A program made the translations under genes and the position numbers. The notes below the pieces were generated by a model that worked only from the letters and a program-made list of their open reading frames with translations, had not been told where the DNA came from and ran no database searches. Shown here one piece after another: positions 1 through 64,000 of a stretch of DNA of 64,000 nucleotides. The stretch's first letter is position 1; the number at the start of each line of letters is the position of its first letter. Source of the stretch: Chloroflexales bacterium ZM16-3. Lineage in GTDB: Bacteria; Chloroflexota; Chloroflexia; Chloroflexales; Chloroflexaceae. The stretch is taken from the NCBI GenBank assembly GCA_004138175.2, contig RYFE02000010.1, positions 1 through 64,000 on the forward strand, written 5' to 3'.

Positions 1-37
1 ACGGCACTACAATGCAGAATAAGATGCGATGGCCCTG
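1..37. mobile_element. Right-end remnant of a second ISAs1-type element
   Basis: Bases 14-37 match the right terminus of the complete insertion sequence further along (1864-1887) with a single difference, ending in the same GATGCGATGGCCCTG. The rest of this element lies outside the window, so it is either another full copy or a solo end. Bases 38-170 hold no gene that I can recognise. Confidence 0.6.
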
Positions 38-170
38 GTCCCACTTGGCCATGATAGCGTGCATGCCGTAGCATGGAAGTCTAGATGCTTTACGATAGAC
101 TACCCCCAATCCCTACACGGCGCGCATAGAACTGTATGGACGTCTCGTCATCGCTCCGGTCATCACAACA

Positions 171-253
171 TGCTATAGTGTCCGTAGATTAGGCAGCGAC
201 CACGCGCCACCCGCTCAGCGGTGTGGCGTTTTTTGCGTCGCTGAGCGGGTGGC
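171..253 (+). promoter_or_regulatory. Leader module 1: extended -10, core box, hairpin and T-run
   Basis: TGCTATAGT (171-179) is an extended -10 element. A core box GCAGCGACCACGCGCC follows from 193, then a GC hairpin ending in T6 (229-234). The 5' arm (206-220) can instead pair perfectly over 15 bp with 239-253, which would disrupt the terminator-like hairpin. It lies just upstream of the split tail gene that starts at 268. Five other places in the window have the same arrangement. Confidence 0.6.
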
Positions 254-524
254 CTCGGGAAACCACTATGGCCACCGTCCCGTTCATCGTCCCCGTCGGC
301 GTGACCTGGCGGCGCATCTTCCTGCGCCAAGACTCGCTCGGCCAGCGCCTGCCCGTGGCTGGCATGCGGGCGCGCATGACCGTCCGCACCCGCATCGGCG
401 GCCCAGAACTACTGAGCATCTCATCAGACGTCGGCACCATCCTGCTCGAAGTCGACGCGGTCGAGGGCTCGACAGTGGGCACCGTCACGCTGATCATCCC
501 TGGGCCGGCCAGCGTGGGGCTCGC

Positions 525-534
525 AGCCTCCAGC
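525..534. repeat. Target-site duplication, left copy
   Basis: AGCCTCCAGC directly abuts the left IS terminus and is repeated exactly at 1888-1897 beyond the right terminus. A perfect 10-bp duplication is typical of ISAs1-family transposition. Confidence 0.95.
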
Positions 535-1887
535 CAGGGCCATCGCATCTAAATCCTCATTGCCATCACATTCCAATGCAGTTTAGGCCTCGGCAGCGGG
601 TGGTGGTGGGCCGATGAGCAACTGGAGCAGGTAGGTCGTATCGAGGGCGGCACGGAAGCGTTGCTGCTTCATGCTCAGCTTCGGGCGTTTGGCGGTTCGG
701 AGTTGCTGAAGGAGGTTGAGCGCGATATGGCGCAGCACGGCGAGATTCTCGGCTCCCTTGCCCACCGACACCCGACACTCGTCCTCACGAAAGACCAGGT
801 CGAGGGTCCAATGCACCACGTTCTCAATTTCCCAGTGCCCCCGGACAGCGGCACCAAAGATGCGGGCATTCCCGTTCAGGCTGCTGATGTAGAAGCGCTC
901 TTCGACGCTGGTCTTGCCATTCACCCGGCGCTCGGCGCGCACCATGCCAATACAGTTCAGCTTCGGCCAGCGGCCAGTCGGGTTGACTTTGGCCAGGATG
1001 GTCGGGTCCATCAGCGTCCAATAGGTGCGCCGCTCCCAGCGTCCGTGCTGGGTTTCCTCGGTCTGATAGGTGTCGTGGGCCACGGTCGTAAACCCAGTGG
1101 CATGGGCATCGGCAAAGGCCTGCTGAATGGCGTCGTGCAGCGTTTCCTGGTTCCCTTTGGCCGCGAGCACGTAGTCGGCGTCCCCGGCAATGATGGTCTC
1201 CGCCGTCTTCACCTGGCAGTGGAGCGCATCCACCGTCACAATGCAGCCTGCCAGGGCCAATTTCTCCAGCAAGGCGGGGACGGCCGTGATCTCGTTCGAG
1301 TCGGGATGCACCTTCTCCTGCCCGAGGATCAGGCGATTGGTGCTGGCCCAGGCGCTGACCATCTGGATCGCTGCTTTCCCCCACGCCTTGGCCGCCGACT
1401 TCCGCAACGTCTTCCCATCGACGGCGATCAGTTCCCCTTGGGTGGCCGTCTGGATCGCCGCGAACCAGGCGGTAAACCCGGCCTGGAGTTCCGCAGGATT
1501 GAGTTGGGCCAAGACCCGGCTGAACGTATCGTGCGAGGGAACCCCATTGGGCAAGGGCATGATCGTACGCAACCAGTCGATTTTGGCGTTCCCAAAGGTC
1601 TCCATCCCGGTCGGCCCCTCTGCCCCACAGAGGATGGCACAAATCGCGATCGTCAGAATATCCACCAGGTTGTGCGCTTTCGTCCGCTCTACCCGCGGGT
1701 CGGTCAGGTGCCCAAAATGGGTTGCAATACTCGCCAGATGCCCTTCAGCCATCGGTGCCCTCCACGATACGATGCCAGTACGGCTGGAAGCATACCTGGT
1801 TCGGGGTATCGGCGCAACCGATGTGTTACGCTCATGTGTTCGTCACGAATGGGGCGTCACGATGCAGAATTAGATGCGATGGCCCTG
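535..1887 (-). mobile_element. Complete ISAs1-family insertion sequence (1353 bp)
   Basis: The element is bounded by perfect 18-bp inverted repeats, CAGGGCCATCGCATCTAA at 535-552 and its complement at 1870-1887. It contains one transposase gene on the minus strand. Flanking duplications AGCCTCCAGC are intact and identical, which points to recent insertion. It lies within the first gene of a tail-fibre cassette and opposite to its direction. A nearly identical right end at 14-37 shows that related elements are active in this replicon or host. Confidence 0.95.
583..1752 (-). CDS. ISAs1-family DDE transposase
   Basis: This 389-residue transposase catalyses cut-and-paste or copy movement of the surrounding IS. 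The family signatures are visible in order: IAVDGKTLR with the first Asp near 112, IVTVDALHCQ with the second Asp near 175, and RGHWEIEN with the Glu near 310, followed by HWTLDLVFREDECR. The N-terminal part resembles the DDE_Tnp_1-associated domain and begins with a DPR motif. Length is normal for the family (about 370-390) and no frameshift is seen, so the gene should be active. It is the only gene in the IS. Confidence 0.95.
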   Translation of the reverse strand: MAEGHLASIATHFGHLTDPRVERTKAHNLVDILTIAICAILCGAEGPTGMETFGNAKIDWLRTIMPLPNGVPSHDTFSRVLAQLNPAELQAGFTAWFAAIQTATQGELIAVDGKTLRKSAAKAWGKAAIQMVSAWASTNRLILGQEKVHPDSNEITAVPALLEKLALAGCIVTVDALHCQVKTAETIIAGDADYVLAAKGNQETLHDAIQQAFADAHATGFTTVAHDTYQTEETQHGRWERRTYWTLMDPTILAKVNPTGRWPKLNCIGMVRAERRVNGKTSVEERFYISSLNGNARIFGAAVRGHWEIENVVHWTLDLVFREDECRVSVGKGAENLAVLRHIALNLLQQLRTAKRPKLSMKQQRFRAALDTTYLLQLLIGPPPPAAEA

Positions 1888-1897
1888 AGCCTCCAGC
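1888..1897. repeat. Target-site duplication, right copy
   Basis: AGCCTCCAGC follows the right IS terminus at once and equals 525-534. Reading of the interrupted tail gene resumes here in frame. Confidence 0.95.
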
Positions 1898-1995
1898 GGT
1901 GTCTACGACGTGAAGCTGCAATCAGACACGCCCGACGGCGAGCCGAGCGCCCGCCCGCTCGAAGGTACAATCACCTTTGACCCCCAGGTGACGAC

Positions 1996-2409
1996 ATGAG
2001 CAACGATCTGATCGTGATCCGGGACGCCCCCGCGACCATCCTCGCCGACCCTACCCCCGGTATCACCCAGGTGCAAGACTCCAGCACCGAGGTGGTGATC
2101 ATCGTCGATGCGGAGCCAACCGTCCTGGTCTACGACCCCGCCGCGCCCATCATCGCCCTCGTGGCAGTCGGTCCCGCCGGCCCATCTGGCCCGCCTGGGC
2201 CTCCTGGCACAGCGGGCGCGACCTACACGCACTACCAGATTACCCCCGTAGTGGCGTGGAGCATTCCGCATCCGCTGGCCAAGCACCCCAGCGTGACGGT
2301 GCAGGATAGCGCCGGCCGCCAGGTGCTCGGCGAGGTGCAGTACCTCACCGACGACCTGCTGCGCGTCACCTTCCGTGTGGCCTTCAGCGGGCGAGCCGAC
2401 CTGAACTAA
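1996..2409 (+). CDS. Collagen-like phage tail protein
   Basis: A 137-residue protein whose middle contains a short run of Gly-X-Y triplets (GPAGPSGPPGPPGTAG), known from phage fibres, where such triplets form trimeric stalks. The C-terminal part, with W-I-H-L-KHPSVTVQDSAGR and VTFRVAFSGRADLN, is the conserved tail-fibre end segment seen in many siphophages. The ATG overlaps the stop of the interrupted upstream gene (ATGA), so translation was probably coupled, and the IS may now reduce its expression. It probably forms part of a receptor-binding fibre or its connector. Confidence 0.8.
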   Translation: MSNDLIVIRDAPATILADPTPGITQVQDSSTEVVIIVDAEPTVLVYDPAAPIIALVAVGPAGPSGPPGPPGTAGATYTHYQITPVVAWSIPHPLAKHPSVTVQDSAGRQVLGEVQYLTDDLLRVTFRVAFSGRADLN

Positions 2410-2425
2410 GAACGGAGAACACGCA

Positions 2426-3280
2426 ATGCTCATTCTGACCAACATCGACCTGAACGGCGGGCAACTCCTCAACGTGGTGCTCCAGGTTCTTGCCGCCTCG
2501 CCACCCGCGCCTGCCCAGGGGATGATCTACTACGACTCCACGCTGCTCCAGGCCCGGATCTACAACGGCACCAGCTGGGACACCGCAGGCGGCGGCGACG
2601 CCAGCCTGCTCAACGGCCAGCCGGGCACCTACTACCTCGACTTCGCCCACAGCGCCGGGCAGCGCGACCACACCGCCATCGCCGACTTCGACACCCAGGT
2701 CAGGGCGAGCCGGCTGGATCAACTCGCCGCCCCAATCGCAGCGGTGGCCCTCAACGGCCAGCGCCTGACGGGGGTGGCCGACCCGACCGCCGCCCAGGAC
2801 GCCGCCACCCAAGCGTATGTGCTGAGCCAAGTCGCTGGCCTGGTCAACAGCGCACCCGGCGTGCTGGACACCCTGGCCGAACTGGCGACGGCGTTAGGTA
2901 ACGACCCGAGCTTCGCCACCACAATCGCGGCCAGCATCGCCGCGGCCAAGGATCGAGCGAACCACTCTGGCACCCAGGACGTGGGCACCATCACCGGCCT
3001 GACCGCCGCCATCGACACACAGATCCTCGGGCGGGTAGCGGTGGCCGACATCGGCGACGGCGTGGCCACCCTGTTCACCCTGACCCATAACTTTGGTACC
3101 CGCGATGTGGTGATCCAGGTGCGGCAGAACGCCAGCCCCTATGCATACGTCGGGGTCGATGCCCGCGCCGCATCTGCCAACACCGCGACCGTGCAGTTCG
3201 CGGCCACCAGCGTGCCGACCGCTGGGGCCCTATCGGGTCCTGATCACGAAGGCGGGCTAGCATGGATTTCCGCAGCCTGA
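2426..3280 (+). CDS. Phage tail-fibre protein
   Basis: A 284-residue protein. The N-terminal part (MIYYDSTLLQARIYNGTSWDT) and the central ALNGQRLTGVADPTAAQDAATQAYV segment are typical of modular tail fibres, as is APGVLDTLAELATALGNDP. The C-terminal quarter is predicted beta-rich. AACGGAGAACACGCA before the ATG gives a reasonable ribosome site. Its 3' end overlaps the next fibre gene by 19 bases. It probably makes the shaft of a receptor-binding fibre together with its neighbours. Confidence 0.85.
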   Translation: MLILTNIDLNGGQLLNVVLQVLAASPPAPAQGMIYYDSTLLQARIYNGTSWDTAGGGDASLLNGQPGTYYLDFAHSAGQRDHTAIADFDTQVRASRLDQLAAPIAAVALNGQRLTGVADPTAAQDAATQAYVLSQVAGLVNSAPGVLDTLAELATALGNDPSFATTIAASIAAAKDRANHSGTQDVGTITGLTAAIDTQILGRVAVADIGDGVATLFTLTHNFGTRDVVIQVRQNASPYAYVGVDARAASANTATVQFAATSVPTAGALSGPDHEGGLAWISAA

Positions 3281-4656
3281 TCACGCAGGTCGGCGTGCCG
3301 GTCGTGACCACGGCGCGGGTGCTGACGGTCAGCACCCCGCTTACTGGCGGTGGCGACCTGAGCGCCAACCGCACGATCGGCCTCAGCTTCGATAGCACCC
3401 TGCAGGTGATGGGCGGCTCCCTGGGCGTGTCCGCACTCGTTGCTACTGCGGCGGCGCTCACCGCCCACAGCGGACGAACCGATAACCCGCATGCCGTCAC
3501 CGCCATGCAGGCCGGGGCGCTGCCGTTGACTGGCGGCGTGATCACGGGCAACCTGACCGTTGGGAATCAATCAAGTAACGCCAGCCTTGGGATCAACGGC
3601 GGCGCTGGGTATGTGCGCGATATGGTCTTCTCTAGTGGAGGATTCCCGCGCTGGATCTTCCGCGTAGAGAGTACACAAGAAACGGGTGGTGATGCCGGAA
3701 GCCACCTGATCATCATGAGCCGTCACGACGACGGCTCGACGAACAGCAACGTCGCGACGTTCTATCGCGGTACAGGCGCAGTTGGGTTTAGCTCGACGAA
3801 CATCACCGCAGGCGGCAATGCGGTGCTCCACGCTGGCAACTTCGGCACCTACGCTGCAGCGGCAGCCCACACGCACAGCTACCAGCCGCTCGACACGACC
3901 CTAACCCAGCTCGCTGCCCTCGGCACGACGGTGGGACTTGTAAAACAGACCTCAGCCGGCGTCTACGGCATCGACACTTCGGCCTACTCGGTGACGAGCC
4001 ACACGCACAGCTACCAGCCGCTCGACACGACCCTGACCCAGCTTGCCGCCCTTGGCACGACGGTGGGCTTTGTGAAACAGACCTCGGCCGGCGTCTACGG
4101 CATCGACACTTCGGCCTACTCGACGACAAACCACATCCACCCGGCGAGCGCGATCACCAGCGGCATTCTCGCCGTGGCCCAGGGCGGCACAGGCGTCAGC
4201 TCCCAGCACTCGTTTAACGTCGCCATTGTGGCAGCATCAGCAGCTATCGCGTCGGCCACCATCACCCTGGTCAACTGGACGACGACGGCAGTGGCAGCGG
4301 TCGGGGTCGCATTCGACTTCACAAACAACAGCGTCCTGCTCTCGGCGGGTCTCTGGCTGGTCACGGTGTCGACGACCTGGAACGCGATGAACCCACCGCT
4401 AGGGACATATCTGCAAGTTCTGATCTACGAGGGGCCCACCGCCGCATCGCATACCGTGATTCGCTATGTCCCCCCATCAATGTACCCGCCACAGTCGAAC
4501 GGAACCTACGGCAAGAACTTCACCTATATCATCGACGCTAACGGGAGCACGTATTTCTCCGTGAAAGTGCGCCAGACGAGCGGCGCGAACCAGACACTCT
4601 ACGGCGATTCAGGGAAGACCGTGACCAGTTGGCAAGGGATTCGGCTAGGCCTATGA
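3262..4656 (+). CDS. Phage tail-fibre protein with tandem 44-residue repeats
   Basis: A 464-residue protein. Its N-terminal half has a fibre stalk signature (LTVSTPLTGGGDLSANRTIGL), followed by HAGNFGTYAAAAAHTHSY. Two nearly identical 44-residue units then follow (about residues 203-290), each beginning HTHSYQPLDTTLTQLAALGT, plus the start of a third unit (TTNHIHPASAITSG). The C-terminal ~150 residues are beta-rich and probably form the receptor-binding knob. Repeat number may change the fibre length. It overlaps the genes on both sides, consistent with one transcript. Confidence 0.85.
   Translation: MDFRSLITQVGVPVVTTARVLTVSTPLTGGGDLSANRTIGLSFDSTLQVMGGSLGVSALVATAAALTAHSGRTDNPHAVTAMQAGALPLTGGVITGNLTVGNQSSNASLGINGGAGYVRDMVFSSGGFPRWIFRVESTQETGGDAGSHLIIMSRHDDGSTNSNVATFYRGTGAVGFSSTNITAGGNAVLHAGNFGTYAAAAAHTHSYQPLDTTLTQLAALGTTVGLVKQTSAGVYGIDTSAYSVTSHTHSYQPLDTTLTQLAALGTTVGFVKQTSAGVYGIDTSAYSTTNHIHPASAITSGILAVAQGGTGVSSQHSFNVAIVAASAAIASATITLVNWTTTAVAAVGVAFDFTNNSVLLSAGLWLVTVSTTWNAMNPPLGTYLQVLIYEGPTAASHTVIRYVPPSMYPPQSNGTYGKNFTYIIDANGSTYFSVKVRQTSGANQTLYGDSGKTVTSWQGIRLGL
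3868..4131 (+). repeat. Two tandem 132-bp units inside a fibre gene
   Basis: Units 3868-3999 and 4000-4131 are almost identical, in frame, and encode the 44-residue fibre repeat. A diverged third copy begins at 4132. Near-identity suggests recent duplication or homogenisation. Confidence 0.9.
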
Positions 4657-5072
4657 GTATTCACGACCTCATCCTCGCGGCGTACCCAACCGCCACTGAC
4701 GCTGATTTTGAGATCACTGACAACGGCAGCGGGCCGTTTCTCTCCCGCTGGAGCATCGCCGGGCCTGTCCCGGAAGGAGTCACGATGGCAGCAACCGCAG
4801 TTCAAATCTTTCAGGGCCTCCACGGTGCGGTTCGCATCACGGCGCAGACGCTTGTCCGGCAGATTGACGAGGTCCAGGACATCCTTGACGCCAACCCGCA
4901 GATCGCGAGCTTGGCAGGCGCGGTCGATGCCGGCACGCTCGTCGGGGATACGCTCATGACGCGGGAGGAGGTGCTTGCGGGCCTCGCGCTCATCGCAAAC
5001 TTCCGCGCCTACATCGCCACCGAGGTTATCGCCGGGATCACCGTGCGTCAGGCGGTCTACCGTGCCGGATAA
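4653..5072 (+). CDS. Tail-fibre-associated protein, XkdW-like position
   Basis: A 139-residue protein whose ATG overlaps the stop of the fibre gene (ATGA at 4653-4656). It has a charged N-terminus (MSIHDLILAAYPTATDADFE) and a helical C-terminal half with DEVQDILDANPQIASLAG and MTREEVLAGLALIANFRAYI. The last part resembles the 115-residue protein that ends the main structural block (56355-56702), where TKERALAILAMGGHFL and GLTPKQILYKYW hold the same positions. Both sit last or nearly last in a fibre cassette. Fibre attachment or assembly is my inference. Confidence 0.6.
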   Translation: MSIHDLILAAYPTATDADFEITDNGSGPFLSRWSIAGPVPEGVTMAATAVQIFQGLHGAVRITAQTLVRQIDEVQDILDANPQIASLAGAVDAGTLVGDTLMTREEVLAGLALIANFRAYIATEVIAGITVRQAVYRAG

Positions 5073-5265
5073 ACCGCAGCCCGCCGTGGCGCTGGTGCGG
5101 GCCCGCCACGCCGCCGTCACCGCTGAGCACGCCGTCATCTGGCGGCAGATATCTACCTCGCCAGCCTGGCAGCGCCTCGCGCAGCTGGAGGGGGCGATGG
5201 TCGAGCTCGAACAGCTGATGGCCGAGCTCGACCCACCGCCCCCAAACGAACCGGCTACGGCGTAG
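5062..5265 (+). CDS. Small hypothetical phage protein
   Basis: A 67-residue protein starting at GTG 5062 inside the end of the upstream gene. The body is helical (HAAVTAEHAVIWRQISTSPAWQRLAQLEGAMVELEQLMAEL) and likely a short coiled coil; the last residues are Pro-rich. It ends the fibre cassette and overlaps the convergent ParB-like gene by 11 bases. I do not recognise a family. Confidence 0.55.
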   Translation: MPDKPQPAVALVRARHAAVTAEHAVIWRQISTSPAWQRLAQLEGAMVELEQLMAELDPPPPNEPATA

Positions 5266-6229
5266 CCACCGCCTGCGCCGCCGCGTACTCGGCGAACTTC
5301 AACAGGTCGTCGGCGATTTCGCCGATGTCCGTCGCGTCGGCCGGCGCGAGCGCCTGGATCTGCTTCACCAGGTCGATCACCTGCTCGTACCACGGGCGCG
5401 TGTCCTCCTCCTCATCATCATCGACGGCGGCGGCAGGAGCCGCCGTGGCGGGCGTCGCGGCCACCGCCGGCGCGGCGGGCTTCGGCTGAATCGTGGACGC
5501 GATGATCAGGTCCACGTCCTTGTTGATCAGCCGCCCGTCCTTGGCCAGCGTGCTGATCAGCCGGCGCTGGTCGTCCGGCTTCAGCCCGATGATCTTGAAG
5601 GCCACCGAGTCCTTGAACTTCCCCTCGTTGAAGGCGGTGCGCAGCTCGGGGATGAGCCCCTTGAGGCGCAGCAGGTTGCGGATACCGGCCACCGACTTGC
5701 CGGTGGCCTCGCTGATCACCGCCTCGTTGGCACCCTGGGCGATGAGCGACTCGCAGGCCGCGAGGTCGGCGGCCGCGTTGTCGGAGCGCTGCTCGTTCTC
5801 AATCGTGGTCAGCACCTCGATGCTCACCCAGCCGACGGGGTAGACCAGCGCGGGGACCGTGCGCATGCCCGCCAGCCGGGCCGCCTTCACCCGCCGGCGA
5901 CCGCCGGCGACGATGTAGGTGCCGTTGGTGCGCCGCTGGAGCAGGATCGGCTGGATCACGCCGAACTCCTTGATGTTGCTCGCGAATGCGTCGGTCGGGG
6001 CCGGCCCAATCAAATCGCTGTTGGGCGGCAGCTCAGCTAGGGCAACGGTTGCGCTCTCGCCCAGCTGTGCGTAGGCGGGCAGCAGGCTCATCTGGCTCTG
6101 CGCCTGCGTGGTGGCCGAGGCCTTCGGTGCGGCGGCGGGCTTGGGCGCGGCGGCGGGCTTGGGCGTCTTGGGCGCGGCGGCCTTGGGCGTCTTGGGTGCC
6201 TTCGGCGCAGCGGGTGTTCCGGTCGTCAT
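5255..6229 (-). CDS. ParB/KorB-like DNA-binding protein
   Basis: A 324-residue ParB-type protein. A Lys/Ala/Pro-rich tail (residues 1-48) is followed by the ParB nucleotide-binding fold: FGVIQPILLQRR near 89-100 and the arginine box IVAGGRRRVKAARLAG near 106-121. A helix-turn-helix follows (SEATGKSVAGIRNLLRLK, 173-190). An acidic patch (VDDDEEEDTRPW) leads into a helical C-terminus that may dimerise. Of the seven ParB-fold genes in this window it is the only one with the complete ParB plus helix-turn-helix layout. It could act in partition, gene regulation or DNA packaging; no parS-like site was identified. Confidence 0.85.
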   Translation of the reverse strand: MTTGTPAAPKAPKTPKAAAPKTPKPAAAPKPAAAPKASATTQAQSQMSLLPAYAQLGESATVALAELPPNSDLIGPAPTDAFASNIKEFGVIQPILLQRRTNGTYIVAGGRRRVKAARLAGMRTVPALVYPVGWVSIEVLTTIENEQRSDNAAADLAACESLIAQGANEAVISEATGKSVAGIRNLLRLKGLIPELRTAFNEGKFKDSVAFKIIGLKPDDQRRLISTLAKDGRLINKDVDLIIASTIQPKPAAPAVAATPATAAPAAAVDDDEEEDTRPWYEQVIDLVKQIQALAPADATDIGEIADDLLKFAEYAAAQAVATP

Positions 6230-6246
6230 TGGTCATTCCTCGTTTC

Positions 6247-6288
6247 AAAAAGGGCAACGCGAAGCCCCGCCGAACAACTCGGCGGGGC
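6247..6288 (-). terminator. GC hairpin followed by a T-run, upstream of parB-like gene
   Basis: Perfect 10-bp arms (6264-6273 and 6279-6288) with a 5-base loop. On the minus strand a TTTTT run follows about 12 bases later. It lies between the 85-residue gene and the ParB-like gene and could terminate the first or attenuate the second. The gap before the T-run makes it a weak intrinsic terminator. Confidence 0.4.
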
Positions 6289-6314
6289 GGGGGCAGGTCA
6301 GATCGGACGGTCGC

Positions 6315-6572
6315 TTAGTAGGCGCGGATGCGCGTCGTCCCAGCCCGCTGCGCTGGCGATGGCGTGACGATCGGGAACTCGTCGAGCGCGACGAGCTTGG
6401 CCAGGTTGCGCTTGTAGGCCCGACCACGCTGGACGCCTGCGGGCGGCGGGACGCCTGCCTTGGCGAGTATCGCTTCCAGGTTCGGGACGGTCTCGGTCAT
6501 CAGCTCTGCCACCATCACGCGGCGGGCCGGCCTCCAGTCGCGCACGTCAGGGAACATATCCGCAATCCTCAT
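6315..6572 (-). CDS. Small hypothetical protein
   Basis: An 85-residue basic protein (MRIADMFPDVRDWRPARR...). No known domain is visible. It follows a small membrane protein gene at 11 bases and has AGGAGG in front of the ATG, so it is likely translated. It is probably transcribed from the strong promoter at 6928-6956. Confidence 0.5.
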   Translation of the reverse strand: MRIADMFPDVRDWRPARRVMVAELMTETVPNLEAILAKAGVPPPAGVQRGRAYKRNLAKLVALDEFPIVTPSPAQRAGTTRIRAY

Positions 6573-6583
6573 CGAAAACCTCC

Positions 6584-6802
6584 TCAGCGGGTGGCGTAGA
6601 CGATCATGGCCAGGAGCAGGATGTTGAGCAGCAGGCTGCCCGTCGTGATCAGGGCCAGGACGAACGTGCTGTAGATGTACCAGTTTGGCAGGCCCGCCCC
6701 GGCGAAGGGCTTCCAGGCGTGCGCCGCGAACTGGGACAGCAGGTCGAGCAGGGCCGTGAGCGCGCGCCAGCGAGGCGGCGCGGGTCGGGTCGTTTGGGCC
6801 AT
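6584..6802 (-). CDS. Small single-pass membrane protein
   Basis: A 72-residue protein. The start at 6802 (MAQTTRPAPPRW) is preferred to an upstream in-frame ATG because the longer version would begin inside the promoter and hairpin. A hydrophobic segment (about residues 43-70, YSTFVLALITTGSLLLNILLLAMIVY) is preceded by an amphipathic region. A small phage protein of this type could be a holin or antiholin, but the confirmed-looking lysis genes lie elsewhere, so the role stays open. Confidence 0.55.
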   Translation of the reverse strand: MAQTTRPAPPRWRALTALLDLLSQFAAHAWKPFAGAGLPNWYIYSTFVLALITTGSLLLNILLLAMIVYATR

Positions 6803-6835
6803 TGCGATCTCGATGATTGGCGCGGAAAACGCAGC

Positions 6836-6869
6836 AGCGCCGCTGAGAAGATCACTTCTCGGCGGCGCT
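6836..6869 (-). promoter_or_regulatory. Leader hairpin of the 72-residue membrane protein gene
   Basis: Two 15-bp arms (6836-6850 and 6855-6869) with one mismatch form a stable hairpin in the transcript from the promoter at 6928-6956. It lacks the T-run and the core box of the repeated leader modules, so it belongs to a different type. Confidence 0.45.
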
Positions 6870-6927
6870 GAATGTCGGACTCGCGCGGCGGGCAGGTCAG
6901 GCCAGAACCGCGTTTTGATCCACCTGC

Positions 6928-6956
6928 ATTGTAGCACGAACTGACTTCATTGTCAA
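6928..6956 (-). promoter_or_regulatory. Strong sigma70-type promoter
   Basis: On the minus strand TTGACA, a 17-base spacer and TACAAT form a near-perfect housekeeping promoter. It lies directly after the terminator of the ParB-fold gene at 7030 and drives the 72-residue membrane protein and the genes behind it. Confidence 0.85.
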
Positions 6957-6982
6957 ATCAGTTTTCCGCATCTCAATGCGGT

Positions 6983-7019
6983 AAAACGCCGCTCCTGCGT
7001 GATGCAGTGAGCGGCGTTT
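6983..7019 (-). terminator. Intrinsic terminator of the long minus-strand operon
   Basis: Arms of 11 bp (6984-6994 and 7009-7019), extended by an inner CTGC/GCAG pair, are followed on the minus strand by a T4 run. It lies 11 bases after the last gene of the 8-20 kb operon. Confidence 0.7.
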
Positions 7020-7029
7020 CGTCTGAACA

Positions 7030-8025
7030 TCAGCGCGGGTCGGGCTGGATCTGGAGGAGATTGCGCACCTCGGTCACGATGTCCGTGTAGTCGTCGCCGA
7101 CCCTGGAGCGGAACAGCGCCCACCAGGCGTCGAACACATCGGCGGGGAACTCCTGGGCGTACTCGCCCACCTTCACCACCACCGGCTTGACCAGCGGGGC
7201 CACCGCCACGACGACGGGCGCGGGGGCAACGATTGGCGCGCCGCCGTCCTGCTCCAGCGCGGCGGCGTAGTTGTCGGCCGGTGCACCTGGCGCGGGCTCC
7301 GCAACGACCGCAACGAACGCCTGTGCGGGCTCCTGCGGCTCCTGAGCGACGGCCACGCCCAACGCGGCACCCTCGCCCTCGCCGGCCTCTGGGGCCACGG
7401 CCAGGGCCACTGGCGGGGCGTCCTGGCCCTCGTCGTCCGGCGCTGCATCGGCCGTGATAGCCACCGCCGGCTCTGTCGGCTGGGCCACCGCGACCGGGGC
7501 CGGGGCAACTGCGACCGGAGCCGCGACCGGAGCCGCGACCGGTGCCGCGACCGCTGCCGCCGGGGCCGGGGCGGCCTTGGGTGCGGCAGGCCGGCTGAAC
7601 TTCTCGAAGGTGGACACCCACTCGTCGAGCATATCCTGGAGCGGGGCGGCGTCGATGTCGGACTCGACCTTTTCGGCCAGCGTCCGCAGCCGGTCGCCCT
7701 GAACCTTGGCCTGCTCGCCGATGCGGTCGAAGAACAGGAGGATCTGGTTCTCGGTGGCCGCGTCACAATCGACGTAGGTGACCGGGATGGTCGGCTCGCC
7801 GTTGCCGATGGCGATCTCCACGCGGAGGTGGCCGTTGAGCGTGTGGCCGGTGCGCCGGTTCACCACCACCTCATCGATGTAGCCGAGGTCATCAATGGCG
7901 GCGCTGACCACCTTGCGCTGGGCCATCGGGTGGGTGTAGAAGTTCAGCGGGTGCGGCGTCAGGGTGAGCGGGTCCACGTGCTCACTGCCGACGATGATGT
8001 TGCTCCAGGGTGCGATCGTGCTCAT
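7030..8025 (-). CDS. ParB-fold domain protein with long Ala/Pro-rich region
   Basis: A 331-residue protein. Residues about 18-100 match the ParB/sulfiredoxin-like fold as found in phage and methylase-associated proteins: TPHPLNFYTHP, GYIDEVVVNRRTGHTLNGHLRVE and TIPVTYVDCD. No helix-turn-helix follows. Instead residues about 145-275 are a low-complexity Ala/Pro/Val linker, then a short conserved end (EYAQEFPADVFDAWWALFRSRVGDDY). It closes the minus-strand operon, overlaps the upstream gene by ATGA, and is followed by a terminator. Function is not known; DNA or nucleotide binding is inferred from the fold. Confidence 0.75.
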   Translation of the reverse strand: MSTIAPWSNIIVGSEHVDPLTLTPHPLNFYTHPMAQRKVVSAAIDDLGYIDEVVVNRRTGHTLNGHLRVEIAIGNGEPTIPVTYVDCDAATENQILLFFDRIGEQAKVQGDRLRTLAEKVESDIDAAPLQDMLDEWVSTFEKFSRPAAPKAAPAPAAAVAAPVAAPVAAPVAVAPAPVAVAQPTEPAVAITADAAPDDEGQDAPPVALAVAPEAGEGEGAALGVAVAQEPQEPAQAFVAVVAEPAPGAPADNYAAALEQDGGAPIVAPAPVVVAVAPLVKPVVVKVGEYAQEFPADVFDAWWALFRSRVGDDYTDIVTEVRNLLQIQPDPR

Positions 8026-8324
8026 AGTAGGGCTCCTTCGGGGAATGTCGTGATATCAGATGGCTCCAGGTCGGGCTCATCGCCGACGACCGTGAAGCGT
8101 GGATAGTCGTCGCTGGCGATCGCGCACAGCGCGCAGAAGCTCCGCGCTGCTGCCAGGTGGTTGGTCGTCGTGCCGTCGAAGCCGGCCAGGTCGACCGGCT
8201 GGCCCTCCAGGCGCGCGGCCAGCGCCTGCAGGTACGACACGGCCCCGGCCGGGCCGGAGATCGCGCCGTCTTCCCAGCGCACGGTGGCCGGGTGGCTGCT
8301 GAGGGTGAATGTTGCAATGATCAT
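8022..8324 (-). CDS. Small hypothetical protein
   Basis: A 100-residue protein starting at ATG 8324, which overlaps the stop of the metalloprotease-like gene (ATGA). It ends in overlap with the next ParB-fold gene. The beta-rich N-terminus (MIIATFTLSSHPATVRWEDG) and the CALCAIASDDYPRF segment are not assigned to a family. Tight coupling on both sides supports a real gene. Confidence 0.6.
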   Translation of the reverse strand: MIIATFTLSSHPATVRWEDGAISGPAGAVSYLQALAARLEGQPVDLAGFDGTTTNHLAAARSFCALCAIASDDYPRFTVVGDEPDLEPSDITTFPEGALL

Positions 8325-9463
8325 GCGGCCACCATGACGCCGACCCACCACTGGAACATCGCGGGGTCGTCGAGCGTGATGCCGTAGCGGCCGCCGGCGA
8401 GCTCCTCCGCCATCATTGATGCGATCTCGGTGGAGCCCGACGGGTATTGCTTGCCAAGGTAGGGCTCTTTAAACGTGTCCGGCTTCGTCATCTCATGTGC
8501 GCCGTAGCTGTTATTGCCGTACGTCGCGCCCATGCTCACTGCGGTCTCACCGGCGGTGCGATGATTGAGATAGTCCTGCGTGGCCCCGCGAAGGCGTGGG
8601 TTCGCGTACTCCAACCAGTGGCCCATCTCGTGGATCATCGAGGTGCGCAGCGCCGTGGCGGAGAGGTTGATCGCGTGACCATAGGACTCGTAGAACGACC
8701 GGCGCTCCGGCGTCGACAAGACGCGCAGCCGATCCTTCGCGGCGGCCTTGACCCAGCCTTTCGGAAAGAATTCGACCGCCTCCTCGGCCAGATCCCGGTG
8801 GCCCTCGCGGGCGTGCGGGTCGATGTTCATGTCGTTCTTCGTGGCCATATCCCGCACCTTCGCGATCAGGTCGAGCGCCCGCTGCTGAATCTCGCCGGCC
8901 AGGTTCTGGCGCGCGTTGACCGCATCCCGCGAGAGCGTGTCCGACCAGGTCTCCAGCCGGGCCTGCTGCAGCTCCTGCGCCAGCGCCTCGTGCTTGGCCC
9001 GGAGCGCCTGGACCTTCGGGTCGGCGTTCACCGCAGCCATGACCTTCGCCCCGACCGCCTGCATCGCCTCGACGGTCACCGGCTTCCAGCGCGCGTCATC
9101 CGCCGCCGCGCGGAGATCCGCGATCGGGTCGGCCGGGCTGGTGACGCCGGCCATGCCGCGCACCACCTGATTTGCCGAGGCGGTCTGGAGCGTGACCAGA
9201 TGCGCCTCGGCCTTCAGCTGCGCGGTGAACAGGTCAGCCGCCCACTTCCGGGTCGCCGGCACGCTCGCGATCACCTTGCCTTCGTGCCTAACTTCGTAGG
9301 TCGGCGTGCGGCCGCCGGTGAACACGACGGAGACCCCGCCCTTCTCCCATTCGGTCTTGGAGGGCAAGGGGGCGCTCAGCGTCTCGCGGCTACCGCCGCC
9401 ACTCGGGCGGTCGGAGAACCGCCCGTGTGCGTCTCGAAATGGATTGAAGCCGCCTGCGCCCAT
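8321..9463 (-). CDS. Tagged putative zinc metalloprotease (HEMGH)
   Basis: A 380-residue protein that begins with the shared tag in short form (MGAGGFNPFRDAHGRFS). A central helical region (about 120-250) leads into MIHEMGHWLEYANP, with the zinc motif HEMGH at 278-282, and STEIASMMAEEL near 344-355, where Glu346 could be the third ligand. This resembles the metalloprotease domains attached to phage MuF-type proteins and polymorphic toxins. I infer a peptidase that is packaged in the virion or exported and acts on a host protein. It lies in an operon with other tagged and ParB-fold genes, and no immunity gene is evident. Confidence 0.7.
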   Translation of the reverse strand: MGAGGFNPFRDAHGRFSDRPSGGGSRETLSAPLPSKTEWEKGGVSVVFTGGRTPTYEVRHEGKVIASVPATRKWAADLFTAQLKAEAHLVTLQTASANQVVRGMAGVTSPADPIADLRAAADDARWKPVTVEAMQAVGAKVMAAVNADPKVQALRAKHEALAQELQQARLETWSDTLSRDAVNARQNLAGEIQQRALDLIAKVRDMATKNDMNIDPHAREGHRDLAEEAVEFFPKGWVKAAAKDRLRVLSTPERRSFYESYGHAINLSATALRTSMIHEMGHWLEYANPRLRGATQDYLNHRTAGETAVSMGATYGNNSYGAHEMTKPDTFKEPYLGKQYPSGSTEIASMMAEELAGGRYGITLDDPAMFQWWVGVMVAA

Positions 9464-9472
9464 GTCGTTCCT

Positions 9473-10090
9473 TTAGAGCGCCTTGTCGCTGAGCTTCAGG
9501 CCGAGCCGCACGGCGATCGCGTAGGCGATGGTGTCGTGCCGCGTGCGATAGAGGTACTGAAGCTGGCCGCGCCAGTGGACGTAGCTGGCCCAAGAGACCT
9601 GGAACTCCAGCACGTCGCCGAGCGTGATGGTGACGTACTCCACGACCTCGCGGGGCTTCTCGCGGGCCTGCTTGGCCAGCACGCCGGCCTCGGCCGCGAA
9701 GCTCGCCATCATCTGGGCGACCATAGCGTCAGGCGTGACCACGCTGGCCATCAGCTCCTCCAGGTTCACCGGGTCGATCCGGGCCAGCCCGGTGGTGCGC
9801 TTCAGATACAGCAGCGCCTTGCGCTCCTCGGCCTCGCTCAGGTCGAGGTAGGCCACCGGCACCGTCGCCACGCCGTTCTGCTGGGCCACCGCCACACGCA
9901 TATGGCCGTCGATGATCCGCCCGGTGTTCTTGTTTACCAGCACCCGCGCCGCCCAGCCGACAGTCTGCAGCAGGTGCAGCATCTGCGCCTCCTGCTCGGC
10001 CGTGTGGATGACCAGGTTATCGGGGTGCTCCAGCAGCGTGGACGGGTTCACGTCCGCGTAGGAGACAATTCTGTTGCGTCGGATAGTCAT
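9473..10090 (-). CDS. ParB-fold domain protein
   Basis: A 205-residue protein starting at ATG 10090 (MTIRRNRIVSYADV). The ParB-like fold spans about 10-95: HPDNLVIHT, VGWAARVLVNKNTGRIIDGHMRVAVAQQNG and VPVAYLDLSEAEE. A helical C-terminal region follows, without the DNA-binding helix-turn-helix of classical ParB. This is the variant that usually accompanies phage methylases or terminases. It lies between the terminase-small-subunit-like gene and the metalloprotease gene. Confidence 0.75.
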   Translation of the reverse strand: MTIRRNRIVSYADVNPSTLLEHPDNLVIHTAEQEAQMLHLLQTVGWAARVLVNKNTGRIIDGHMRVAVAQQNGVATVPVAYLDLSEAEERKALLYLKRTTGLARIDPVNLEELMASVVTPDAMVAQMMASFAAEAGVLAKQAREKPREVVEYVTITLGDVLEFQVSWASYVHWRGQLQYLYRTRHDTIAYAIAVRLGLKLSDKAL

Positions 10091-10147
10091 GGTGGGTTGT
10101 CCTTCGTGCGCCGGTCGTCGCATCGAGCGACGCCGGCGATGTGTAGA

Positions 10148-10681
10148 TTAGGCGGCCTGCTCCAACATCAGCGCGAACGCGGCCAGCTCCTCGTCGCTCA
10201 TCTCGCCAATCGGCTTCGGCGGCACGATAGACGACGCGTTCTCCGAGGCCTCGCCCAGCTCCAGCCGCTCCGCTCGCATGCCCTCAACCAGGAGGTAGCG
10301 CGCATCGGGCAGCGCCTTGCGGGCGGCGTCAGGGTCCATATCGGTCAGCTTGGCCAGGGAGAAGATGGTCAGCCCGGCCTCCTGCATCAGTTGCGCGTTG
10401 CGCAGCCGTCGCCGCGCCAGCGTGGCCGCCTCAAGGCGCACCGCCGCCCGCGCCGTGGCCACCTCTTCGGCGTGCCGCTCGCGGGCCAGCTTCGGCCAGT
10501 CATACCGCGCCGACCAGCGCTCCAGCTGGCGCAGGGCCGTCCCGGTCTCTGTGGCCTGGCACCGCAGGGATCGCTTCGGGCCCAGCGCGTAGTACTGCTC
10601 AAACGCGGTGAGCGCCTTGGGCGTCATCTCCTCGTCGGCACGTTCCTCCTCCAGCTCGTCGGGCCGAATATCTTCGCTCAT
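10148..10681 (-). CDS. Terminase small-subunit-like DNA-binding protein
   Basis: A 177-residue protein from ATG 10681 (a GTG at 10708 would add nine residues). ALTAFEQYYALGPKRSLRCQATETGTALRQLERWSARYDW near the N-terminus matches the helix-turn-helix of phage terminase small subunits, with the typical ALxAFxxYxxLGxxRSL opening. A helical region rich in Arg and Ala follows. In a phage it would bind pac or cos DNA and recruit the large subunit, but no large subunit is present in this window. It might instead act as a regulator. Confidence 0.65.
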   Translation of the reverse strand: MSEDIRPDELEEERADEEMTPKALTAFEQYYALGPKRSLRCQATETGTALRQLERWSARYDWPKLARERHAEEVATARAAVRLEAATLARRRLRNAQLMQEAGLTIFSLAKLTDMDPDAARKALPDARYLLVEGMRAERLELGEASENASSIVPPKPIGEMSDEELAAFALMLEQAA

Positions 10682-10724
10682 GGTGTGCTCAGTAGGGTGG
10701 TTGACCACCCGTGATCAGACTTCG

Positions 10725-11318
10725 TCACTCGTAGGTTTCGTTCTCTTTTACGGCGTCGTTCTCCAGCTCCTCGCGCTCGCCCTGCGCGACCACCTCGCGG
10801 GCCTTCGCATCGGCGAGGGACTTGCTCCCCACTGCGGCGTGCTGGGCGGCCAGCCAATCGGCGCGCTGCCGCACCTCATCGGGGCTCTGGGCCGGATTCA
10901 CCGCCCGCATGTTCTCCGCGATGAGGTGGCCCAGCTCGATCTCGGCCTTGCTGCGCAGGCGGATGCCCGCCTCGGCCGCCGTCGGCCCACGCCCGCCGCG
11001 CAGGATGCTGTTGATCACCGCCGCGTGGCTGGTCGTCGAGAGCCCGGCCATATTCGAGGTGTCGCGCGGGACGCCTCGGGCCAGGGCGATGGCGTCGTCC
11101 TGGTCGCGCCGCCACGCCCGGCCCGCCGGCTTCTCGGCCACCAGCGCGCCGCCGTCCCACACCTGGTAGTGCGGCGTGCGCTCTTTGGTCAGATGCACCT
11201 CACGGGTGCCCTCTTTGAAGATCGGCTCGCTCTGCGGCTTGTTCGGCTCCGACGCCCGCGACCCTGGCCGGGCCGACCAGCGGCCCCATGTATCTCTCGG
11301 CTGATTGTCTGCGCCCAT
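10725..11318 (-). CDS. QPRD-tagged protein of unknown function
   Basis: A 197-residue protein starting at ATG 11318 with MGADNQPRDTWGRWSARPG. QPRDxxGRW resembles the QPRDxxGRF signature of phage minor head proteins and is a distant version of the GGFNPFRDxNGEF tag of the neighbours. The sequence after the tag (EVHLTKERTPHYQVWDGGALVAEK) is similar to that of the metalloprotease gene after its tag (VVFTGGRTPTYEVRHEGKVIAS), suggesting a shared small beta domain. The rest is helical. No catalytic motif is seen. Confidence 0.55.
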   Translation of the reverse strand: MGADNQPRDTWGRWSARPGSRASEPNKPQSEPIFKEGTREVHLTKERTPHYQVWDGGALVAEKPAGRAWRRDQDDAIALARGVPRDTSNMAGLSTTSHAAVINSILRGGRGPTAAEAGIRLRSKAEIELGHLIAENMRAVNPAQSPDEVRQRADWLAAQHAAVGSKSLADAKAREVVAQGEREELENDAVKENETYE

Positions 11319-11346
11319 GCTCGTCCTGCTCCTGTGTTCGCCACAT

Positions 11347-12516
11347 CTACGCGCCGCCGGCCAGCGCCTTGAGCGCCTGCACGGACTTGCCGGTCTCGCT
11401 CGGGTCGAAGCTCGGCACATACGGCTCGGCGTTGTCGCGCCAGAACTGCTGGCCCGCCGGGGTCAGCATCAGGTCCGACACCCGCCTGGCGCTCGCCAGC
11501 TCGGGCGGCAGCGCCTGCCGCGCGCCTTTCGGCAATGGCCCGTCGAAGCCAGACTCGGCGTACCAGACCGATTGCGCCTTGGTCATCTCCGCCGTCGCCG
11601 CCGGCTTCACCCCGCTCACGCCCAGCGTCCGCATCGTCTGCGCGCCGCCGAGCCAGCCCGCCGGATCCGATCGCAGGGGCGGCGGCGTCGTGCCCCTCAG
11701 ACTGTCCGGAAACTCCATGTGGATCTCGCCCGTCATCTTGGCGCGGTCGCGGCTGACACCCGCCGCCGGCGCGCTGTAGATGATCCCGTAGCCGTCGCCG
11801 GCGACGTGTAGCGTCTTCCCGTCCTGGCCCCGCGCCGTGGCCGCGCGGCCCGGCCCGACCCCGGCCAGCCCGGCCAGCTCGCTCGCGCTCACCGGTCGGC
11901 CAAAGACGGCCTTCGCGGCCGGCTGGATCGCGTAGTAGCTCGGCGGGTTCGCCCCAGCGGCCGCCATGTCGGCGGGGTAGCCCAGGCGCACCCCCTTCGC
12001 CAACGGCAGATCCCCGCTCGCCTTCAGCGCCTCGGCGGTGCGCGCCGCGAGCTCGGCCGTGGCAGCGGCGCGCACATGCCCGACGTATCCCGCCTGAGAC
12101 AGGACGAGCGACACCCGTTCGGTCGATTTGCCCGCCAGGAACGCCGTGACATCCGCCGGGCTCATCGCCGCCAGCTTCGTCTTCTCGGCCCCGAGCGCCG
12201 CCCGGTACGCATCGCCCCGCGCGTAATCGGCGGGCGTCCACGGCGTGCCGAACCGCGGCGCGTCGCGCTTCACACTGATCATCAGCTCATCCATCGCGTC
12301 GCGGCTGCCGTTGCCACCGGATTGCTTCCAGGCGTCCGCATCGCTCACCCGCCCCGCCGCCTGGCGGATGCGGGCGTTCATGTCGCTCTTGGGCAGCGCG
12401 ACCCAGGCGGCGGGGCCGCCCGCGCGGCTGCGCCCGGCCCCGCCCACGTTGCCGGCCTCGGTGAACTCGCCGTTCTTATCGCGGTGCGGGTTGAACCCGC
12501 CGTTGTGTCCTGGCAT
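11347..12516 (-). CDS. Tagged protein of unknown function (389 residues)
   Basis: Starts MPGHNGGFNPHRDKNGEF, followed by a Gly/Ser/Arg-rich linker (GGAGRSRAGGPAAW) and then VALPKSDMNARIRQAAG, a segment shared with the ADP-ribosyltransferase-like protein at 23403-24440 (QALPKSMNAQIRAAAG). The remaining ~330 residues are mixed alpha/beta with no motif I recognise. The shared tag plus the second segment suggests a modular two-part N-terminus. It is likely an effector of the same delivery class. Confidence 0.6.
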   Translation of the reverse strand: MPGHNGGFNPHRDKNGEFTEAGNVGGAGRSRAGGPAAWVALPKSDMNARIRQAAGRVSDADAWKQSGGNGSRDAMDELMISVKRDAPRFGTPWTPADYARGDAYRAALGAEKTKLAAMSPADVTAFLAGKSTERVSLVLSQAGYVGHVRAAATAELAARTAEALKASGDLPLAKGVRLGYPADMAAAGANPPSYYAIQPAAKAVFGRPVSASELAGLAGVGPGRAATARGQDGKTLHVAGDGYGIIYSAPAAGVSRDRAKMTGEIHMEFPDSLRGTTPPPLRSDPAGWLGGAQTMRTLGVSGVKPAATAEMTKAQSVWYAESGFDGPLPKGARQALPPELASARRVSDLMLTPAGQQFWRDNAEPYVPSFDPSETGKSVQALKALAGGA

Positions 12517-12529
12517 CGCGGTGTCGCTC

Positions 12530-13987
12530 CTACGCGTTGGTGTGGCTCTCAGGTGAGAGCGTGGCCGGGCTGATCACCGACCCGCGCCCGCTGATCTTCA
12601 GGGCTGCGCGGTAGGCCTGCACCGCCTCCTCGCCCCGCCCGACCCGCTGGCCGTTGGGCCAGGGCAGGTCAAACTCGAAGCGCAGCGCCGCCTCGATCGT
12701 CGCCTGGCTCAGCTCCATGTCCTTCGCGCCGACGCGCAGGTTGAACTGCGTGGCCGAGTGGTTCTGATAGCTCACCGAGGGCGAGAGGAACGTCCGGCCG
12801 GCTTCGAGGATCTGGGACTTCGTATGGAACTTCTGGTAGAACCAGCGCCCCTTGAACAGGATGCCCGAGAGCCCCGCCGAGTCGAGGAACTCGAAGCCAC
12901 GCATCGCGCCCCGGTGCGAGGTGGCGTACATATTGCCCTCGATGAAGTCGCGCCGCCGCCCCGAGGCGTAGATCCGCCCGCCCGGCTTGGTGAAGGCGCT
13001 CAGGCACGTCAGCACCGCATCCTCGGCCCGCTGGCTGTCGATGCTGTTCAGCACGTAGTCGCAGACCACCACATCGAACAGGCCGTAGGTGCGCAGATGC
13101 GCAAACAGCGCGTCGGCCATCGCGTGGACCGCGTGGCTGTCGATGTAGTCGCCCTTCCGGTAGAAGAACTCCATCCCCAGGATCGGGATCTCGGGCCGCT
13201 CGCGCCCGATCTTCTTCACGTAGTCGGCCTGCCCACAGCCGAAGTCCAGGACGTGCTCGCCCGGCTGCCACTCGGGCAGCACGCGCTTCTCCCAGGTCGG
13301 CGACTTCACGCCCTCGGTGTTCCCGGCGGCGTCGGTGCGGCAGCGGAACGGCTGCGCGAAGGTCTGGATGTAGGTCTCGCGGGCCAGGTGCTCGTAGAAG
13401 AACTGGCCGTACTGGCGCTGAAACAGCCCGCGGATGATCGGGGCGTCGCTGTCGCGCACGTAGAACGTCCGCACCGGGTAGCCCAGGCTCTTGCAGGTGA
13501 TCGCGTACTGCGCCCCGCTCAGGCACTCGCCCGACTGGGTCGCCACGATGCCGCCCCAAGGGCCGTAGCCGATGAGCAGCTTGGCGATCTCCGAGCGGAT
13601 CGGCGCGCCCGCCGCGCGCAGGTTGGCCTCCACCGAGTCCGCGTCCACGTCCACATACCCCAGGCCGGTATACGCCGGCACCTTCACATGCTCGTCGCCG
13701 GTGTCCAGGTCGGTGCCGTTGTGCAGCTGGTTGAACCGCATCTCGTCGGAGGCGGTCAGGCCAGTAACGAGATAGATCGGGGCGACGGTCAGGCCAGTGG
13801 CCTTGAGCGCCTTGAGGCGTTGGTGGCCGGCCACGATGGTGCCGTCGTCGTTGACAATGATCGGCTTGGCCATCCCGATCGTGGTGATCGAGCGGCAGAG
13901 GTCGTCAAAGGCGGTCTCGTCAATCTTGCGCGGGTTGTAGGGCGCCGGGCGAAGGTCGGCGACCGGGTATTCCAGATGGAAAGGCAT
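12530..13987 (-). CDS. ParB domain-SAM methyltransferase fusion (copy 1)
   Basis: A 485-residue protein. The ParB-like domain (1-130) has YNPRKIDETAFDDL, IGMAKPIIVNDDGTIVAGHQRLKAL and RFNQLHNGTDLDTGDEH. A linker domain (132-235) includes GYGPWGGIVATQSGECLSGAQYA. A class I methyltransferase follows, with motif I VLDFGCGQADYV at 246-257 and VVVCDYVLNSIDS further on. The DPPY/NPPY motif of amino-DNA methylases is absent, so the substrate may not be an exocyclic DNA amine. Two paralogues lie upstream in the same operon. Confidence 0.8.
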   Translation of the reverse strand: MPFHLEYPVADLRPAPYNPRKIDETAFDDLCRSITTIGMAKPIIVNDDGTIVAGHQRLKALKATGLTVAPIYLVTGLTASDEMRFNQLHNGTDLDTGDEHVKVPAYTGLGYVDVDADSVEANLRAAGAPIRSEIAKLLIGYGPWGGIVATQSGECLSGAQYAITCKSLGYPVRTFYVRDSDAPIIRGLFQRQYGQFFYEHLARETYIQTFAQPFRCRTDAAGNTEGVKSPTWEKRVLPEWQPGEHVLDFGCGQADYVKKIGRERPEIPILGMEFFYRKGDYIDSHAVHAMADALFAHLRTYGLFDVVVCDYVLNSIDSQRAEDAVLTCLSAFTKPGGRIYASGRRRDFIEGNMYATSHRGAMRGFEFLDSAGLSGILFKGRWFYQKFHTKSQILEAGRTFLSPSVSYQNHSATQFNLRVGAKDMELSQATIEAALRFEFDLPWPNGQRVGRGEEAVQAYRAALKISGRGSVISPATLSPESHTNA

Positions 13988-13991
13988 GGCT

Positions 13992-14249
13992 TTATCGTTC
14001 CTTGTAGCGGAGGAGCAGGCCGAGCATTACGGCCGTCACAATGGTGTAGAAGGCGTGTAGGAAGTGGATCGGACCGAGCGGCAGGCTCCAGATATAGAAC
14101 CACTGAAGAATATTGCCCGCCTCGCTGAGCCCCAGGCTCCAGGCGCTATAGCTGTGCAAGTCCCTGGTGCGCAGCGCCTTCACCAGCATCGGCATCGCAC
14201 TGCTCATGAAGATGACTGTGGCCAGCGCGCCCGCAACCGTGGCAAGCAT
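13992..14249 (-). CDS. SemiSWEET/PQ-loop-like membrane protein
   Basis: An 85-residue, very hydrophobic protein with three likely membrane helices (about 3-22, 39-58 and 62-80). The region between helices 1 and 2 (MPMLVKALRTRDLHSYSAWSLG) resembles the PQ-loop/MtN3 signature, in which bacterial SemiSWEETs have 'xxTKSxxSxS'. SemiSWEETs are ~85-100-residue dimeric sugar carriers. Its presence within a phage operon between two ParB-methyltransferase genes is unexpected. The fit is by pattern only; a small holin-like protein is the alternative. Confidence 0.6.
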   Translation of the reverse strand: MLATVAGALATVIFMSSAMPMLVKALRTRDLHSYSAWSLGLSEAGNILQWFYIWSLPLGPIHFLHAFYTIVTAVMLGLLLRYKER

Positions 14250-14252
14250 CGG

Positions 14253-14693
14253 CTACTCCTTGTAGGGTTTCAGACTCTTGTACTTCGCCATGTCCGTCAG
14301 GTAGGTGTTGCGGTGGCCCTGAACGACGCTCAGCGCGTTGCGGATCGGCAGAAGCTGCCGCTCCGGCAGGCGCTGGTCTTGCGCCTGGGTCAACTGGCGC
14401 TGGAGCCGGTCAACCTTGCTCGACATCTCCGAGTAGTCGCGGTAGATCTTCGGCACCGTCGGCGCCCGCGCCGGCTCACTCTTTGCCCTGCGCGACTGGC
14501 TCACTGGCCCGGCCTTGCCGGTGTACCCGGCCTTGCGCGGCGTGTCGTAGCGACCCACCGCGATGGCCTTGCCCGCTATCTTGGACGGCTTGCCGCCGCC
14601 GGCGTCTTTGCGCAGCCCGCCCGACGGCCCGCCCGCGGCGAACTGGCCGTTCGCGTTCCGGTATGGGTTGAAGCCCCCGTTGTGTCCTGGCAT
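14253..14693 (-). CDS. Tagged basic protein of unknown function (146 residues)
   Basis: The start at 14693 gives MPGHNGGFNPYRNANGQF, followed by a Gly-rich linker, a very basic middle (RKAGYTGKAGPVSQSRRAKSE) and a helical C-terminus (MSSKVDRLQRQLTQAQDQRLPERQ) that is probably a coiled coil. High positive charge suggests nucleic-acid binding, perhaps as an internal virion protein. It starts 2 bases after the stop of the upstream methyltransferase fusion. Confidence 0.6.
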   Translation of the reverse strand: MPGHNGGFNPYRNANGQFAAGGPSGGLRKDAGGGKPSKIAGKAIAVGRYDTPRKAGYTGKAGPVSQSRRAKSEPARAPTVPKIYRDYSEMSSKVDRLQRQLTQAQDQRLPERQLLPIRNALSVVQGHRNTYLTDMAKYKSLKPYKE

Positions 14694-14695
14694 CG

Positions 14696-16090
14696 CTAAC
14701 GCTCCTTCGCTACGGCAGCCCGCCACGCGGCGACCGCCTCGTCTGAGAGGCCGACGGTGCGCCCGTCAGGCCAGGGCAGGTTGAACTCGAAGCGCAGCGC
14801 CGCCTCTACGTCGCCCGCCGTGTGCTCGAAGTCCTTCACGCCGACCAGGTTGAACTGGCTGGCCGAGTGATTCTGGTAGGCCGGCGTGCGCAGCACATAG
14901 CGCTTCGCCAGGTCGGTGATCTGCGTCTTGGTGTGGAACTTCTGGTAGAACCAGCGGCCGTGCAGCAGGATGCCCGAGAGCCCGTCCTGGTCCATGAACT
15001 CAAAGGCCCGCATCCCGCCCCGGTGCGAGGTGGCGTACAGCGCCCGCTCGTAGTGGTCGCGCCGGCGCCCGCTGAAGTAAATCTTCCCGCCCGGCTTGCA
15101 GAATGCGTTGAGCAGCGTTAGCACCGCCGCCTCCGCCTCGTCGCTGTCGATAGAGTTGATGACGTGGTCGCACATCACCACATCGAAGCGCCCGTGCTCA
15201 CGCAGGTGCGCGAACAGCGCCTCAGCCATCCGGTGAACGGCGTGCGTGTCGATGGCCGAGCCCGACCGCCGGAAGAACTCCATCCCCCAGATCGGCAGGC
15301 CCTTTTTCGTCAGACGCTTCACGTAGTCGCCCTGCCCGCACCCGAAGTCCAGGATGTGCTCGCCCGGCTGCAGGTTCGGCAGCACATGCTTCTCGTAGGT
15401 CGGCGAGGTCACACCCTCACTGTCTGAGCCGGCCGAGTCGGCGCGGCAGAGGAACGGCTGGGCAAAGGTCTGGATGTACGTCTCTCGCTTCAGGTGGCCG
15501 TAGTGGAACTGGCCGTAGGGCCGCTGGAACAGCCCGCGCACCGTCTGCGCCGCCGAGTCCGCGACGTAGTAGGTTCGCACCGGCATGCCCAGCACCTTGC
15601 AGGTCAAGGCATACTGCGCCCCGCTCAGGCACACCCCGCTCTGCGAGGCCACGATGCCGCCCCAGGGGCCGTGCCCAATCAGCAGCTTCGCGATCTCTGA
15701 GCGGATCGGCGCGCCCGCCGCGCGCATATTGCCCACCACATCCGCCGCGTCTACGTCCACATACCCCAGGCCCATATACGCCGGCACCCGCACATGCTCG
15801 TCGCCCGTGTCCAGGTCGGTGCCGTTGTGCAGCTGGTTGAAGCGCATCTCATCCGTGGGGGATATCGCGTCGAGCAGGTACACGGGCGAGACCGTCGCGC
15901 CTGTCGCCACCAGCGCCTTGAGGCGTTGGTGGCCGGCCACGATGGTCTGGTCGGGTGCGACGATGATCGGCTTCACCATCCCGAGCTGGGCGATCGAGCG
16001 GCACAGGTCGGCGAACGCCGCGTCGTCGATCTTCCTGGGGTTGTAGATGGCCGGGTGCAGGTTCGCCACCGGGTAGGAGCGATGGAACAT
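14696..16090 (-). CDS. ParB domain-SAM methyltransferase fusion (copy 2)
   Basis: A 464-residue paralogue of the neighbouring fusions. The start at 16090 (MFHRSYPVANLHPAIYNPRK) aligns with the other copies. The ParB domain has IVAGHQRLKALVATG; the methyltransferase has HILDFGCGQGDYVK and VVMCDHVINSIDSDEAEAAVL. Conservation is high in the central GPWGGIVASQSGVCLSGAQYA block and in the C-terminal WFYQKFHTKTQI and ALRFEFNLPWPDGRTVG blocks. It is separated by one base from copy 3. Conserved catalytic sites in all copies suggest that each works, perhaps on different targets. Confidence 0.8.
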   Translation of the reverse strand: MFHRSYPVANLHPAIYNPRKIDDAAFADLCRSIAQLGMVKPIIVAPDQTIVAGHQRLKALVATGATVSPVYLLDAISPTDEMRFNQLHNGTDLDTGDEHVRVPAYMGLGYVDVDAADVVGNMRAAGAPIRSEIAKLLIGHGPWGGIVASQSGVCLSGAQYALTCKVLGMPVRTYYVADSAAQTVRGLFQRPYGQFHYGHLKRETYIQTFAQPFLCRADSAGSDSEGVTSPTYEKHVLPNLQPGEHILDFGCGQGDYVKRLTKKGLPIWGMEFFRRSGSAIDTHAVHRMAEALFAHLREHGRFDVVMCDHVINSIDSDEAEAAVLTLLNAFCKPGGKIYFSGRRRDHYERALYATSHRGGMRAFEFMDQDGLSGILLHGRWFYQKFHTKTQITDLAKRYVLRTPAYQNHSASQFNLVGVKDFEHTAGDVEAALRFEFNLPWPDGRTVGLSDEAVAAWRAAVAKER

Positions 16091-16091
16091 A

Positions 16092-17489
16092 TCAGCTCCC
16101 CTCGCGCTGCAGCGCGGCCCGCAGCGCATCCACCGCCTGCTGGCCGAGGCCCACCGTGCGCCCGCCCGGCCAGGGCAGGTTGAACTCGAACCGCAGCGCC
16201 CGCTCCACCTCGGCCCAGGGCAGCTCGTGCGCCTTCTCGATCCGCATCCGCCAGCGGTCCGTGACCGGGGTGTAGCTCATCGGCCCGCCGAAGTAGTGCC
16301 GGGCCAGCGCCTCGATCTCGCCCTGGCGGTGGAACTTCTGGTAGAACCAGCGGCTCTGGAACATCAGCGCGCTCAGCCCGTTGGCGTCGCAGAACTCCAC
16401 GCCCCGCCGGTTGCTCGTGTAGGTGCGCCCGTCGCGGATCTGCTCCGCCCACTCGCGCTGTCGCCCGGTGAGCCAGATCCGCCCGCCCGGCTTCAGCATC
16501 GCCGCGCACGTCGCCAGCACCGCCGCCTCGGCCTCCTGGCTGTCAACGCTGTTGATTACCCAATCGCAGATAATCGTGTCGAACCGCCCGTGCTCACGCA
16601 GGTGCGTGAAGAGCTGGTCAGCCATCGCGTAGGTCGCGTGGGTGTCCAGCAGCTCGCTGCCCACCACGCGCCGGAAGAACTCGATGCTCACCACCGGGAT
16701 CTCGGGCCGATGCTCGGCCAGGTACGCCGGGTAGACGCCCATCCCGCTGCCGAAGTCCAGGATGGTCTCGCCCGGCTTCCACTCTGGCTCCACGTACTTC
16801 ACCCAGCTTGGGTTGTTCTTCGTGAGCGTGTGGTACGGGTTATTCCGGCTCGGCTGGGCGAACGTCTGAATGTAGGTCTCGCGGGCCAGGTGCCCGTAGT
16901 CGAACTGCCCGTAGGCCGCGCGCAGGTAGCCCTGCGCGGACACGCTGATCGCGTCCGGCAGGTAGTAGGTCCGCACCGGCATGCCCAGCACCCGACAGCT
17001 CAGCGCGTACTGCGCCCCGCTCAGGCACGCGCCGCTCTGCGTCGCCACGATGCCGCCCCAGGGGCCGTAGCGAATGAGCAGCCGGGCGATCTCCGCCCGG
17101 ATCGGCGCGCCGCGCGCATGGCCGTCCCCGCCCACGTCGTCGGCGGCCACATCGTAGTAGCCCGTCACGCCCGGCATCGCCGGCACGGTCACATCCTCGT
17201 CGCCGGTGTCCAGGTCGGTGCCGTTGTGCAGCTGATTGAAGCGGATCTCGTCGGCCGCGCCGACCGTCGCGAGCTGGTAGACTGGCGCGGTGTCGCCGCC
17301 GTTGGCCTGGAGCGCCTTGAGGCGTTGGTGGCCGGCGATCACCGTGCCATCTGGCCCGATAATGATCGGCTTGACCATCCCCAGCGCGGCCACGGATCGG
17401 CGCAGCGCCGCGAAGGCCACGTCGTCGATCGTGCGCGGGTTGTAGGCCGCCGGTCGGAGGTTCGTCACAGGATAGGAGAGGTAGAACAT
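16092..17489 (-). CDS. ParB domain-SAM methyltransferase fusion (copy 3)
   Basis: A 465-residue paralogue, the most diverged of the three. The start at 17489 (MFYLSYPVTNLRPAAYNPR) aligns with the others; an in-frame upstream extension would run through a hairpin-rich region. The ParB box is VIAGHQRLKALQANG. Motif I is ILDFGSGMGVYPA, where Ser replaces the Cys of the other copies. IICDWVINSVDSQEAEAAVLATC and ALRFEFNLPWPGGRTVG match the other copies. It is the first of the three in transcription order. Confidence 0.8.
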   Translation of the reverse strand: MFYLSYPVTNLRPAAYNPRTIDDVAFAALRRSVAALGMVKPIIIGPDGTVIAGHQRLKALQANGGDTAPVYQLATVGAADEIRFNQLHNGTDLDTGDEDVTVPAMPGVTGYYDVAADDVGGDGHARGAPIRAEIARLLIRYGPWGGIVATQSGACLSGAQYALSCRVLGMPVRTYYLPDAISVSAQGYLRAAYGQFDYGHLARETYIQTFAQPSRNNPYHTLTKNNPSWVKYVEPEWKPGETILDFGSGMGVYPAYLAEHRPEIPVVSIEFFRRVVGSELLDTHATYAMADQLFTHLREHGRFDTIICDWVINSVDSQEAEAAVLATCAAMLKPGGRIWLTGRQREWAEQIRDGRTYTSNRRGVEFCDANGLSALMFQSRWFYQKFHRQGEIEALARHYFGGPMSYTPVTDRWRMRIEKAHELPWAEVERALRFEFNLPWPGGRTVGLGQQAVDALRAALQREGS

Positions 17490-17592
17490 CTGTGCCTTCG
17501 CGCCGCCGGGCGGCTGTTTTCTGCCGTACATTTGCCGTACATTTACCCCCTCCAATTACAGGAACTCGGAGGGGGGAATCGGTCACTGCTCG

Positions 17593-17862
17593 CTACCCCT
17601 TCGCCCGGCCTCGCGCCGCTCTCTGACGCGGTGTGAGCGTCGCCGCCCGAGCCGCCGCACGGGCTCCTGCGCGGGCCGCTGCGGCCCCGAGAGCCGCATT
17701 TCGAGAAAGTGCGCCGCTCGTACCTCCGGCGGGCGTCCCGCTGGACTTCCCACCCTGCCAGTTTTGCGACCGCGAGCCGGTGCGCGATCGCCCGCCGCTG
17801 GTGCCGCTCGGGGTCGTGAACTCCCCGTTTCGGTCGCGGAATGGATTGAATCCTCCTGCCAT
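17593..17862 (-). CDS. Tagged small basic protein (89 residues)
   Basis: Starts MAGGFNPFRDRNGEF at 17862 and continues as a Gly/Ser/Thr/Arg-rich sequence ending AATLTPRQRAARGRAKG. There is almost no hydrophobic core, so after the tag it is probably disordered and binds nucleic acid. CAGGAG-type ribosome site ahead of the ATG. Of the tagged proteins it has the shortest body. Confidence 0.55.
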   Translation of the reverse strand: MAGGFNPFRDRNGEFTTPSGTSGGRSRTGSRSQNWQGGKSSGTPAGGTSGALSRNAALGAAAARAGARAAARAATLTPRQRAARGRAKG

Positions 17863-17875
17863 CGCTCGCTCCTGG

Positions 17876-18505
17876 CTACTTCTTCGGCTTCTTCGCGACA
17901 TGCGCGGCCAGGTCGGCCTCGGCCTTTGTGAGCTCGGCCTTGCGCGCGTCCATGTTTGGCCAACCCTTCTGCGTGGCGAGTTTGATGCTGGTCTTGGCGG
18001 AGTCCCGTTGCTGCTGCAGGTAGGTCAGGGTGTTCGCGTAGTCCACATCACGCTTCACCTGGGCCTTCGTGCGGGTGTCAGGCGGTCGCTCCATCGACTT
18101 CTTGAGCTGGGCCACGGTCATCCCGTTCGCCTTGGCGACCGTCTTCAACTGATTTGCCTCAAGCGCCGCCTGAGACCTCGCCCCGCCCACTGCCCGCCCT
18201 GGGCTGACCCCGCGCAGGGCGCGGAGCGCCGCATCGCGCTTGCTGCTGTCCTCGCCGGCGATCTGGCTCAGCGCCTCGGCGGTCTGCTTCCTGCCTTTCG
18301 GTGGCGGCTGGAACTTCGCGTTGGCCGGGATCGCCCGCGCCGCCGTCCCCGCACGGTAGGTCTCTGCGCGCGGGCCACGGTTCGGCGCCGGGGCCGCGCC
18401 CACACCGCCCTTGCGGGAGCGGCCCTTGCCGCCGTGCCCGCCCGGGTTGGTGAACTCCCCGTTGCTGTCGCGGTAGGGGTTGAAGCCCCCGTTGTGTCCT
18501 GGCAT
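17876..18505 (-). CDS. Tagged basic protein of unknown function (209 residues)
   Basis: Starts MPGHNGGFNPYRDSNGEF at 18505, then a Gly-rich linker (GGHGGKGRSRKGG) and a Lys/Arg/Ala-rich body with NAKFQPPPKGRKQTAEALSQIAG. The C-terminal 80 residues are helical (LKKSMERPPDTRTKAQVKRD). No enzyme motif. It is one of four tagged genes in a row between 17.6 and 19.1 kb and ends in KKPKK. Confidence 0.6.
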   Translation of the reverse strand: MPGHNGGFNPYRDSNGEFTNPGGHGGKGRSRKGGVGAAPAPNRGPRAETYRAGTAARAIPANAKFQPPPKGRKQTAEALSQIAGEDSSKRDAALRALRGVSPGRAVGGARSQAALEANQLKTVAKANGMTVAQLKKSMERPPDTRTKAQVKRDVDYANTLTYLQQQRDSAKTSIKLATQKGWPNMDARKAELTKAEADLAAHVAKKPKK

Positions 18506-18524
18506 TGCTATCTCCTCGACCTGG

Positions 18525-19094
18525 CTACTTCTTCGGGGCGTGCGGGCCGCCGCCAGCATCTTTGAGGATCTGGTTGCGCACGGTATCGACGACGCCGCTG
18601 ACGGAGCTCGCGATGCCGTTGGCGGTGCCGGAGGTTATCGCGTTGCCCGCCACGCCCTTCGTCCAGACTCGTGTGTAGGGGCCGCTGCGCCCGTCCGGAT
18701 GCAGCCGCACCTCGTGGTCGCCGTTGCGGTAGACCGTCGCCGACCCATCCGCGTTCGGCTTCGGGTTGGCGATAAACTGGCCTTTGGCGGCGGCCTGCGC
18801 GGCGGCCGATCGGCCTACCCCCTTGGCCGACGCCCGGCCGGTGTCCTTGCGGAGCAACTGCGCCTGGCGCACGGTCGCCGCGAGGTCGCGGGGCAGCGTC
18901 TTGACCGCGCCGGCAGCGGTGCGGTAGCCGCGGTTGGCCTTCGCCGGCGCGTCCTCGTCAGTCCCCCTAAATGCGCGGGTGACCTTCGCCGCCCCGCCAC
19001 CCCGCGTCTTGCCGCTGGCACCGCTGGTGCCGCCGTCTGTGAACTGTCCGTTCGGGCCGCGGAAGGGGTTGAAGCCCCCGTTGTGTCCTGGCAT
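18525..19094 (-). CDS. Tagged protein with glycine-rich C-terminus (189 residues)
   Basis: Starts MPGHNGGFNPFRGPNGQF at 19094; longer in-frame starts lack a conserved tag at the N-terminus. The tag is followed by a basic linker, a helical part, a small beta-hairpin segment (ATVYRNGDHEVRLHPDGRSG) and a tail that alternates Gly, Ala, Ser and Val (NAITSGTANGIASSVSGVVD), which might be membrane-active. No family recognised. Confidence 0.6.
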   Translation of the reverse strand: MPGHNGGFNPFRGPNGQFTDGGTSGASGKTRGGGAAKVTRAFRGTDEDAPAKANRGYRTAAGAVKTLPRDLAATVRQAQLLRKDTGRASAKGVGRSAAAQAAAKGQFIANPKPNADGSATVYRNGDHEVRLHPDGRSGPYTRVWTKGVAGNAITSGTANGIASSVSGVVDTVRNQILKDAGGGPHAPKK

Positions 19095-19128
19095 ATCCGT
19101 AATCTCCTCGTATGTGCGGTGGCGAGGC

Positions 19129-19998
19129 CTAGATGCGCCCGGCCGCCTTGAGCAGGTCGCGGATAAAGCCGAACATGCCGCCGGTCTTGTGAACCCAATC
19201 CTCGATCGCGGTCTCCAGGGCACCGGACTCCTCGACGGTCAGCGGAATCGCGTAGCGCATAAAGCGCACGGCCTCGCCCATACCGGCGTTCTCGCCCTTG
19301 GTCAGCTCGCGGTTGATCGGGTCGAGGATGCCGTGATCCTCCTCGGCCTCGCCGAACCCCATGCCCAGCGCGCCATCATCGACGGCGACGTGAACCGGGG
19401 CGGCAGCAGCCGGGGTAGCCGCAGGCGCGACGCCACCGACCGCAGCGACCGGCGCAATGCCACCGACCGCAGCGACCGGGGCCGCAACAGGAGCGGCAAC
19501 GGGAGCGACGAGTGCGGCCCAGGCCTCGGCGGCGACGTTGCCGTACGCGGCCAGCGCCTTGTCGATGTCGCCCTGGCCGAAGCCGGTGCCGGCGAAGTCG
19601 GCGCTTGCCTTAGCGAGGTCGGCGATGGTCGAGAGCAGCAGCCCCTCGTCCCAGCCGCCGGCGATGGTCAGCTGGTTGGAGCCCAGCAGGTAGGCGTCGG
19701 CCGCCGCATCATTGATAAAGCTCAGCCCGCGCACGACCGGCACGAGCCAGTCCTTGCCCTTGACCTGGATGCGGGCCGGAGCCTTCGCGCCCTCGGCCTT
19801 GAGCTTGTTCAGCACGATGAGCCGGCCGTGGCCGGCGACCAGGCGGCCGGTGCTCTCGTTGATGGTCACGGGCTCGGCGAAGCCGAAGCGCTCGATGCTG
19901 GCGCGGATGCCGGCCTCGTCGTGCAGCTTGGGGTTGCGCTCGGCGGGCAGGAGCATGGAGATCGAGGTGTACTCAATGCGAAGTTCTGAGGCGGCCAT
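19129..19998 (-). CDS. ParB-fold domain protein
   Basis: A 289-residue protein from ATG 19998 with AAGGAG 13 bases ahead. The ParB-like domain (1-100) has LLPAERNPKLHDEAGIRASIERFGF and TGRLVAGHGRLIVLNKLKAEG, followed by an aspartate/asparagine-rich DAAADAYLLGSNQ segment typical of ParB domains near phage methylases. An Ala/Val/Pro-rich linker (175-220) precedes a helical C-terminus. It is the first gene after leader module 2 and so may head the whole 7-20 kb operon. Confidence 0.75.
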   Translation of the reverse strand: MAASELRIEYTSISMLLPAERNPKLHDEAGIRASIERFGFAEPVTINESTGRLVAGHGRLIVLNKLKAEGAKAPARIQVKGKDWLVPVVRGLSFINDAAADAYLLGSNQLTIAGGWDEGLLLSTIADLAKASADFAGTGFGQGDIDKALAAYGNVAAEAWAALVAPVAAPVAAPVAAVGGIAPVAAVGGVAPAATPAAAAPVHVAVDDGALGMGFGEAEEDHGILDPINRELTKGENAGMGEAVRFMRYAIPLTVEESGALETAIEDWVHKTGGMFGFIRDLLKAAGRI

Positions 19999-20093
19999 TG
20001 GGAGGACTCCTTGGTGTGTCACGGTTTCGCAGGGGCGAGGCCGCGGCAGTGGCCGAAACGGAGTCTCAGCGGCGGGCTATCTTTTGCAGGCAC

Positions 20094-20156
20094 AAAAAAG
20101 AGCACGCAACCGAAGCTCTGCTTCGGCGCGTGCTCGCTGCCTGAAGTTCCAGTATA
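20094..20156 (-). promoter_or_regulatory. Leader module 2
   Basis: Minus-strand order: TATACT (20156-20151), ten bases, core GCAGCGAGCACGCGCC, a hairpin with GAAGC/GCTTC inner arms (20101-20134), and T6 (20099-20094). The ParB-fold gene at 19998 follows after a ~95-base untranslated stretch. The core and hairpin overlap, so the core forms part of the 5' arm. Confidence 0.7.
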
Positions 20157-20180
20157 CATCGCTCACGAACAGACGGGCGA

Positions 20181-21005
20181 TCAGGTGGCCTTGGCATGCC
20201 TTCGGCGTCGGCCGCTTGGCACCTCGCCGTCGAGGATGACCGGCCAGGACGCCGCGCTCTCGCCGCGCCGGCTGCCCCGGTAAATCGTCTCGTTTAGCAG
20301 GATCTGCCGCACGGTCGAGGCGTACCATGCCTTCCCTCCGTGGGGCGTCGGGACGCCCTCCGCGTTCAGCGTGCCGGCGATAGAGTTCAAGGAGAACATC
20401 GGGCGCAGCGTGAACACGCGGCGCACCACCGCCGCGTTCGCCACGTCCACCAGCAGGGTGCCATCCACGCGCTTGTAGCCGAGCGGCACGTTGCCGCCCT
20501 TCTCGCCGTCGCGTCGGCCCCGGCTGTCCCGCCCGTCGGTCGTGCGCTTCACGATCTGGTCGCGGTCGAGCTGGGCCAGCGCTGCGAACAGCGTCAGCAC
20601 AAACTTGCCGGCGGGCGTGGTCGTGTCTAACGATTCGCGACAGCTCACCAGCTCGGCCCCGCCCTCGGTGAGGTGGTCCACCAGGTCGAGGATGATCCGG
20701 GTCGAGCGGCCGAGCCGGTCGAGGCTGGCGACGATCACCACCGAGATCGCGCCGGCCTTCACGTCGGCCAGGAGCTGGGCCAGCCCGGGGCGCTGCTTCG
20801 GCCCGAGCGTGCCCGAGACGCCGGCGTCCTCGTAGATCCTGGGCTCCGTCCAGCCCTTCATCATCGCCATGCCCATGCCCTGCTGGCGCTGCACTGCCAT
20901 GCCCTCGCCGCTGCCGGCCTGCTCATCGGTGGAGACGCGCAGGTAGAGCGCCGGCCGAACCGGGCTGGCCACCGGGGCAGCTATTTTTGTGGATGTGCGT
21001 GCCAC
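20181..21005 (-). CDS. Serine recombinase (resolvase/integrase family)
   Basis: A 274-residue serine recombinase. The catalytic Ser25 lies in LYLRVSTDEQ, with VASLDRLGRS near 93-101 and a resolvase domain to about 150. A recombinase domain follows (ARRVFTL-type, SIAGTLNAEGVPTPHGGKAWYASTVRQILLNETIYRG). It lacks the long zinc-ribbon and coiled-coil end of large phage integrases and ends in a basic stretch (SGRRRRHAKAT). It could integrate the phage or resolve multimers of a circular form. No attachment site was identified. It shares a transcription unit with a 100-residue unknown protein. Confidence 0.85.
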   Translation of the reverse strand: MARTSTKIAAPVASPVRPALYLRVSTDEQAGSGEGMAVQRQQGMGMAMMKGWTEPRIYEDAGVSGTLGPKQRPGLAQLLADVKAGAISVVIVASLDRLGRSTRIILDLVDHLTEGGAELVSCRESLDTTTPAGKFVLTLFAALAQLDRDQIVKRTTDGRDSRGRRDGEKGGNVPLGYKRVDGTLLVDVANAAVVRRVFTLRPMFSLNSIAGTLNAEGVPTPHGGKAWYASTVRQILLNETIYRGSRRGESAASWPVILDGEVPSGRRRRHAKAT

Positions 21006-21007
21006 GG

Positions 21008-21310
21008 TTAGAAACCCTTCTCGATGTCGGCCTCGACGCTGGCGAGCTCTATGGTGAGCGCTGCGCGCTGGGCGTAGCTGTAGATCCGCTGAAACATCAG
21101 GTTGTGCGCCAGCGCGGCCAGCGAGATCTGCACCGCCGGGTCGCGCATGTCGGTGCCGTAGAGCGCGACGCAGGCGTTGCTCAGGTCTTTGATCCGGTCG
21201 TTGGCATCTCGCGGCTGCGGCTCAGGCCCGACGCGCACGTCCCAGCCGATCGCGGCCACCTGTTGCTCGGCGCGGTGGTCGATCCACGGCTCGTCGCGTA
21301 GTTCACTCAT
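21008..21310 (-). CDS. Small hypothetical protein
   Basis: A 100-residue protein from ATG 21310, with GAAGGAG ahead. It has DANDRIKDLSNACVALYGTDMRDPAVQISLAALAHNLMFQRIYSYAQRAALT and is probably all helical. The neighbouring 113-residue protein (22745-23086) shares a similar ending (ARVYTYARRAHHLAHADRLDRML), suggesting distant paralogy. It is the first gene after leader module 3 and is followed at 2 bases by the recombinase. Confidence 0.55.
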   Translation of the reverse strand: MSELRDEPWIDHRAEQQVAAIGWDVRVGPEPQPRDANDRIKDLSNACVALYGTDMRDPAVQISLAALAHNLMFQRIYSYAQRAALTIELASVEADIEKGF

Positions 21311-21333
21311 CACTGGCTCCTTCGTTTGGACAT

Positions 21334-21398
21334 AAAAAAGCGCCGGCCGGGTTTCCCCGGACGGCGCGATGGTTCGCTGCTCTCTTACTGAGAGTATA
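21334..21398 (-). promoter_or_regulatory. Leader module 3
   Basis: Minus-strand order: TATACT (21398-21393), twelve bases, core GCAGCGAACCATCGCGCC, a GC hairpin (21367-21340), and T6 (21339-21334), then the ribosome site and ATG 21310. The upstream HD-GYP gene stops at 21419, so terminator function for that gene is also possible. Confidence 0.7.
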
Positions 21399-21418
21399 CA
21401 GCAAGTCTATACCAGGCA

Positions 21419-22111
21419 TCAGGCGGCGGCCCGGTCGCGCGCCGCCGCACAGGCTGGCGCGCCCACCAGGAGCCCAAATTGCGCGATCACCGCCGGGTCG
21501 AACCGCAGCCCGGCCTGCGCGCGCAGGTAGCGCATCGCCGCCTCGGGCGACTCTGCCGCGTGGTAGGGCCGCTCGTTGGTGATCGCGTCCCACACGTCCA
21601 CCACGGCGAAGATCCGCGCCTCCAGCGGGATGTCCTTGCCCGCCAGCCCGTCCGGGTAGCCCGAGCCGTCCCACCGTTCGTGATGCCAGCGCGGGATCGT
21701 CAGCGCCGGCTGGAGGAACGCGATGTGCTCCAGCACCTTCACCGCGAGCAGCGGGTGCTGCCGCATCACGATCCACTCGTCGTCGGTGAGCTTCCCTGGC
21801 TTCTGCAAGATAGCGTCCGGCACGCCGATCTTGCCGATGTCGTGCAGCACCGCCCCGCGCCGCATGTGCGTGCGCTCGGCGGCGGTGAACGGCCAGCCCG
21901 CCGCCAGCACCATCGTCAGGTCGGTGACTCGCGCGCTGTGCGCGGCCGTCTCGTTATCGCGCAGCGCCAGCGCGTAGGCCAGCGCCACGAGGGTCGCGTC
22001 GTAGGCCTCCTCTAGCGCCGAGGCGGCGACCACACCGGCAACACAGTGGAGCCTGGACAGGAGCCGGGTTCGCACCTGGCCGAGTGCGCGCAGGACTCGA
22101 AGCTCACTCAT
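21419..22111 (-). CDS. HD-GYP domain phosphodiesterase
   Basis: A 230-residue protein that consists almost only of an HD-GYP domain. HSARVTDL (58-65), LHDIGKIGVPDAIL with the HD pair at 90-91, MRQHP (116-120), RWHHERWDGSGYPDGLAG with GYP at 151-153, and FAVVDVWDAIT are all intact. Enzymes of this family hydrolyse cyclic di-GMP or cGAMP-type dinucleotides with a di- or tri-metal centre. No sensor domain is present. A phage-borne enzyme could lower host c-di-GMP or remove a defence signal; both are inference. Confidence 0.85.
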   Translation of the reverse strand: MSELRVLRALGQVRTRLLSRLHCVAGVVAASALEEAYDATLVALAYALALRDNETAAHSARVTDLTMVLAAGWPFTAAERTHMRRGAVLHDIGKIGVPDAILQKPGKLTDDEWIVMRQHPLLAVKVLEHIAFLQPALTIPRWHHERWDGSGYPDGLAGKDIPLEARIFAVVDVWDAITNERPYHAAESPEAAMRYLRAQAGLRFDPAVIAQFGLLVGAPACAAARDRAAA

Positions 22112-22121
22112 GGTCGATCCT

Positions 22122-22742
22122 TTACCGCCCGCGTTGAATGCGGAGCGCGGTGCTTGCGAGATTGCGGCCGTAGGTCGGCCCAGGGCTGGCCCAGCCCTGG
22201 CCGCTCGTGTTGTGGGTCTTGCCCAGCGCTCTGAGGTTCGCCGCCGAGCCGTGGTGCTTCGCGTCGAGCGGCCGATAGGCCAGCGCCCGCTCCACGAGCA
22301 GCCGCTGGATTACGCTGCGGTCAGCAGGTTTGAGGAACCATGCCAGCAGCCGGCCGACGTGGGCCGGGATCGCGTCGCTGGCCCAGGTGTCGAAGCTCAC
22401 CCCGGCCAGCCACACCTTGCCGTCGGCCTTCCACGCCCACGCGGTGCGGTCGGCTGGCGTGTCGCGCTGCCGCCGCCCGTTCACCCCGATGCCGGCCGGG
22501 TTCCGCCGCGGGCGGGCCGACCACCAACTGCTGAAGTTCGCCGCCTCCCAGACCGCCTGCGCGATCACGATCACCGGATCCACCCCGACGCCCGCGCAGT
22601 AGGTGAAGTAGCCCGGCACGATTACCCCGCCGATGTCGTCGTCGGTGTACTCGCCGTGCGGCCGGCTCAGGATCGCAATCGTGGCCTGCTCCTCGGTCGC
22701 CGTCGCCGGCCCGAAGATGGTGCTCAGTTCCGTGATGCCCAT
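22122..22742 (-). CDS. Glucosaminidase-like lysis enzyme
   Basis: A 206-residue lysozyme-fold hydrolase. PVIVIAQAVWEAANFSSWWS holds the likely catalytic Glu66, followed by NPAGIGVNG, the consensus of phage and bacterial endo-beta-N-acetylglucosaminidases. No signal peptide, so it would need a holin or act from the virion. It is the second peptidoglycan hydrolase in the window, the other being the amidase at 39427. It sits in an operon with the HD-GYP gene and the ADP-ribosyltransferase-like gene rather than with tail genes. Confidence 0.75.
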   Translation of the reverse strand: MGITELSTIFGPATATEEQATIAILSRPHGEYTDDDIGGVIVPGYFTYCAGVGVDPVIVIAQAVWEAANFSSWWSARPRRNPAGIGVNGRRQRDTPADRTAWAWKADGKVWLAGVSFDTWASDAIPAHVGRLLAWFLKPADRSVIQRLLVERALAYRPLDAKHHGSAANLRALGKTHNTSGQGWASPGPTYGRNLASTALRIQRGR

Positions 22743-22744
22743 GA

Positions 22745-23086
22745 TTAATCGCCCCCGACGCCGCTGATTGCGGCAGATAACAGCATGCGGTCCAGCCGGT
22801 CAGCGTGCGCGAGATGATGCGCCCGACGCGCATAGGTGTAGACCCTGGCCATCCCCGCGCTCTCGCCCATCGCGGCCAGCGCCGCCTGCACCTCGTCGGT
22901 GGGATCGGCCAGGTCGCCCTCGCCCAGCGCCTCGGCGGCCCGGATAAGCTCGCGCACCCGCCGCGCCGTCGCCTCGCCCCGCCGCGCAAAGCCCTGCGGC
23001 ACTCCGGTGTTGTCATTGGCCCCGGCCCCGACCATCGCCTCGGCCACGTCCAGGGCCACCATCGCTCCCGTTCGTTCGCAGATCAT
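22745..23086 (-). CDS. Small hypothetical protein
   Basis: A 113-residue protein, mostly helical (TARRVRELIRAAEALGEGDLADPTDEVQAAL). It begins within the stop of the 102-residue gene (ATGA overlap) and ends 2 bases before the glucosaminidase gene. The last third resembles the end of the protein at 21008-21310. No domain recognised. Confidence 0.6.
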   Translation of the reverse strand: MICERTGAMVALDVAEAMVGAGANDNTGVPQGFARRGEATARRVRELIRAAEALGEGDLADPTDEVQAALAAMGESAGMARVYTYARRAHHLAHADRLDRMLLSAAISGVGGD

Positions 23087-23391
23087 GATGTGCTCCCGTC
23101 GCTATCGCTCTGTGGTTCGCCCCAGTCAATTCGTAGTTCGCTAATCGCGTGGTCAAGCTCCACGTCGCGGGCCGCCTGGCGCAGCCGGACAAATCCGTAG
23201 CTCACACCCAGCTCAGCCAGCGCCCTCGTCACGCGCGCATCCGTCAGGGCCAGGTCGGCCGGCTTGAGCTGGTGGGCCAGCCGGGTGATCAGCTCCAGCG
23301 TGCGCGCCACCTCGCCAGCGTGCGCCTCGCCCGACAGCGCCCGCCGCGCCGCGCTGATGTTTTCGCCAATACTCCGTTTCAACAGTGGCAT
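23083..23391 (-). CDS. Small hypothetical protein
   Basis: A 102-residue protein from ATG 23391 (MPLLKRSIGENISAARRAL). It has a helical, Arg/Leu-rich body (GEVARTLELITRLAHQLKPADLAL) and an acidic end (GEPQSDSDGSTS). It lies 11 bases after the ADP-ribosyltransferase-like gene, so it is the natural place to look for an immunity or chaperone partner, but the sequence itself gives no such sign. Confidence 0.6.
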   Translation of the reverse strand: MPLLKRSIGENISAARRALSGEAHAGEVARTLELITRLAHQLKPADLALTDARVTRALAELGVSYGFVRLRQAARDVELDHAISELRIDWGEPQSDSDGSTS

Positions 23392-23402
23392 GGTGAATGT
23401 CC

Positions 23403-24440
23403 TTATGCTGTTGCGGGCACAATCTCGACCTCGGCCAGCGTGGTTCCCTTCGGCCCAGGCCCGACGCTCACCACCTTGTAGGCCATCCCCGGCGGCAGCA
23501 GCACCTCCTCCATCGCCATCTCGACGCCCCGGCCCTCGCGAAGCATCGGCAGCATCGGCTGCCCCGCCGCCACGCGGATCTTCATCAACACCGGCTGCGC
23601 CGCGTCGCGGGCGTACGATGTAGGCAGGTCGGGCGTGATGGAGGTCGAGCTGAACTCCTTCACCGTGATGGTCGCCCCAGGCTTCAGCGGCGGCAGGTAG
23701 CGGGCGTCCACGCCCCGGTAGAGCGTCAGCGCCTCCTCGCTCGGCCGCATCGCGCCGGTCAGCGTGGCGATCGCCGCCTGGTTCCCGCGCCCGGCCCGGA
23801 TCTGGCTGTTCAGCGCGCCGGTCTCCTGGAAGGCCACCATGAGCTGCTTCGTGGCCGCCGGCAGCGCCGAGAAGCGCGCCGTCTGCTCGCGCACGAACGC
23901 CGGCACGTCGGCCAGTCCCAGCTCGCGATAGACCTGCGGCTTCCCCGCCGCCGCCCGAGCGGTGTTGGCGTCCCGCGCCGCCGCCTGGCGTGCGCTGGCC
24001 TCGCTGCCCACCCCCGCCTTCAGCTTCGCGATAGCCTCCTTCGCATTGGCGAAGGTCTGCTTGCCCGCCGCCGGGTCGGCGAAGCCGCGAAACTGATGGC
24101 CCTCCCAGATTTCGAGCGCCTTGTAGTCCACGGAGCGGATCGCCTGGAAGTCGCCGTCGGTCACAAGCGGGTAGCCGGCGTTCTTGTACTCCGGCTTGGC
24201 CCGATCCGAGCCGAACGCCGCCGGCGCGGCTGGCGCGGCTGGCGCGGCCGGCTTGGCCGGCTCCTGGGCGGCAGGCTTCCCCGCCGCCGCCCGGATCTGG
24301 GCGTTCATCGACTTCGGCAGCGCCTGCCACTTCAGCGGCCCGCCCTCGCGGGATCTCCCCGCGCCGCCGTGCCCGCCCGGCTCGACGAACTCGCCGTTTT
24401 TATCGCGGAAGGGGTTGAAGCCCCCGTTGTGTCCTGGCAT
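23403..24440 (-). CDS. Tagged ADP-ribosyltransferase-like effector
   Basis: A 345-residue protein starting MPGHNGGFNPFRDKNGEF at 24440, with a Gly-rich linker, QALPKSMNAQIRAAAG shared with the protein at 11347, and an Ala/Pro linker (55-77). The C-terminal half matches the ARTC/C3-type exoenzyme fold in order: LTLYRGVD with Arg242, EFSSTSITP with the STS motif near 265-267, and MEEVLLPPG with Glu312 as the catalytic acid. The position two before it, normally Glu or Gln, is Met310, so target choice may be altered or activity weakened. I infer that it enters the host and modifies a protein, like T4 Alt. Confidence 0.75.
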   Translation of the reverse strand: MPGHNGGFNPFRDKNGEFVEPGGHGGAGRSREGGPLKWQALPKSMNAQIRAAAGKPAAQEPAKPAAPAAPAAPAAFGSDRAKPEYKNAGYPLVTDGDFQAIRSVDYKALEIWEGHQFRGFADPAAGKQTFANAKEAIAKLKAGVGSEASARQAAARDANTARAAAGKPQVYRELGLADVPAFVREQTARFSALPAATKQLMVAFQETGALNSQIRAGRGNQAAIATLTGAMRPSEEALTLYRGVDARYLPPLKPGATITVKEFSSTSITPDLPTSYARDAAQPVLMKIRVAAGQPMLPMLREGRGVEMAMEEVLLPPGMAYKVVSVGPGPKGTTLAEVEIVPATA

Positions 24441-24995
24441 GACAAAGCCCTCTCTGAGCCGTCCTGATGCGGTAAAGCCCTCAACATACAACAGCTTCTA
24501 AGCTACACAAGCCCCTTTTTGAGGCCTCTCCGCAGCCGATATACAGGTAGTCTCAATCCCCGCCGCGCCGGTCTTCGATGCGCCCCGCCGCCCGCTGTGA
24601 TGCGGTAAACCCCGGCCTCATACAGCAGCCTCGAAGGCGTTTCTAGGGGATCGTGGAATCGGGGTGGTAAACCTCCCTTACAGCAACTCAGGGGGGGCAG
24701 CGGGTTACTGTATGATCCACTTTTCTGCGCGTCCCAACGGTCTGCACAGAGGCCTCGCACTACAGGAAGTCTGCTTTCCTCCCTCGCTGCTTCTGCCGCT
24801 TTGGGAAGCCCTGCGCTGCGATGCGCTGCATGTGCGTTGCTGTTCGCTGCCCTGCCTGCCTGCCTCGCTGGCTGGCTGCCAGCCTCCCTATCTCCCTGCG
24901 AGCCTGCCTGTGCCTGTGCGCCCTGCGCGCCCTGCACGTCCCTGCACGTCCCTGCGTGCCTCTGTGATGCCCTGCGCGTGTCTGTGTGAGCCTGC

Positions 24996-25045
24996 GTGTG
25001 CTATACGTGTGCTATACGTGTGCTATACGTGTGCTATACGTGTGC
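24996..25045. repeat. Tandem 11-bp repeat
   Basis: Four exact copies of GTGTGCTATAC (24996-25039) and a partial fifth (GTGTGC). A period of 11 bp is close to one helical turn, so a protein binding each copy would line up on one face of the DNA. Confidence 0.9.
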
Positions 25046-25291
25046 CTACCCATCACCCCTTGGGTGTACGCCTACCTGCACGCCTGAGCCCTTCGTCCTG
25101 AATGTGTGTGGTAAACATCTGCCCTGGAGCCCCTGGTCGCCCTGGTCGCCCTGGGCTAAACCTGTGCAACGCCCTGTGCAGCCTGGCGAACCTGTGCAAC
25201 CTCTGGCGAGTGCCTGGGCCTTCCTGTGACGACGGGCCAGCGGCTCGTGTGAGCTGCTGACCCTTGATGTAGTGTGAGGATGTGGGCTGTG

Positions 25292-25353
25292 GAAAGTACT
25301 TCGCACCCCTTTGCAGAAAGTACTTCGCACCTACAGCAGAAAGTACTTCGCAC
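25292..25353. repeat. Three iteron-like 15-bp direct repeats
   Basis: GAAAGTACTTCGCAC occurs at 25292-25306, 25316-25330 and 25339-25353, with starts 24 and 23 bp apart. Each contains the palindrome AGTACT. Spacing near two helical turns resembles initiator or repressor binding arrays. Confidence 0.85.
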
Positions 25354-25482
25354 GCTCGCTGATGCGCTACGAGCGTGCTTTCTCGTTTTGGCTGTAAAGC
25401 CTTTCGGCGATCTCCTGCCCTCACTTGCGGGCGAGCTGTCTACACGCTTGTTGCAATGGCTTTCTAATGCGCTAAAACGGCT

Positions 25483-25568
25483 CTGGACGCCCTGGCGCGC
25501 CCTGGGAGGTTCACCCTAGCGCGCCCTGGAGCCCCTGGACGCCCTGGCGCGCCCTGGGAAGTTCACCC
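25483..25568. repeat. Duplicated CCTGG-rich segment
   Basis: The 25-bp stretch starting CTGGACGCCCTGGCGCGCCC at 25483-25507 recurs at 25535-25559. Both copies are followed by a similar TTCACCC. CCCTGG words continue to about 25630. Confidence 0.8.
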
Positions 25569-25675
25569 AGGGCGCCCTGGGCGGCCCTGGTCGCCCTGGC
25601 AGCATCACGCTGTGCGTCCCTGGACGCCCTGGCGATGTCGGCCTGGGCCTCGTGTCGCTGCGCGGCCCGGTACAT
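25511..25675 (-). CDS. Possible short Ala/Arg-rich helical peptide
   Basis: A 54-codon frame from ATG 25675 (MYRAAQRHEAQADIARASRD) reads like an amphipathic helix and directly follows the membrane protein gene. In the same place another frame (25516-25731) begins with an ATG nearer to that gene's stop but has Pro/Ser/Arg composition unlike a protein. The CCTGG repeats pass through it, so the protein-like look may be a product of the repeats. Confidence 0.25.
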   Translation of the reverse strand: MYRAAQRHEAQADIARASRDAQRDAARATRAAQGALGELPRARQGVQGLQGALG

Positions 25676-25733
25676 CGCCCGGTAGCAGCGTCCGAGGCGC
25701 AGGAGGCGCGCCCTGGCGTCGTCTGGGACATGC

Positions 25734-26174
25734 CTAGCGGCCTCCTGTCGGCTCGCCAGCGGCGGCGTGCTCAGTGACGCGGCGGTCGCCCTGGCGGCGC
25801 TCCGTGCCCGCACGGCGATCGCCAACCCTGCGCTCCTGGCCGACCTCCCAGTCGATAGGCGCTGTCGGCACCCGATTGGCGCGGCTGGGTCGCGGGGCGG
25901 GGTCGTCGGGAAGCACATCGCGCAACGGCCAGATGACGGCGTGGATGAGATCCTGGAGCATGTCGTTCTGCTGCTCGACGACCACGAGGCGCTTGTCCAT
26001 GCTGGCGGCGATGTCGCCGAGGCGGTCAATGGTTAATGTTTGCCGCTCGATCGAGTCCAGCAGCCGATCTGAGAGGGCCGTGAGGATGGGTCCGGCGATG
26101 CGGGCCATAGCGATCACCATGAACGCCATGACGCCCATGCCGCCGAACTGGATGAGGGTGCTGAGATCGGCCAT
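25734..26174 (-). CDS. Single-pass membrane protein with charged tail, holin-like
   Basis: A 146-residue protein from ATG 26174. One membrane helix (about 11-32, FGGMGVMAFMVIAMARIAG) is followed by a coiled-coil segment (SIERQTLTIDRLGDIAASMDKRLVVVEQQNDML) and a strongly charged end (ERRVGDRRAGTERRQGDRR). This layout resembles XhlA/BhlA-type holin partners and other small phage membrane proteins. It is the only gene right after leader module 4. A role in lysis is a guess. Confidence 0.6.
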   Translation of the reverse strand: MADLSTLIQFGGMGVMAFMVIAMARIAGPILTALSDRLLDSIERQTLTIDRLGDIAASMDKRLVVVEQQNDMLQDLIHAVIWPLRDVLPDDPAPRPSRANRVPTAPIDWEVGQERRVGDRRAGTERRQGDRRVTEHAAAGEPTGGR

Positions 26175-26202
26175 CGGGTGGTGCTCCTGGGTGAATGGGG
26201 AC

Positions 26203-26282
26203 AAAAAAAGCGCCACACCGGCAATTGCCGGTGTGGCGCGTGGGTCGCTGCTCACAAAGTTTAAGACATCCCTAGCATACCA
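26203..26282 (-). promoter_or_regulatory. Leader module 4
   Basis: Minus-strand order: TGGTATGCT (26282-26274), 22 bases, core GCAGCGACCCACGCGCC, a perfect 30-base hairpin (26239-26210), then T7 (26209-26203). The gene at 26174 follows. The -10 lies farther from the core than in the other copies. The hairpin would be an efficient intrinsic terminator by usual rules. Confidence 0.7.
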
Positions 26283-26298
26283 CGCGGGTGGCGCGAGA

Positions 26299-26646
26299 CT
26301 AGCGCTTGTTCTTGCTGTTGGGCGTGAAGCCCGACTTGCCCGAGCTCCCCGAGCTGCCATCGCTGCCCGACGCGGTCACGCTGGGCGAGCCGAGCTCGAT
26401 CCAGGAGTGGCCGTCGCTGGGCAGGGTCATGCCTACGTGGCTCCCGGTGCCGCCAGAGGACATGCTGGTCGGGCCGACGTTCACGGCGCGCATGGCCTCA
26501 AGGAAGGACACCTCGCCGGCCTTGTTCAGATACAGGACGCGGCCCTCAGCGCTGCGGCGGATCTCCTCAAGCCGTGAGTTGTCGGACGTGATCGTGCCGA
26601 GCATGTGGTCAAGGTCGGTCGGGGTAAGGATAGCAGAGGAAGTCAT
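26299..26646 (-). CDS. Hypothetical protein, triplicated family member 1
   Basis: A 115-residue protein. LTPTDLDHMLGTI, SAEGRVLYLNKAGEVSFLEAMRAVNVG and MTLPSDGHSWIELG match the two following paralogues. This copy alone has a Ser/Gly-rich tail (ASGSDGSSGSSGKSGFTPNSKNKR). No known domain. The family looks like a small beta-rich structural protein. Confidence 0.65.
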   Translation of the reverse strand: MTSSAILTPTDLDHMLGTITSDNSRLEEIRRSAEGRVLYLNKAGEVSFLEAMRAVNVGPTSMSSGGTGSHVGMTLPSDGHSWIELGSPSVTASGSDGSSGSSGKSGFTPNSKNKR

Positions 26647-26667
26647 AGCGACGGTCTCTTTTAGAGA

Positions 26668-26946
26668 TTAGTTCGTGAAGCCGAGGCTGTTCGGCCCGAG
26701 CTCGATCCAGGCGTGGCCATCGGTGGGCAGGGCCATGTCCTCGTGGCCGGCGTGGATCGACGTGGCACCGCCGCCGACGCTGACACTGCGCAGCGCCTCG
26801 ACGTACTTCACCTCGCCGGACTTGGCTAGGTAGGGCACGCGGCCCTCAGCCATTGAGCGGATGATGTCGAGCCGGGCACGGTCGCCAGCGATCTCGCCGA
26901 ACATGCGGTCCAAGGCAAAGGGCGTGAGGATCGGGTTGGGGTTCAT
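26668..26946 (-). CDS. Hypothetical protein, triplicated family member 2
   Basis: A 92-residue paralogue with LTPFALDRMFGEIAGDRARLDIIRSM, AEGRVPYLAKSGEVKYVEALRSVSVGGG and MALPTDGHAWIELG. It sits between the other two copies with short gaps, as expected for tandem duplication. Conservation is highest in the GRVPYLxKxGEV block and the DGHxWIELG block. Function unknown. Confidence 0.65.
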   Translation of the reverse strand: MNPNPILTPFALDRMFGEIAGDRARLDIIRSMAEGRVPYLAKSGEVKYVEALRSVSVGGGATSIHAGHEDMALPTDGHAWIELGPNSLGFTN

Positions 26947-27011
26947 AGCGGCTCCTTACGAGTCTGGCGAGCGATAGACAGCGGCTCGCTGGGCGCTGCA
27001 CGGATCGCGAT

Positions 27012-27206
27012 TCAGGAGTAGCCATCGGCCGGCAGGGGCTGCCCTGGCGTGCCGCAGTCGGTGCCGGCGTACTGCACCGTGCCGTTCTTGGCCAGGTACG
27101 GCGCGCCGCCGCCGGCGGCGGCAATGCGCCCCAGGCGCGCCGTGGTATGGGCGATGTCGCCGGCGATCCGGTCGAGCGTGGCGGGGACAAGGTCAAATGG
27201 AGGCAT
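27012..27206 (-). CDS. Hypothetical protein, triplicated family member 3 (short)
   Basis: A 64-residue paralogue from ATG 27206 with LVPATLDRIAGDIAHTTARLGRI, GGGAPYLAKNGTVQY and a truncated ending LPADGYS where the others read DGHxWIELG. It is first in the operon and is the shortest and most diverged, perhaps decaying. Confidence 0.55.
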   Translation of the reverse strand: MPPFDLVPATLDRIAGDIAHTTARLGRIAAAGGGAPYLAKNGTVQYAGTDCGTPGQPLPADGYS

Positions 27207-27596
27207 TACTGGCTTCTTAAAACACATCCGCGCCCGTCGGCCGGCGATCCTATCGGGGATCGAGGCGGCCGCTCGGGCGCGGTCAACAGGCGGAGACACT
27301 GGCCTGCGCGTCGGTCGAGACGAGCCGCGATCACGCGGGTTGAACAACGGCCGCGCGCAGCTATCGGTCGAGGTCGAGCCAACTGTTCCGCCACAGCGCC
27401 CAGGAGGCGACGCTGCAGCCCGGGCAAGGAAGGCGGCGCAGCTGGTAGTCGGGAGCGAGCAGAGACGAGAAGCACGTCTGCTCACTCAGTCGGACGCGGT
27501 GTGAACCGGCCGGACGACGACTCGATCTATGATGTGTGGAGGATAGCACGCGGGAGCGAAGAGTCAAGAAATGCGAGCTTGTCACTAATGACGGCG
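27207..27596. other. Divergent intergenic region
   Basis: A 390-base region between the minus-strand triplicated genes and leader module 5 of the structural block. I find no convincing gene. It must hold the minus-strand promoter, but no clear -35/-10 pair is visible. A structured RNA cannot be excluded. Confidence 0.5.
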
Positions 27597-27670
27597 TGGT
27601 ATGCTAGGTCAGACGCCCGCAGCGAACACGCGCGGCGCATCCTCCTCGGAGGGTGCGCCGCTTTCTTTTT
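27597..27670 (+). promoter_or_regulatory. Leader module 5, ahead of the portal operon
   Basis: TGGTATGCT (27597-27605), 13 bases, core GCAGCGAACACGCGC (27619-27633), a hairpin with GCGGCGCA/TGCGCCGC arms (27632-27661) and a T-rich run (27662-27670). The upstream gene is on the other strand, so this hairpin cannot be the terminator of a preceding gene. It heads the structural operon. Confidence 0.75.
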
Positions 27671-27689
27671 GCCACCGGAAAGACGCCCC

Positions 27690-27947
27690 ATGATCGACTT
27701 CAGCCTGACCATTATCAGCACGCTCCCGATGGCTGCCTACCGCGACACCGGGTTCTCGCCGGCGTTGATGTACGCCCCGCTGGCCGCCGCCCAGGCCAAG
27801 CGCTTGGTGCCGGGGGCCATCCTCGACGCGGCGCCGCTGCGCAGCGAGGGCCGCGACATCAACGTCGCCAGCGACGAGGTCACCCTGATCCTCGTTTGGG
27901 ATATCACCATGCACGAGGTGAACACATGCCTACCCTCTTTACCTTGA
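27690..27947 (+). CDS. Small hypothetical protein before portal
   Basis: An 85-residue protein from ATG 27690. Its ending (DEVTLILVWDITMHEV) resembles that of the 89-residue protein behind the MuF-like gene (VVHIETVWDITRAE), so the two may be paralogues that flank the portal and MuF genes. It overlaps the next gene by 22 bases. No known family. Confidence 0.6.
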   Translation: MIDFSLTIISTLPMAAYRDTGFSPALMYAPLAAAQAKRLVPGAILDAAPLRSEGRDINVASDEVTLILVWDITMHEVNTCLPSLP

Positions 27948-28168
27948 TCACCACGTTTAGCGACGCCGAGCTGCGCACCCTGCCCGGCGGCACCCTGCCG
28001 GTGCTGCACCAGCGCGGCCAGGCCGAGGCCCAGCGCCGCAAGTCGGGCAGCTCCGCAGTACTGATCAGCCTTGCAATGAGCGACCAAGTCGCCCCGCCCT
28101 TCGGCGGCGCGGCGATCGTCTCGAAGTGGCAGCTCCGCGCCCTGACTGAGGCACCCACCGATGAATAA
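27926..28168 (+). CDS. Small hypothetical protein before portal
   Basis: An 80-residue protein from ATG 27926 (MPTLFTLITTFSDAEL). It overlaps both its neighbours, by 22 bases upstream and 8 bases with the portal gene, which suggests translational coupling. It has a basic middle (AEAQRRKSGSSAV) and no recognised motif. Confidence 0.55.
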   Translation: MPTLFTLITTFSDAELRTLPGGTLPVLHQRGQAEAQRRKSGSSAVLISLAMSDQVAPPFGGAAIVSKWQLRALTEAPTDE

Positions 28169-29714
28169 AGACCTCGATCGCGCCTACGCGGCGCTGCGCG
28201 CCAAGAAGCGCACGCTCGACCGCTACTTCAGCTACTACGACGGCACCGAGCAGACGCCGGTCGTCAGCGAGCGGCTGCGCGAGACCTATCAGAACATTGA
28301 CTTCTCCATCAATGAGAACTGGGCCTCGGTGGTGGTGGACAGCATGGCCGACCGCATCAACCTGGAAGGGGTGAAGGGGCCGGACGCCAAGGTGCAGGAC
28401 GCCCTCGACGAGGTGATGCGGGCCACCGGCCTGATCATCGAGGCCGACGACGCCCACGAGGCGGCCCTGATTGCCGGCGAGGCCTACCTGATGGCCTGGA
28501 AAGAGGATGACGGCGACGTGGAGTGCTACTTTCACGACCCGCGCATGTGCCACGTCTTCTACGACGAGGCCAACCCGAACAAGGCGACGTTTGCGGCCAA
28601 GTGGTGGGAGGACGAGACGCAGTGCCACATCAAGCTGTTCTACGCTGACCACATCATGCTCTTCTCGGCTAACCGCACCTCCTCCGGCGAGTTCGCCGAC
28701 AGCGATGTCTTCGCCCAGGTCAGTGACGACGAGCACCGCTACGGGGTCATCCCGGTCTTCCACCTGCGCCCGCACCGGCGCGCCGCGATCTCTGAGCTGC
28801 GCAACGTGATCCCGATCCAGGACGGCATCAACCTGATGCTGACCAATATGTTTGTGACCGGCGAGTTCTCCGCCGCCCCGATGAAGTACGTGATCTCCAA
28901 CGCCGAGGGGCTAGAGGATCTCGTCAGCGCCCCCAACCGCATCTGGACGATCCCGGCGGCGGGCGGGCTCGACGGCGGCAGCGGCGCGCAGGTCGGGCAG
29001 TTCGCTGCGGCCGACCTGGGCAACTACCTCAAGGCGGTGGAGCACTCCATCAACGCGCTGAGCAGCATCACGCGCACGCCCAAGCACTACTTCGACCTGG
29101 GGCAGAACGCCCCGTCGGGCGAGGCGCTGAAGGTGATGGAGGCCCCGCTGGTGAAGAAGGTGAAGGAGCGGATCGCCCGGTTCGAGCCGGTCTGGAAGAA
29201 GCTGTTCGTCTTCCTGTGCAAGCTCCAGGACGTGGAGGTCTCCGAGCGCGACCTGACGCTCATCTGGTCGAGCCCGGAGACCGTGCAGCCGCTCCAGGAG
29301 GCCCAGACCACGAAGGCCAAGGCCGACGCGGTGGCCGCCAAGAAGGAGATCGGCATCAGCGTGCGCCAGGCGCTGCGCGAGCTGGACTACACCGACGAGC
29401 AGATCGACACGATGGAGGCGGAGCAGGCCAGCCAGCCCGCGGCTGACGGGGCCACCGGCAACGCGCTGATGTCCGCGCTCAGCAAGGGCCCGCCTGGGAA
29501 GCCAGCCGCGCCCAAGGCGGCACCGGCCGAGCCCACGCCCGCTCAGGGCGTGCCCGCTGCGCCGCCGGTCTTACCCAAGGCGGTGGGCTCTGCGACGAGC
29601 ACCGGCCTGCCGCGCCCTGGCCCGCTGCCCACGGTGCGCCCAGTTGAGGCGAGTGGCGCGAGTTTGTCGCAAGATGGCGCAAGCGCGCCGAACACCCAGA
29701 CTGAGGTGGCGTGA
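28161..29714 (+). CDS. Phage portal protein (SPP1 gp6-like)
   Basis: A 517-residue portal protein. Portals form a dodecameric ring at one capsid vertex, through which DNA enters and leaves. The pattern fits the SPP1 Gp6-like family: YFSYYDGTEQTPVVSERLRETYQNIDFSINENWASVVVDSMADRI at the start, a DDAHEAALIAGEAYLMAW segment, HPRRAAISELRNVIPIQDGIN, and a helical end. The last ~100 residues are Pro/Ala-rich and variable. The ATG overlaps the upstream gene; the stop overlaps the MuF-like start. The large terminase gene, normally just upstream, is absent. Confidence 0.9.
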   Translation: MNKDLDRAYAALRAKKRTLDRYFSYYDGTEQTPVVSERLRETYQNIDFSINENWASVVVDSMADRINLEGVKGPDAKVQDALDEVMRATGLIIEADDAHEAALIAGEAYLMAWKEDDGDVECYFHDPRMCHVFYDEANPNKATFAAKWWEDETQCHIKLFYADHIMLFSANRTSSGEFADSDVFAQVSDDEHRYGVIPVFHLRPHRRAAISELRNVIPIQDGINLMLTNMFVTGEFSAAPMKYVISNAEGLEDLVSAPNRIWTIPAAGGLDGGSGAQVGQFAAADLGNYLKAVEHSINALSSITRTPKHYFDLGQNAPSGEALKVMEAPLVKKVKERIARFEPVWKKLFVFLCKLQDVEVSERDLTLIWSSPETVQPLQEAQTTKAKADAVAAKKEIGISVRQALRELDYTDEQIDTMEAEQASQPAADGATGNALMSALSKGPPGKPAAPKAAPAEPTPAQGVPAAPPVLPKAVGSATSTGLPRPGPLPTVRPVEASGASLSQDGASAPNTQTEVA

Positions 29715-30712
29715 TGGAGCAACACATTGAGGCCCAGCGCCTGGCCCTGGCCAGCCGCGAGGAGGCGGTGGCCCTGGAGCTGGCCCGCCAGTTCGCGGCG
29801 ATCGCCGATGCGGTCGAGGCCGAGCTCCAGACGCTCTCTGCGGCGATCGTGGCCGCCGGCGACGCGGTGAGCCCGACCTGGCTGTATCGCCAGGCGCACT
29901 ACAAGAAGTTGATGCTCGGTGCCCGCGCCGCCTACCTGGAGTACGGTCGTCAGGCCGCCCGGGCCGTCGAGGGCCAGTACGCGGTGGCGCTAGACTACGG
30001 CCTGCGCGATGCCAACGAGCTGCTGACCCTGGCCGGCCTCGCGCCGAAGCCGCTGGCCAAGCAGGCGTCGGCCGGCCTGCTGGCCGGGATGCGCCGCCGG
30101 CTGCGGAAGCTGGCCCTGCCCACGTCGCTGGTGCAGCTGGCGACGAAGGCGATCACCGGCGCGCTGGTCAAGGCGGTGAAGGTGCGCACGCCTGAGGCCC
30201 CGATCGTGCCCGCGTCGCTGATCACCAAGATCCGCGAGGGCCTGGGCGCTATACTAATCAACGTGCTGCGCGCGCACCGCACCGAGGCCACCACGGCGTA
30301 CCGCAGCGTGGTTGGCGCGCAGTTCCTGGCCACCGCCGGGGTGGTGGGCTGGCAGTGGGCGGCCGAGCTGGAGAAGTCGCCCGCGCCCTGCGCGGTGTGC
30401 GTGGCGATGCACGGCCAAGTCTTCCCAGCCGACGAGCCCTTTGGGGCGCACATCGGCTGCCGGTGCCTGGCCATCCCGGTGCTGGCGGGCGGTGGCCCGA
30501 CGATCAGTATCAGCGGGGTGGAGTGGCTGGCCGCACAGACCGAGGCCCGCCAGGTGGCCGTGCTGGGCAAGACCAAGCGGAAGCTCTACACCAATGGCGA
30601 GCTCCACCTGAGCCAACTGGTCGAGGTGTCTGAGCATCCCGTCTACGGAAAGAGCAGGCACGAGCGCTCACTGAAGGCGCTCGGGCTGGACTATCGGACG
30701 GTGACGCCATGA
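29714..30712 (+). CDS. MuF-like minor head protein
   Basis: A 332-residue protein. AHRTEATTAYRSVVGAQF near the middle and CAVCVAMHGQVFPADEPFGAHIGCRCLAIPVL are the Phage_Mu_F signature, in which conserved Cys and His residues probably hold a metal. Proteins of this type sit inside the capsid near the portal. The C-terminal ~55 residues extend past the family domain (KTKRKLYTNGELHLSQLVEVS). ATG 29714 overlaps the portal stop; a GTG at 29711 is also in frame. Confidence 0.85.
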   Translation: MEQHIEAQRLALASREEAVALELARQFAAIADAVEAELQTLSAAIVAAGDAVSPTWLYRQAHYKKLMLGARAAYLEYGRQAARAVEGQYAVALDYGLRDANELLTLAGLAPKPLAKQASAGLLAGMRRRLRKLALPTSLVQLATKAITGALVKAVKVRTPEAPIVPASLITKIREGLGAILINVLRAHRTEATTAYRSVVGAQFLATAGVVGWQWAAELEKSPAPCAVCVAMHGQVFPADEPFGAHIGCRCLAIPVLAGGGPTISISGVEWLAAQTEARQVAVLGKTKRKLYTNGELHLSQLVEVSEHPVYGKSRHERSLKALGLDYRTVTP

Positions 30713-30978
30713 GCACGTTCGTTCGCGCTGCCGACACCACCGCCACCACGACGGTGATGCACATGGCGATGGACATCCCGATGTCGCTGGTGGTCGACGC
30801 CGACTTTGGCCTGGAGGCGCTGCTGCACGTCGAGGCGGAAATCGCGGCGGCCACGTATCTTGGGCAACGGCCCGCCGCCGTGTGCTTCCGCAGCTTCGAC
30901 GCCCGCGCGGTGGCGACCGGAATGCCCGATGCGGTGGTGCATATCGAGACCGTTTGGGACATTACTCGCGCCGAGTAG
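30709..30978 (+). CDS. Small hypothetical protein after MuF-like gene
   Basis: An 89-residue protein. ATG 30709 overlaps the stop of the MuF-like gene. The sequence (MDIPMSLVVDADFGLEALLHVEAEIAAATYLG) is weakly similar to the 85-residue protein before the portal and shares the VWDIT ending. It is the last head gene before the inserted cargo genes; no family name can be given. Confidence 0.6.
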   Translation: MSTFVRAADTTATTTVMHMAMDIPMSLVVDADFGLEALLHVEAEIAAATYLGQRPAAVCFRSFDARAVATGMPDAVVHIETVWDITRAE

Positions 30979-31025
30979 GTGCGATCATTGCATTCCCGCA
31001 ACAGGCACCCACGCTGCCCTCCCAC

Positions 31026-31072
31026 ACAATAAGCCACCTCCCGTGTATAATACACAGGAGGTGGCTTATTGT
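31026..31072 (+). promoter_or_regulatory. 47-bp palindrome carrying a -10 box
   Basis: Arms ACAATAAGCCACCTCC (31026-31041) and its exact complement (31057-31072) enclose GTGTATAATACAC, itself a palindrome centred on the adenine at 31049. Only one position pair of the whole 47 bp (31042/31056) mismatches. TATAAT lies in the centre at 31046-31051. A dimeric repressor bound here would cover the promoter of the ATPase-nuclease gene, which begins 12 bases later. Confidence 0.75.
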
Positions 31073-31084
31073 ATGGGAGGCCGT

Positions 31085-32512
31085 ATGTTTGTCGATCGCG
31101 TGCAGGAGCTGGCGTTCCTCAACCGGGTGCTGACGCGGCGCCGACCCGGCCCGGCCCAGCTGCTGCTACTCTATGGCCGCCGCCGCGTCGGCAAGACCAA
31201 CCTGCTCATCCATTGGGCCGAGCGCAGCGGCCTCCCGATCACCTTCTGGACCGCCGAGAAGGAGCCGGCCGCCCTCCAGCGGCGCAAGTTCTACGCGGCT
31301 CTGGTCAATATGCCCATCGCCCGCGCGCCGCTGTTTGAGAGCTGGGCCGAGGTCTGGGATGCGGCGGCCGATGTGATCGTCGGTACGCGTCGCATTCTCG
31401 TCCTCGATGAGCTGCCCTATGCCATCGAGTCCGACCCCGCTGCCCTCTCGGCCCTGCAGCACGCCTGGGATCATCGCTTCCAGCATATGGAGACCGTGAT
31501 CGCGCTGTGCGGCTCGCAAATCCGGGTGATGGAAGGCATCCAGGGTGCGCAGTCGCCGCTCTTCGGCCGGCTGACCGGGCGCTGGCACCTCCAGCCGCTG
31601 CCCTTCTCCGCCCTGCGGGAGTTCTTCCCGGCATGGTCCGTCGAGGAGCGCATTGCGGCCTACGCCGTGGTCGGCGGTATCCCCGCCTATCTGGGCTGGC
31701 TCGACTCGGAGCTGAGCCTGGTCGAGAACATCCGCCAGGTCATCCTCGACCCCGGCAGCATGTTTGGCGCCGAGCCGACCTTTCTGCTCTACGATGAGCT
31801 GCGCGATCCGCAGCCGCACCTGGCCATCCTCAAGGCGATCGGTGCCGGCGCGCACACCCTCGACGAGATCAAGAACGCCGCGCTGATCGACAAGGCGCAT
31901 CTCTCGTCCTACCTGGTGCGGCTCCAGGATCTGAAGCTGGTCGAGCGGCGGCTGCCGGCGACCGTGCCCCAGGCCGCGCAGCGCACCTCGCGCAAGGGGC
32001 GCTACCACCTACGCGACGCCTACTTCCGGTTCTACTTCCGCTTCCTGGCCCCCCACCACGACCGGCTGGCCTTCGCGCCACAGGAAGCGCTCCTGTTGAT
32101 CCAGGCGAACCTGCGGGCCTTCGTAGGCCAGACGGGGTTTGAGGAGCTGTGCCGCCAGTGGGTGACCGAGCAGGCCCAGGCAGGAGCCCTGCCATTCATC
32201 CCGACGGTGGTGGGCAGCCACTGGAGCCGCAGCGTCCAGGTGGATGTGGTGGCGATCAACTGGCAGGATCACGCCATCCTGCTGGGCGAGTGCAAATGGG
32301 GTGCCGACGAGGTAGACCGACAGGTGGTACGCGAGCTGATCGAGCAGAAAGCCCCGAAGCTGCTGGCGGATCTGCCCGACCACGGGCAGGGCTGGACGAC
32401 CCACTACGCGCTCTTCGCCCGGCGCGGCTTCACCACCGAGGCGCGGAGCGAGGCTACCCGCTACGGGGCCATCCTGGTTGATGCGGCGCAACTGGATGCG
32501 GAGTTAGGCTGA
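31085..32512 (+). CDS. AAA ATPase with PD-(D/E)XK nuclease domain (ATPase/DUF234 type)
   Basis: A 475-residue protein; start chosen at 31085 behind GGGAGG. Walker A GRRRVGKT (31-38) and Walker B RRILVLDELPY (101-111) define the archaeal-type ATPase. A winged-helix part follows (about 245-300). The C-terminal DUF234-like domain has QVDVVAINWQDHAILLGECKW with Asp386, Glu401 and Lys403, the PD-(D/E)XK nuclease signature. Such proteins are common in archaea and Chloroflexota and have been linked to mobile elements or defence. It lies inside the head operon with its own palindromic promoter, so it is most likely acquired cargo. Confidence 0.8.
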   Translation: MFVDRVQELAFLNRVLTRRRPGPAQLLLLYGRRRVGKTNLLIHWAERSGLPITFWTAEKEPAALQRRKFYAALVNMPIARAPLFESWAEVWDAAADVIVGTRRILVLDELPYAIESDPAALSALQHAWDHRFQHMETVIALCGSQIRVMEGIQGAQSPLFGRLTGRWHLQPLPFSALREFFPAWSVEERIAAYAVVGGIPAYLGWLDSELSLVENIRQVILDPGSMFGAEPTFLLYDELRDPQPHLAILKAIGAGAHTLDEIKNAALIDKAHLSSYLVRLQDLKLVERRLPATVPQAAQRTSRKGRYHLRDAYFRFYFRFLAPHHDRLAFAPQEALLLIQANLRAFVGQTGFEELCRQWVTEQAQAGALPFIPTVVGSHWSRSVQVDVVAINWQDHAILLGECKWGADEVDRQVVRELIEQKAPKLLADLPDHGQGWTTHYALFARRGFTTEARSEATRYGAILVDAAQLDAELG

Positions 32513-32716
32513 ACCGCACTACGATGTCAGGTGGCGATGGATTCGTCGATCTGCGCTTTGAGGGCGCGGAGTTGGGCCGCGAGGGCAAGGTAGGGTGAGC
32601 CCTCGGCCTCCGCCATCCTCGGCCCAGTGCACCTGGTGCTCCAGCTCAGTGGTCAGCGCGCTACGCTGATCGGGATCGCCAGTGGCGAGCATCTGCATAA
32701 CCGCTGCGCGCTTGCT

Positions 32717-35700
32717 TCACGCTACAGGTGGGCGATACACTTTGCGCGCCTCCTGCGGCGCGCCCAGCGCAGCGAGGTTGCGCTGGACCGTCTGGGTTAA
32801 TGGATGCTGCGTCCCGAGGCGGGCGGTGAAGATGGCGAGGGCGCGCTCGTAGTAGGGGCGGGCCGCCGCATAGTCGTGCTGGGCTTGCAGCAGGGAGCCC
32901 AGGTTGTTGAGGCTACGGGCGGTGTCAGGGTGGTCGGCCCCGAGCACGCGCTCGTTGATGGCGAGGGCGCGCTCGTAGTAGGGGCGGGCCGCCGCATAGT
33001 CGCCCTGGGAATCCAGCAGGGCGCCCAGGTTGTTGAGGCTCAGGGCGGTGTCGGGGTGGTCGGCCCCGAGCACGCGCTCTCGGATGGCGAGGGCGCGCTC
33101 GTAGTAGGGGCGGGCCGCCGGATAGTCGCCCTGGGCGTGCAGCAGTCCGCCCAGATTGTTGAGGCTACGGGCGGTGTCGGGGTGGTCGGCCCCGAGCACG
33201 CGCTCTCGGATGGCGAGGGCGCGCTCGTAGTAGGGGCGGGCCGCCGCATAGTCGCCCTGGGCGTGCAGCAGGTAGCCCAGGTTGTTGAGGCTCAGGGCGG
33301 TGGCGGGGTGGTCGGTCCCGAGCACGCGCTCTCGGATGGCGAGGGCGCGCTCGTAGTAGGGGCGGGCCGCCGCATAGTCGCGCTGGGCGTGCAGCAGGTA
33401 GCCCAGGTTGTTGAGGCTCAGGGCGGTGTCGGGGTGGTCGGCCCCGAGCACGCGCTCGCGGATGGCGAGGGCGCGCTCGTAGTAGGGGCGGGCCGCCGCA
33501 TAGTCGCCCTGGGCTTGCAGCAGGTAGCCTAACTCGTTGAGTAACGACGCAGCCGATGGTTCCTCCCTACTGTCTTTCGCTACGTGCTGTACGTGAAGCA
33601 GATATGGTTGACTAGCGAGTGGGTAGCCAGCTTTGTTGATTGGGACAAGCAATGCAAATAAGACCGTCGCGAGTGTGTGTTGGATCGTCGTTGATACCTG
33701 CACCTGATCGCGCACAAACGCCGCCACCAGCCGGTGCAAGATCGCCCCGCCCGCGGGAAGCAGCTCAATCAGCCCCACGCTCACCAGTCGGCGCAGTGGT
33801 GCATCCACCTCGATGGCCTGGCTCTCGTCATCGGGGTCACGGTCGATGAGCCGTACGAGCAGCGGCTGGGGGATGGGTGCGGGAGCCAGGAACGCGGTGT
33901 GGTGGAGCAGGGTCAGGCTCAGGACGTCAGCCGGCTTCGTCGCGTCAAGCTGCTGATAGCTCAGGGCGATCGTCGCAGCGACGCTTTCCGCGTGATTGGT
34001 GGGCAGCCCCTCATCCAGCTCGGCATCGAGCGAGGGGTGCTGGAGCAAGGTTTCCGTGAGCCGAGCGCGGTAGCCGGCCAGCGAGAGGCTGGGGGTCTGC
34101 TCCAGGTAGGCCCCAGCCAGGGCCAGAGCCAGTGGCAGATCGCCGACTTCCTCACAGATCGCGTCGGCCTCGGTCGCGACAGCCGGCTCGGCGAGCACCG
34201 TCTCAAGCTGGGCACCGTAGCGAGGAGTGAGCATCAGGCGCACGCTCTCCGGGCGGACGAGTGTGGGGAGGCGTATTGCCTGCACGCCGCTGGTGGCGCT
34301 CCAGACACCGCGCCGGGTGGTGAGCAGCACCCGCGCCCCACCGCCGATCGGTCGCCAGTTCTGGAGCAGCTTCGGGTCTTCCAGGTTGTCGAACACCAGC
34401 AGGCGGCGGGTCGGCTCGGCCCAGGCTCGCCGCACCGCTGCGATCTTCCCCTCGAAGTCGAGCCCTGCCCAGCCCGGCAGATCCAGCCTGCCTGGCCCGC
34501 CGGCAGCGGCCACCTGCGTAGCGACTGCATCTTCCTCCGCCATACTCAGCCAAAACACCCCGCCGGGAAACTGGTCTCGGTGGCGGTGGGCAAACTCGCT
34601 AGCCAGCTGGGTCTTGCCGATGCCTCCGGTGCCGGCGATGGCCGGGAGCACCGCCGCGGTGCCGTTCCCTTCGCCTAAGAGCACTGCAGCTAGCGCATCC
34701 ATCTCAGCGTCGCGTCCACGAAAGAGCGGGTTGGGCGGGTAGGGCACCTGGAACACCCCGGCGCCGCGCACCGTCTCGGTGGGAGATCGCCAGAGCGCCC
34801 CGTCTTTCACCGCCATCCACAGCACCGGCATCCACCAGGGGCCACTGGCGGGCAGGGCGGAGCGGGCGGCGGCAAGGGCGCGATCAATCTGCCCGTCGCG
34901 GCGTAGCTCGGTGAATAGGCGCGGGGTCAGTGTGGCGACCAACTCCATCGGCACGTTGCCCTGCATCGCGATCACCGCGCCCACGCCGGCCTGGGCCAGC
35001 CGCGGTCCAACGGCGGCGAGCAACTGGTAGGTGTCGCCGGCACCCTGGCAGGAGGCCAGCACCACCAGCAGCGGGCGGCGGGTTAGCTGCGTGATCATCT
35101 GCACCAAAGCCGTGCCATCGACAGGCTGATAGCGCCCATTGCCCTCCTGCTCCAGGTAGAGGTATGACTGATCGCCATTTAGTTTGCCGTGGCAGGTGAG
35201 GTAGAGGATCTGCGCGCCGTCGCGCAGGGCGGCGGCGATATTTGCCAGGCTCGCGGCGGGTCGTCCGTCCGTGCCGTCGAGGATGGTTGTGGGGATGTCG
35301 CCCAGGCCCACCTGTGCCCACGCCACTTCGCCTGGCACATCCACCGGGGCCATCCGCAATGTTGGCAGCGTCGCCGGGTTGGCGACGGCGACCACGGCGC
35401 GCAGGGCGGGCTTCGCTGGTGCCTGCACATCGGCGAGGCTGGGCGTGGCCAGATAGCGCGAGAATGGGGTGCGCTCGGTGTAGGCCAGGGGCGCGCCATC
35501 GATCGGGTCGCGCAGCAGCTCCCAGCGGATGGCGTGCAGCCCGTCGTCACCATTGAGCACCAGGCGCACGCGCATCGCGTTTGCGCCCTCGGCGTAGCCC
35601 CGCGCCCGCTGCCAGCCCTCACGTAGCGCGGGCGTGAAGAGCATCGCGGTGAGCATGGCTCCATAGGAGTCTGGATCGTCCGCGTACTCTAGCAATACCG

Positions 35701-35830
35701 TGGGCTTGAGTTTGATTGCCTCTGGGGGCACCAAATCGGCGCGGCGGTTGGGCAGCTCGACCCGCAGCGCAGCGCTCGTCATCCCATCGGCGGCACGGGC
35801 GATGATCAGCTCAAGGTCAGTGGTTGGCAT
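32717..35830 (-). CDS. CHAT protease-NB-ARC-TPR protein (NLR-like)
   Basis: A 1037-residue protein. An N-terminal CHAT caspase-like protease has the catalytic His214 in LTCHGK and Cys261 in VLASCQG. An NB-ARC ATPase follows: Walker A GTGGIGKT (400-407), Walker B LLVFD (477-481), GARVLLTTRRG and GDLPLALALAG (563-573). Six 42-residue TPR units close the protein (about 763-1010). This is the layout of STAND/NLR-type sensors, in which the repeats recognise a ligand and the ATPase oligomerises to activate the protease. It is encoded against the structural operon. A defence or programmed-death role is inferred. Confidence 0.85.
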   Translation of the reverse strand: MPTTDLELIIARAADGMTSAALRVELPNRRADLVPPEAIKLKPTVLLEYADDPDSYGAMLTAMLFTPALREGWQRARGYAEGANAMRVRLVLNGDDGLHAIRWELLRDPIDGAPLAYTERTPFSRYLATPSLADVQAPAKPALRAVVAVANPATLPTLRMAPVDVPGEVAWAQVGLGDIPTTILDGTDGRPAASLANIAAALRDGAQILYLTCHGKLNGDQSYLYLEQEGNGRYQPVDGTALVQMITQLTRRPLLVVLASCQGAGDTYQLLAAVGPRLAQAGVGAVIAMQGNVPMELVATLTPRLFTELRRDGQIDRALAAARSALPASGPWWMPVLWMAVKDGALWRSPTETVRGAGVFQVPYPPNPLFRGRDAEMDALAAVLLGEGNGTAAVLPAIAGTGGIGKTQLASEFAHRHRDQFPGGVFWLSMAEEDAVATQVAAAGGPGRLDLPGWAGLDFEGKIAAVRRAWAEPTRRLLVFDNLEDPKLLQNWRPIGGGARVLLTTRRGVWSATSGVQAIRLPTLVRPESVRLMLTPRYGAQLETVLAEPAVATEADAICEEVGDLPLALALAGAYLEQTPSLSLAGYRARLTETLLQHPSLDAELDEGLPTNHAESVAATIALSYQQLDATKPADVLSLTLLHHTAFLAPAPIPQPLLVRLIDRDPDDESQAIEVDAPLRRLVSVGLIELLPAGGAILHRLVAAFVRDQVQVSTTIQHTLATVLFALLVPINKAGYPLASQPYLLHVQHVAKDSREEPSAASLLNELGYLLQAQGDYAAARPYYERALAIRERVLGADHPDTALSLNNLGYLLHAQRDYAAARPYYERALAIRERVLGTDHPATALSLNNLGYLLHAQGDYAAARPYYERALAIRERVLGADHPDTARSLNNLGGLLHAQGDYPAARPYYERALAIRERVLGADHPDTALSLNNLGALLDSQGDYAAARPYYERALAINERVLGADHPDTARSLNNLGSLLQAQHDYAAARPYYERALAIFTARLGTQHPLTQTVQRNLAALGAPQEARKVYRPPVA
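32800..33544 (-). repeat. Six 126-bp TPR-encoding repeats
   Basis: The six repeat units are nearly identical at the DNA level as well as in protein. Each encodes the core YAAARPYYERALAIRERVLG with few silent changes. Such identity suggests recent amplification or gene conversion, and copy number may vary between strains. Confidence 0.9.
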
Positions 35831-35946
35831 AGTGTTGTGGTGCTGAATGCGGATCGGCTGACACTACTATAGCAGCCGTGGCGGCGGCGTGCAATATGGC
35901 ATAGCTCGCTCGGGATCATCCAATAATTGCATCTGTTACAGCAGCG

Positions 35947-36011
35947 TGCTATAGTCAGGCAAGCAGCGAAACACGCGCATTTCCTCCAAAACGGAGGAGG
36001 TGCGCTTTTTT
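35947..36011 (+). promoter_or_regulatory. Leader module 6, ahead of the scaffold/capsid genes
   Basis: TGCTATAGT (35947-35955), seven bases, core AGCAGCGAAACACGCGC (35962-35978), a hairpin with TCCTCC/GGAGGA arms (35975-36005) and T6 (36006-36011). A weak TTGCAT lies 17 bases upstream of the -10. The preceding gene is on the other strand, so this is a true leader. It restores transcription of the structural genes after the cargo insertion. Confidence 0.75.
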
Positions 36012-36036
36012 GTTCTCTTTTTGAGGAGCCCGACCC

Positions 36037-37053
36037 ATGACCACACCTGTCAGCCCAACCGCACCTGTCGAGCTGGACACGACCGAGCAGGACGATATCG
36101 CGCAGGCCGAGCCGGAGGTCGCGCCCGAGGCCGAGCCGGAGGTCGCACCCGAGGCTCCGGCCGAGCCCGAGGCCGAGTTTGAGGAAGTCGATGTGCCGCC
36201 GCCCGCTGCGCCTGCCGCACCTGTCGCGCCCGCCCCGAACGCGGTGGCCGACGCGCTGCGCGCCGCCCGCGCCGTCGAGGCCGCTGCGCGCACCGGCGCA
36301 TCAGCCGCTACCGCCACGCGTGCCGCCGCTGCCCCTGCACCGGCCAGCGCCGCGCCAGCCCCGGCTGCGCCCCCGGCTCCACCTGCGCCAGCCGCGTCGG
36401 CGCCTCGCCCGGCTCCGCGCCCAATCGCGCCGCCTGCCTCGCCGCCCGCGCCCGTCGCAACCGCCGTCCCGGCGGCCGTCGCAGCGCCCGCCCCGGCTGC
36501 GCCTGAGCCTGAGCCGATCACGGCCGACGCGGTGCCTGCGCCCGCCATCCCCGCAACCTTTGACTCCCTGATGACCACGCTGGACGCCTACGCGCGCGAC
36601 CTGGTCGAGCGGCATATCACCGGCCTCAAGGCGGCCCTCGTCACCGAGCGCGACGGCACCAAGCGGCTGGAGAAGCAGCTGCGCACCGTCACCACGGCGG
36701 CTGAGGAGGCCGGCCCGCTGCGCGCCCAGCTCGCGGTGGCCCAGACCGATGCCGAGACCGCCGCCGCCCGCGCCGACTTCTATGAGGCGTCGGTCGCCGA
36801 GGGCGTGAAGCGGGGCAACGCCCGCCTGGTCTACCTCGCGGCCACGGACGGCGGGCACATCGCCGCCGATGGCAGCGTGGCGTGGGCCGACCTACGCGAA
36901 ACATTCTCCGACCTGTTCGAGCCAACAAACCCCATCGCCCCCATCCGGCCCACGCCACGCGCGTCCGTAGGGGCAGGGCTGACCCAGCCCGTGACCGGGG
37001 GTGCCCGCGGCTTGAATCAGATCCTTCGGGACGCGGCGGGGCGCCGCCCCTGA
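36037..37053 (+). CDS. Capsid scaffolding-like protein
   Basis: A 338-residue protein. Residues 1-170 are Pro/Ala/Glu-rich and probably disordered. Residues about 185-255 form a helical, charged segment (RDGTKRLEKQLRTVTTAAEEAG) likely to be a coiled coil. The C-terminal part, ARADFYEASVAEGVKRGNARLVYLAATDGGHIAADGSVAWADLRETF, resembles the phage scaffold end that contacts the capsid protein. The position directly before the major capsid gene supports this. No protease motif is seen. Confidence 0.7.
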   Translation: MTTPVSPTAPVELDTTEQDDIAQAEPEVAPEAEPEVAPEAPAEPEAEFEEVDVPPPAAPAAPVAPAPNAVADALRAARAVEAAARTGASAATATRAAAAPAPASAAPAPAAPPAPPAPAASAPRPAPRPIAPPASPPAPVATAVPAAVAAPAPAAPEPEPITADAVPAPAIPATFDSLMTTLDAYARDLVERHITGLKAALVTERDGTKRLEKQLRTVTTAAEEAGPLRAQLAVAQTDAETAAARADFYEASVAEGVKRGNARLVYLAATDGGHIAADGSVAWADLRETFSDLFEPTNPIAPIRPTPRASVGAGLTQPVTGGARGLNQILRDAAGRRP

Positions 37054-37149
37054 TGGCGTTACGAACGCCCCTCCCCTGCGCCGTTCGGTGGGCCACGTTC
37101 GCCCGCCTGCTCGGCGCCGGGGTCTCCACTCGGCCCTGGCCCTGCCCCC

Positions 37150-37219
37150 GCTGACGCGGTGAGACGCCACGCCAGCCCTGACTCTGCCCCTCGCTGACGC
37201 GGTGAGACGCCACGCCAGC
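37150..37219. repeat. Duplicated 27-bp non-coding segment
   Basis: The 27-bp unit starting GCTGACGCGGTGAGACGCCA is found at 37150-37176 and 37193-37219. Shorter GGCGAGATGCC repeats follow (37244 and 37264). The whole gap 37054-37314 between scaffold and capsid genes shows no gene. Confidence 0.85.
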
Positions 37220-37314
37220 ACCCGGCCCGAACAACCTGCAAAAGGCGAGATGCCTTCGCACCTGGCGAGATGCCAACCACCCTGTTTCTCTCTTTGCGAA
37301 GGAGCTCGCCCACC

Positions 37315-38271
37315 ATGGCCTACGATTCTGTCATCGACCGCAACGACACCCAAGCCCTGATGCCCGAGGATGTCGCCCGCGACATTTTGCAGGGCGTCGC
37401 CAAGGCCTCGTTCATCCTCTCCCTGGCCACCCGCCTCCCCGACATGCCCCGCAAGACCCGCCGCATGCCAGTTTTATCGGTGTTGCCGACTGCCTACTTC
37501 GTTAATGGCGATACGGGCATCAAGCAGACGACCGAGATGAGCTGGGCCAACAAGTACATCACCGCCGAGGAGATCGCCGTCATCGTGCCGGTGCCCAACA
37601 TCGTGCTCGACGACGCGGCCTACGACATCTGGGGCGAGGTGCGCCCGCACATCGAGACGGCCTTCGGCCAGCTTCTTGACCGCACCGTGTTCTACGGCGG
37701 CATGGGCGGCTACACCAAGCCCTCCGCGGACTGGCCGGACGGTATCGTCACCCAGGCCGTGACCGGCGGCCTCGTCGCCAGCCTGTCGGGCCAGGGCGAC
37801 CTCTACGACGCCATCCTCGGCGAGACCGGCACCTTCCACTTCGTGGAGGAGGGCGGCTTCACCGTCAACGGCAACGTGGCCAGCCCCACGATGAAGGCCA
37901 AGCTGCGCGGCGCCCGCGATGCCGATGGCCAGCCCATCTTCTCGCGCACGGCCGGCGGCCAGTTCGACCTCGACGGCTCGGCCCTGACCTTCCCCGAGAA
38001 CGGCGCGATCGACCCCGCCATGAGCCTGCTGGTCAGCGGCGACTTCCGCCAGCTGGTCTACGCGGTGCGCCAGGACATCACCTACTCCATCGCCACCTCG
38101 GGCGTGATCACCGACAACAGCAACAACATCGTCTACAACCTGTTCCAGCAGGACATGACGGCCATGAAGGTCGTGATGCGCCTCGGCTGGCAGCTGCCGA
38201 ACCCGCCGAGCTGGCTGAAGCCCTCGTACTCCGACGCGACCCGCTTCCCCTTCGCCGTGCTCCAGCCGTAG
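37315..38271 (+). CDS. Major capsid protein (HK97-like)
   Basis: A 318-residue protein from ATG 37315, with GAAGGAG ahead. It follows a scaffold-like gene and shows the pattern of HK97-fold capsid proteins encoded by siphophages of this kind: DVARDILQGVAKASFILSLATRLPDMPRKTRRMPVLS near the start, NIVLDDAAYDIWGEVRPHIETAFGQLLDRTVFYG in the spine-helix region, and MSLLVSGDFRQLVYAVRQDITYSIATSGVI near the end. No N-terminal delta domain, in line with a separate scaffold. Confidence 0.85.
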   Translation: MAYDSVIDRNDTQALMPEDVARDILQGVAKASFILSLATRLPDMPRKTRRMPVLSVLPTAYFVNGDTGIKQTTEMSWANKYITAEEIAVIVPVPNIVLDDAAYDIWGEVRPHIETAFGQLLDRTVFYGGMGGYTKPSADWPDGIVTQAVTGGLVASLSGQGDLYDAILGETGTFHFVEEGGFTVNGNVASPTMKAKLRGARDADGQPIFSRTAGGQFDLDGSALTFPENGAIDPAMSLLVSGDFRQLVYAVRQDITYSIATSGVITDNSNNIVYNLFQQDMTAMKVVMRLGWQLPNPPSWLKPSYSDATRFPFAVLQP

Positions 38272-38283
38272 GCACCGTGCGTC

Positions 38284-38327
38284 GCGTACCGCCTGCGTGA
38301 AGCAGGCGGTACGCCCGCGCCTTTTTT
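38284..38327 (+). terminator. Hairpin and T6 between capsid and next head gene
   Basis: Perfect 13-bp arms (38284-38296 and 38302-38314) with a GTGAA loop, and T6 at 38322-38327 after a seven-base gap. It probably lowers transcription of downstream genes after the highly expressed capsid gene. It lacks the -10 and core of the leader modules. Confidence 0.55.
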
Positions 38328-38345
38328 GTATGAGGAGAGTTCTCG

Positions 38346-38924
38346 ATGAGTACCTATCCGGTCCGCTCCGATCACCGCCAGATGCGCGGCAGCCTGGGCG
38401 GCCGCTGCCGCCTCGGCCAGATCGCCTGGTACGAGGAGGCTCCGGCCCTGGCCGGCGTCGCCGCCGTGCTCGCCGCGACCACCCTGGACCCCGCCACCGA
38501 CCTCATCGTCACCACGGGCATCACGCAGCCTGATGTGCCCCGCACCATCTCGGTAAAGGGCAACGCAGCCTCTTGCGCCGGCGACGTGGTGATCGTGGGC
38601 GCGGACGCGAACAACCGCACCCTGACCGCCACGCTGGCGCTGGCCGGCACGGCGGTGGTGACCTCGCTGGTCGCCTTCTCGCGCATCAGCCGCGTGGAGC
38701 TGCCGCCGCGCGCCGCCAGCGGCAACACGGTGAGCGTGGGCACGGGGGCAGGCTTGGGCCTGGTCCACGCCCTCGGCGCCGACGTGCGCCTCCAGACCAT
38801 CTTCGACGGCGCGGCCGACCTCGGCACCCTGGCCGTCGATGCCGGCGATGTGGGCAAGAACCTGTTCACGCCCGCCGGCACCCTCGACGGCACCAAGGTG
38901 CTGCGCATCCTCTACGTGGTGTAG
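38346..38924 (+). CDS. Putative capsid decoration or head protein
   Basis: A 192-residue protein directly after the capsid gene. It has a beta-rich composition with small residues (TLTATLALAGTAVVTSLVAFSRISRVELPPRAASGNTVSVGTGAGLGL). Its size, position and composition suit head decoration or head-fibre proteins, but no diagnostic motif is visible. GAGGAG lies ahead of the ATG. Confidence 0.6.
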   Translation: MSTYPVRSDHRQMRGSLGGRCRLGQIAWYEEAPALAGVAAVLAATTLDPATDLIVTTGITQPDVPRTISVKGNAASCAGDVVIVGADANNRTLTATLALAGTAVVTSLVAFSRISRVELPPRAASGNTVSVGTGAGLGLVHALGADVRLQTIFDGAADLGTLAVDAGDVGKNLFTPAGTLDGTKVLRILYVV

Positions 38925-38926
38925 CA

Positions 38927-39430
38927 ATGGCAATCGACGCCGCCTTCGTCACCGCCCTCCGCACCGCCGATCTCCATCGGGGTTCCACCCTGCCCTCTGA
39001 CGCTGCGGCCGAGGCCACCGAGCTGCGCACCCTCGTGGTGCGCCTGCGCCGCATGACCGCCGAGGTCAGCCCCGAGTCGTCCTACAGCGACGAGGAGCTG
39101 GCCGCGTCCATCGATGGCGACCGGGTGACCGAGATGACCACGCGCCTGTCTTCGACGGGCGCCGTAGATACGCGCTACACACCGCTGCCGATTACCTACG
39201 ACCTCAATCTGACGGCGGCCCGGGTCTGGGAGGAGAAGCTCAACGCGCTCGTCGGGGCAGGCACCTACGACTACAGCGCGGACGGCCAGAGCTACTCCCT
39301 GAGCCAGATCGTGGCGCAGTACCAGCAGCGCCACGCCTACTATCTGGCCCGCCGGCGGGTCAGAAGCGTGCGGATGGTGGCGAAGCGGGCGGCGTCGACC
39401 GAGATCGAGCCAAGAAATGGACGACTATGA
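38927..39430 (+). CDS. Putative head-tail connector protein
   Basis: A 167-residue protein from ATG 38927, two bases after the previous stop. It has a helical start (IDAAFVTALRTADLH) and YSDEELAASIDGDRVT. Position between capsid and neck genes suggests an adaptor protein; the sequence alone does not show it. It overlaps the amidase gene by 4 bases. Confidence 0.55.
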   Translation: MAIDAAFVTALRTADLHRGSTLPSDAAAEATELRTLVVRLRRMTAEVSPESSYSDEELAASIDGDRVTEMTTRLSSTGAVDTRYTPLPITYDLNLTAARVWEEKLNALVGAGTYDYSADGQSYSLSQIVAQYQQRHAYYLARRRVRSVRMVAKRAASTEIEPRNGRL

Positions 39431-40203
39431 CCACGCCCATCTTCAACGAGCGGCTCGGCCCGCCCGAGATCCGTGATATTCGTGAGCTGCTCCCCCGCGC
39501 GAACTGGTCGATTGGCCACCGCGAGGGGGCGCCGCGCTACGTGACACTGCACTACAACGGCCCGACGGTGATGAACCGCACGCCGAAGGGCGAGATCAAC
39601 CAGCTCATTGGCGACGCCCGCTGGCACATGCGGCCGGGCGCGCTGGGCGCGAAGAACGGCGGCGACGGGCTGCAGTACCACTACGCGGTGCTGTCCGACG
39701 GCACGATCCACCAGCTGCGCGACGAGGCCGATGTGCTCTGGCACTGCGGCAACAGCGTGGGAAACCAGTGGAGCCTGAGCGTCCATCTGCCGCTGGGCGG
39801 CCAGCAGGACGCGACCGAGCCCCAGTGGGCGAGCACGCTGCGCCTGTTCGGCTGGCTGACCACGCGGCACCTGATCCCCGTGCAGCGGGTGCTGGGCCAC
39901 AAGGAGTGGAAGGCCACCGATTGCCCTGGCCCGCTGATCACCCCGCGCCTGCTGCGCTGGCGTGACGCGGCGCCCGCGACCCAGATCGCCGCCCTGCTGG
40001 AGGCGACGGTCGATGTGGGGGTCTACGAGGGGCCGGGCACGACCTTCCCGATCGCGGCGGCAAGCACGGCCGTGATGAAGAAGGGCGACCGCGTGCAGGT
40101 CGACGCGGTGCTGGTCGGCCAGCGCTACAACGGCGATGTGCGCTGGTTCCATCGCGCCGACGGCCTGGGCTTCGTGCCCTGGCCCACCGTGCGCCAGGTC
40201 TGA
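39427..40203 (+). CDS. N-acetylmuramoyl-L-alanine amidase endolysin
   Basis: A 258-residue Amidase_2/PGRP-type enzyme that cuts the bond between MurNAc and the stem peptide. Zinc ligands fit His42 in VTLHYNG, His158 in VLGHKEW and Cys166 in TDCPG. LWHCGNSVGNQWSLSVHL is characteristic. The last ~75 residues (VDVGVYEGPGTTFPIAAASTAVMKKGDRVQV) form a bacterial SH3-like wall-binding domain. It lies unusually between connector genes instead of after the tail genes, with a holin-like gene nearby (40747). Confidence 0.9.
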   Translation: MTTPIFNERLGPPEIRDIRELLPRANWSIGHREGAPRYVTLHYNGPTVMNRTPKGEINQLIGDARWHMRPGALGAKNGGDGLQYHYAVLSDGTIHQLRDEADVLWHCGNSVGNQWSLSVHLPLGGQQDATEPQWASTLRLFGWLTTRHLIPVQRVLGHKEWKATDCPGPLITPRLLRWRDAAPATQIAALLEATVDVGVYEGPGTTFPIAAASTAVMKKGDRVQVDAVLVGQRYNGDVRWFHRADGLGFVPWPTVRQV

Positions 40204-40221
40204 TACCAAAGGAACACCGCA

Positions 40222-40683
40222 ATGCCAGGACACAACGGCGGATTCAACCCCTTCCGAGGCCCAGGTGGCCAGTTCGGCACCGGCCCCGGCGGCAGCACGG
40301 GCGGCAGCACCGGCGGCAAATCACGCTCGGTCGCAAACAAGAAGGTCATCCCAGGCGGAGCAGTGCCCGGCGAGGTCGGCACCCGCGCCGAGCGCTTCAC
40401 CCCGCAAGGTCTCATCCCCCGCAAGGGCGGGGCGTATCGCACGGCCGCGACGGTCGCCCGCGACTCCAAGGCCCCGGCGAACCCGAAGGCTCCGCTGTCA
40501 TCGAAGCAGCGCCAGCTCGCGCACGCGATCGTCAACGCCTACGCCAGCACGAAGCTGCCCAAGACCGCCGACCACCACGCCATCGTCAAGGGCCTGCGCA
40601 GTACGCTCAGCAGCAAGCAGCCAGAAATGTCCCAGGAGGAGGTCGAGCAGGCCAACGCCCTGATCGCGCACCTCACCACGTAA
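40222..40683 (+). CDS. Tagged protein in the structural block (153 residues)
   Basis: The only plus-strand member of the tag family: MPGHNGGFNPFRGPGGQF, then a Gly/Ser linker (GTGPGGSTGGSTGGKSRS), a basic middle and a helical end (LSSKQRQLAHAIVNAYASTKL and MSQEEVEQANALIAHLTT). AAAGGAAC lies ahead of the ATG. Its place between the endolysin and holin-like genes in the late block supports the idea that tagged proteins are made with, and packaged into, virions. Confidence 0.65.
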   Translation: MPGHNGGFNPFRGPGGQFGTGPGGSTGGSTGGKSRSVANKKVIPGGAVPGEVGTRAERFTPQGLIPRKGGAYRTAATVARDSKAPANPKAPLSSKQRQLAHAIVNAYASTKLPKTADHHAIVKGLRSTLSSKQPEMSQEEVEQANALIAHLTT

Positions 40684-40746
40684 CCGCCTGATCCGCCTGA
40701 CGCGGTGGCCGCCAAGACATCGCAGCCTACCTCGGAGCACATCCAC

Positions 40747-41106
40747 ATGGACGCACTCAGCCCCAACATCGTCACCGCCGCCCTCGCGGCGGCCACCATC
40801 GCCAAGATCCTCGTGGACCTGCTGCGCATGACCAACAAGCTGCCCGCCTGGACATCGCCGCTCCTGGCGGTGGGCTTCGGCATCATGGCCGCCGTCCTGC
40901 TGCAGGTGGCCGCCGGCGTCGCCATCACCTCCGCCAACACCGCCCAGGCCGTGCTGGCGGGCATCGTGGCCGCCTCCACGGCCATTGGCAGCACCGAGCT
41001 CCAGAAGCGGGAGAAGCAGGAGCCTCTGGACTTCCTCAGCGTCACCGGCGAGCTCATGTCCACTGGCGATCTCCTGGACACGGGCGACGAGGCGCACGGG
41101 GTATGA
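40747..41106 (+). CDS. Putative holin
   Basis: A 119-residue protein from ATG 40747 (a GTG at 40705 is in frame but lacks a ribosome site). Two or three membrane helices are likely (about 7-25, 35-55 and 60-80: TSPLLAVGFGIMAAVLLQVAAGVAI and AQAVLAGIVAASTAIGS), with a charged, acidic C-terminus. It follows the amidase and resembles phage holins of the LLH/phage_holin type. It overlaps the next gene by ATGA. Confidence 0.75.
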   Translation: MDALSPNIVTAALAAATIAKILVDLLRMTNKLPAWTSPLLAVGFGIMAAVLLQVAAGVAITSANTAQAVLAGIVAASTAIGSTELQKREKQEPLDFLSVTGELMSTGDLLDTGDEAHGV

Positions 41107-41507
41107 GTCGCCGCCTCCCACAACCGGCGGAGATGCAGCGCTTCCTCGTGGACGCCACCGACACGATGCGCGACCGCTGCATCGTGCTGCGCTCCACCGA
41201 GGGGGCGCAGGACGCCCACGGTATGCCGATGATGAGCTACGTGGCCGGCTCGCCCGTGCCGTGTGGCTTCAGCATCCGCAGCCGCCGCGAGGTGATGGGA
41301 GGTGCCCAGGTCGTCGTCGAAGTCACCGCCATCCGCCTCCCCCTGAGCGAGCCGGTGACCACCCTTGACCGCATCCGGCTTATCGCCCGGACTGGCCGGG
41401 ATTTCGTCAGCCCGATCGTCTACGAGATCACCTCCCTGACCCCCGGCGTCGCCCAATGGCTGCTCGACCTCCAGCTCGCCGCCGACCCCCAGCGAGGCAT
41501 CTCATGA
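41103..41507 (+). CDS. Putative head-closure/head-tail adaptor protein
   Basis: A 134-residue protein, mostly beta (RCIVLRSTEGAQDAHGMPMMSYVAGSPVPCGFSIRSRREVMGGAQVVVEVTAIRLPL), a pattern seen in head-closure (gp16/HK97 gp7-like) proteins whose RDRxxVxR and DxxGxPxxxY signatures are partly present. It sits directly before the gp10-like gene in the usual order. Confidence 0.7.
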   Translation: MSRRLPQPAEMQRFLVDATDTMRDRCIVLRSTEGAQDAHGMPMMSYVAGSPVPCGFSIRSRREVMGGAQVVVEVTAIRLPLSEPVTTLDRIRLIARTGRDFVSPIVYEITSLTPGVAQWLLDLQLAADPQRGIS

Positions 41508-41854
41508 GCATCGAGGTACGCCTGAACACCCGCGCCAGCGCCGCCAAGGTGCAGGATGCCCAGCGCCGGCTGCTGGCCCGCCTGGCTGCGGAGACCGCAC
41601 AGGGGGCATCGGCCCACGCTGAGCGGAAATCGGGCTTCATGGCCTCCACCATCGGCTCCACCCCGCCCGGCGCCGCCGGCGCGCCCGGATCAGGCCAGGC
41701 GGTGGCCCAGCCCGCCGCCACACTGGCCGAGGCCTACGTCTCCGTGGCGGCGGCCTACGCCCTGTATGTCGAGCTCAAACACCCGTTTCTGCTGCCCGCC
41801 GCAGCGGCCGCGCTGGCGACGATGGATCGCCTGTGCGCCGAGGAGGGCGTGTGA
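41504..41854 (+). CDS. HK97 gp10-like tail-completion protein
   Basis: A 116-residue protein from ATG 41504. A helical start (MSIEVRLNTRASAAKVQDAQRRLLARLA) leads to AAAYALYVELKHPFLLPAAAAALATMD, which matches the HK97-gp10 family ending (YAxYVExGT...PFLxPA). It joins the head-tail interface. Overlaps its neighbours on both sides. Confidence 0.75.
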   Translation: MSIEVRLNTRASAAKVQDAQRRLLARLAAETAQGASAHAERKSGFMASTIGSTPPGAAGAPGSGQAVAQPAATLAEAYVSVAAAYALYVELKHPFLLPAAAAALATMDRLCAEEGV

Positions 41855-42267
41855 TTGCCATCGACATCGACGCCCTGCTCCGCACCCTGCTGATGCGCAA
41901 CGCGGCGCTCGTCGGCGCGGCGGGCACCCGCATCTATATCGCCAGCGACCCACCAGCTGGCTACGACCCGAACCGGAACGCGGCCAAGCCCACCACGACC
42001 GGCCCGGCCGTCGTGCTCACCGGAGGCGGTGGCCGGCCCAACAGCACGAGCGTGCTGCTGGAGCCGACCTACCAGGCCCGCTGCTATGGGGCCGACGAGG
42101 CGGCGGCCCGCGACCTGGACGCCCTGCTGTTTGCGGCCCTGCACGATAAGCGCTACGGGCGCATTCGGGTGGCCCGCTGCAACGTGACGGGGCAGCACAC
42201 CCAGGACCCGGATACGGGCTGGCATTTCTTTCTCTCGACCTGGCAACTCACCGTCGTCATCGCCTAG
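41851..42267 (+). CDS. Tail terminator-like protein
   Basis: A 138-residue protein starting at GTG 41851, overlapping the previous stop (GTGA). DALLRTLLMRNAALVGAAGTRIYIASDPPAG, VLTGGGGRP and RCYGADEAAARDLDALLFAALHD fit phage tail terminator proteins (DUF3168-like). Tail terminators cap the tail tube. The next gene is the tube protein, as expected. Confidence 0.75.
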   Translation: MIAIDIDALLRTLLMRNAALVGAAGTRIYIASDPPAGYDPNRNAAKPTTTGPAVVLTGGGGRPNSTSVLLEPTYQARCYGADEAAARDLDALLFAALHDKRYGRIRVARCNVTGQHTQDPDTGWHFFLSTWQLTVVIA

Positions 42268-42279
42268 GAGACCATCGCT

Positions 42280-42888
42280 ATGCCTCAAATCCCCTCCGAC
42301 ATCATCGTCACCGGCGCGCGGGTCTTCCTCGCCCCCGTTGGCAGCCCGGCCATCGCCCTGCCCGCCCCCGAGCTCGCGGTGGACGGCGCATGGCCCGCCG
42401 GCTGGCTCGACATCGGCTTCACCCTGGAGCCGACCAAAGTGACCTACAAGTTCGACATCCTCGAAATCTTCGTCGAGCAGAGCTACTCCCCGGTGCGGCG
42501 CCGCCGCACGAAGGAGGAGGCGACGGTCGAGACCGTGATCGCCGAGCACTCCGCCGGCAACCTGGCCATCGCGATGGCCGGCATCGCCGAGACCACGGCG
42601 GCCACCGCCACGGTGCCCGGCTACGAGGAGTTCAGCGTCGGCGGCGACCCCAACCTGCCGCTCTACATGGTCGGCATCGAGGGCAGCTACAACGACGAGA
42701 GCGAGAATTTCTTCCCCATCCGCCTGTTCCTCTGGTTCGCCACGGTCGCCGACGGCGGCACCCTGGAGTACGCCAAGGACAAGCCGGCCGGCATCCCGCT
42801 GAAGCTCAACGCCCTGGCCGACACGACCAAGCCGCGTAAGTTCCAGCTGATGAAGGTGCAGCGCATCACCGACCTGGCCACCGCCTAG
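42280..42888 (+). CDS. Major tail (tube) protein
   Basis: A 202-residue beta-rich protein (PSDIIVTGARVFLAPVGS...WLDIGFTLEPTKVTYKFDILEIFVEQSYSPVRRRRTKEEATVETVI) followed by the tail assembly chaperones, which is the regular place of the tube protein. Hexameric rings of it form the tail tube. A hairpin pair follows the gene, suggesting that its transcript level is set apart from that of the chaperones. Confidence 0.85.
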   Translation: MPQIPSDIIVTGARVFLAPVGSPAIALPAPELAVDGAWPAGWLDIGFTLEPTKVTYKFDILEIFVEQSYSPVRRRRTKEEATVETVIAEHSAGNLAIAMAGIAETTAATATVPGYEEFSVGGDPNLPLYMVGIEGSYNDESENFFPIRLFLWFATVADGGTLEYAKDKPAGIPLKLNALADTTKPRKFQLMKVQRITDLATA

Positions 42889-42897
42889 GTCTCGCTG

Positions 42898-42958
42898 CTG
42901 CCGCGCCGCCCGCTGGGCGCGGCAGCGCCAACTGCGCCAGTTTGTGGCGCGGTTCTTT
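42898..42958 (+). terminator. Paired hairpins after the tail tube gene
   Basis: Perfect 10-bp arms (42898-42907 and 42916-42925), then a second hairpin (42925-42930 with 42945-42950) and a TTCTTTT run. It probably acts as a partial terminator below the highly expressed tail tube gene. Confidence 0.5.
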
Positions 42959-42981
42959 TGCAACGATTACGAGGTGCCCCC

Positions 42982-43401
42982 ATGTCCCGAATCCTGAGCC
43001 TCGTCCTGGCCGAGCGCACCTACGAGGTGCCGATGGCCCCCATCCAGCGCGCGAAGGCCTGGCGCACGCAGCTCAAGAAGCCGCTCGCCGACCTGATGAC
43101 CCTGGTGTCCACCGACCTCACCGTCGAGCTGAACTCGGTCAAAGACCTGATCACCCTGGGCGAGAAGCTCATCCCGGTGCTGATGGACGCGCCCGAGATC
43201 ATGTTCAATCTGCTGCTGGCCTACGCGCCGGCGCTGAAGGCGGAGCAGGCCTACCTGGAGGCCAACGCCTACGACGATGAGCTGGTCACGGCGTTCCTGA
43301 CCGTGCTGAAGGCGGCCTTCCCTTTGGACCGCTTGACCTCACTCCTTGGCCCGGCGAGCCCGCCGACCTCGACGAGCTCGCCCGAGCCGAGTGGGGTCTA
43401 G
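42982..43401 (+). CDS. Tail assembly chaperone (gpG-like, zero-frame product)
   Basis: A 139-residue protein that would result from normal termination at 43401. It is a helical protein (MAPIQRAKAWRTQLKKPLADLMTLVSTDLTVELNSVKDL, then APEIMFNLLLAYAPALKAEQ) placed between tail tube and tape measure. Such chaperones coat the tape measure before tube assembly. The last ~20 residues (LLGPASPPTSTSSPEPSGV) are encoded downstream of the slippery site and are of low complexity. Confidence 0.8.
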   Translation: MSRILSLVLAERTYEVPMAPIQRAKAWRTQLKKPLADLMTLVSTDLTVELNSVKDLITLGEKLIPVLMDAPEIMFNLLLAYAPALKAEQAYLEANAYDDELVTAFLTVLKAAFPLDRLTSLLGPASPPTSTSSPEPSGV

Positions 43402-43619
43402 GCGACGACGAGCAGGACGAGCTGGAGGTATCGATGCTCGCCCGCGCCTACGTGCGCCGCAAACGCTTTGAGGCCCGCCTGATTGCCGAGGAGGTGGCTG
43501 CGATCTTCCGTAGCACCGACGAGGCCACCCCGTCCGCACCCTCGTCACCGACGCCACGGCCGTCGGCGGCACCCGTCGCTCCCAGCGCGCTCCTGCGCAC
43601 GATGGGCATCACATTCTGA
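42982..43619 (+). CDS. Tail assembly chaperone gpGT-like, -1 frameshift product
   Basis: Reading starts at 42982, slips back one base at 43320-43326 and continues in the -1 frame to 43619, giving about 212 residues. The -1 frame carries a clear protein-like extension, PGEPADLDELARAEWGLGDD, then LEVSMLARAYVRRKRFEARLIAEEVAAIF, and ends in a Pro/Ser-rich tail. The extension of this type links the chaperone to the tube protein in lambda-like phages. Position just before the tape measure is diagnostic. Confidence 0.8.
43320..43326 (+). promoter_or_regulatory. Slippery heptamer for programmed -1 frameshift
   Basis: C CCT TTG fits X XXY YYZ in the right phase: zero-frame codons CCT and TTG re-pair as CCC and TTT after slipping. 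The zero frame stops at 43401, and the -1 frame is open from here to 43619. Confidence 0.8.
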
Positions 43620-43630
43620 GGTACGCCGCA

Positions 43631-46600
43631 ATGAGTCTCAGCCTTGGCGATATCCTGCTCCACTTCCGTGCGAAATCCACGGAGGTGGACTCGGCGTTCA
43701 CGCGAATCGACCGCCAGGCGCTGGACTTCGCCCGCCGCAACCAGGACCGGCTGATGTCGCGTTTCACCGGCGACACCTCCGGTATTGATCAGGCGGCATC
43801 GCGCTCCGAGGGCATGCTTCAGAGCTGGTCAGGGCGGGTCAAGGGCTACATCGCGCAATCGCTGACGATGCCCGTGGGCAACCTGATCGCCGGCGCGGCG
43901 AGCAACGTGCTGGGCGCGATCAAGGGCTCCGTGATTGGGATGAACGCCCAGCTCGAGGACTCGACCCTCCAGTTCACCACGCTGATGGGCGACGCCGACC
44001 TGGCCCGCGAGCACGTCCTGAGCCTGTTCAAATTTGCCAAAGATACGCCGTTCGAGACCGGCCCGATCCTCCAGGCCAGCCGCCTGCTCCAGACGTTCGG
44101 CGGCAACGCCTTGAACTCGAATGCAGAGCTGCTGCGCCTCGGCGACGCGGCGGCCGTGGCCGGCAAGGACATCAGCCAGGTCGGCTTCTGGTACGGCCGG
44201 CTCTACAGCTCGATTAAGAACAAGCAGCCCTTCGGCGAGGCCGCGATGGCCATGCAGGAGATGGGCGTGATGTCGGGCGAGACCCGCATCAGGCTGGAGG
44301 CGATGCAGAAGTCCGGCGTGGATGGGGCGACGGTCTGGGCGGCCTTCGGGGCCGAGATGGACAAGAACGCCGGCGCGATGCTGCGCATGGCCACCACCTG
44401 GACGGGCCTGACCTCGACGCTGGCGGACACGATCAACATCGGCGGCGCGAAGGTCTTCGCCCCGTTCTTCCAGATGGCCAAAGAGGCCGTGATGCTGGTC
44501 GTCAACATCCTCTCGACGCCACGCTTTGACTCCTTCCTCAACAAGGGAGCCGAGGTGATGCAGGGGGTGGCCAACGCCATCCGCGGCGCGGCCGAGTCGG
44601 TGCTGCCCATCGTGGGCATCGTCTGGGGCGTGATAGAGCCGCTGCTGGCCGTGGCCGTGGACTGGGGCGCGGGCTTCGTGAAGGCGTTCGCCGACGGCAT
44701 CACCCTGGCGACCGGGCTGGCTGGCGACGCCCTGGGCGGCATGGCCGACCTGATCACCGGGCTGCTCGAGCCGCACTCCCCGCCGAAGATCCTGCCGAAC
44801 TTGGACAAATGGGGCACTAAGGCGGCCCAGGTCTGGATGAACGCCTGGGGACAGGCCGACTACAGCGTGTTCTCCCAGATCGGCGCTGCGGTCAAGAGCG
44901 CGCTCGATCTCGCGGTGGGCAAGGGTGCGCTCAGCGAGGCCCAGCTTATCCCGACGCTTTCTGCGACGAAGGCGGCGCTGGCCGAGCTGATCACTGGCTA
45001 CGAGCAGACTGGCGAGGTGAGCGAGGCCAGCCTGGCCAAGATGACCAAGGCCGCCGGCCCGGCCGGCCAGGCGGTGGCCGAGATCGCCGTGGCCTACCTG
45101 CAGGTCGAGGCGGCCAACCGGGCCGTGGAGCGCTCGCAGCTTGACCTCAACGAGGCCACCAAGCGCTACGACGCGGTGCTGGCCCCGCTGAACGCGCAGA
45201 TGGCTGCGCTCGACCGGCAGGCCTCCGCGATCAACGATACCAAGAAGCTGGCCCAGCTCCAGGCGGATATGCGGAATGCGACCGGGAGCGACCGCGAGCT
45301 GCTGATCATCGAGATGAAGCAGATCAGCCTGCGCAAGCAGATCGCCACCCAGACCCAGGCCCGCGACACCGCCGTGAAGGCCGCACAGAGCAAAATCGAC
45401 GCCGCCCAGCAGGAGGCTGCCGCCGCCAAGACCAGCCTCGCCGTGATGCAGGCGAAGCAGAAGGTCGAGGAGGAAGGCCTGGCCATGGCCAAGCAGCAGG
45501 TCACCCTGCTCACCTCGCTGGCCAAGGGCGCGGCGGCTCAGGCGAAGTCGACCGACGCGGTGAAGAAGAGCATCGACGACGCCAATAGCTCGGCGGCGAA
45601 GATGACCGAGCGGGTGAATGGCCTGATCGGGACGATGGGGAAGATGCGCGAGAAGGGCTCGGCCGCGGTCAAGCCGCTCACCGATGCGCTCACGGTGATG
45701 CGCAAAACGTGGGACAACACCGTGAGCGCGTTCAAGTCCAATGGGGTGACCGGCGCGCTGGTGAGCCTCGTATCGGCGGCCGGCGGGGTCAAGCTGCTGC
45801 TCACCCCGATGGGCAAGCAGGTTATCGGGGTCACCAACACGCTCAATCGCTTCGGCGAGGGCCTGGTCGCGCTCCCGAAGATACTCCGGAACGCGTTCAG
45901 CGGCTTCCAGTCGAACGGGATCACCGGCGCGGTCGCCAGCCTCGCCGGGGCCACCGGCAACATCAAATTTCTCTTCACCCCGCTGGGCAAGGAGATCCTG
46001 GCCTTTACCACGGCGCTGCCTGGGCGGATCGCGGCGATCTCAACGACCCTCGGCGGGATGGCGCAGCGCCTGGCCGCCCTCGCCGCGACGAAGATCGGCA
46101 CCAACATCCAGAACGGGATGGCGGTGGCCGCGACCGCTGTGGAGCGCCTGTCCCGCGCCGCCGGCATGCTGGGCGTGGCCTGGGCCGCAGCCAAGCAGCG
46201 GTTCGCCGAGGGCGGCAACGTCTTCAGCGCCGGCAATGTCCTCGCCGCCATCCAGGCGTTCTTCGGCGAGCTGGCTGGCACCCTGCTGGCCTCCGGCAAG
46301 GGGATGGCGCGGAACTGGGTCACGGGGCTGACCGCCGCCCTGCCCGAGGGGCTGCGTGCGAAGCTGCCGCTCATCGCGGGGATGATTGCCAGCGTCCTCG
46401 GCGCGCTCACGCTTGGCCCGGGCATCGCCAGTATGTTCGCCGCCCTGGCACCGGTCGGGGCGCTCCTGGCCCCGCTGGGGCTGGCCCTCGGCCCTGTCCT
46501 CGGCCTGTTCGGCAAGCTCGGCCCGCTCCTCCGCAGCTTCCTGCCGGTGCTGGGCCGCCTCGGCCCCACGTTCATGACCCTGCTCAACCCGCTGAACCTG

Positions 46601-48235
46601 CTCAAGGGCGGGCTCGGCAGCATCTTCACCACGCTCGGGGTGACCGGGCTGAAGATGATCGCCATCGTGAAGAACCCGATCGCCTCGCTCTCGGGGCTGT
46701 TCCGCGGCATCGGCCCGGCGCTGCTGGGCCTGAAGAACCCCATCGGCATGCTGCTGAACGTCGGCAAGCTGGTGATGGGGCTGTTCTCACCGCTGGGCAT
46801 CGTGATTGGGCTGGTGGCCCTATTCGCCGGCGCGTTCGCTACGAACTTCGGCGGCATCCAGGGCATCGTCGCGGAGACCTTGGCCCCGCTCATGCCCGTG
46901 CTCGGCGAGCTGGGCCGCATCCTCAAAGACGTGGTGCTCGCCGCCCTCCAGGGCGACTGGTCGGGGGCCCTCATCATCCTGACCGGTGGCTTCGCCCTGC
47001 TCGGCCCGATGCTCGGCCAGGTGGCGGCATCCTTCCAGACCGGCATCCCGGCCATCTTCGGGGTGCTGATGCAGTTCCTCGGCCAGATCGGCACGACCGT
47101 GATCGGGGCCATCGGGGCCTACTTGCCCGGCATCCTCACGGCCCTGGCCGGGATGGCGGCGGCGTTCCTCGGCTGGGTCGCGCCGATGATCCCGCCGATG
47201 CTCATCGCCATCGGCGGGATGCTGGGCCAGCTGCTCGACGCGATCGGGGCCGCGCTGCCCGGTATCATCGAGACCCTCGCCACCATCGCGGCACAGTTCC
47301 TGGCCTGGATCGGGCCGATGGTGCCGCCGATGCTGCTGGGCCTGATGCTGCTGTTCACCAGCCTGATCGGCTGGATCGCGGAGCGGGCGCCGGGGGTGCT
47401 GGCCAAGCTCGGGGAGTGGGGGCTGAACCTGGTGGCCTGGATCGCGCCGATGATCGCGCCGATGCTCGTGGCAGCTGGCGGCATCCTCGCGGCCATCCTG
47501 GGCTGGATCATCGAGAAGGCCCCGGACATCCTGGCCAAGCTCGGCGAGTGGGGCACGCAGTTTGCCACATGGGCACGCGACGTGGCCGGCCCGGCGCTCA
47601 AGACGGCGCTGGGCACGATGTTCAGCGGGCTGTGGACGGAGCTGCAGAAGCTCTGGGGCGCGGCCTTCGCGGACGGCTCGCTTGGGGCCTCGCTGCTGGC
47701 CGGCATGAAGCAGGGCATTATCGACGGCTGGGGGGCCTTCTCCGGCTGGTTCGTCGCCAAGCTCAAGACGATGATCCCCGACTGGGCCAAGGGGCCGCTC
47801 GGCATGAACGCGCCCACCGCCCCGCCCCCGCCCGGCCTGGCCACCGGCGGCGACGTGACCAAGGGCCAGCGCTACATCGTCGGCGAGCAGGGGCCGGAGT
47901 TCTTCGTGGCCCCGGCCGACGGCATCATCGAGCCCCACTCGGTCTACCAGGCGGTGACCGACCCGCTCGCCAGTGTGAGCAGCGCGATCTCGGCTGGCAA
48001 ACGCCCCGCCCCGCGCGCGCCCTGGGCGGCCGCAGCCCTGGCCGCCGCAGGCGGTGGTGGCGGCGCTGCGCCTAGCGGCTCCGCATCGCTGGGGCCGCTG
48101 ACCGTGGGCATCACCATCAATAACCCGGTGGTGGATAGCGACGCGCGCCTGGAGCAGTTCAAGCGCGAGGTGCTCGCCGAGGCGACGGCGCAGTTCACCG
48201 CCGCCGTGAACCGGCTTACCCTGAGCGGAGTATAG
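43631..48235 (+). CDS. Tape measure protein
   Basis: A 1534-residue protein that sets tail length and is ejected on infection. It has a tape-measure N-terminal domain (TRIDRQALDFARRNQDRLMSRFTGD, later GLFKFAKDTPFETGPILQASRLLQTFGGNAL), a long coiled-coil region (about 480-670), many hydrophobic stretches in 880-1300 (for example LFGKLGPLLRSFLPVLGRLGPTF), and an end with VGEQGPEFFVAPADG, the usual C-terminal signature. At about 0.15 nm per residue it predicts a tail of roughly 230 nm. It follows the chaperone pair, as is usual. Confidence 0.95.
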   Translation: MSLSLGDILLHFRAKSTEVDSAFTRIDRQALDFARRNQDRLMSRFTGDTSGIDQAASRSEGMLQSWSGRVKGYIAQSLTMPVGNLIAGAASNVLGAIKGSVIGMNAQLEDSTLQFTTLMGDADLAREHVLSLFKFAKDTPFETGPILQASRLLQTFGGNALNSNAELLRLGDAAAVAGKDISQVGFWYGRLYSSIKNKQPFGEAAMAMQEMGVMSGETRIRLEAMQKSGVDGATVWAAFGAEMDKNAGAMLRMATTWTGLTSTLADTINIGGAKVFAPFFQMAKEAVMLVVNILSTPRFDSFLNKGAEVMQGVANAIRGAAESVLPIVGIVWGVIEPLLAVAVDWGAGFVKAFADGITLATGLAGDALGGMADLITGLLEPHSPPKILPNLDKWGTKAAQVWMNAWGQADYSVFSQIGAAVKSALDLAVGKGALSEAQLIPTLSATKAALAELITGYEQTGEVSEASLAKMTKAAGPAGQAVAEIAVAYLQVEAANRAVERSQLDLNEATKRYDAVLAPLNAQMAALDRQASAINDTKKLAQLQADMRNATGSDRELLIIEMKQISLRKQIATQTQARDTAVKAAQSKIDAAQQEAAAAKTSLAVMQAKQKVEEEGLAMAKQQVTLLTSLAKGAAAQAKSTDAVKKSIDDANSSAAKMTERVNGLIGTMGKMREKGSAAVKPLTDALTVMRKTWDNTVSAFKSNGVTGALVSLVSAAGGVKLLLTPMGKQVIGVTNTLNRFGEGLVALPKILRNAFSGFQSNGITGAVASLAGATGNIKFLFTPLGKEILAFTTALPGRIAAISTTLGGMAQRLAALAATKIGTNIQNGMAVAATAVERLSRAAGMLGVAWAAAKQRFAEGGNVFSAGNVLAAIQAFFGELAGTLLASGKGMARNWVTGLTAALPEGLRAKLPLIAGMIASVLGALTLGPGIASMFAALAPVGALLAPLGLALGPVLGLFGKLGPLLRSFLPVLGRLGPTFMTLLNPLNLLKGGLGSIFTTLGVTGLKMIAIVKNPIASLSGLFRGIGPALLGLKNPIGMLLNVGKLVMGLFSPLGIVIGLVALFAGAFATNFGGIQGIVAETLAPLMPVLGELGRILKDVVLAALQGDWSGALIILTGGFALLGPMLGQVAASFQTGIPAIFGVLMQFLGQIGTTVIGAIGAYLPGILTALAGMAAAFLGWVAPMIPPMLIAIGGMLGQLLDAIGAALPGIIETLATIAAQFLAWIGPMVPPMLLGLMLLFTSLIGWIAERAPGVLAKLGEWGLNLVAWIAPMIAPMLVAAGGILAAILGWIIEKAPDILAKLGEWGTQFATWARDVAGPALKTALGTMFSGLWTELQKLWGAAFADGSLGASLLAGMKQGIIDGWGAFSGWFVAKLKTMIPDWAKGPLGMNAPTAPPPPGLATGGDVTKGQRYIVGEQGPEFFVAPADGIIEPHSVYQAVTDPLASVSSAISAGKRPAPRAPWAAAALAAAGGGGGAAPSGSASLGPLTVGITINNPVVDSDARLEQFKREVLAEATAQFTAAVNRLTLSGV

Positions 48236-48237
48236 GC

Positions 48238-48621
48238 ATGAGCGACTTCTACACCTTCAACGGCATCCCATTCGTGATGGTCGTGCCCGGCTCGGGCGAG
48301 ACGCCGCACTGGGCGGTGGCCCTGGACGCCACCGACCGCAAGCTGATCGGCACCGACCGCTTCGAGCGCACCATCCGCTCACGCCAGTACCGGCTGGAGG
48401 GCGAGCTGTGGGTGGAGCCCAACGCGGTCCTGGCCACCGCCGAGGGCTCCTGGCGCGCGCTCCAGGACGCCTACGTCGGGGCCACGCTGGCCGCGCTGGT
48501 CTCGCCGGCCGGCACCACGAAGTCCTGCATCATCGTGGCCTTTGACGTGGTGCCGCTGCGCGGCGGCGTCGATGGCTATCGCGGCAAGGTCGTCTTCGGC
48601 CTGCCAGGCGGGATGGCATGA
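48238..48621 (+). CDS. Putative distal tail protein
   Basis: A 127-residue protein between the tape measure and the large hub gene, the place of the distal tail protein or a small baseplate adaptor. FYTFNGIPFVMVVPGSGETPHWAVALDATDRKLIGTDRFERTIRSRQYRLEGELWV is beta-rich. The next gene starts inside its stop codon. The assignment rests mainly on position. Confidence 0.6.
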   Translation: MSDFYTFNGIPFVMVVPGSGETPHWAVALDATDRKLIGTDRFERTIRSRQYRLEGELWVEPNAVLATAEGSWRALQDAYVGATLAALVSPAGTTKSCIIVAFDVVPLRGGVDGYRGKVVFGLPGGMA

Positions 48622-51600
48622 TGACCATCAGCACCGCCCAGCTCCTCGCGCCCATCAAGGTCTGGTCAGCCAGCCTGACCCTCAACGGCGAGCCGGTCGC
48701 GATCGGAGAGAACCTGCCCAAGCGCTCGCTGGGCTTCACCCAGAAGCGCGGCATCTGCACGCTCCAGACCGTCGCCTTCCCTGGCGCGGCGGCTGGGGCC
48801 GAGGCGGTGGTCACGATCACGCTCAACGGCGAGTCGACCGTGTTCTTCACCGGGCGGCTCGATGCCCGGCCCATCAGCGACCTGCCGCTGAGCTACGAGA
48901 TCGGCCTGGTCGACAGCCTGGCCCGCCTGAGCGAGCCGCTCGACGACGACCTGGTCTGGAACGGGCGCAGCTTTGTGGACGCGGTGCGCGACCTGCTGCA
49001 CGCCGCCGGCGTCGCCGACAGCGAGATCGCCGGCATCTTCGACCCCGGCAGCGACTACCGCATCGGCCACACGGCGAAGATCACCGTAGCAAAGGGCACC
49101 GACATCTCCGGCGCGCTCGACGGCCTCATGGCGTTCGGCGGGGTCGGCCTGTTCGTGCTGCCCAACGGCCAGATCCAGGTGGCCGACGCCCCCGGCTGGC
49201 CGGCCACGCCCGACGCCGACACGCCCGTCTACGCCTACGGGGCCGCCCTCGACGAGTTCGGCTTCATCTCGTCGCGGCGCACGGTCACCGGCCAGGAGGG
49301 CGTCGTCGCCCGCTTCACCGCCAAGGGCCCCCGGCTGCCGAACAAGACTATCCCCGACGCCACCTTCACGCTCGCCGGCGTGCCTGGCTCCACCGTGGTG
49401 GAGAGCTATCCCTACTGCCAGAGCGAGGCGGTGGCCAAGAAGATCGCCGCCCGCGAGATCGTGCGGCGCAATCGGTCCAGCACTGAGGTGGATGTCACCG
49501 CCCCGCTGAATATGAACCTGCGGCCCGGCGACGTGGTGCGGTTTCGCCACGCCGAGCTGGGCTTCCCGACCAACACGCCGGCGATCGTGATCGGCATCGC
49601 GACCAGCGACGACGAGATGACCCTGGCCATCAGCGTCGGGGCCAAGCCCGCCGAGGGCTCGATCACGGTCGTGCCGCCGCCACACCCCAGCTTCACGATG
49701 TTGTACGAGACGCAGCCGGTGAGCCTCGCGGGCATCATGGCCGTCTCGACCGTGGTGGAGTGTACGGACACCAGCACCGACCCCAGCGGCTTCGGCATCA
49801 CCGGGCACGCCTGGGCGGCCACCTGCGACGGCAGCGTGAAGCCCACGCCCGAGACGGTGGAGTGGACCTACGACGAGCAAAAGAGCAGCGCGCAGAACCC
49901 GATCCCGAACCCGGTCTTTATCTTCCCGACCCTGGAGGGCGCAACGATCTCCCTGACGGTGGAGAGCACCAGCGGCGAGGGGGCCACCCTCGTGCAGGCC
50001 ATCGTGCCGACCGAGGCCGAGCACTTCACCCGCTCGCTGAGCGTGGCGGCCGGGGCCGAGGGCTGGCGCATCCTGGCCGGCCCGACGGGGTGGCGCGCGT
50101 TCACCGGCTCGGCCGACTGTACCGCCGTGCCGAACATCAACGACCAGGGGCCGCTCATCGCCGGCTTCGCCGACGGGAAGCTGTACCTGAGCAACGACCG
50201 GCTGCTGACCGCGCCCGACCTGCTGACGACGTTCAGCGGCGCGGTGGGCTGCATCTTCGTGAACGAGGGCAACCCCAACGACGTGCTGGTCGGCGCGGAC
50301 GCGACGCTCTCACGCAGCAGCGACGGCGGGGTGAGCTGGGCGGCCATCCACACCTTCGAGGATGTCATCCAGTACTGCGAGTCGTCGGTGTCCAACCCCA
50401 ACGAGATCCGCGTCTGCGCCGGGCCGAGCCTGTTCATCAGCTACGACGGGACAAGCTGGGCCGCGCTGCTCACCGGCCCGGCTGGCACCGTCTGCCGCAA
50501 GGTCGCCAGCGCGCCCTGGGGCCACCTCGCGGTCTGGGCCGGCACCGAGGGCGATGTTCAGGCCGCCGAGGATGCGCGGCCCTGGCGGTTCGAGGAGGGC
50601 CACGCGATCGACTGGAGCGGCGTCCCCGCCGAGAAGATGCCGTGGGACCTCGCATCAGTGACCGCGATGCAGTACGAGGAGGGCTACATCGTCGCGGCGG
50701 GCGATGTGTGCGACCTGGTGCGCGACGGGCTCTACGGCCAGCTCACCTATCTGGCCAACGCCGGCACCGTCATTGAGCTGTACCGGCTGGTGACGAGCGG
50801 GCCAGGGACGTTTGTGGCGAGCTACATCACGCAGACGACGTTTGGCGGGCCGCACAAGCTGATCAACCACGGCGGGGTCTTCCCGATCGACACCGCCGGC
50901 CAGGCCTACCGCATCGGCTACGGGGCGGCGATGGACCCGGCCCGCCCGCCCGAGCTCATCGTGCTGCCCTCCAACCAGCACGACGCGGCCGACCAGCTGG
51001 CGCACTACCTGCCCATCACCGGCTGGGAGCTCAGGAGCCTGCCCGAGGCCAACGCGGCGTGGCTGGGGCTGGACATCAACCCGCGCAACAGCAACGAGTG
51101 GCTGATCTGGAGCGACCGGCGCATCTACTGGACGAGCAACGCCGGGCTGGCCTGGACGCAGATCTCCACGCCGTCCTGGGACGCCTTCAGCATCAGGAAT
51201 CACCCCATCCTGGGGGCCTGCTTCACGGGGCACGGCTCAACGTGGATCTACAGCCTGGGCAGCAGTGATGGCTATCGCAATCAGGGCTCATCGCTCATCG
51301 TGGGCGAGCGCGCGGATCTGCTGCGCGGGCGGGTGGCCGGCACCTCCTTCTCGGAGTGGCCCATCACCACCACCGGCCCGATCCAGATGGTCACCTCCCT
51401 GGCCCGCGGCTACGACGGCGAAGTCTGGGGCCGGGCCGGGGCTGCCAGCGTGGACATCGGCCACGTCGATTACGACCGGCAGGTCTGGATCGATGTGGGC
51501 GCGCTGACTATCCACGAGGTGGGGATAACGCCCTACACCCCCGGCCCGCTGCGCGACCCGACCACCGGGCGGGCGGCGCTGGCGACCTGGAGCAACAACA

Positions 51601-51944
51601 TCGGGCTGACCGCAAACTATCGCACGACGGTGCCGACGGGCGCGATCGCGGCCGGCGGCAGCGTGGTGATCTGCAACGTGGGCATCCTGACCGGCAACCG
51701 GGCCGGCATCGCTCAGATCCTCACCATCGACACGGTGCCGAGCATGGTGGTCGTCGCCGGCGGCACCACGCCCGTCGGGCGGATCGTGGCCGGCACCCTG
51801 GGCCAGGGCGCGGGCGCGCCCGCCGCCTCCCGAAACGTGGATGGCACCTGGACGATCTTCGCGCACAACGGGGTGCAGTGGGCGGCGACAACCACGCCGG
51901 TGATGACGGCGATCTGCCCACAGATCGGAGTCATCGAGCGATGA
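48618..51944 (+). CDS. Large tail-tip/baseplate hub protein with PKD-like and Asp-box regions
   Basis: A 1108-residue protein. Residues 1-340 resemble baseplate hub proteins (KRSLGFTQKRGICTLQTVAF...SYEIGLVDSLARLSEPL...FVDAVRDLLHAAGV). A PKD-like domain follows (about 375-460). The long C-terminal part has Asp-box-like motifs, such as SSDGGVSW near 570 and TSNAGLAW near 840, suggesting a BNR/sialidase-like beta-propeller that may bind or cut surface glycans. The catalytic set of sialidases was not identified. The ATG overlaps the upstream stop. Confidence 0.75.
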   Translation: MMTISTAQLLAPIKVWSASLTLNGEPVAIGENLPKRSLGFTQKRGICTLQTVAFPGAAAGAEAVVTITLNGESTVFFTGRLDARPISDLPLSYEIGLVDSLARLSEPLDDDLVWNGRSFVDAVRDLLHAAGVADSEIAGIFDPGSDYRIGHTAKITVAKGTDISGALDGLMAFGGVGLFVLPNGQIQVADAPGWPATPDADTPVYAYGAALDEFGFISSRRTVTGQEGVVARFTAKGPRLPNKTIPDATFTLAGVPGSTVVESYPYCQSEAVAKKIAAREIVRRNRSSTEVDVTAPLNMNLRPGDVVRFRHAELGFPTNTPAIVIGIATSDDEMTLAISVGAKPAEGSITVVPPPHPSFTMLYETQPVSLAGIMAVSTVVECTDTSTDPSGFGITGHAWAATCDGSVKPTPETVEWTYDEQKSSAQNPIPNPVFIFPTLEGATISLTVESTSGEGATLVQAIVPTEAEHFTRSLSVAAGAEGWRILAGPTGWRAFTGSADCTAVPNINDQGPLIAGFADGKLYLSNDRLLTAPDLLTTFSGAVGCIFVNEGNPNDVLVGADATLSRSSDGGVSWAAIHTFEDVIQYCESSVSNPNEIRVCAGPSLFISYDGTSWAALLTGPAGTVCRKVASAPWGHLAVWAGTEGDVQAAEDARPWRFEEGHAIDWSGVPAEKMPWDLASVTAMQYEEGYIVAAGDVCDLVRDGLYGQLTYLANAGTVIELYRLVTSGPGTFVASYITQTTFGGPHKLINHGGVFPIDTAGQAYRIGYGAAMDPARPPELIVLPSNQHDAADQLAHYLPITGWELRSLPEANAAWLGLDINPRNSNEWLIWSDRRIYWTSNAGLAWTQISTPSWDAFSIRNHPILGACFTGHGSTWIYSLGSSDGYRNQGSSLIVGERADLLRGRVAGTSFSEWPITTTGPIQMVTSLARGYDGEVWGRAGAASVDIGHVDYDRQVWIDVGALTIHEVGITPYTPGPLRDPTTGRAALATWSNNIGLTANYRTTVPTGAIAAGGSVVICNVGILTGNRAGIAQILTIDTVPSMVVVAGGTTPVGRIVAGTLGQGAGAPAASRNVDGTWTIFAHNGVQWAATTTPVMTAICPQIGVIER

Positions 51945-52732
51945 GTGACACCACCCTCGAACTCGCGCTGCGTCGGCTCGCCGACCAGCTCAAATCCCGC
52001 TCCCAGAGCCAGGCGGCCAGCGCTGCCGCCGGTGTCGCCGCCGAGGCCGCCGACGCCGCTGCGGCCGAGGTGGACGTGCATGCCACGCTGCGCCAGTTCG
52101 TCCACGGCGTGGGGCCGCTGTATGTGGCCAAGACCAAGAACCCCGACCAGTATGTGGACTGGGCCGAGATTAAGAACAAGCCGACCAGCTTCCCCGGCAC
52201 TGGCGGCTTCGACCCGGCCGAGCTGGAAATCGACGGCGATCAGATCACGACCGGCACCGTGCCGATCAACCGGCTGCCGGTCGCGGCCGACGGGGTGGCC
52301 GACCCCCTAAAGCTGGTGCGGAGCGACGACGGCCGACTGAACGCCGCCCCGGTAGCGGTGGTAATCACCGGCGAGGCGCTGGCGGCAGGCGACTTCGTAC
52401 GGATGGCGAACACCAGCGGCACGGCGCGGGCCTGGCGCGCCGACGCGACCCTATTCGCCAACGCGGCCATCGGCTTCGTCGCCAGCTCAGCCGGCATCGG
52501 CGAGACGGCGATGATCTACTCCGGCGGGGAGAACGTCCACTGCCAGCTCGCCGGCGCGACGGTCGCCGACCTGGGCCTGACCGTCTTCCTGAACACGACG
52601 CCCGGCCGCATCGGTCGCCTGCCGCCAAGCGGGACGGGGCAGTTGCTCCAGCCGCTCGGGACGGTGACCGCGATCCACTCGAGCACGGTGGTAAGCGTGC
52701 TTGTCCGCTACGAATTTCGCTTTCAACTGTAG
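51941..52732 (+). CDS. Tail-tip/fibre protein
   Basis: A 263-residue protein from ATG 51941, overlapping the hub gene stop. It has a helical, Ala-rich N-terminus (ALRRLADQLKSRSQSQAASAAAGV), the fibre motif DWAEIKNKPTSFPGTGG, and a beta-rich C-terminal half with VVITGEALAAGDFVRMANTSGTARAWRADATL, which is shared with the next protein (TTSEALAAGDWINIHQVSNVRRVRKALGTD). It probably forms part of a tail-fibre complex. Confidence 0.75.
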   Translation: MSDTTLELALRRLADQLKSRSQSQAASAAAGVAAEAADAAAAEVDVHATLRQFVHGVGPLYVAKTKNPDQYVDWAEIKNKPTSFPGTGGFDPAELEIDGDQITTGTVPINRLPVAADGVADPLKLVRSDDGRLNAAPVAVVITGEALAAGDFVRMANTSGTARAWRADATLFANAAIGFVASSAGIGETAMIYSGGENVHCQLAGATVADLGLTVFLNTTPGRIGRLPPSGTGQLLQPLGTVTAIHSSTVVSVLVRYEFRFQL

Positions 52733-52743
52733 GAGGTCCGGCG

Positions 52744-53283
52744 ATGGCTAGTCAGTTTCTCGATATCAACCTGACCACCGGCGTCATTGAGCGGCAGACG
52801 CCGATCACGACCTCGGCGGGGGCCGGCGACGCCGGGAAGATCCCGGCCGTGGGCGCAGACGGCAAGCTCGACCCGAGCCTGATGCCCGCGACCGGCGGCG
52901 ACAGCTCCGAGACCATCACGACCTCAGAGGCGCTGGCGGCGGGCGACTGGATCAACATCCACCAGGTCAGCAACGTCCGCCGGGTGCGCAAGGCGCTGGG
53001 CACGGACACGACCAAGCCCGTCCACGGCTTCGTGAACACGGCGGTGAACAGCGGGGCTGACGCGGCGGTCTACACGCGCGGCGTCAACGGCAGCGTCCCC
53101 CTCTCGGGCTTCACCGTGGCCGACGCCGGCGTGCCGGTCTTCCTCTCGGCCGGCACCTCGGGCGGCTGCACCAAGACGCCGCCGTCGGCGGCGGGCAACA
53201 TCGTGCAGCGGCTCGGGTTTGTGGTCGAGGTCGCGGGCGTGGTGCGGGTGCAGATGGATGTGAGTATGATCGTGAAGCTTTAG
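52744..53283 (+). CDS. Tail-fibre-associated protein
   Basis: A 179-residue protein with LDINLTTGVIERQTPITTSAGAGDAGKIPAVGADGKLDPSLMP, a segment common in phage fibre adaptors, and a C-terminal domain related to that of the gene upstream (EALAAGDWINIHQV, VNGSVPLSGFTVADAGVPVFLS). AGGAGG lies ahead of the ATG. Function beyond virion structure is not known. Confidence 0.75.
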   Translation: MASQFLDINLTTGVIERQTPITTSAGAGDAGKIPAVGADGKLDPSLMPATGGDSSETITTSEALAAGDWINIHQVSNVRRVRKALGTDTTKPVHGFVNTAVNSGADAAVYTRGVNGSVPLSGFTVADAGVPVFLSAGTSGGCTKTPPSAAGNIVQRLGFVVEVAGVVRVQMDVSMIVKL

Positions 53284-53296
53284 CAGCGAGGCGGCG

Positions 53297-54412
53297 ATGG
53301 CACGCAAGGTTCTCCAGCTCAATGTGGCGACCGGATTGTTTGAGGTCACGCCGGCGATGACCGAGGCGAGCGAGGTGGACAGCACCCCGACCGCCGCGGG
53401 CATCCCGCGCGCCGACGGCACCGGCGTGCTTGCGGTGGGCTGGATCCCCGACTCGGTCCGGACGGTGAACGTCGAGGAGTCTGACGGGGTGCCCGCGCTG
53501 ACCGACATCGGCACCCTCGTGTTCGACGCCGGCACCGTGGCCTTTCTGGGCGGCGGCAAGGCCCGCATCACGGGCGGGGGTGGGGACACCATCAATCTCC
53601 AGGGCCGGCCGGTCGCGGCGAATGCGCCCGATTATGGCCAGGCGCTGGTGTGGACGGGGTCGAGCTGGGCGCCGGCCACGGTCTCGGGCGGCGGCGGCAG
53701 CGACTGGCTCACCGCCGTACAGCTCATCGGCCTGGTCGACGGGGTGAACCGGGAGTTCGCCCTTCCCGCGCCGGCCCTCCCCAGCTCGCTGACCGTGTAC
53801 GTGGACGACGGCTCGTTGACTGAAGCGGCGTTCACCACGCCCAGCCACGAGAACGTGGTACTGGGCATCACGCCAACAGTAAACGCAGGGGCGTTTGGAG
53901 GATACTGGGGCAGTAGCCCGGCGACGTGCCTCGTGGACGGAGAGCTCAATCAAACGATATTCTGGACGCCAGCCTACGCCACGCCGGTTGTCTCCTGGGG
54001 CCTATCAGCGGCGAAGGAGATCGCGAGGGTCGCGGTCTACGCAAGTACATACGGCGGCTACGGTGGTATCAGCACTTACATGCTGGAATATTCCGACGAC
54101 AATGTGATCTGGCTGACCGCTGCGACCAACATCCCGTCGAACGGGGTCTTCACGCTGAGTCCCCAGACCTCGCATGTCTGGTGGCGCATCACGGGACTGA
54201 CCAAAGGCAGCTACGAATGGTCATCATACGAAATGATCCTGGAGACGGCGCTGGCGACCGTGGAGACGGTGACATGCGACACCGCGCCGGCCATCGGGAC
54301 GGTGCCGCGGGCCTCGTTCCGCATCGTGCCGACCGTTGTGACTGGCGGGGGCACCACCAGTACCGACAGCGGGCCGGGCGGCACGATCGCCCTCTTTGAC
54401 CGATACTGGTAA
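53297..54412 (+). CDS. Tail-fibre protein with discoidin-like domain
   Basis: A 371-residue protein. Residues 1-160 are fibre-like (LQLNVATGLFEVTPAMTEASEVDSTPTAAGIPRADGTG). Residues about 200-330 resemble an F5/8 type C carbohydrate-binding module: GYWGSSPATCLVDGELNQTIFWTPAYATPVVSWGLSAAKEIARVAVYASTYGGYGGI and DDNVIWLTAATNIPS. The domain probably binds host surface sugars. Base composition drops slightly in this domain, which may reflect a swapped receptor-binding part. Confidence 0.75.
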   Translation: MARKVLQLNVATGLFEVTPAMTEASEVDSTPTAAGIPRADGTGVLAVGWIPDSVRTVNVEESDGVPALTDIGTLVFDAGTVAFLGGGKARITGGGGDTINLQGRPVAANAPDYGQALVWTGSSWAPATVSGGGGSDWLTAVQLIGLVDGVNREFALPAPALPSSLTVYVDDGSLTEAAFTTPSHENVVLGITPTVNAGAFGGYWGSSPATCLVDGELNQTIFWTPAYATPVVSWGLSAAKEIARVAVYASTYGGYGGISTYMLEYSDDNVIWLTAATNIPSNGVFTLSPQTSHVWWRITGLTKGSYEWSSYEMILETALATVETVTCDTAPAIGTVPRASFRIVPTVVTGGGTTSTDSGPGGTIALFDRYW

Positions 54413-54421
54413 GGTATACCA

Positions 54422-54823
54422 ATGGCAACGACACCGCAGTTTGTGGGCACGGCCCACATCGAGCTGACAAAGTTTATCGACAGCGATGGCACGAACTACA
54501 AGTCCGTGTTTGTCCCTGCGTCGGGCGGGTCACGCTTGATGGCGCTCGCGGCAGGCTCGGATGATACCGCTGCACGCCAGTTCCATATCTCGCTTGTCGC
54601 CGCAAGTGTCCGCTATAAGTTCGACACCTTCACGGTTCCTGGGGCGACTGTTACCCAGCCGACAACCAATTTCAATATCCTCGATGGGGATTGGCTCAGG
54701 TGGCTCGTTGCGATGGAGTACCACCTGCTCATGCCGTCAGGGATCACCATTGAGATCGCGCCGGTTGTCGCGGTAACCGCCGGCAAAGAGGTCAGCATCT
54801 TCGCCTTCGCGGGGGACTTCTAA
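54422..54823 (+). CDS. Hypothetical virion protein
   Basis: A 133-residue protein in the fibre cassette (MATTPQFVGTAHIELTKFIDSDGTNYKSVFVPASGGSRLMALAAGSDD). It is probably beta-rich. Its stop overlaps the start of the next gene (TAATG). No family recognised; the place and coupling suggest a tail-tip component. Confidence 0.6.
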   Translation: MATTPQFVGTAHIELTKFIDSDGTNYKSVFVPASGGSRLMALAAGSDDTAARQFHISLVAASVRYKFDTFTVPGATVTQPTTNFNILDGDWLRWLVAMEYHLLMPSGITIEIAPVVAVTAGKEVSIFAFAGDF

Positions 54824-55578
54824 TGTTCGGCTATCCCAAGCGCCAGGTGGTGACAAGGCATGTCGGCCCGAACGTGCCCCTCTTCGACCCGTCAGGGGAT
54901 AGCCGCTGCTCGGGCTGGTGGCGCGCAGACCGAGGTATAGGCCTGAACGCCAGCTACGGTATGGTCAATAGCTGGACGAGCATGCTTCAAGACGGGAAGG
55001 TGCTCCTCCCGGTATCAGACGCACTGCCTGGCTATGTCGCAGATCAAACCAACGGCTTTCCGTCGATAGCGTTTGGATACGGCGTTACCGGGTTTCACGT
55101 CCCTGGCCTTCTTCATACCGGCGACACCAATGCGGCAGTGACGTTCGTGAGCAAATGCCCGTACTTCACTGGTTCGTCAACCTTCTTCACGGTCAGCGCA
55201 CTCGCTATTCCCAACGTCGCTATGGGGATCATCGATAACTACTCTGGTTGCTTGGCTCTCTGGGGCAACAATGCGTCAACCTACAATAATGGGTGGCGTA
55301 TGTGGGCAAAACCCGCCGTCATTACGTGGCGAATCGGACCAATCAGTGAGACAAACCCGCTATGCAAGCAGCGGGTTGCGTTCAACGGTTCGGCGGTGCT
55401 TGACTGGAATGCGGGCCAGGCATTCGCCCCGACCGAGTCGGCACTCCTGAGCGTGATGAACTGGGTGCAGTACGCGACCTATCTGCACGAGGTCATCGTG
55501 CATCGTGGCGAGATCAGCGACGTTGAGGTTGCAACGATGCACATGGCGCTGGGCCAGCAGTATGGGCTGGGGGTGTAG
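54823..55578 (+). CDS. LamG-like receptor-binding protein, copy 1
   Basis: A 251-residue protein. FDPSGDSRCSGWWRADRGIGLNASYGMVNSWTS and the ending LHEVIVHRGEISDVEVATMHMALGQQYGLGV match the pattern of concanavalin/LamG-like domains in phage fibres, in which 'GWWRAD' opens the domain and 'EVIVYxGxLSDAExxxLxxYL' closes it. The next gene is a paralogue with the same frame of motifs but a diverged middle, so the pair may bind different receptors. Confidence 0.75.
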   Translation: MFGYPKRQVVTRHVGPNVPLFDPSGDSRCSGWWRADRGIGLNASYGMVNSWTSMLQDGKVLLPVSDALPGYVADQTNGFPSIAFGYGVTGFHVPGLLHTGDTNAAVTFVSKCPYFTGSSTFFTVSALAIPNVAMGIIDNYSGCLALWGNNASTYNNGWRMWAKPAVITWRIGPISETNPLCKQRVAFNGSAVLDWNAGQAFAPTESALLSVMNWVQYATYLHEVIVHRGEISDVEVATMHMALGQQYGLGV

Positions 55579-55580
55579 CG

Positions 55581-56339
55581 ATGTACGGATTTCCCACACG
55601 AAAGCAATCTCCATCGCGCCCGCTGGCCGTCGGACAGACGCGGTTCGATCCTTCGGGCGACCCGCGATGTACCGGCTGGTGGCGAGCTGACAAAGGGGTG
55701 AGGCTTAACGATGGGTACGTGACGAGCTGGGCGAATCAGCTCCCGCCATTTCAGCAGTTTACGACAGGTGCTGAGTACTCCCCGGCGTACATGCCGAGGG
55801 CGACCAATGGGTTCCCTGCGCTGAGAATGGTAGGCGGCGTCTCTAACCACAGCGTGTCCCAGCTTGCCCAAGCCGGCGACACGGAGTGTACGCTTACCTA
55901 CGTGATGCGCTTCCCGGCGTATGGGAACACTGAGAGCGGCGGCACGCACATCGAATTCGATGGCCAGGCATTCTCGATAGGCATCTGGTCGAACTGGCTT
56001 CGTCCAAACGTAAACGGTGGTTGGCAGAACTGGATGGACAACGGTACGGAGATATGTACGGGCCTCATCACAGTCGCGGTGATCACTGCCCGCGTTTCAG
56101 TTGCCACGCCGACCGACGGGAATCGATACTTCACGTTCAATATCAACAGCCGTGCGAAACGCGGGCCCTATGCGAAGGTCGGCGTGATGACAATGACGCC
56201 GTCGAGCAGCCTCACCATCCGCGGGGAATCTCGCCGGATAGCGTTGCTTCACGAAGTAATCTACTTCCGGGGTGCCCTCTCTGACGACGACGTGAACACG
56301 ATGCACACCCTTCTACAGCAGCAATATATCGCCGCGTAG
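55581..56339 (+). CDS. LamG-like receptor-binding protein, copy 2
   Basis: A 252-residue paralogue of the preceding protein. FDPSGDPRCTGWWRADKGVRLNDGYVTSWANQL and LLHEVIYFRGALSDDDVNTMHTLLQQQYIAA are conserved, while the middle is quite different. It starts 2 bases after the preceding stop. Tandem duplication followed by divergence of the binding face is the simplest explanation. Confidence 0.75.
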   Translation: MYGFPTRKQSPSRPLAVGQTRFDPSGDPRCTGWWRADKGVRLNDGYVTSWANQLPPFQQFTTGAEYSPAYMPRATNGFPALRMVGGVSNHSVSQLAQAGDTECTLTYVMRFPAYGNTESGGTHIEFDGQAFSIGIWSNWLRPNVNGGWQNWMDNGTEICTGLITVAVITARVSVATPTDGNRYFTFNINSRAKRGPYAKVGVMTMTPSSSLTIRGESRRIALLHEVIYFRGALSDDDVNTMHTLLQQQYIAA

Positions 56340-56354
56340 CGGCAGGAGCCCACC

Positions 56355-56702
56355 ATGCCAGCTTTCTCGATCGTCAGCCAGATCCCCAGTTTCGACGATA
56401 TGATGCCCGGCGAGCAGTGGGGGGCCTTGAACGCAATCGTCGCCGCGCATGCGAAGGCGATCATCGAGGCCCTGGAGCTTGCCAACACGATCGCCGACGC
56501 CAACAGCCTGGACGAGATCGTCGCCGCGACCCCGGAGGGCGCCGGCGTCATGGGCTCGACGGAGATCACCAAGGAGCGCGCTTTGGCGATCCTTGCGATG
56601 GGCGGCCACTTCCTCACGCACGTCAACACGGCGCTCGCCGAGGCCGGCGGCCTGACGCCGAAGCAGATCCTCTACAAGTACTGGCAGCGGCCAGCCGCGT
56701 AG
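56355..56702 (+). CDS. Last gene of structural block, fibre-associated
   Basis: A 115-residue helical protein (WGALNAIVAAHAKAIIEALELANTIADANSLDEIVAATPEG) ending GLTPKQILYKYWQRPAA. The C-terminal half resembles the protein at 4653-5072 in the other fibre cassette. A strong terminator follows at once. Fibre assembly or attachment is inferred from this repeated position. Confidence 0.65.
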   Translation: MPAFSIVSQIPSFDDMMPGEQWGALNAIVAAHAKAIIEALELANTIADANSLDEIVAATPEGAGVMGSTEITKERALAILAMGGHFLTHVNTALAEAGGLTPKQILYKYWQRPAA

Positions 56703-56708
56703 GAAGAT

Positions 56709-56755
56709 CACAAAAAAGGCCCCGGGAGCTCGCTGCTCCCGGGGCCTTTTTTGTG
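56709..56755. terminator. Bidirectional intrinsic terminator
   Basis: Perfect inverted repeat: A6 and GGCCCCGGGAGC (712-729 of 56 kb), a five-base loop, GCTCCCGGGGCC and T6. It lies between the convergent structural block and the FtsK-like gene and can serve both strands. Confidence 0.95.
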
Positions 56756-56766
56756 CGTTCCGGCTG

Positions 56767-58167
56767 TTACGCCGCCGGCGTTATTCGTTCAGGGTGTTCG
56801 GGCCGTTCGGGCCGTTCTGCCCGTTCCGAACGGTCTGAACGGCCAGCTGGGGCCAGTTCTGGAACGTCGAACAGCGTAACACCGCCCTGAGTCTCCCACT
56901 CGCGGATCATCTCGCCGACCCGCACCGCCGCGGTGCCGCCGTTGGCACCGAGGCCGAGCCGGCGGGCCAGGGCGCGGTTGGATGTCTGGGTCAGCTCCTG
57001 GGCCTTGGCCAGGGTCTGGCCGTCGGCGAGCAGGCCGACGATGGTGGGCATGGCATCGGTGATCAGGCGGCGCACGTGCAGGTGCAGCTCGGTCGGCTCC
57101 CAGGGCTTGGTCGGTGCCGGCGCGGCGGCCACCGCAGCCTGGGAGGCCGGGGCGGCCTTTGCCTGCTCCAGCCGGTCGCGGAAGGGCTGGGCCGCGTCGA
57201 GGATCGCGGGGAAGCTGCGCGCCCGCCGGCTGGCGATCTGGGCGATCTCCTGAGCGCTCGGTCGGCGCACCGAGATCTCGTAGGCGTTGCCGCGCTTGTC
57301 GGGGTAGTTCCAGATGCCCCGACCATCAGGCACACCCTTGAGCTTGATGCCGGGGCCAACCATCGCGGTCCAGGTGGCCTGGTCGACGTTGCCCAGCAGG
57401 CGGGTCTTGAACAGCGCCTTGAGCGCCAAGTCGAGGCCAGTGGACTCCTTCAGTGTGTTGTGGGCGACGAGGAACAGAAACACGTCCACCTTGCGGCCCT
57501 GCTCGGCGATGTTACGCATCGCCAGGACCAGGAGGTCGCCGAAGATCCGGTAGAGGCCGCCGAGCTCATCGACGTAGATCACGACGGGATCGCCGTGGGG
57601 CATGTCCTCGTGGTAGAACGGCATGCGCCGGTCTACCTCGGCCGCCGCCCACAACAGCACGGCCATGATCTCCATGCGGTCGCGGGTGTACTCGAAGTGG
57701 CCTGCGAGCGGGCGCAGGTCGGTCTGCTGGTCGCGGCTGTGGTAGAGCGCCAGGTTGGTGGAGGCCCAGATCACCTGCTCGCCCCGGCTGATGTCGCCGA
57801 CGAGGAAGGCGATCTGGGTCTGGGTCTTGCCGTCGCCCTCCGAGCCCACCACCAGGGTGTGCCGCCGCTCCGACGCGGTGAGCCGCTGCGGGTTCGGCTG
57901 CGGCGGTACGGGCGGGGCCTGTGCCTCGGGCTCGGGGAGTGCGACACGAGCCGGGAGGCGCTGCTGCATCACAGGAGGCGGTGACGACTGGGGTGTTGAC
58001 CGACGCTGGCGCTCCTGCTGCTTCTGATCTCGGATGTACTGTGTGACACCGATAATCGTCATCAGCGTCAGCACGCCGATGATCGCTGCGGGGATATCCT
58101 CCAGCGCGAAGTCGCCCTGCCTCGGCGTGGCCTGCGCCATGATAGCGATGAGATGCAGCAGATTCAT
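56767..58167 (-). CDS. FtsK/TraD-like P-loop ATPase
   Basis: A 466-residue protein from ATG 58167. A membrane helix (about 27-44, IPAAIIGVLTLMTIIGVTQYI) and a Pro/Gln-rich linker precede the ATPase: Walker A VGSEGDGKTQTQ (108-119) and Walker B PVVIYVDELGGL (194-205). A small C-terminal domain has TNRALARRLGLGANGGTAAVRVGEMIREWE, probably a winged helix. The end is a repeated SERAERPERPEHPER tail. This is the DNA-pump layout of conjugation coupling proteins and FtsK relatives. Replicon segregation or DNA transfer is inferred. Confidence 0.8.
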   Translation of the reverse strand: MNLLHLIAIMAQATPRQGDFALEDIPAAIIGVLTLMTIIGVTQYIRDQKQQERQRRSTPQSSPPPVMQQRLPARVALPEPEAQAPPVPPQPNPQRLTASERRHTLVVGSEGDGKTQTQIAFLVGDISRGEQVIWASTNLALYHSRDQQTDLRPLAGHFEYTRDRMEIMAVLLWAAAEVDRRMPFYHEDMPHGDPVVIYVDELGGLYRIFGDLLVLAMRNIAEQGRKVDVFLFLVAHNTLKESTGLDLALKALFKTRLLGNVDQATWTAMVGPGIKLKGVPDGRGIWNYPDKRGNAYEISVRRPSAQEIAQIASRRARSFPAILDAAQPFRDRLEQAKAAPASQAAVAAAPAPTKPWEPTELHLHVRRLITDAMPTIVGLLADGQTLAKAQELTQTSNRALARRLGLGANGGTAAVRVGEMIREWETQGGVTLFDVPELAPAGRSDRSERAERPERPEHPERITPAA

Positions 58168-58187
58168 AGGTCCCTCGTTTCGCGCCG

Positions 58188-58739
58188 CTACTTCGACCGC
58201 CTCCCGGTGAACACATAGCGGAGCATATCCCACATGGTGCGCGCCAACCACTCCGGGCCAGCGGTCAGGACGGCTGAGACCAGGCCGCGCAGCACACTGC
58301 TCGCCGCAACCTGGGACATGATCGTCGGGGAGCCTGGACCTGGGTTCACTCCGAGGCCAAGGTAGGTCGTGTACCAGTCGAAGAGGCCGACACCCATCCA
58401 CACCACCCACGCGCCAGGGTTCGCGAAATACCACTCCCCATCGGTTCGCTTGAATGGAACGCGCCATTCCACCACCGAGAAGATGATGGGGAGCGGGCAC
58501 AGGAAGGCGTAGACCAGAAAGGCCGGCGGGATGGGCGCCTGATAGGACATGTTCAGGAAGCGCAGGATGGCGTTGAACATCACGATGAGGCCGTCGACCG
58601 TCCAGCGTGCGCCCAGCACCCAGATCACCGCGCTCATGAGCATGCCGACGAATCCAATGGAGAACCCGCCGATGCCGCCGGGTTCGAGGGGGGCGTTCCT
58701 CCGCGTGGTCGGGCCGATGTCTTTGCTCGTGACGGCCAT
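58188..58739 (-). CDS. Multi-pass membrane protein paired with ATPase
   Basis: A 183-residue protein from ATG 58739 with GGGAGATTTCCC ahead. Four membrane segments are likely (about 24-45, 67-90, 105-125 and 145-165: FSIGFVGMLMSAVIWVLGA, PPAFLVYAFLCPLPIIFSVVEW). It precedes the FtsK/TraD-like gene by 20 bases, so it may anchor that ATPase in the membrane. No family recognised. Confidence 0.65.
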   Translation of the reverse strand: MAVTSKDIGPTTRRNAPLEPGGIGGFSIGFVGMLMSAVIWVLGARWTVDGLIVMFNAILRFLNMSYQAPIPPAFLVYAFLCPLPIIFSVVEWRVPFKRTDGEWYFANPGAWVVWMGVGLFDWYTTYLGLGVNPGPGSPTIMSQVAASSVLRGLVSAVLTAGPEWLARTMWDMLRYVFTGRRSK

Positions 58740-58808
58740 GGGAAATCTCCCTTCGCGACGTGCTACGATGTAGACACGCCTGTCTCGAATGAGCACTCGG
58801 GAGAGGCG

Positions 58809-58853
58809 GCCGCGCCGGTCTAGACCACCGGCGCGGCATCCTCAGTAACTATA
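58809..58853 (-). promoter_or_regulatory. -10 element and leader hairpin before the membrane protein gene
   Basis: On the minus strand TATAGT (58853-58848) is followed by a hairpin with perfect 10-bp arms GCCGCGCCGG/CCGGCGCGGC (58837-58809). It resembles the leader modules in layout but lacks the GCAGCGA core and the T-run, so I keep it apart. Confidence 0.5.
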
Positions 58854-58940
58854 CACCAGGTTGACCAGCGTGAATAGATCACCGGCGCATGGTGGGCGTT
58901 CGAACGCCGGTGAATGCCCGCAGCACACACACGTCGGCAT

Positions 58941-59393
58941 TCAGTTGGCACGGCGGAGGGACTCGGCGAGCTGGGCCAAGAAGTCGCGCACCTGATCATC
59001 GGGAAGGAACCAGTGCATGAGCGGCACCGGTGAGAGGCGCTCGGCATCAGCGTGCAGCCGTGTCTGGATAGCCTCACTGGCCTCCTGGCCGCGCTCGTTC
59101 CATTGCACGTAGAGGTCGCTGATATGCACCGTCATCACCAGCGCGCCCGCATAGTCCACAAAGACACCGACGACGGTCAGGTCGTTTCCGTAGAGACTGA
59201 TCACGGCGTGGTAGTTTCCGGTACGCTGGTGCCGGACGACCCCCGTGGCGATACGGCCCGGGCCGAGCTGGTGGTGCTCCGTCTTCGTCGCCCAGAGCGC
59301 CGCATCGTCGGCGGATGCGGTGACCACCTTCCATCTCCTGATCTGCTCCGGTGATGGTGGCGGCACACGCCGCCCGCGATGGAGTGGCATCAT
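58941..59393 (-). CDS. Hypothetical protein (150 residues)
   Basis: Starts MMPLHRGRRVPPPSPEQIRRW behind AAGGAG. The middle is beta-rich (GVVRHQRTGNYHAVISLYGNDLTVVGVFVDYAGALVMTVHISDLYVQW) and the end helical (RDFLAQLAESLRRAN). It has no known domain. It lies between the partition-like genes and the ATPase pair. Confidence 0.6.
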   Translation of the reverse strand: MMPLHRGRRVPPPSPEQIRRWKVVTASADDAALWATKTEHHQLGPGRIATGVVRHQRTGNYHAVISLYGNDLTVVGVFVDYAGALVMTVHISDLYVQWNERGQEASEAIQTRLHADAERLSPVPLMHWFLPDDQVRDFLAQLAESLRRAN

Positions 59394-59437
59394 CTACTCC
59401 TTGCCGTTTCTTCGCGTGCGAACGCCAAAAAACGCGC

Positions 59438-59728
59438 CTAGTCGAAGTCCAGGCTTGCGGCTTGCGCCGCAAGCTGGAGCTGCGCTTCGATGTCGCCGGC
59501 GAGGTTGCGCGCGCGCATGTCGGGAGCCTCGCCACTGCCCAAGGCCATCTGCCCCGTTTGCAGTAGAAATCCCAGCAGCGCCCACTCGCCGAGCATCCGC
59601 GGCACCGGGCTGCCCCGGCCCGTCACCCGCACACCGCGCAGATAGGTGAGCATCGCCTCAAATCGGGGGTCATTCGCGGGCAGACTGGCGATCCACTCGC
59701 GCAGGCTGCTGGTCTCACGGTCACTCAT
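59438..59728 (-). CDS. Hypothetical protein downstream of palindromic operators
   Basis: A 96-residue, mostly helical protein (MSDRETSSLREWIASLPANDPRFEAMLTYLRG). It is the first gene after the group of palindromes at 59748-59875 and has GGAG close to the ATG. It could be regulated by the protein that binds those sites. Family unknown. Confidence 0.6.
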   Translation of the reverse strand: MSDRETSSLREWIASLPANDPRFEAMLTYLRGVRVTGRGSPVPRMLGEWALLGFLLQTGQMALGSGEAPDMRARNLAGDIEAQLQLAAQAASLDFD

Positions 59729-59747
59729 GAGGGCTCCATCAGAAATA

Positions 59748-59875
59748 CCGCTCGCGAACGGGATTTATCGCTATCTGGCCGTTCGCGAGCGAGCTGGTAT
59801 CACGAGAACAGGGCGTTTTCCGCAGCAGAACGCGAAACGGCATAGTTTAAGAAATCCCGTTCGCGAACGGGATTT
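59748..59875. repeat. Palindromic repeat cluster, probable centromere or operator
   Basis: Three copies of a palindrome related to CCCGTTCGCGAACGGG: 59748-59762 (one arm changed to GCTCG), 59779-59792 (other arm changed) and 59856-59871, which is perfect and extends to 24 bp (59852-59875). They lie directly after the ParR-like gene and before the 96-residue gene. In ParM systems such repeats form the site bound by ParR. Confidence 0.75.
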
Positions 59876-60110
59876 ACCGCCGTGGTGGGTGCGGCGTCCC
59901 AAGCTCGGCCCGGGCGATCGCCGCCAGGCGGGTCTTGCCGAAGCTGCCGAGGAGCGATTGACGCGCCTTTTCGATCTGATCGACCCAGCCAGCGACATCG
60001 CCGTCGGCCGCGCGCCGGCGGTTCAGCACCTCGGTGGCGAGCCCCGCCGCCTCGGGATCCATCGCGGCGATCGCGGCGAGGAGTTCTTCGGGCGTGCGTG
60101 GTATGCTCAC
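59874..60110 (-). CDS. Probable ParR-like partner of the actin-like ATPase
   Basis: A 78-residue protein whose ATG overlaps the stop of the ParM-like gene. It is small, basic and helical (MSIPRTPEELLAAIAAMDPEAAGLATEVLNRRRAADGDV...SLLGSFGKTRLAAIARAELG). Being second in a two-gene unit with an actin-like gene and next to palindromic repeats, it matches the ParR place. No ribbon-helix-helix motif can be pointed out with certainty, so the name rests on context. Confidence 0.55.
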   Translation of the reverse strand: MSIPRTPEELLAAIAAMDPEAAGLATEVLNRRRAADGDVAGWVDQIEKARQSLLGSFGKTRLAAIARAELGTPHPPRR

Positions 60111-61228
60111 GTCGTCACCGCCTGAAGCTTATGGCGCAGCAGGCGCTCCAGACCCTCGGCGACGCGGTAGATCGCGCGGTCCAGCATCGTCACCAGCGTC
60201 TGGCCATCGAGCGCGGTGCGCACCGCACGCTCAATGTGCTTGGCGTTGCCGCCAGCAAGAATCACCTCGGACTGGCTCAGTTGGCTGCTCCAGCGCGGCA
60301 TCACCACGGCCACAATCGCGGCACCGATCTCCTCGCCTGCGCGGGTGAGATCCTCCGCGACGCTCATCGGCTTGCCGCGGTAGAACACCGTCGGCGTATC
60401 CATGTCCATCGCCGTCAGCAGGTCGAGCACGCTCACCTGCAGATCGGGCACGCGGATCATCACCAGCTCGCGGGCGCGGTCCGCGATATCCACGGCGCCC
60501 TTGCGGGTGTTGCCCTCGGTGCCGGGGATAACGGCCAGACCCTCGGTGCCGCCGAAGTCGGTGGTGCCGCCGCCGCTGTCGAGGATGAGGCGCTTGGCCA
60601 ACAGCGTGCCGTTGGCCATCGGGTTGCCCGCCTCGGTGAACATCATCGAACAGGCCACCGCCACGTGCTGCTCAATGATCAGCGCCATCGTCACGCGGAG
60701 CTTGTACTCCACCTCGCCATAGGTGAAGTGATGCACGGTCTTGCGGCCCTCACCCTTGAGCCATGCCAGCAGGGCTGGCTTCTCGGCAATGTCGGCGGCG
60801 GGCAGACCGCCGGCGAACACGATGTCGGCCTCGACGAGGGCCTTGGGCTTCTTGCTTCGCCCGACCTGATCGTGGGTGACGCTCGGCGGGAGGGCGTCCG
60901 CGATGGAGGCCAGGTGGAGGATCTTGTAGGCGTCACTGCCCATGCGATCCCGGGCCGAGCCAATGCGCGCCAGGTCGGTACTGCCACCGCGTAGGGCATC
61001 GGCGCCGACGAGGAATATGCCCTTGCGGGTGACGCCGCGGCTATCGCTATCAATGCCGGCCGGGCCATCCAGGTAGATGAACGGGCAGAGGGTGCTGCCA
61101 TTGAGCGAGTCGGAGGTGGTGGTGGGCCGACGAACCACCGAGTCGACCGCAACCATCGGGCCGCCGTGCCGGCGGTACTTGCACTTGCGGTTGCCGACAT
61201 CAACAGTCACCGGGACGGGCGTGGGCAT
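60107..61228 (-). CDS. ParM/Alp-like actin-fold ATPase
   Basis: A 373-residue protein; ATG 61228 is chosen because AAGGAG lies seven bases ahead, whereas ATG 61255 has its ribosome site too close. Phosphate-1 motif VTVDVGNRKCKY near the start, phosphate-2 LILDSGGGTTDFG in the middle, and an adenosine motif VILAGGNAKHIERAV near the end define an actin-like ATPase. The family forms filaments that push apart plasmids or position phage DNA. With the downstream small gene and palindromes it suggests a type II partition system. Confidence 0.8.
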   Translation of the reverse strand: MPTPVPVTVDVGNRKCKYRRHGGPMVAVDSVVRRPTTTSDSLNGSTLCPFIYLDGPAGIDSDSRGVTRKGIFLVGADALRGGSTDLARIGSARDRMGSDAYKILHLASIADALPPSVTHDQVGRSKKPKALVEADIVFAGGLPAADIAEKPALLAWLKGEGRKTVHHFTYGEVEYKLRVTMALIIEQHVAVACSMMFTEAGNPMANGTLLAKRLILDSGGGTTDFGGTEGLAVIPGTEGNTRKGAVDIADRARELVMIRVPDLQVSVLDLLTAMDMDTPTVFYRGKPMSVAEDLTRAGEEIGAAIVAVVMPRWSSQLSQSEVILAGGNAKHIERAVRTALDGQTLVTMLDRAIYRVAEGLERLLRHKLQAVTT

Positions 61229-61251
61229 CACAGGCTCCTTCAGCTGCGCGG

Positions 61252-61698
61252 TCATACCATACCTCCCACAGCGGCAGCCCCAACGCTCGGCACGGCGCCA
61301 GGCGGGATCGCATCTGGGAGCGCCTCGTAGGTCGCGTGGTTCATCGTGGTGGGGTCGTAGGCCACCCAGCCCTGCTGCGTACTACCCGCCCCCCACGCGG
61401 CCATAACGAGGCCGGGACAGCGGCTACTCCGGGCCAGAGCGGTGAGGGGGCCAGCATCGGCTGGCGGAACGACCGGCGGCGGGCAGGTCGCCACGGGCGT
61501 CGGCGGCACGGGCGATGGCGTCGGGATGAGTGCGGCAGTGGGCAGCGTCGCGGCGTCCGTCGTAGAGAGGGGCGCATGCTGGCGCGCCGCCGATGGTGTA
61601 TCCAGAGCGAGCGCCTGTGGCGCACAAGCCCACAGGAGCGGGACGGCCATGATCAGGACGATGGCGATCTGGTGGCGACTGAAACGCGGCACTGGCAT
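61252..61698 (-). CDS. Putative lipoprotein or secreted small protein
   Basis: A 148-residue protein from ATG 61698. It has a basic start, a hydrophobic stretch (IAIVLIMAVPLLWACAPQALA) with a lipobox-like LLWAC, then a Thr/Pro/Ala-rich body and a small C-terminal domain (SSRCPGLVMAAWGAGSTQQGWVAYDPTTMNHATYEALP). It is probably exported and anchored to the cell surface. It overlaps the upstream end of the longer ParM-like frame by 4 bases. A surface-exclusion role is possible but unsupported. Confidence 0.6.
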   Translation of the reverse strand: MPVPRFSRHQIAIVLIMAVPLLWACAPQALALDTPSAARQHAPLSTTDAATLPTAALIPTPSPVPPTPVATCPPPVVPPADAGPLTALARSSRCPGLVMAAWGAGSTQQGWVAYDPTTMNHATYEALPDAIPPGAVPSVGAAAVGGMV

Positions 61699-61869
61699 GG
61701 TGGTTTCCTTTTTGCTATACTCGCGCACGGGCCGTGGGGTTGGTTTCCGTCCCCCGCGTGTTGGGTAGATGTAAGCTACACAACACAGCGGCCCATTTCT
61801 CAGCACATAGTGCAGCGTAGGGCTACAGTGCTGTCCGATAGCGAACTCGTCCGGATGAAGGGGCGTAGG

Positions 61870-63186
61870 CTAGATAGCACGCGCACGCTCCAAGGGCAGG
61901 AAGCGCGTCGTATGCCGCTCGAAGTTCAGCGGAGCAACGCCGATGTCGCCATTACGATTTTTCAGGACGTGGAGTTCGGCCAAGCCCTTCTTTGTAGTCT
62001 CAGCGTCATACAGCTCCTCGCGATAGAGCGCCCAGACCTGCGAGGCATCCTGCTCGATGCTCCCCGAGCCACGTAGGTCGGAAAGCTGCGGCACATGGCT
62101 CGCACGGCCCTCAACCGCGCGCGAGAGCTGTGAGAGCGCCAGCACGGGCTGGCCAAACTCTCGTGCCATCTGCATAAGACCACGGCTAATCTCGGTGACA
62201 CGCCGCACGTCATCGGCGCGCGGGTCGGTACTGTCCACAAGTTGCAGATAGTCCACAATCCAGAAATCAATCGGCCGCATCAGCGCCAGCCTGCGGGCGC
62301 GCGAGCGTATAGAGTAGACATTGATGGCGCTCGTGTGATCGATAAAAATTGGCAGCTCGCTGATATGTCCTAGCGCATCCATTGACGGCCCATCACCTCG
62401 CCTCATGAGGCTCTTGGTTGCTCCAGCTGAGCAGCCTGTTGCCATCGCGAGCAGCCGTTGGAGCAGGAGCTTGCGGTTCATCTCTAGCGAAAAGATTCCG
62501 ACTGCATAGCCTTGGCGTGCTAACCCGTCGGCAATCGAGAGAGAAAGAGCCGTTTTGCCGACACTCGGGCGGGCTGCGAGGATGATCAGTTCGTCGTTTT
62601 TCATCCCGCCGGTGATCGCATCAAGATCGGGGATAGTTGTCGTCAGGCCGGGTAACCCATTGTCTTCGTCGGCCTGTTCGACATCCTCGAAATACTCGCC
62701 TGCGACCTGCGAGAGTGAGACGAACTCCTCTGAGGATCGCCGTTGGGCTACGGCAAAGAGCGTGGCCTCGGCCTTGTCAAGCGTGACTTCTAGCGTGTCA
62801 CTCTCGTCATAGCCGAGTGCGACGATCTTCCCGCCTGCCTCGATCAACCGCCTGAGGACGGCAGTACGCTCGACGCTGCGGGCGTAGTACTCAATATGAA
62901 CTGCGGTCGGAACATCGCCCAAGAGCTCACCGAGGAAGGACATACCACCAACCAGATCGAGTCGCTCCTGGCGGCGTAGTTCGGTCGTCACCGTGGTGAG
63001 GTCAGGTGGCTCACGGCGACCATAACACGTCAGCATGGCTGAGTACACCAGGGCATGCTTCTCAAGGTAGAAGAACTCAGGCAAGAGCCAGCCTGCTACT
63101 GCTACAATGGCTTCGCGGTCGAGAAGGATCGACCCAAGGGTGGCCCTCTCAGCTGAAAGGTCACACGGCACAGATTTCACGCTCAT
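61870..63186 (-). CDS. dnaB: Replicative DNA helicase DnaB-like
   Basis: A 438-residue hexameric helicase. The N-terminal DnaB domain (SAERATLGSILLDREAIVAVAGWLLPEFFYLEKHALVY) and the RecA-type motor are intact: Walker A ARPSVGKTALS (205-215), FSLEM, Walker B WIVDYLQL (309-316), and LSQLSRAVEGR. Compared with cellular DnaB of about 450-470 residues it is slightly short. It follows the initiator-like gene with a 4-base overlap, as in many phages in which initiator and helicase are co-expressed. Confidence 0.9.
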   Translation of the reverse strand: MSVKSVPCDLSAERATLGSILLDREAIVAVAGWLLPEFFYLEKHALVYSAMLTCYGRREPPDLTTVTTELRRQERLDLVGGMSFLGELLGDVPTAVHIEYYARSVERTAVLRRLIEAGGKIVALGYDESDTLEVTLDKAEATLFAVAQRRSSEEFVSLSQVAGEYFEDVEQADEDNGLPGLTTTIPDLDAITGGMKNDELIILAARPSVGKTALSLSIADGLARQGYAVGIFSLEMNRKLLLQRLLAMATGCSAGATKSLMRRGDGPSMDALGHISELPIFIDHTSAINVYSIRSRARRLALMRPIDFWIVDYLQLVDSTDPRADDVRRVTEISRGLMQMAREFGQPVLALSQLSRAVEGRASHVPQLSDLRGSGSIEQDASQVWALYREELYDAETTKKGLAELHVLKNRNGDIGVAPLNFERHTTRFLPLERARAI

Positions 63187-63971
63187 GCGGCATCCTCACT
63201 CTGCGGCGGGTACTCGGATCGGAATCGAGCCATCACTGCATGCTTTGCCTCCTGCGTCTCCGCATTGCGCAACCGCCGAAGCCACGTTCCCCGCTCAGTT
63301 CCACTTAATCGCGGATCGTAGAGAAGCGGCGTGTCATCCACCGGCTCTGCATTCCCCAACGAGTTCGAGCCTTGACTACCAACACGTGGGCGGCGAAGTC
63401 GGGCAGGCGCATCAGGACGATCACTGCCGTAGCTGCCCTCCGATCTCCAGCGGCGCAGAGTGCTGCGCACCGCCGCCAGCCAGTCCCGAACCTCTCCACC
63501 GAGTTTCACAGCGAGGATGGCCCGACCAACCCAGTACCAGCCATACCCGCCTGTTGGCACATCATGCTCGCTGGCTAACTGTGCCAGAGCTCCATCGTCG
63601 AGGTTGTCAGTAATCGGGCAGACCATATGCCACATAGCGAGCGGGTGATGGCCAAGAGGGAACTCTTCTGCGGGGGGAGTGGGTGGTTCGGATTCGCGCG
63701 TAAGCGCATCCCGTTCCTTCCTTCCTTCCTTCCTTCCCATGTGATCCGGTAGCGGATCAGAGAAATTGACCTCCTGATCCGGTAGCGGATCAGAGAAATT
63801 GACCTCCTGATCCGGTAGCGGATCAGAGAAATTGACCTCCTGATCCGGTAGCGGATCAGAGAGGTTCGCTCTCTGAGCTACGCGAGCTGATGCCAGATCA
63901 GAGAGATTGACCTCCTGATCCGCTACCGGATCAGAAAGATCGAGAGCCATCTGGTTGGGCGGTAGGGACAT
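63183..63971 (-). CDS. Replication initiator-like protein with internal repeats
   Basis: A 262-residue protein. Residues 8-77 consist of 11-residue repeats of the type NFSDPLPDQEV, encoded by near-perfect DNA repeats. A basic linker (MGRKEGRKER) leads to a helical domain (GYGWYWVGRAILAVKLGGEVRDWLAAVRSTLRRWRSEGSYG) similar to DnaD/phage initiator C-terminal parts. The end is Arg-rich and helical. Being directly upstream of DnaB, it probably binds the origin and loads the helicase. The true start may lie beyond the first ATG seen here, since the window ends 30 bases upstream. Confidence 0.65.
   Translation of the reverse strand: MSLPPNQMALDLSDPVADQEVNLSDLASARVAQRANLSDPLPDQEVNFSDPLPDQEVNFSDPLPDQEVNFSDPLPDHMGRKEGRKERDALTRESEPPTPPAEEFPLGHHPLAMWHMVCPITDNLDDGALAQLASEHDVPTGGYGWYWVGRAILAVKLGGEVRDWLAAVRSTLRRWRSEGSYGSDRPDAPARLRRPRVGSQGSNSLGNAEPVDDTPLLYDPRLSGTERGTWLRRLRNAETQEAKHAVMARFRSEYPPQSEDAA
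63742..63945 (-). repeat. Intragenic iteron-like repeats
   Basis: Three exact 33-bp copies (63742-63774, 63775-63807, 63808-63840) and two diverged ones to about 63945. Each contains the inverted repeat TGATCCGGTAGCGGATCA. They are in frame inside the initiator-like gene, similar in arrangement to the origin iterons inside lambda gene O. Confidence 0.9.
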
Positions 63972-64000
63972 GCCCGTCAGAGTGTGGTCGAAAAGCTGCA

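What the first reader, a model, noticed from the sequence alone, without database searches (positions are those of the whole stretch)
31026..35830. Defence-like cargo inserted in the head operon
Between the MuF-like and scaffold genes lie an ATPase-PD-(D/E)XK nuclease protein and a CHAT-NB-ARC-TPR protein on opposite strands, each with its own control, while leader module 6 restarts the structural genes behind them. CHAT proteases coupled to STAND ATPases are known in bacterial immune proteins. This is a plausible new cargo hot spot for prophage-encoded anti-phage defence.
Basis: partly seen in the sequence, partly recalled or inferred. Interest (0 to 1): 0.82.

Follow-up and report, generated by a model that had tools for sequence, protein, structure and literature searches.

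The report
Self-regulated defence genes inside phage head operon
A virus-like element in a filamentous photosynthetic bacterium carries two extra genes that look like immune proteins, inserted between its capsid genes, and one of them belongs to a widespread but untested family of defence genes that, as found here, often sits behind a long palindrome in its promoter, probably its own on/off switch.

Summary
A STAND-ATPase/PD-(D/E)XK nuclease gene (31085-32512, +) and a CHAT-NB-ARC-TPR gene (32717-35830, -) lie between the MuF-like and scaffold genes of a Chloroflexales prophage-like element. They are a ~5 kb insertion: the closest relative (Oscillochloris sp. ZM17-4) has the same head genes with only ~52 bp where the cargo would be, and all relatives with a measurable portal-to-capsid interval lack it. 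The insertion stops just upstream of the promoter-like leader of the scaffold gene. A general hot spot is not proven: one relative (a MAG contig) has a CRISPR array and an antisense ORF at the same point, another has three small ORFs, others have nothing. Defence function is predicted only: the nuclease is PADLOC's untested candidate PDC-S27, and the CHAT protein is NLR-like with its catalytic motifs intact. The unexpected result is a 63-bp palindrome with a TATAATA centre before the nuclease gene. Such palindromes precede this family far more often than control genes, keep symmetry while the sequence changes on both arms, and were almost only found at these genes. I read it as a gene-specific autoregulatory operator. 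In one genome, palindrome plus ORF is exactly the unit shared by two loci.

The parts
28161..29714 (+). SPP1-type portal protein, upstream flank
   Evidence: PF05133 E 4.7e-35, phrog_104 E 9e-83
29711..30712 (+). MuF-like minor head protein
   Evidence: Phage_Mu_F E 1.7e-4, below the Pfam cut-off; phrog_241 E 4e-9
30709..30978 (+). small head-operon ORF, last gene before the insertion; orthologue in L028 8458-8721
   Evidence: 47% aa identity to L028; alignment
31018..31080 (.). 63-bp near-perfect palindrome (31-bp arms, 94% complementary) centred on TATAATA; proposed autoregulatory operator/promoter of the ATPase gene
31085..32512 (+). STAND/AAA+ ATPase + winged helix + C-terminal PD-(D/E)XK nuclease (ATPase_2-DUF234; PADLOC PDC-S27)
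32540..32716 (-). possible frameshifted remnant of a small ORF downstream of the CHAT gene
   Evidence: two overlapping frames read MQMLATGDPDQRSALTTELEHQVHWAED and AEGSPYLALAAQLRALKAQIDESIAT; no homologue tested
32717..35830 (-). CHAT protease - NB-ARC - 6 x TPR protein; CHAT His/Cys motifs (LTCHG, LASCQ), NB-ARC motifs, six 42-aa TPR units, the first five 87-98% identical in DNA
35866..35894 (-). promoter-like TTGCAC-17-TATAGT for the CHAT gene
   Evidence: read directly from the sequence; not listed by the stricter scan
35927..35955 (+). promoter-like TTGCAT-17-TATAGT in front of the scaffold-like gene; right edge of the insertion lies just upstream
   Evidence: -10 region conserved in L028 which lacks the cargo
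35975..36005 (+). terminator-like hairpin followed by T-run in the leader of the scaffold-like gene
   Evidence: 13 pairs; hairpins at the same place in L028 and L029
36037..37053 (+). scaffold-like gene (by position), downstream flank
   Evidence: 54% aa identity to L028; no family match
37270..38271 (+). HK97-type major capsid protein
   Evidence: PF05065 E 6e-26; 90% identical in L028

Best explanation
A ~5 kb cargo of two host-derived, separately transcribed immune-type genes was inserted into the head operon of this Chloroflexales phage, immediately upstream of the pre-existing promoter and leader of the scaffold gene, so that late genes stay expressed. Gene 1 is a PDC-S27 protein: a STAND/AAA+ ATPase with winged helix and a PD-(D/E)XK nuclease. 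Inferred mechanism: in the resting state the protein binds the palindrome that overlaps its own promoter and represses itself; on infection or DNA damage ATP-driven oligomerisation releases it from the operator and activates DNA cleavage. Gene 2 is an NLR-like protein: TPRs sense, NB-ARC oligomerises, and the CHAT protease cleaves cell proteins, causing growth arrest or death that protects the lysogen's kin from superinfection. Shown: insertion, domain make-up, intact motifs, palindrome conservation with symmetric change. Inferred: operator binding, nuclease activity, defence, trigger.
For: Empty site in L028. Portal-capsid distance (7.6 kb in the window) is 0.5-3.4 kb in relatives. PADLOC PDC-S27 E 2.7e-39, and all 16 aligned homologues match it. 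The model (pLDDT 89.6) has residues 1-320 matching archaeal STAND ATPases 2qen (Z 20.5) and 2fna (Z 19.6), then plant NLR NB-ARC and ORC/Cdc6 rows. The nuclease domain (pLDDT 87) matches 1y88 (Z 13.0), a Pyrococcus repair endonuclease and EndoMS (Z 10-11), MspJI, Can2 and Cdn1 (Z about 10), with E353, D387, E402, K404 present. Palindrome: 292/340 Watson-Crick pairs in 17 Chloroflexales homologues against mean 177, max 227 when arms are re-dealt; 28 of 52 family members at p<=0.01 against 8 of 197 control genes by the same method with 100 shuffles; arm pattern found in 5 of 61 genomes, at these genes in four of them. Hence a gene-specific binder, most simply the gene's own product. Closest relatives are in the host genome, not in viruses: nuclease 93% at C115, CHAT 67% at C48; no close viral relative.
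Against: No experiment. PDC-S27 is not described as validated in the literature read. The palindrome is not universal in DUF234 genes (for example L101, L104, L112, L115 without one). No phage-resistance or binding data. The site is shared with different cargo in at most two relatives. The element's ability to form particles was not tested. CHAT-NB-ARC-TPR genes are numerous in this host (21 matches of some part) and may serve regulation or cell death unrelated to phage.
Confidence: 0.58

Rival explanations
1. Selfish or hitch-hiking unit. The palindrome plus nuclease ORF is a compact mobile gene whose nuclease acts in its own spread, for example by cutting at palindromes or cruciforms; the phage is only a vehicle and no host benefit exists.
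For: In this genome the C2 and C115 copies share only palindrome+ORF: 19/100 identity just upstream, 52/60 in palindrome and leader, 89% in the ORF, 23/80 after the stop. Chloroflexales copies inspected sit among unrelated neighbours. The C-terminal domain is a PD-(D/E)XK nuclease. The G002 copy has a second palindrome right after the stop.
Against: No empty site with clean ends or target duplication was found for the unit alone; no stand-alone palindromes at clear sites in 61 genomes by the arm pattern used, apart from one unexamined match; strong purifying selection, 103 synonymous against 34 non-synonymous codon differences, fits a protein with a function but does not exclude a selfish one.
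Confidence: 0.15
2. The CHAT-NB-ARC-TPR protein and the ATPase serve the phage in lysogeny control, timing of host death or conflict between co-resident prophages, not in immunity of the host.
For: The CARD-NLR-like LypABC of Caulobacter is co-opted for lysis by a gene transfer agent (PMC13236601, abstract read). The genes lie in a late operon.
Against: Both genes have their own promoter-like signals and the CHAT gene is antisense to the late genes, so late expression is not implied; the relatives lack them and keep their head genes.
Confidence: 0.15
3. Decaying prophage: the two genes are random insertions into a dead element.
For: A possible frameshifted small ORF remnant lies between the two genes; the relative L028 has a split MuF gene and lacks several kb of tail genes present in the window.
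Against: In the window, portal, MuF, scaffold-like, capsid, tape-measure and tail ORFs are open, and the capsid is 90% identical to the relative.
Confidence: 0.12

Closest known systems
PDC-S27 (PADLOC candidate defence family; ATPase_2 PF01637 + DUF234 PF03008)
   Same: Profile match over almost the whole protein, same domain order, single gene, ATPase fused to PD-(D/E)XK
   Different: A long covarying palindrome on the promoter; no report of it was found in the held library. Placement inside a phage head operon.
Archaeal STAND ATPases SSO1545 (2fna) and PABY2304 (2qen)
   Same: Fold of residues 1-320 (Z 19.6-20.5, rmsd 3.2-3.3 A, 285-292 residues)
   Different: These chains are 350-352 residues and align only to residues 1-320, so they lack the C-terminal nuclease domain
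EndoMS/NucS-like repair nucleases, MspJI, Can2/Card1/Cdn1
   Same: PD-(D/E)XK fold of the C-terminal domain (Z about 8-11)
   Different: Sequence identity 10-18%; substrate unknown here; to my knowledge those proteins lack the STAND ATPase
Bacterial NLR-like STAND proteins with protease effectors, and TPR-CHAT (Csx29) of Craspase
   Same: CHAT protease coupled to a TPR sensor; NB-ARC in NLR fashion; near-identical repeat units
   Different: CHAT, NB-ARC and TPR in one chain, no CRISPR partner; best NCBIfam name is the FxSxx-COOH system TPR protein (311.9 bits, cut-off 300), whose best stretch starts at residue 366 and so leaves out the CHAT part
Prophage-borne defence genes (for example inhibition of virion assembly, PMC10884400, title and abstract only)
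   Same: Accessory immune-type gene carried by a prophage
   Different: That system acts on virion assembly; the present genes have nuclease and protease domains

Membership tests
PDC-S27 candidate defence family | Full-length match to PADLOC profiles PDLC04984/PDLC04985 | tested here: met
   E 2.7e-39 and 1.2e-27, residues 2-409 and 2-470; 16 of 16 aligned homologues match
PDC-S27 candidate defence family | STAND/AAA+ ATPase module with Walker A and B | tested here: met
   YGRRRVGK invariant in 16 homologues, DE of the Walker B (D108 E109) invariant; fold match 2qen/2fna
PDC-S27 candidate defence family | PD-(D/E)XK nuclease with catalytic residues | tested here: met
   E353, D387, E402-C-K404 present; fold matches to PD-(D/E)XK enzymes
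PDC-S27 candidate defence family | Anti-phage activity | not testable with these tools
   no experiment; [quoted passage not shown]
Bacterial NLR-like (effector-STAND-repeat) protein | N-terminal effector, central STAND ATPase, C-terminal repeats in one chain | tested here: met
   CHAT 57-327, NB-ARC 375-579, TPR from about 750
Bacterial NLR-like (effector-STAND-repeat) protein | Intact catalytic motifs of the protease | tested here: met
   LTCHG (His) and LASCQ (Cys)
Bacterial NLR-like (effector-STAND-repeat) protein | Recognition of a phage protein and effector activation | not testable with these tools
   needs an experiment
Cargo hot spot (variable accessory genes between conserved phage genes) | Cargo absent from relatives with the same flanks | tested here: met
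   L028 empty site
Cargo hot spot (variable accessory genes between conserved phage genes) | Different cargo at the same place in several relatives | tested here: inconclusive
   L029 CRISPR array plus antisense ORF before the same leader; L010 three small ORFs; L028 and L179 none
Autoregulatory palindromic operator | Symmetric dyad over the promoter, conserved as symmetry across the family | tested here: met
   met for a majority of members, not all
Autoregulatory palindromic operator | Bound by the gene's own product | not testable with these tools
   inferred from restriction of the arm pattern to these genes

The most novel reading that the evidence does not exclude
The PDC-S27 protein is a DNA-palindrome-sensing immune nuclease. 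The palindrome in its own promoter is both its repressor site and the template of what it recognises (a palindromic or cruciform DNA structure), and palindrome+ORF moves between genomes as an autonomous one-gene element that phages can pick up.
Probability: 0.12. Interest if true: 0.82.

Novelty: new variant of a known kind. Interest (0 to 1): 0.56.

Why it matters
PDC-S27 was counted in about 8,000 copies in one survey (3,503 in Archaea, 4,562 in Bacteria; PMC12988326) and has no known mechanism that I could find. A palindrome at its promoter in both domains gives a directly testable DNA ligand, explains how a potentially toxic nuclease could be kept off, and offers a sequence handle for finding start sites and new members. 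The head-operon insertion shows that late structural operons, just upstream of an internal promoter, can accept immune cargo without disrupting the flanking structural genes.

Tried and rejected
Stand-alone or dispersed copies of the palindrome (a REP- or MITE-like origin): not found with the arm pattern in 61 genomes; matches lie at these genes plus one at G040:C63 that was not examined. RNA hairpin as the selected structure: only 12 of 48 mismatches are G-T type and the TATAAT sits in the centre, so DNA-level symmetry fits better. Clean empty site for the nuclease unit in sister genomes: C115 flanks are repeats, and G008/G030 against G023 gave no site. Exact target-site duplication at the 5-kb insertion: relatives are too diverged (72-77% DNA) and only an unconvincing ATTGCAT shared by both sides was seen. 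Close viral relatives of either cargo protein: none; a portal query also found none in viral contigs. CRISPR spacers of L029 against the window and fetched loci: nothing beyond one 14-nt match. Papers linking DUF234 or COG1672 with a palindrome: none relevant. Stricter promoter scan did not list the promoter-like sites I read by eye.
Full report
WHAT IS THERE. The window is contig C2 of a 6.3-Mb genome. The nearest named genome with the same capsid gene is Oscillochloris sp. ZM17-4, 90% identical in the major capsid protein, so the host is most likely a filamentous phototroph of the Chloroflexales. A head operon runs portal (28161-29714), MuF-like (29711-30712), small ORF (30709-30978), [cargo], scaffold-like (36037-37053), HK97 capsid (37270-38271), followed by tail genes. 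The cargo is two genes pointing at each other: an ATPase_2-DUF234 protein (31085-32512, +) and a CHAT-NB-ARC-TPR protein (32717-35830, -).

IT IS AN INSERTION. L028 (ZM17-4) aligns to the window on both sides: window 30764-30914 to L028 8513-8663, then window 35920 onward to L028 8715 onward. Only about 52 bp of L028 lie where the window has 5 kb. The left edge falls after the stop of the small ORF, between about 30984 and 31017; the right edge lies just before 35927, where a promoter-like TTGCAT-17-TATAGT and a terminator-like hairpin (35975-36005) precede the scaffold-like gene; the -10 region and hairpin are also in L028. Portal-to-capsid distance is 7.6 kb in the window and 0.5-3.4 kb in the relatives where it can be measured. 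No exact target duplication could be shown, because the relatives are too diverged.

IS IT A HOT SPOT? Among close relatives, L028 has only small ORFs before the leader and L179 has no room for cargo of this size. L010 has three small ORFs without Pfam matches. L029, a 5.9-kb contig of Ca. Viridilinea halotolerans, has a similar hairpin leader in front of its scaffold-like gene, but upstream of it an antisense 116-aa ORF and a ten-repeat CRISPR array (repeat about 37 nt, spacers 34-38 nt) whose main repeat variant occurs nowhere else in that genome. Two different immune-type cargos at one point is suggestive, but L029 is a short MAG contig without portal or MuF, so the hot-spot claim stays open.

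THE NUCLEASE PROTEIN. It matches PADLOC's PDC-S27 at E 2.7e-39. AlphaFold2 on ten sequences gave pLDDT 89.6; residues 1-320 are an archaeal-type STAND ATPase with winged helix (2qen Z 20.5, 2fna Z 19.6), followed in rank by plant NLR NB-ARC modules and ORC/Cdc6. The C-terminal 163 residues folded alone (pLDDT 87.2) match PD-(D/E)XK enzymes: 1y88 (Z 13.0), a Pyrococcus repair endonuclease (Z 11.0), EndoMS (Z 10.0), MspJI, Can2 and Cdn1 (Z about 10). E353, D387, E402 and K404 are present; two of 16 homologues have T for the lysine. A 2026 survey reports PDC-S27 as an ATPase fused to PD-(D/E)XK, abundant in Archaea, with validation pending for most PDCs (PMC12988326).

THE CHAT PROTEIN. CHAT (57-327) has His and Cys motifs LTCHG and LASCQ; the NB-ARC region has LLVFDN, TTRRG, LPLAL and HRLV. 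Six 42-aa TPR units follow; five are 87-98% identical to each other in DNA and differ at few residues, as expected for recently amplified sensor repeats. The nearest protein in the own genome is 67% identical (C48), among 21 partial matches, so the family is a host one. A viral-contig search with this protein found nothing.

THE PALINDROME. Right before the ATPase gene lies a 63-bp near-perfect palindrome (31018-31080; 31-bp arms, 94% complementary, 1 nt between them) with TATAATA at its centre, 36 nt before the start codon. In the own genome a second copy of the gene (C115, 93% aa) has its own palindrome. The two loci share nothing else: 19/100 matches just upstream, 52/60 in palindrome and leader, 89% in the ORF, 23/80 after the stop. 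Homologues in other Chloroflexales nearly all have such a palindrome with different arms and a preserved centre, 34-44 nt before the start. Over 17 homologues, 292 of 340 mirrored positions are Watson-Crick; re-dealing arms among sequences gives 177 on average and at most 227; sliding by 1-3 gives 64-112 of 306 against 264. The centre was chosen per sequence for best symmetry, which favours the observed over the slid values; the re-dealt control and the control genes (16 of 18 members but 2 of 178 controls reach 15 of 20) do not share that weakness fully. Two of these 17 (L052, L063) appear to have lost the original element to other local repeats. Mismatches are not enriched for G-T, which argues for DNA rather than RNA. 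Pairing is strongest at positions 1-5 and 12-20 from the centre and weakest at 6-11, as if two outer half-sites and the -10 core matter. These points are inference from one alignment.

HOW WIDE IS IT? With one procedure (best dyad within -90..+12, block shuffles), 28 of 52 DUF234-ATPase genes reach p<=0.01: 13/17 Chloroflexales, 8/17 other Chloroflexota, 5/12 on plasmids of other phyla and haloarchaea, 2/6 in viral contigs. Control genes from the same loci give 8 of 197 (100 shuffles each), and five viral PDC-S01-like outgroup genes give none. In the haloarchaea Halomarina and Halarchaeum, and in Mesorhizobium, the dyad overlaps the start codon. The feature is therefore common but not universal. 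The arm pattern ATAAGCCAC-N-GTGGCTTAT was found in 5 of 61 genomes; in four of them the place is such a gene.

MECHANISM. Because each palindrome has its own sequence, is confined to its gene, and covers the promoter or start, the simplest reading is a self-specific operator: the protein (winged helix or nuclease domain) binds and represses its own gene, and release on activation raises its level. This is inferred, not shown. Activation by ATP-driven oligomerisation and DNA cleavage follows from the STAND and PD-(D/E)XK families. The CHAT protein would act as an NLR-like sensor-protease. Defence of the lysogen is the most likely purpose, untested.

VERDICT. Observation confirmed; interpretation partly supported. 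The cargo is a new case of a known kind (prophage-borne candidate immune genes). The symmetric palindromic promoter of PDC-S27 genes was not found described in the papers searched, and makes an uncharacterised, very widespread family directly testable.

Noticed in passing
L029:1-1080: CRISPR array of ten repeats in two repeat variants (CCTAGTGAGG / CCTGGCGAGG), plus a lone repeat copy at 1058-1080, about 0.9-1.3 kb upstream of a phage scaffold-like gene in a Ca. Viridilinea halotolerans contig; the main repeat variant occurs nowhere else in that genome.
   Followed up: partly
window 44418-50484: Tape-measure and tail region (ORFs of 1534 and 1108 aa) has no DNA match in L028, where the flanking matches are only about 600 bp apart; the tail region is deleted or replaced in ZM17-4.
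   Followed up: no
L028 8028-8041: The MuF-like gene of ZM17-4 is split into two overlapping ORFs (273 and 65 aa), suggesting a frameshift.
   Followed up: no
L076 7505-7546 (G002:C115:22505-22545): A second palindrome of the same arm family (ATAAGCCAC...GTGGCTTAT) lies directly after the stop codon of the ATPase gene in a sister genome.
   Followed up: partly
window 32540-32716, - strand: Remnant-like small ORF in two frames downstream of the CHAT gene.
   Followed up: partly
window 12530-13987 and 14696-16129, - strand: Two proteins, each with a ParB N-terminal domain and a methyltransferase domain.
   Followed up: no
window 60107-61255 and 61870-63186, - strand: Weak MreB/ParM-like protein match and a DnaB helicase at the right end of the window.
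   Followed up: no
window 12415, 14640, 18387, 19041, 24300: A 54-140 bp element of L028 (12953-13092) matches five places in the left half of the window in inverted orientation: a dispersed repeat of the element.
   Followed up: no
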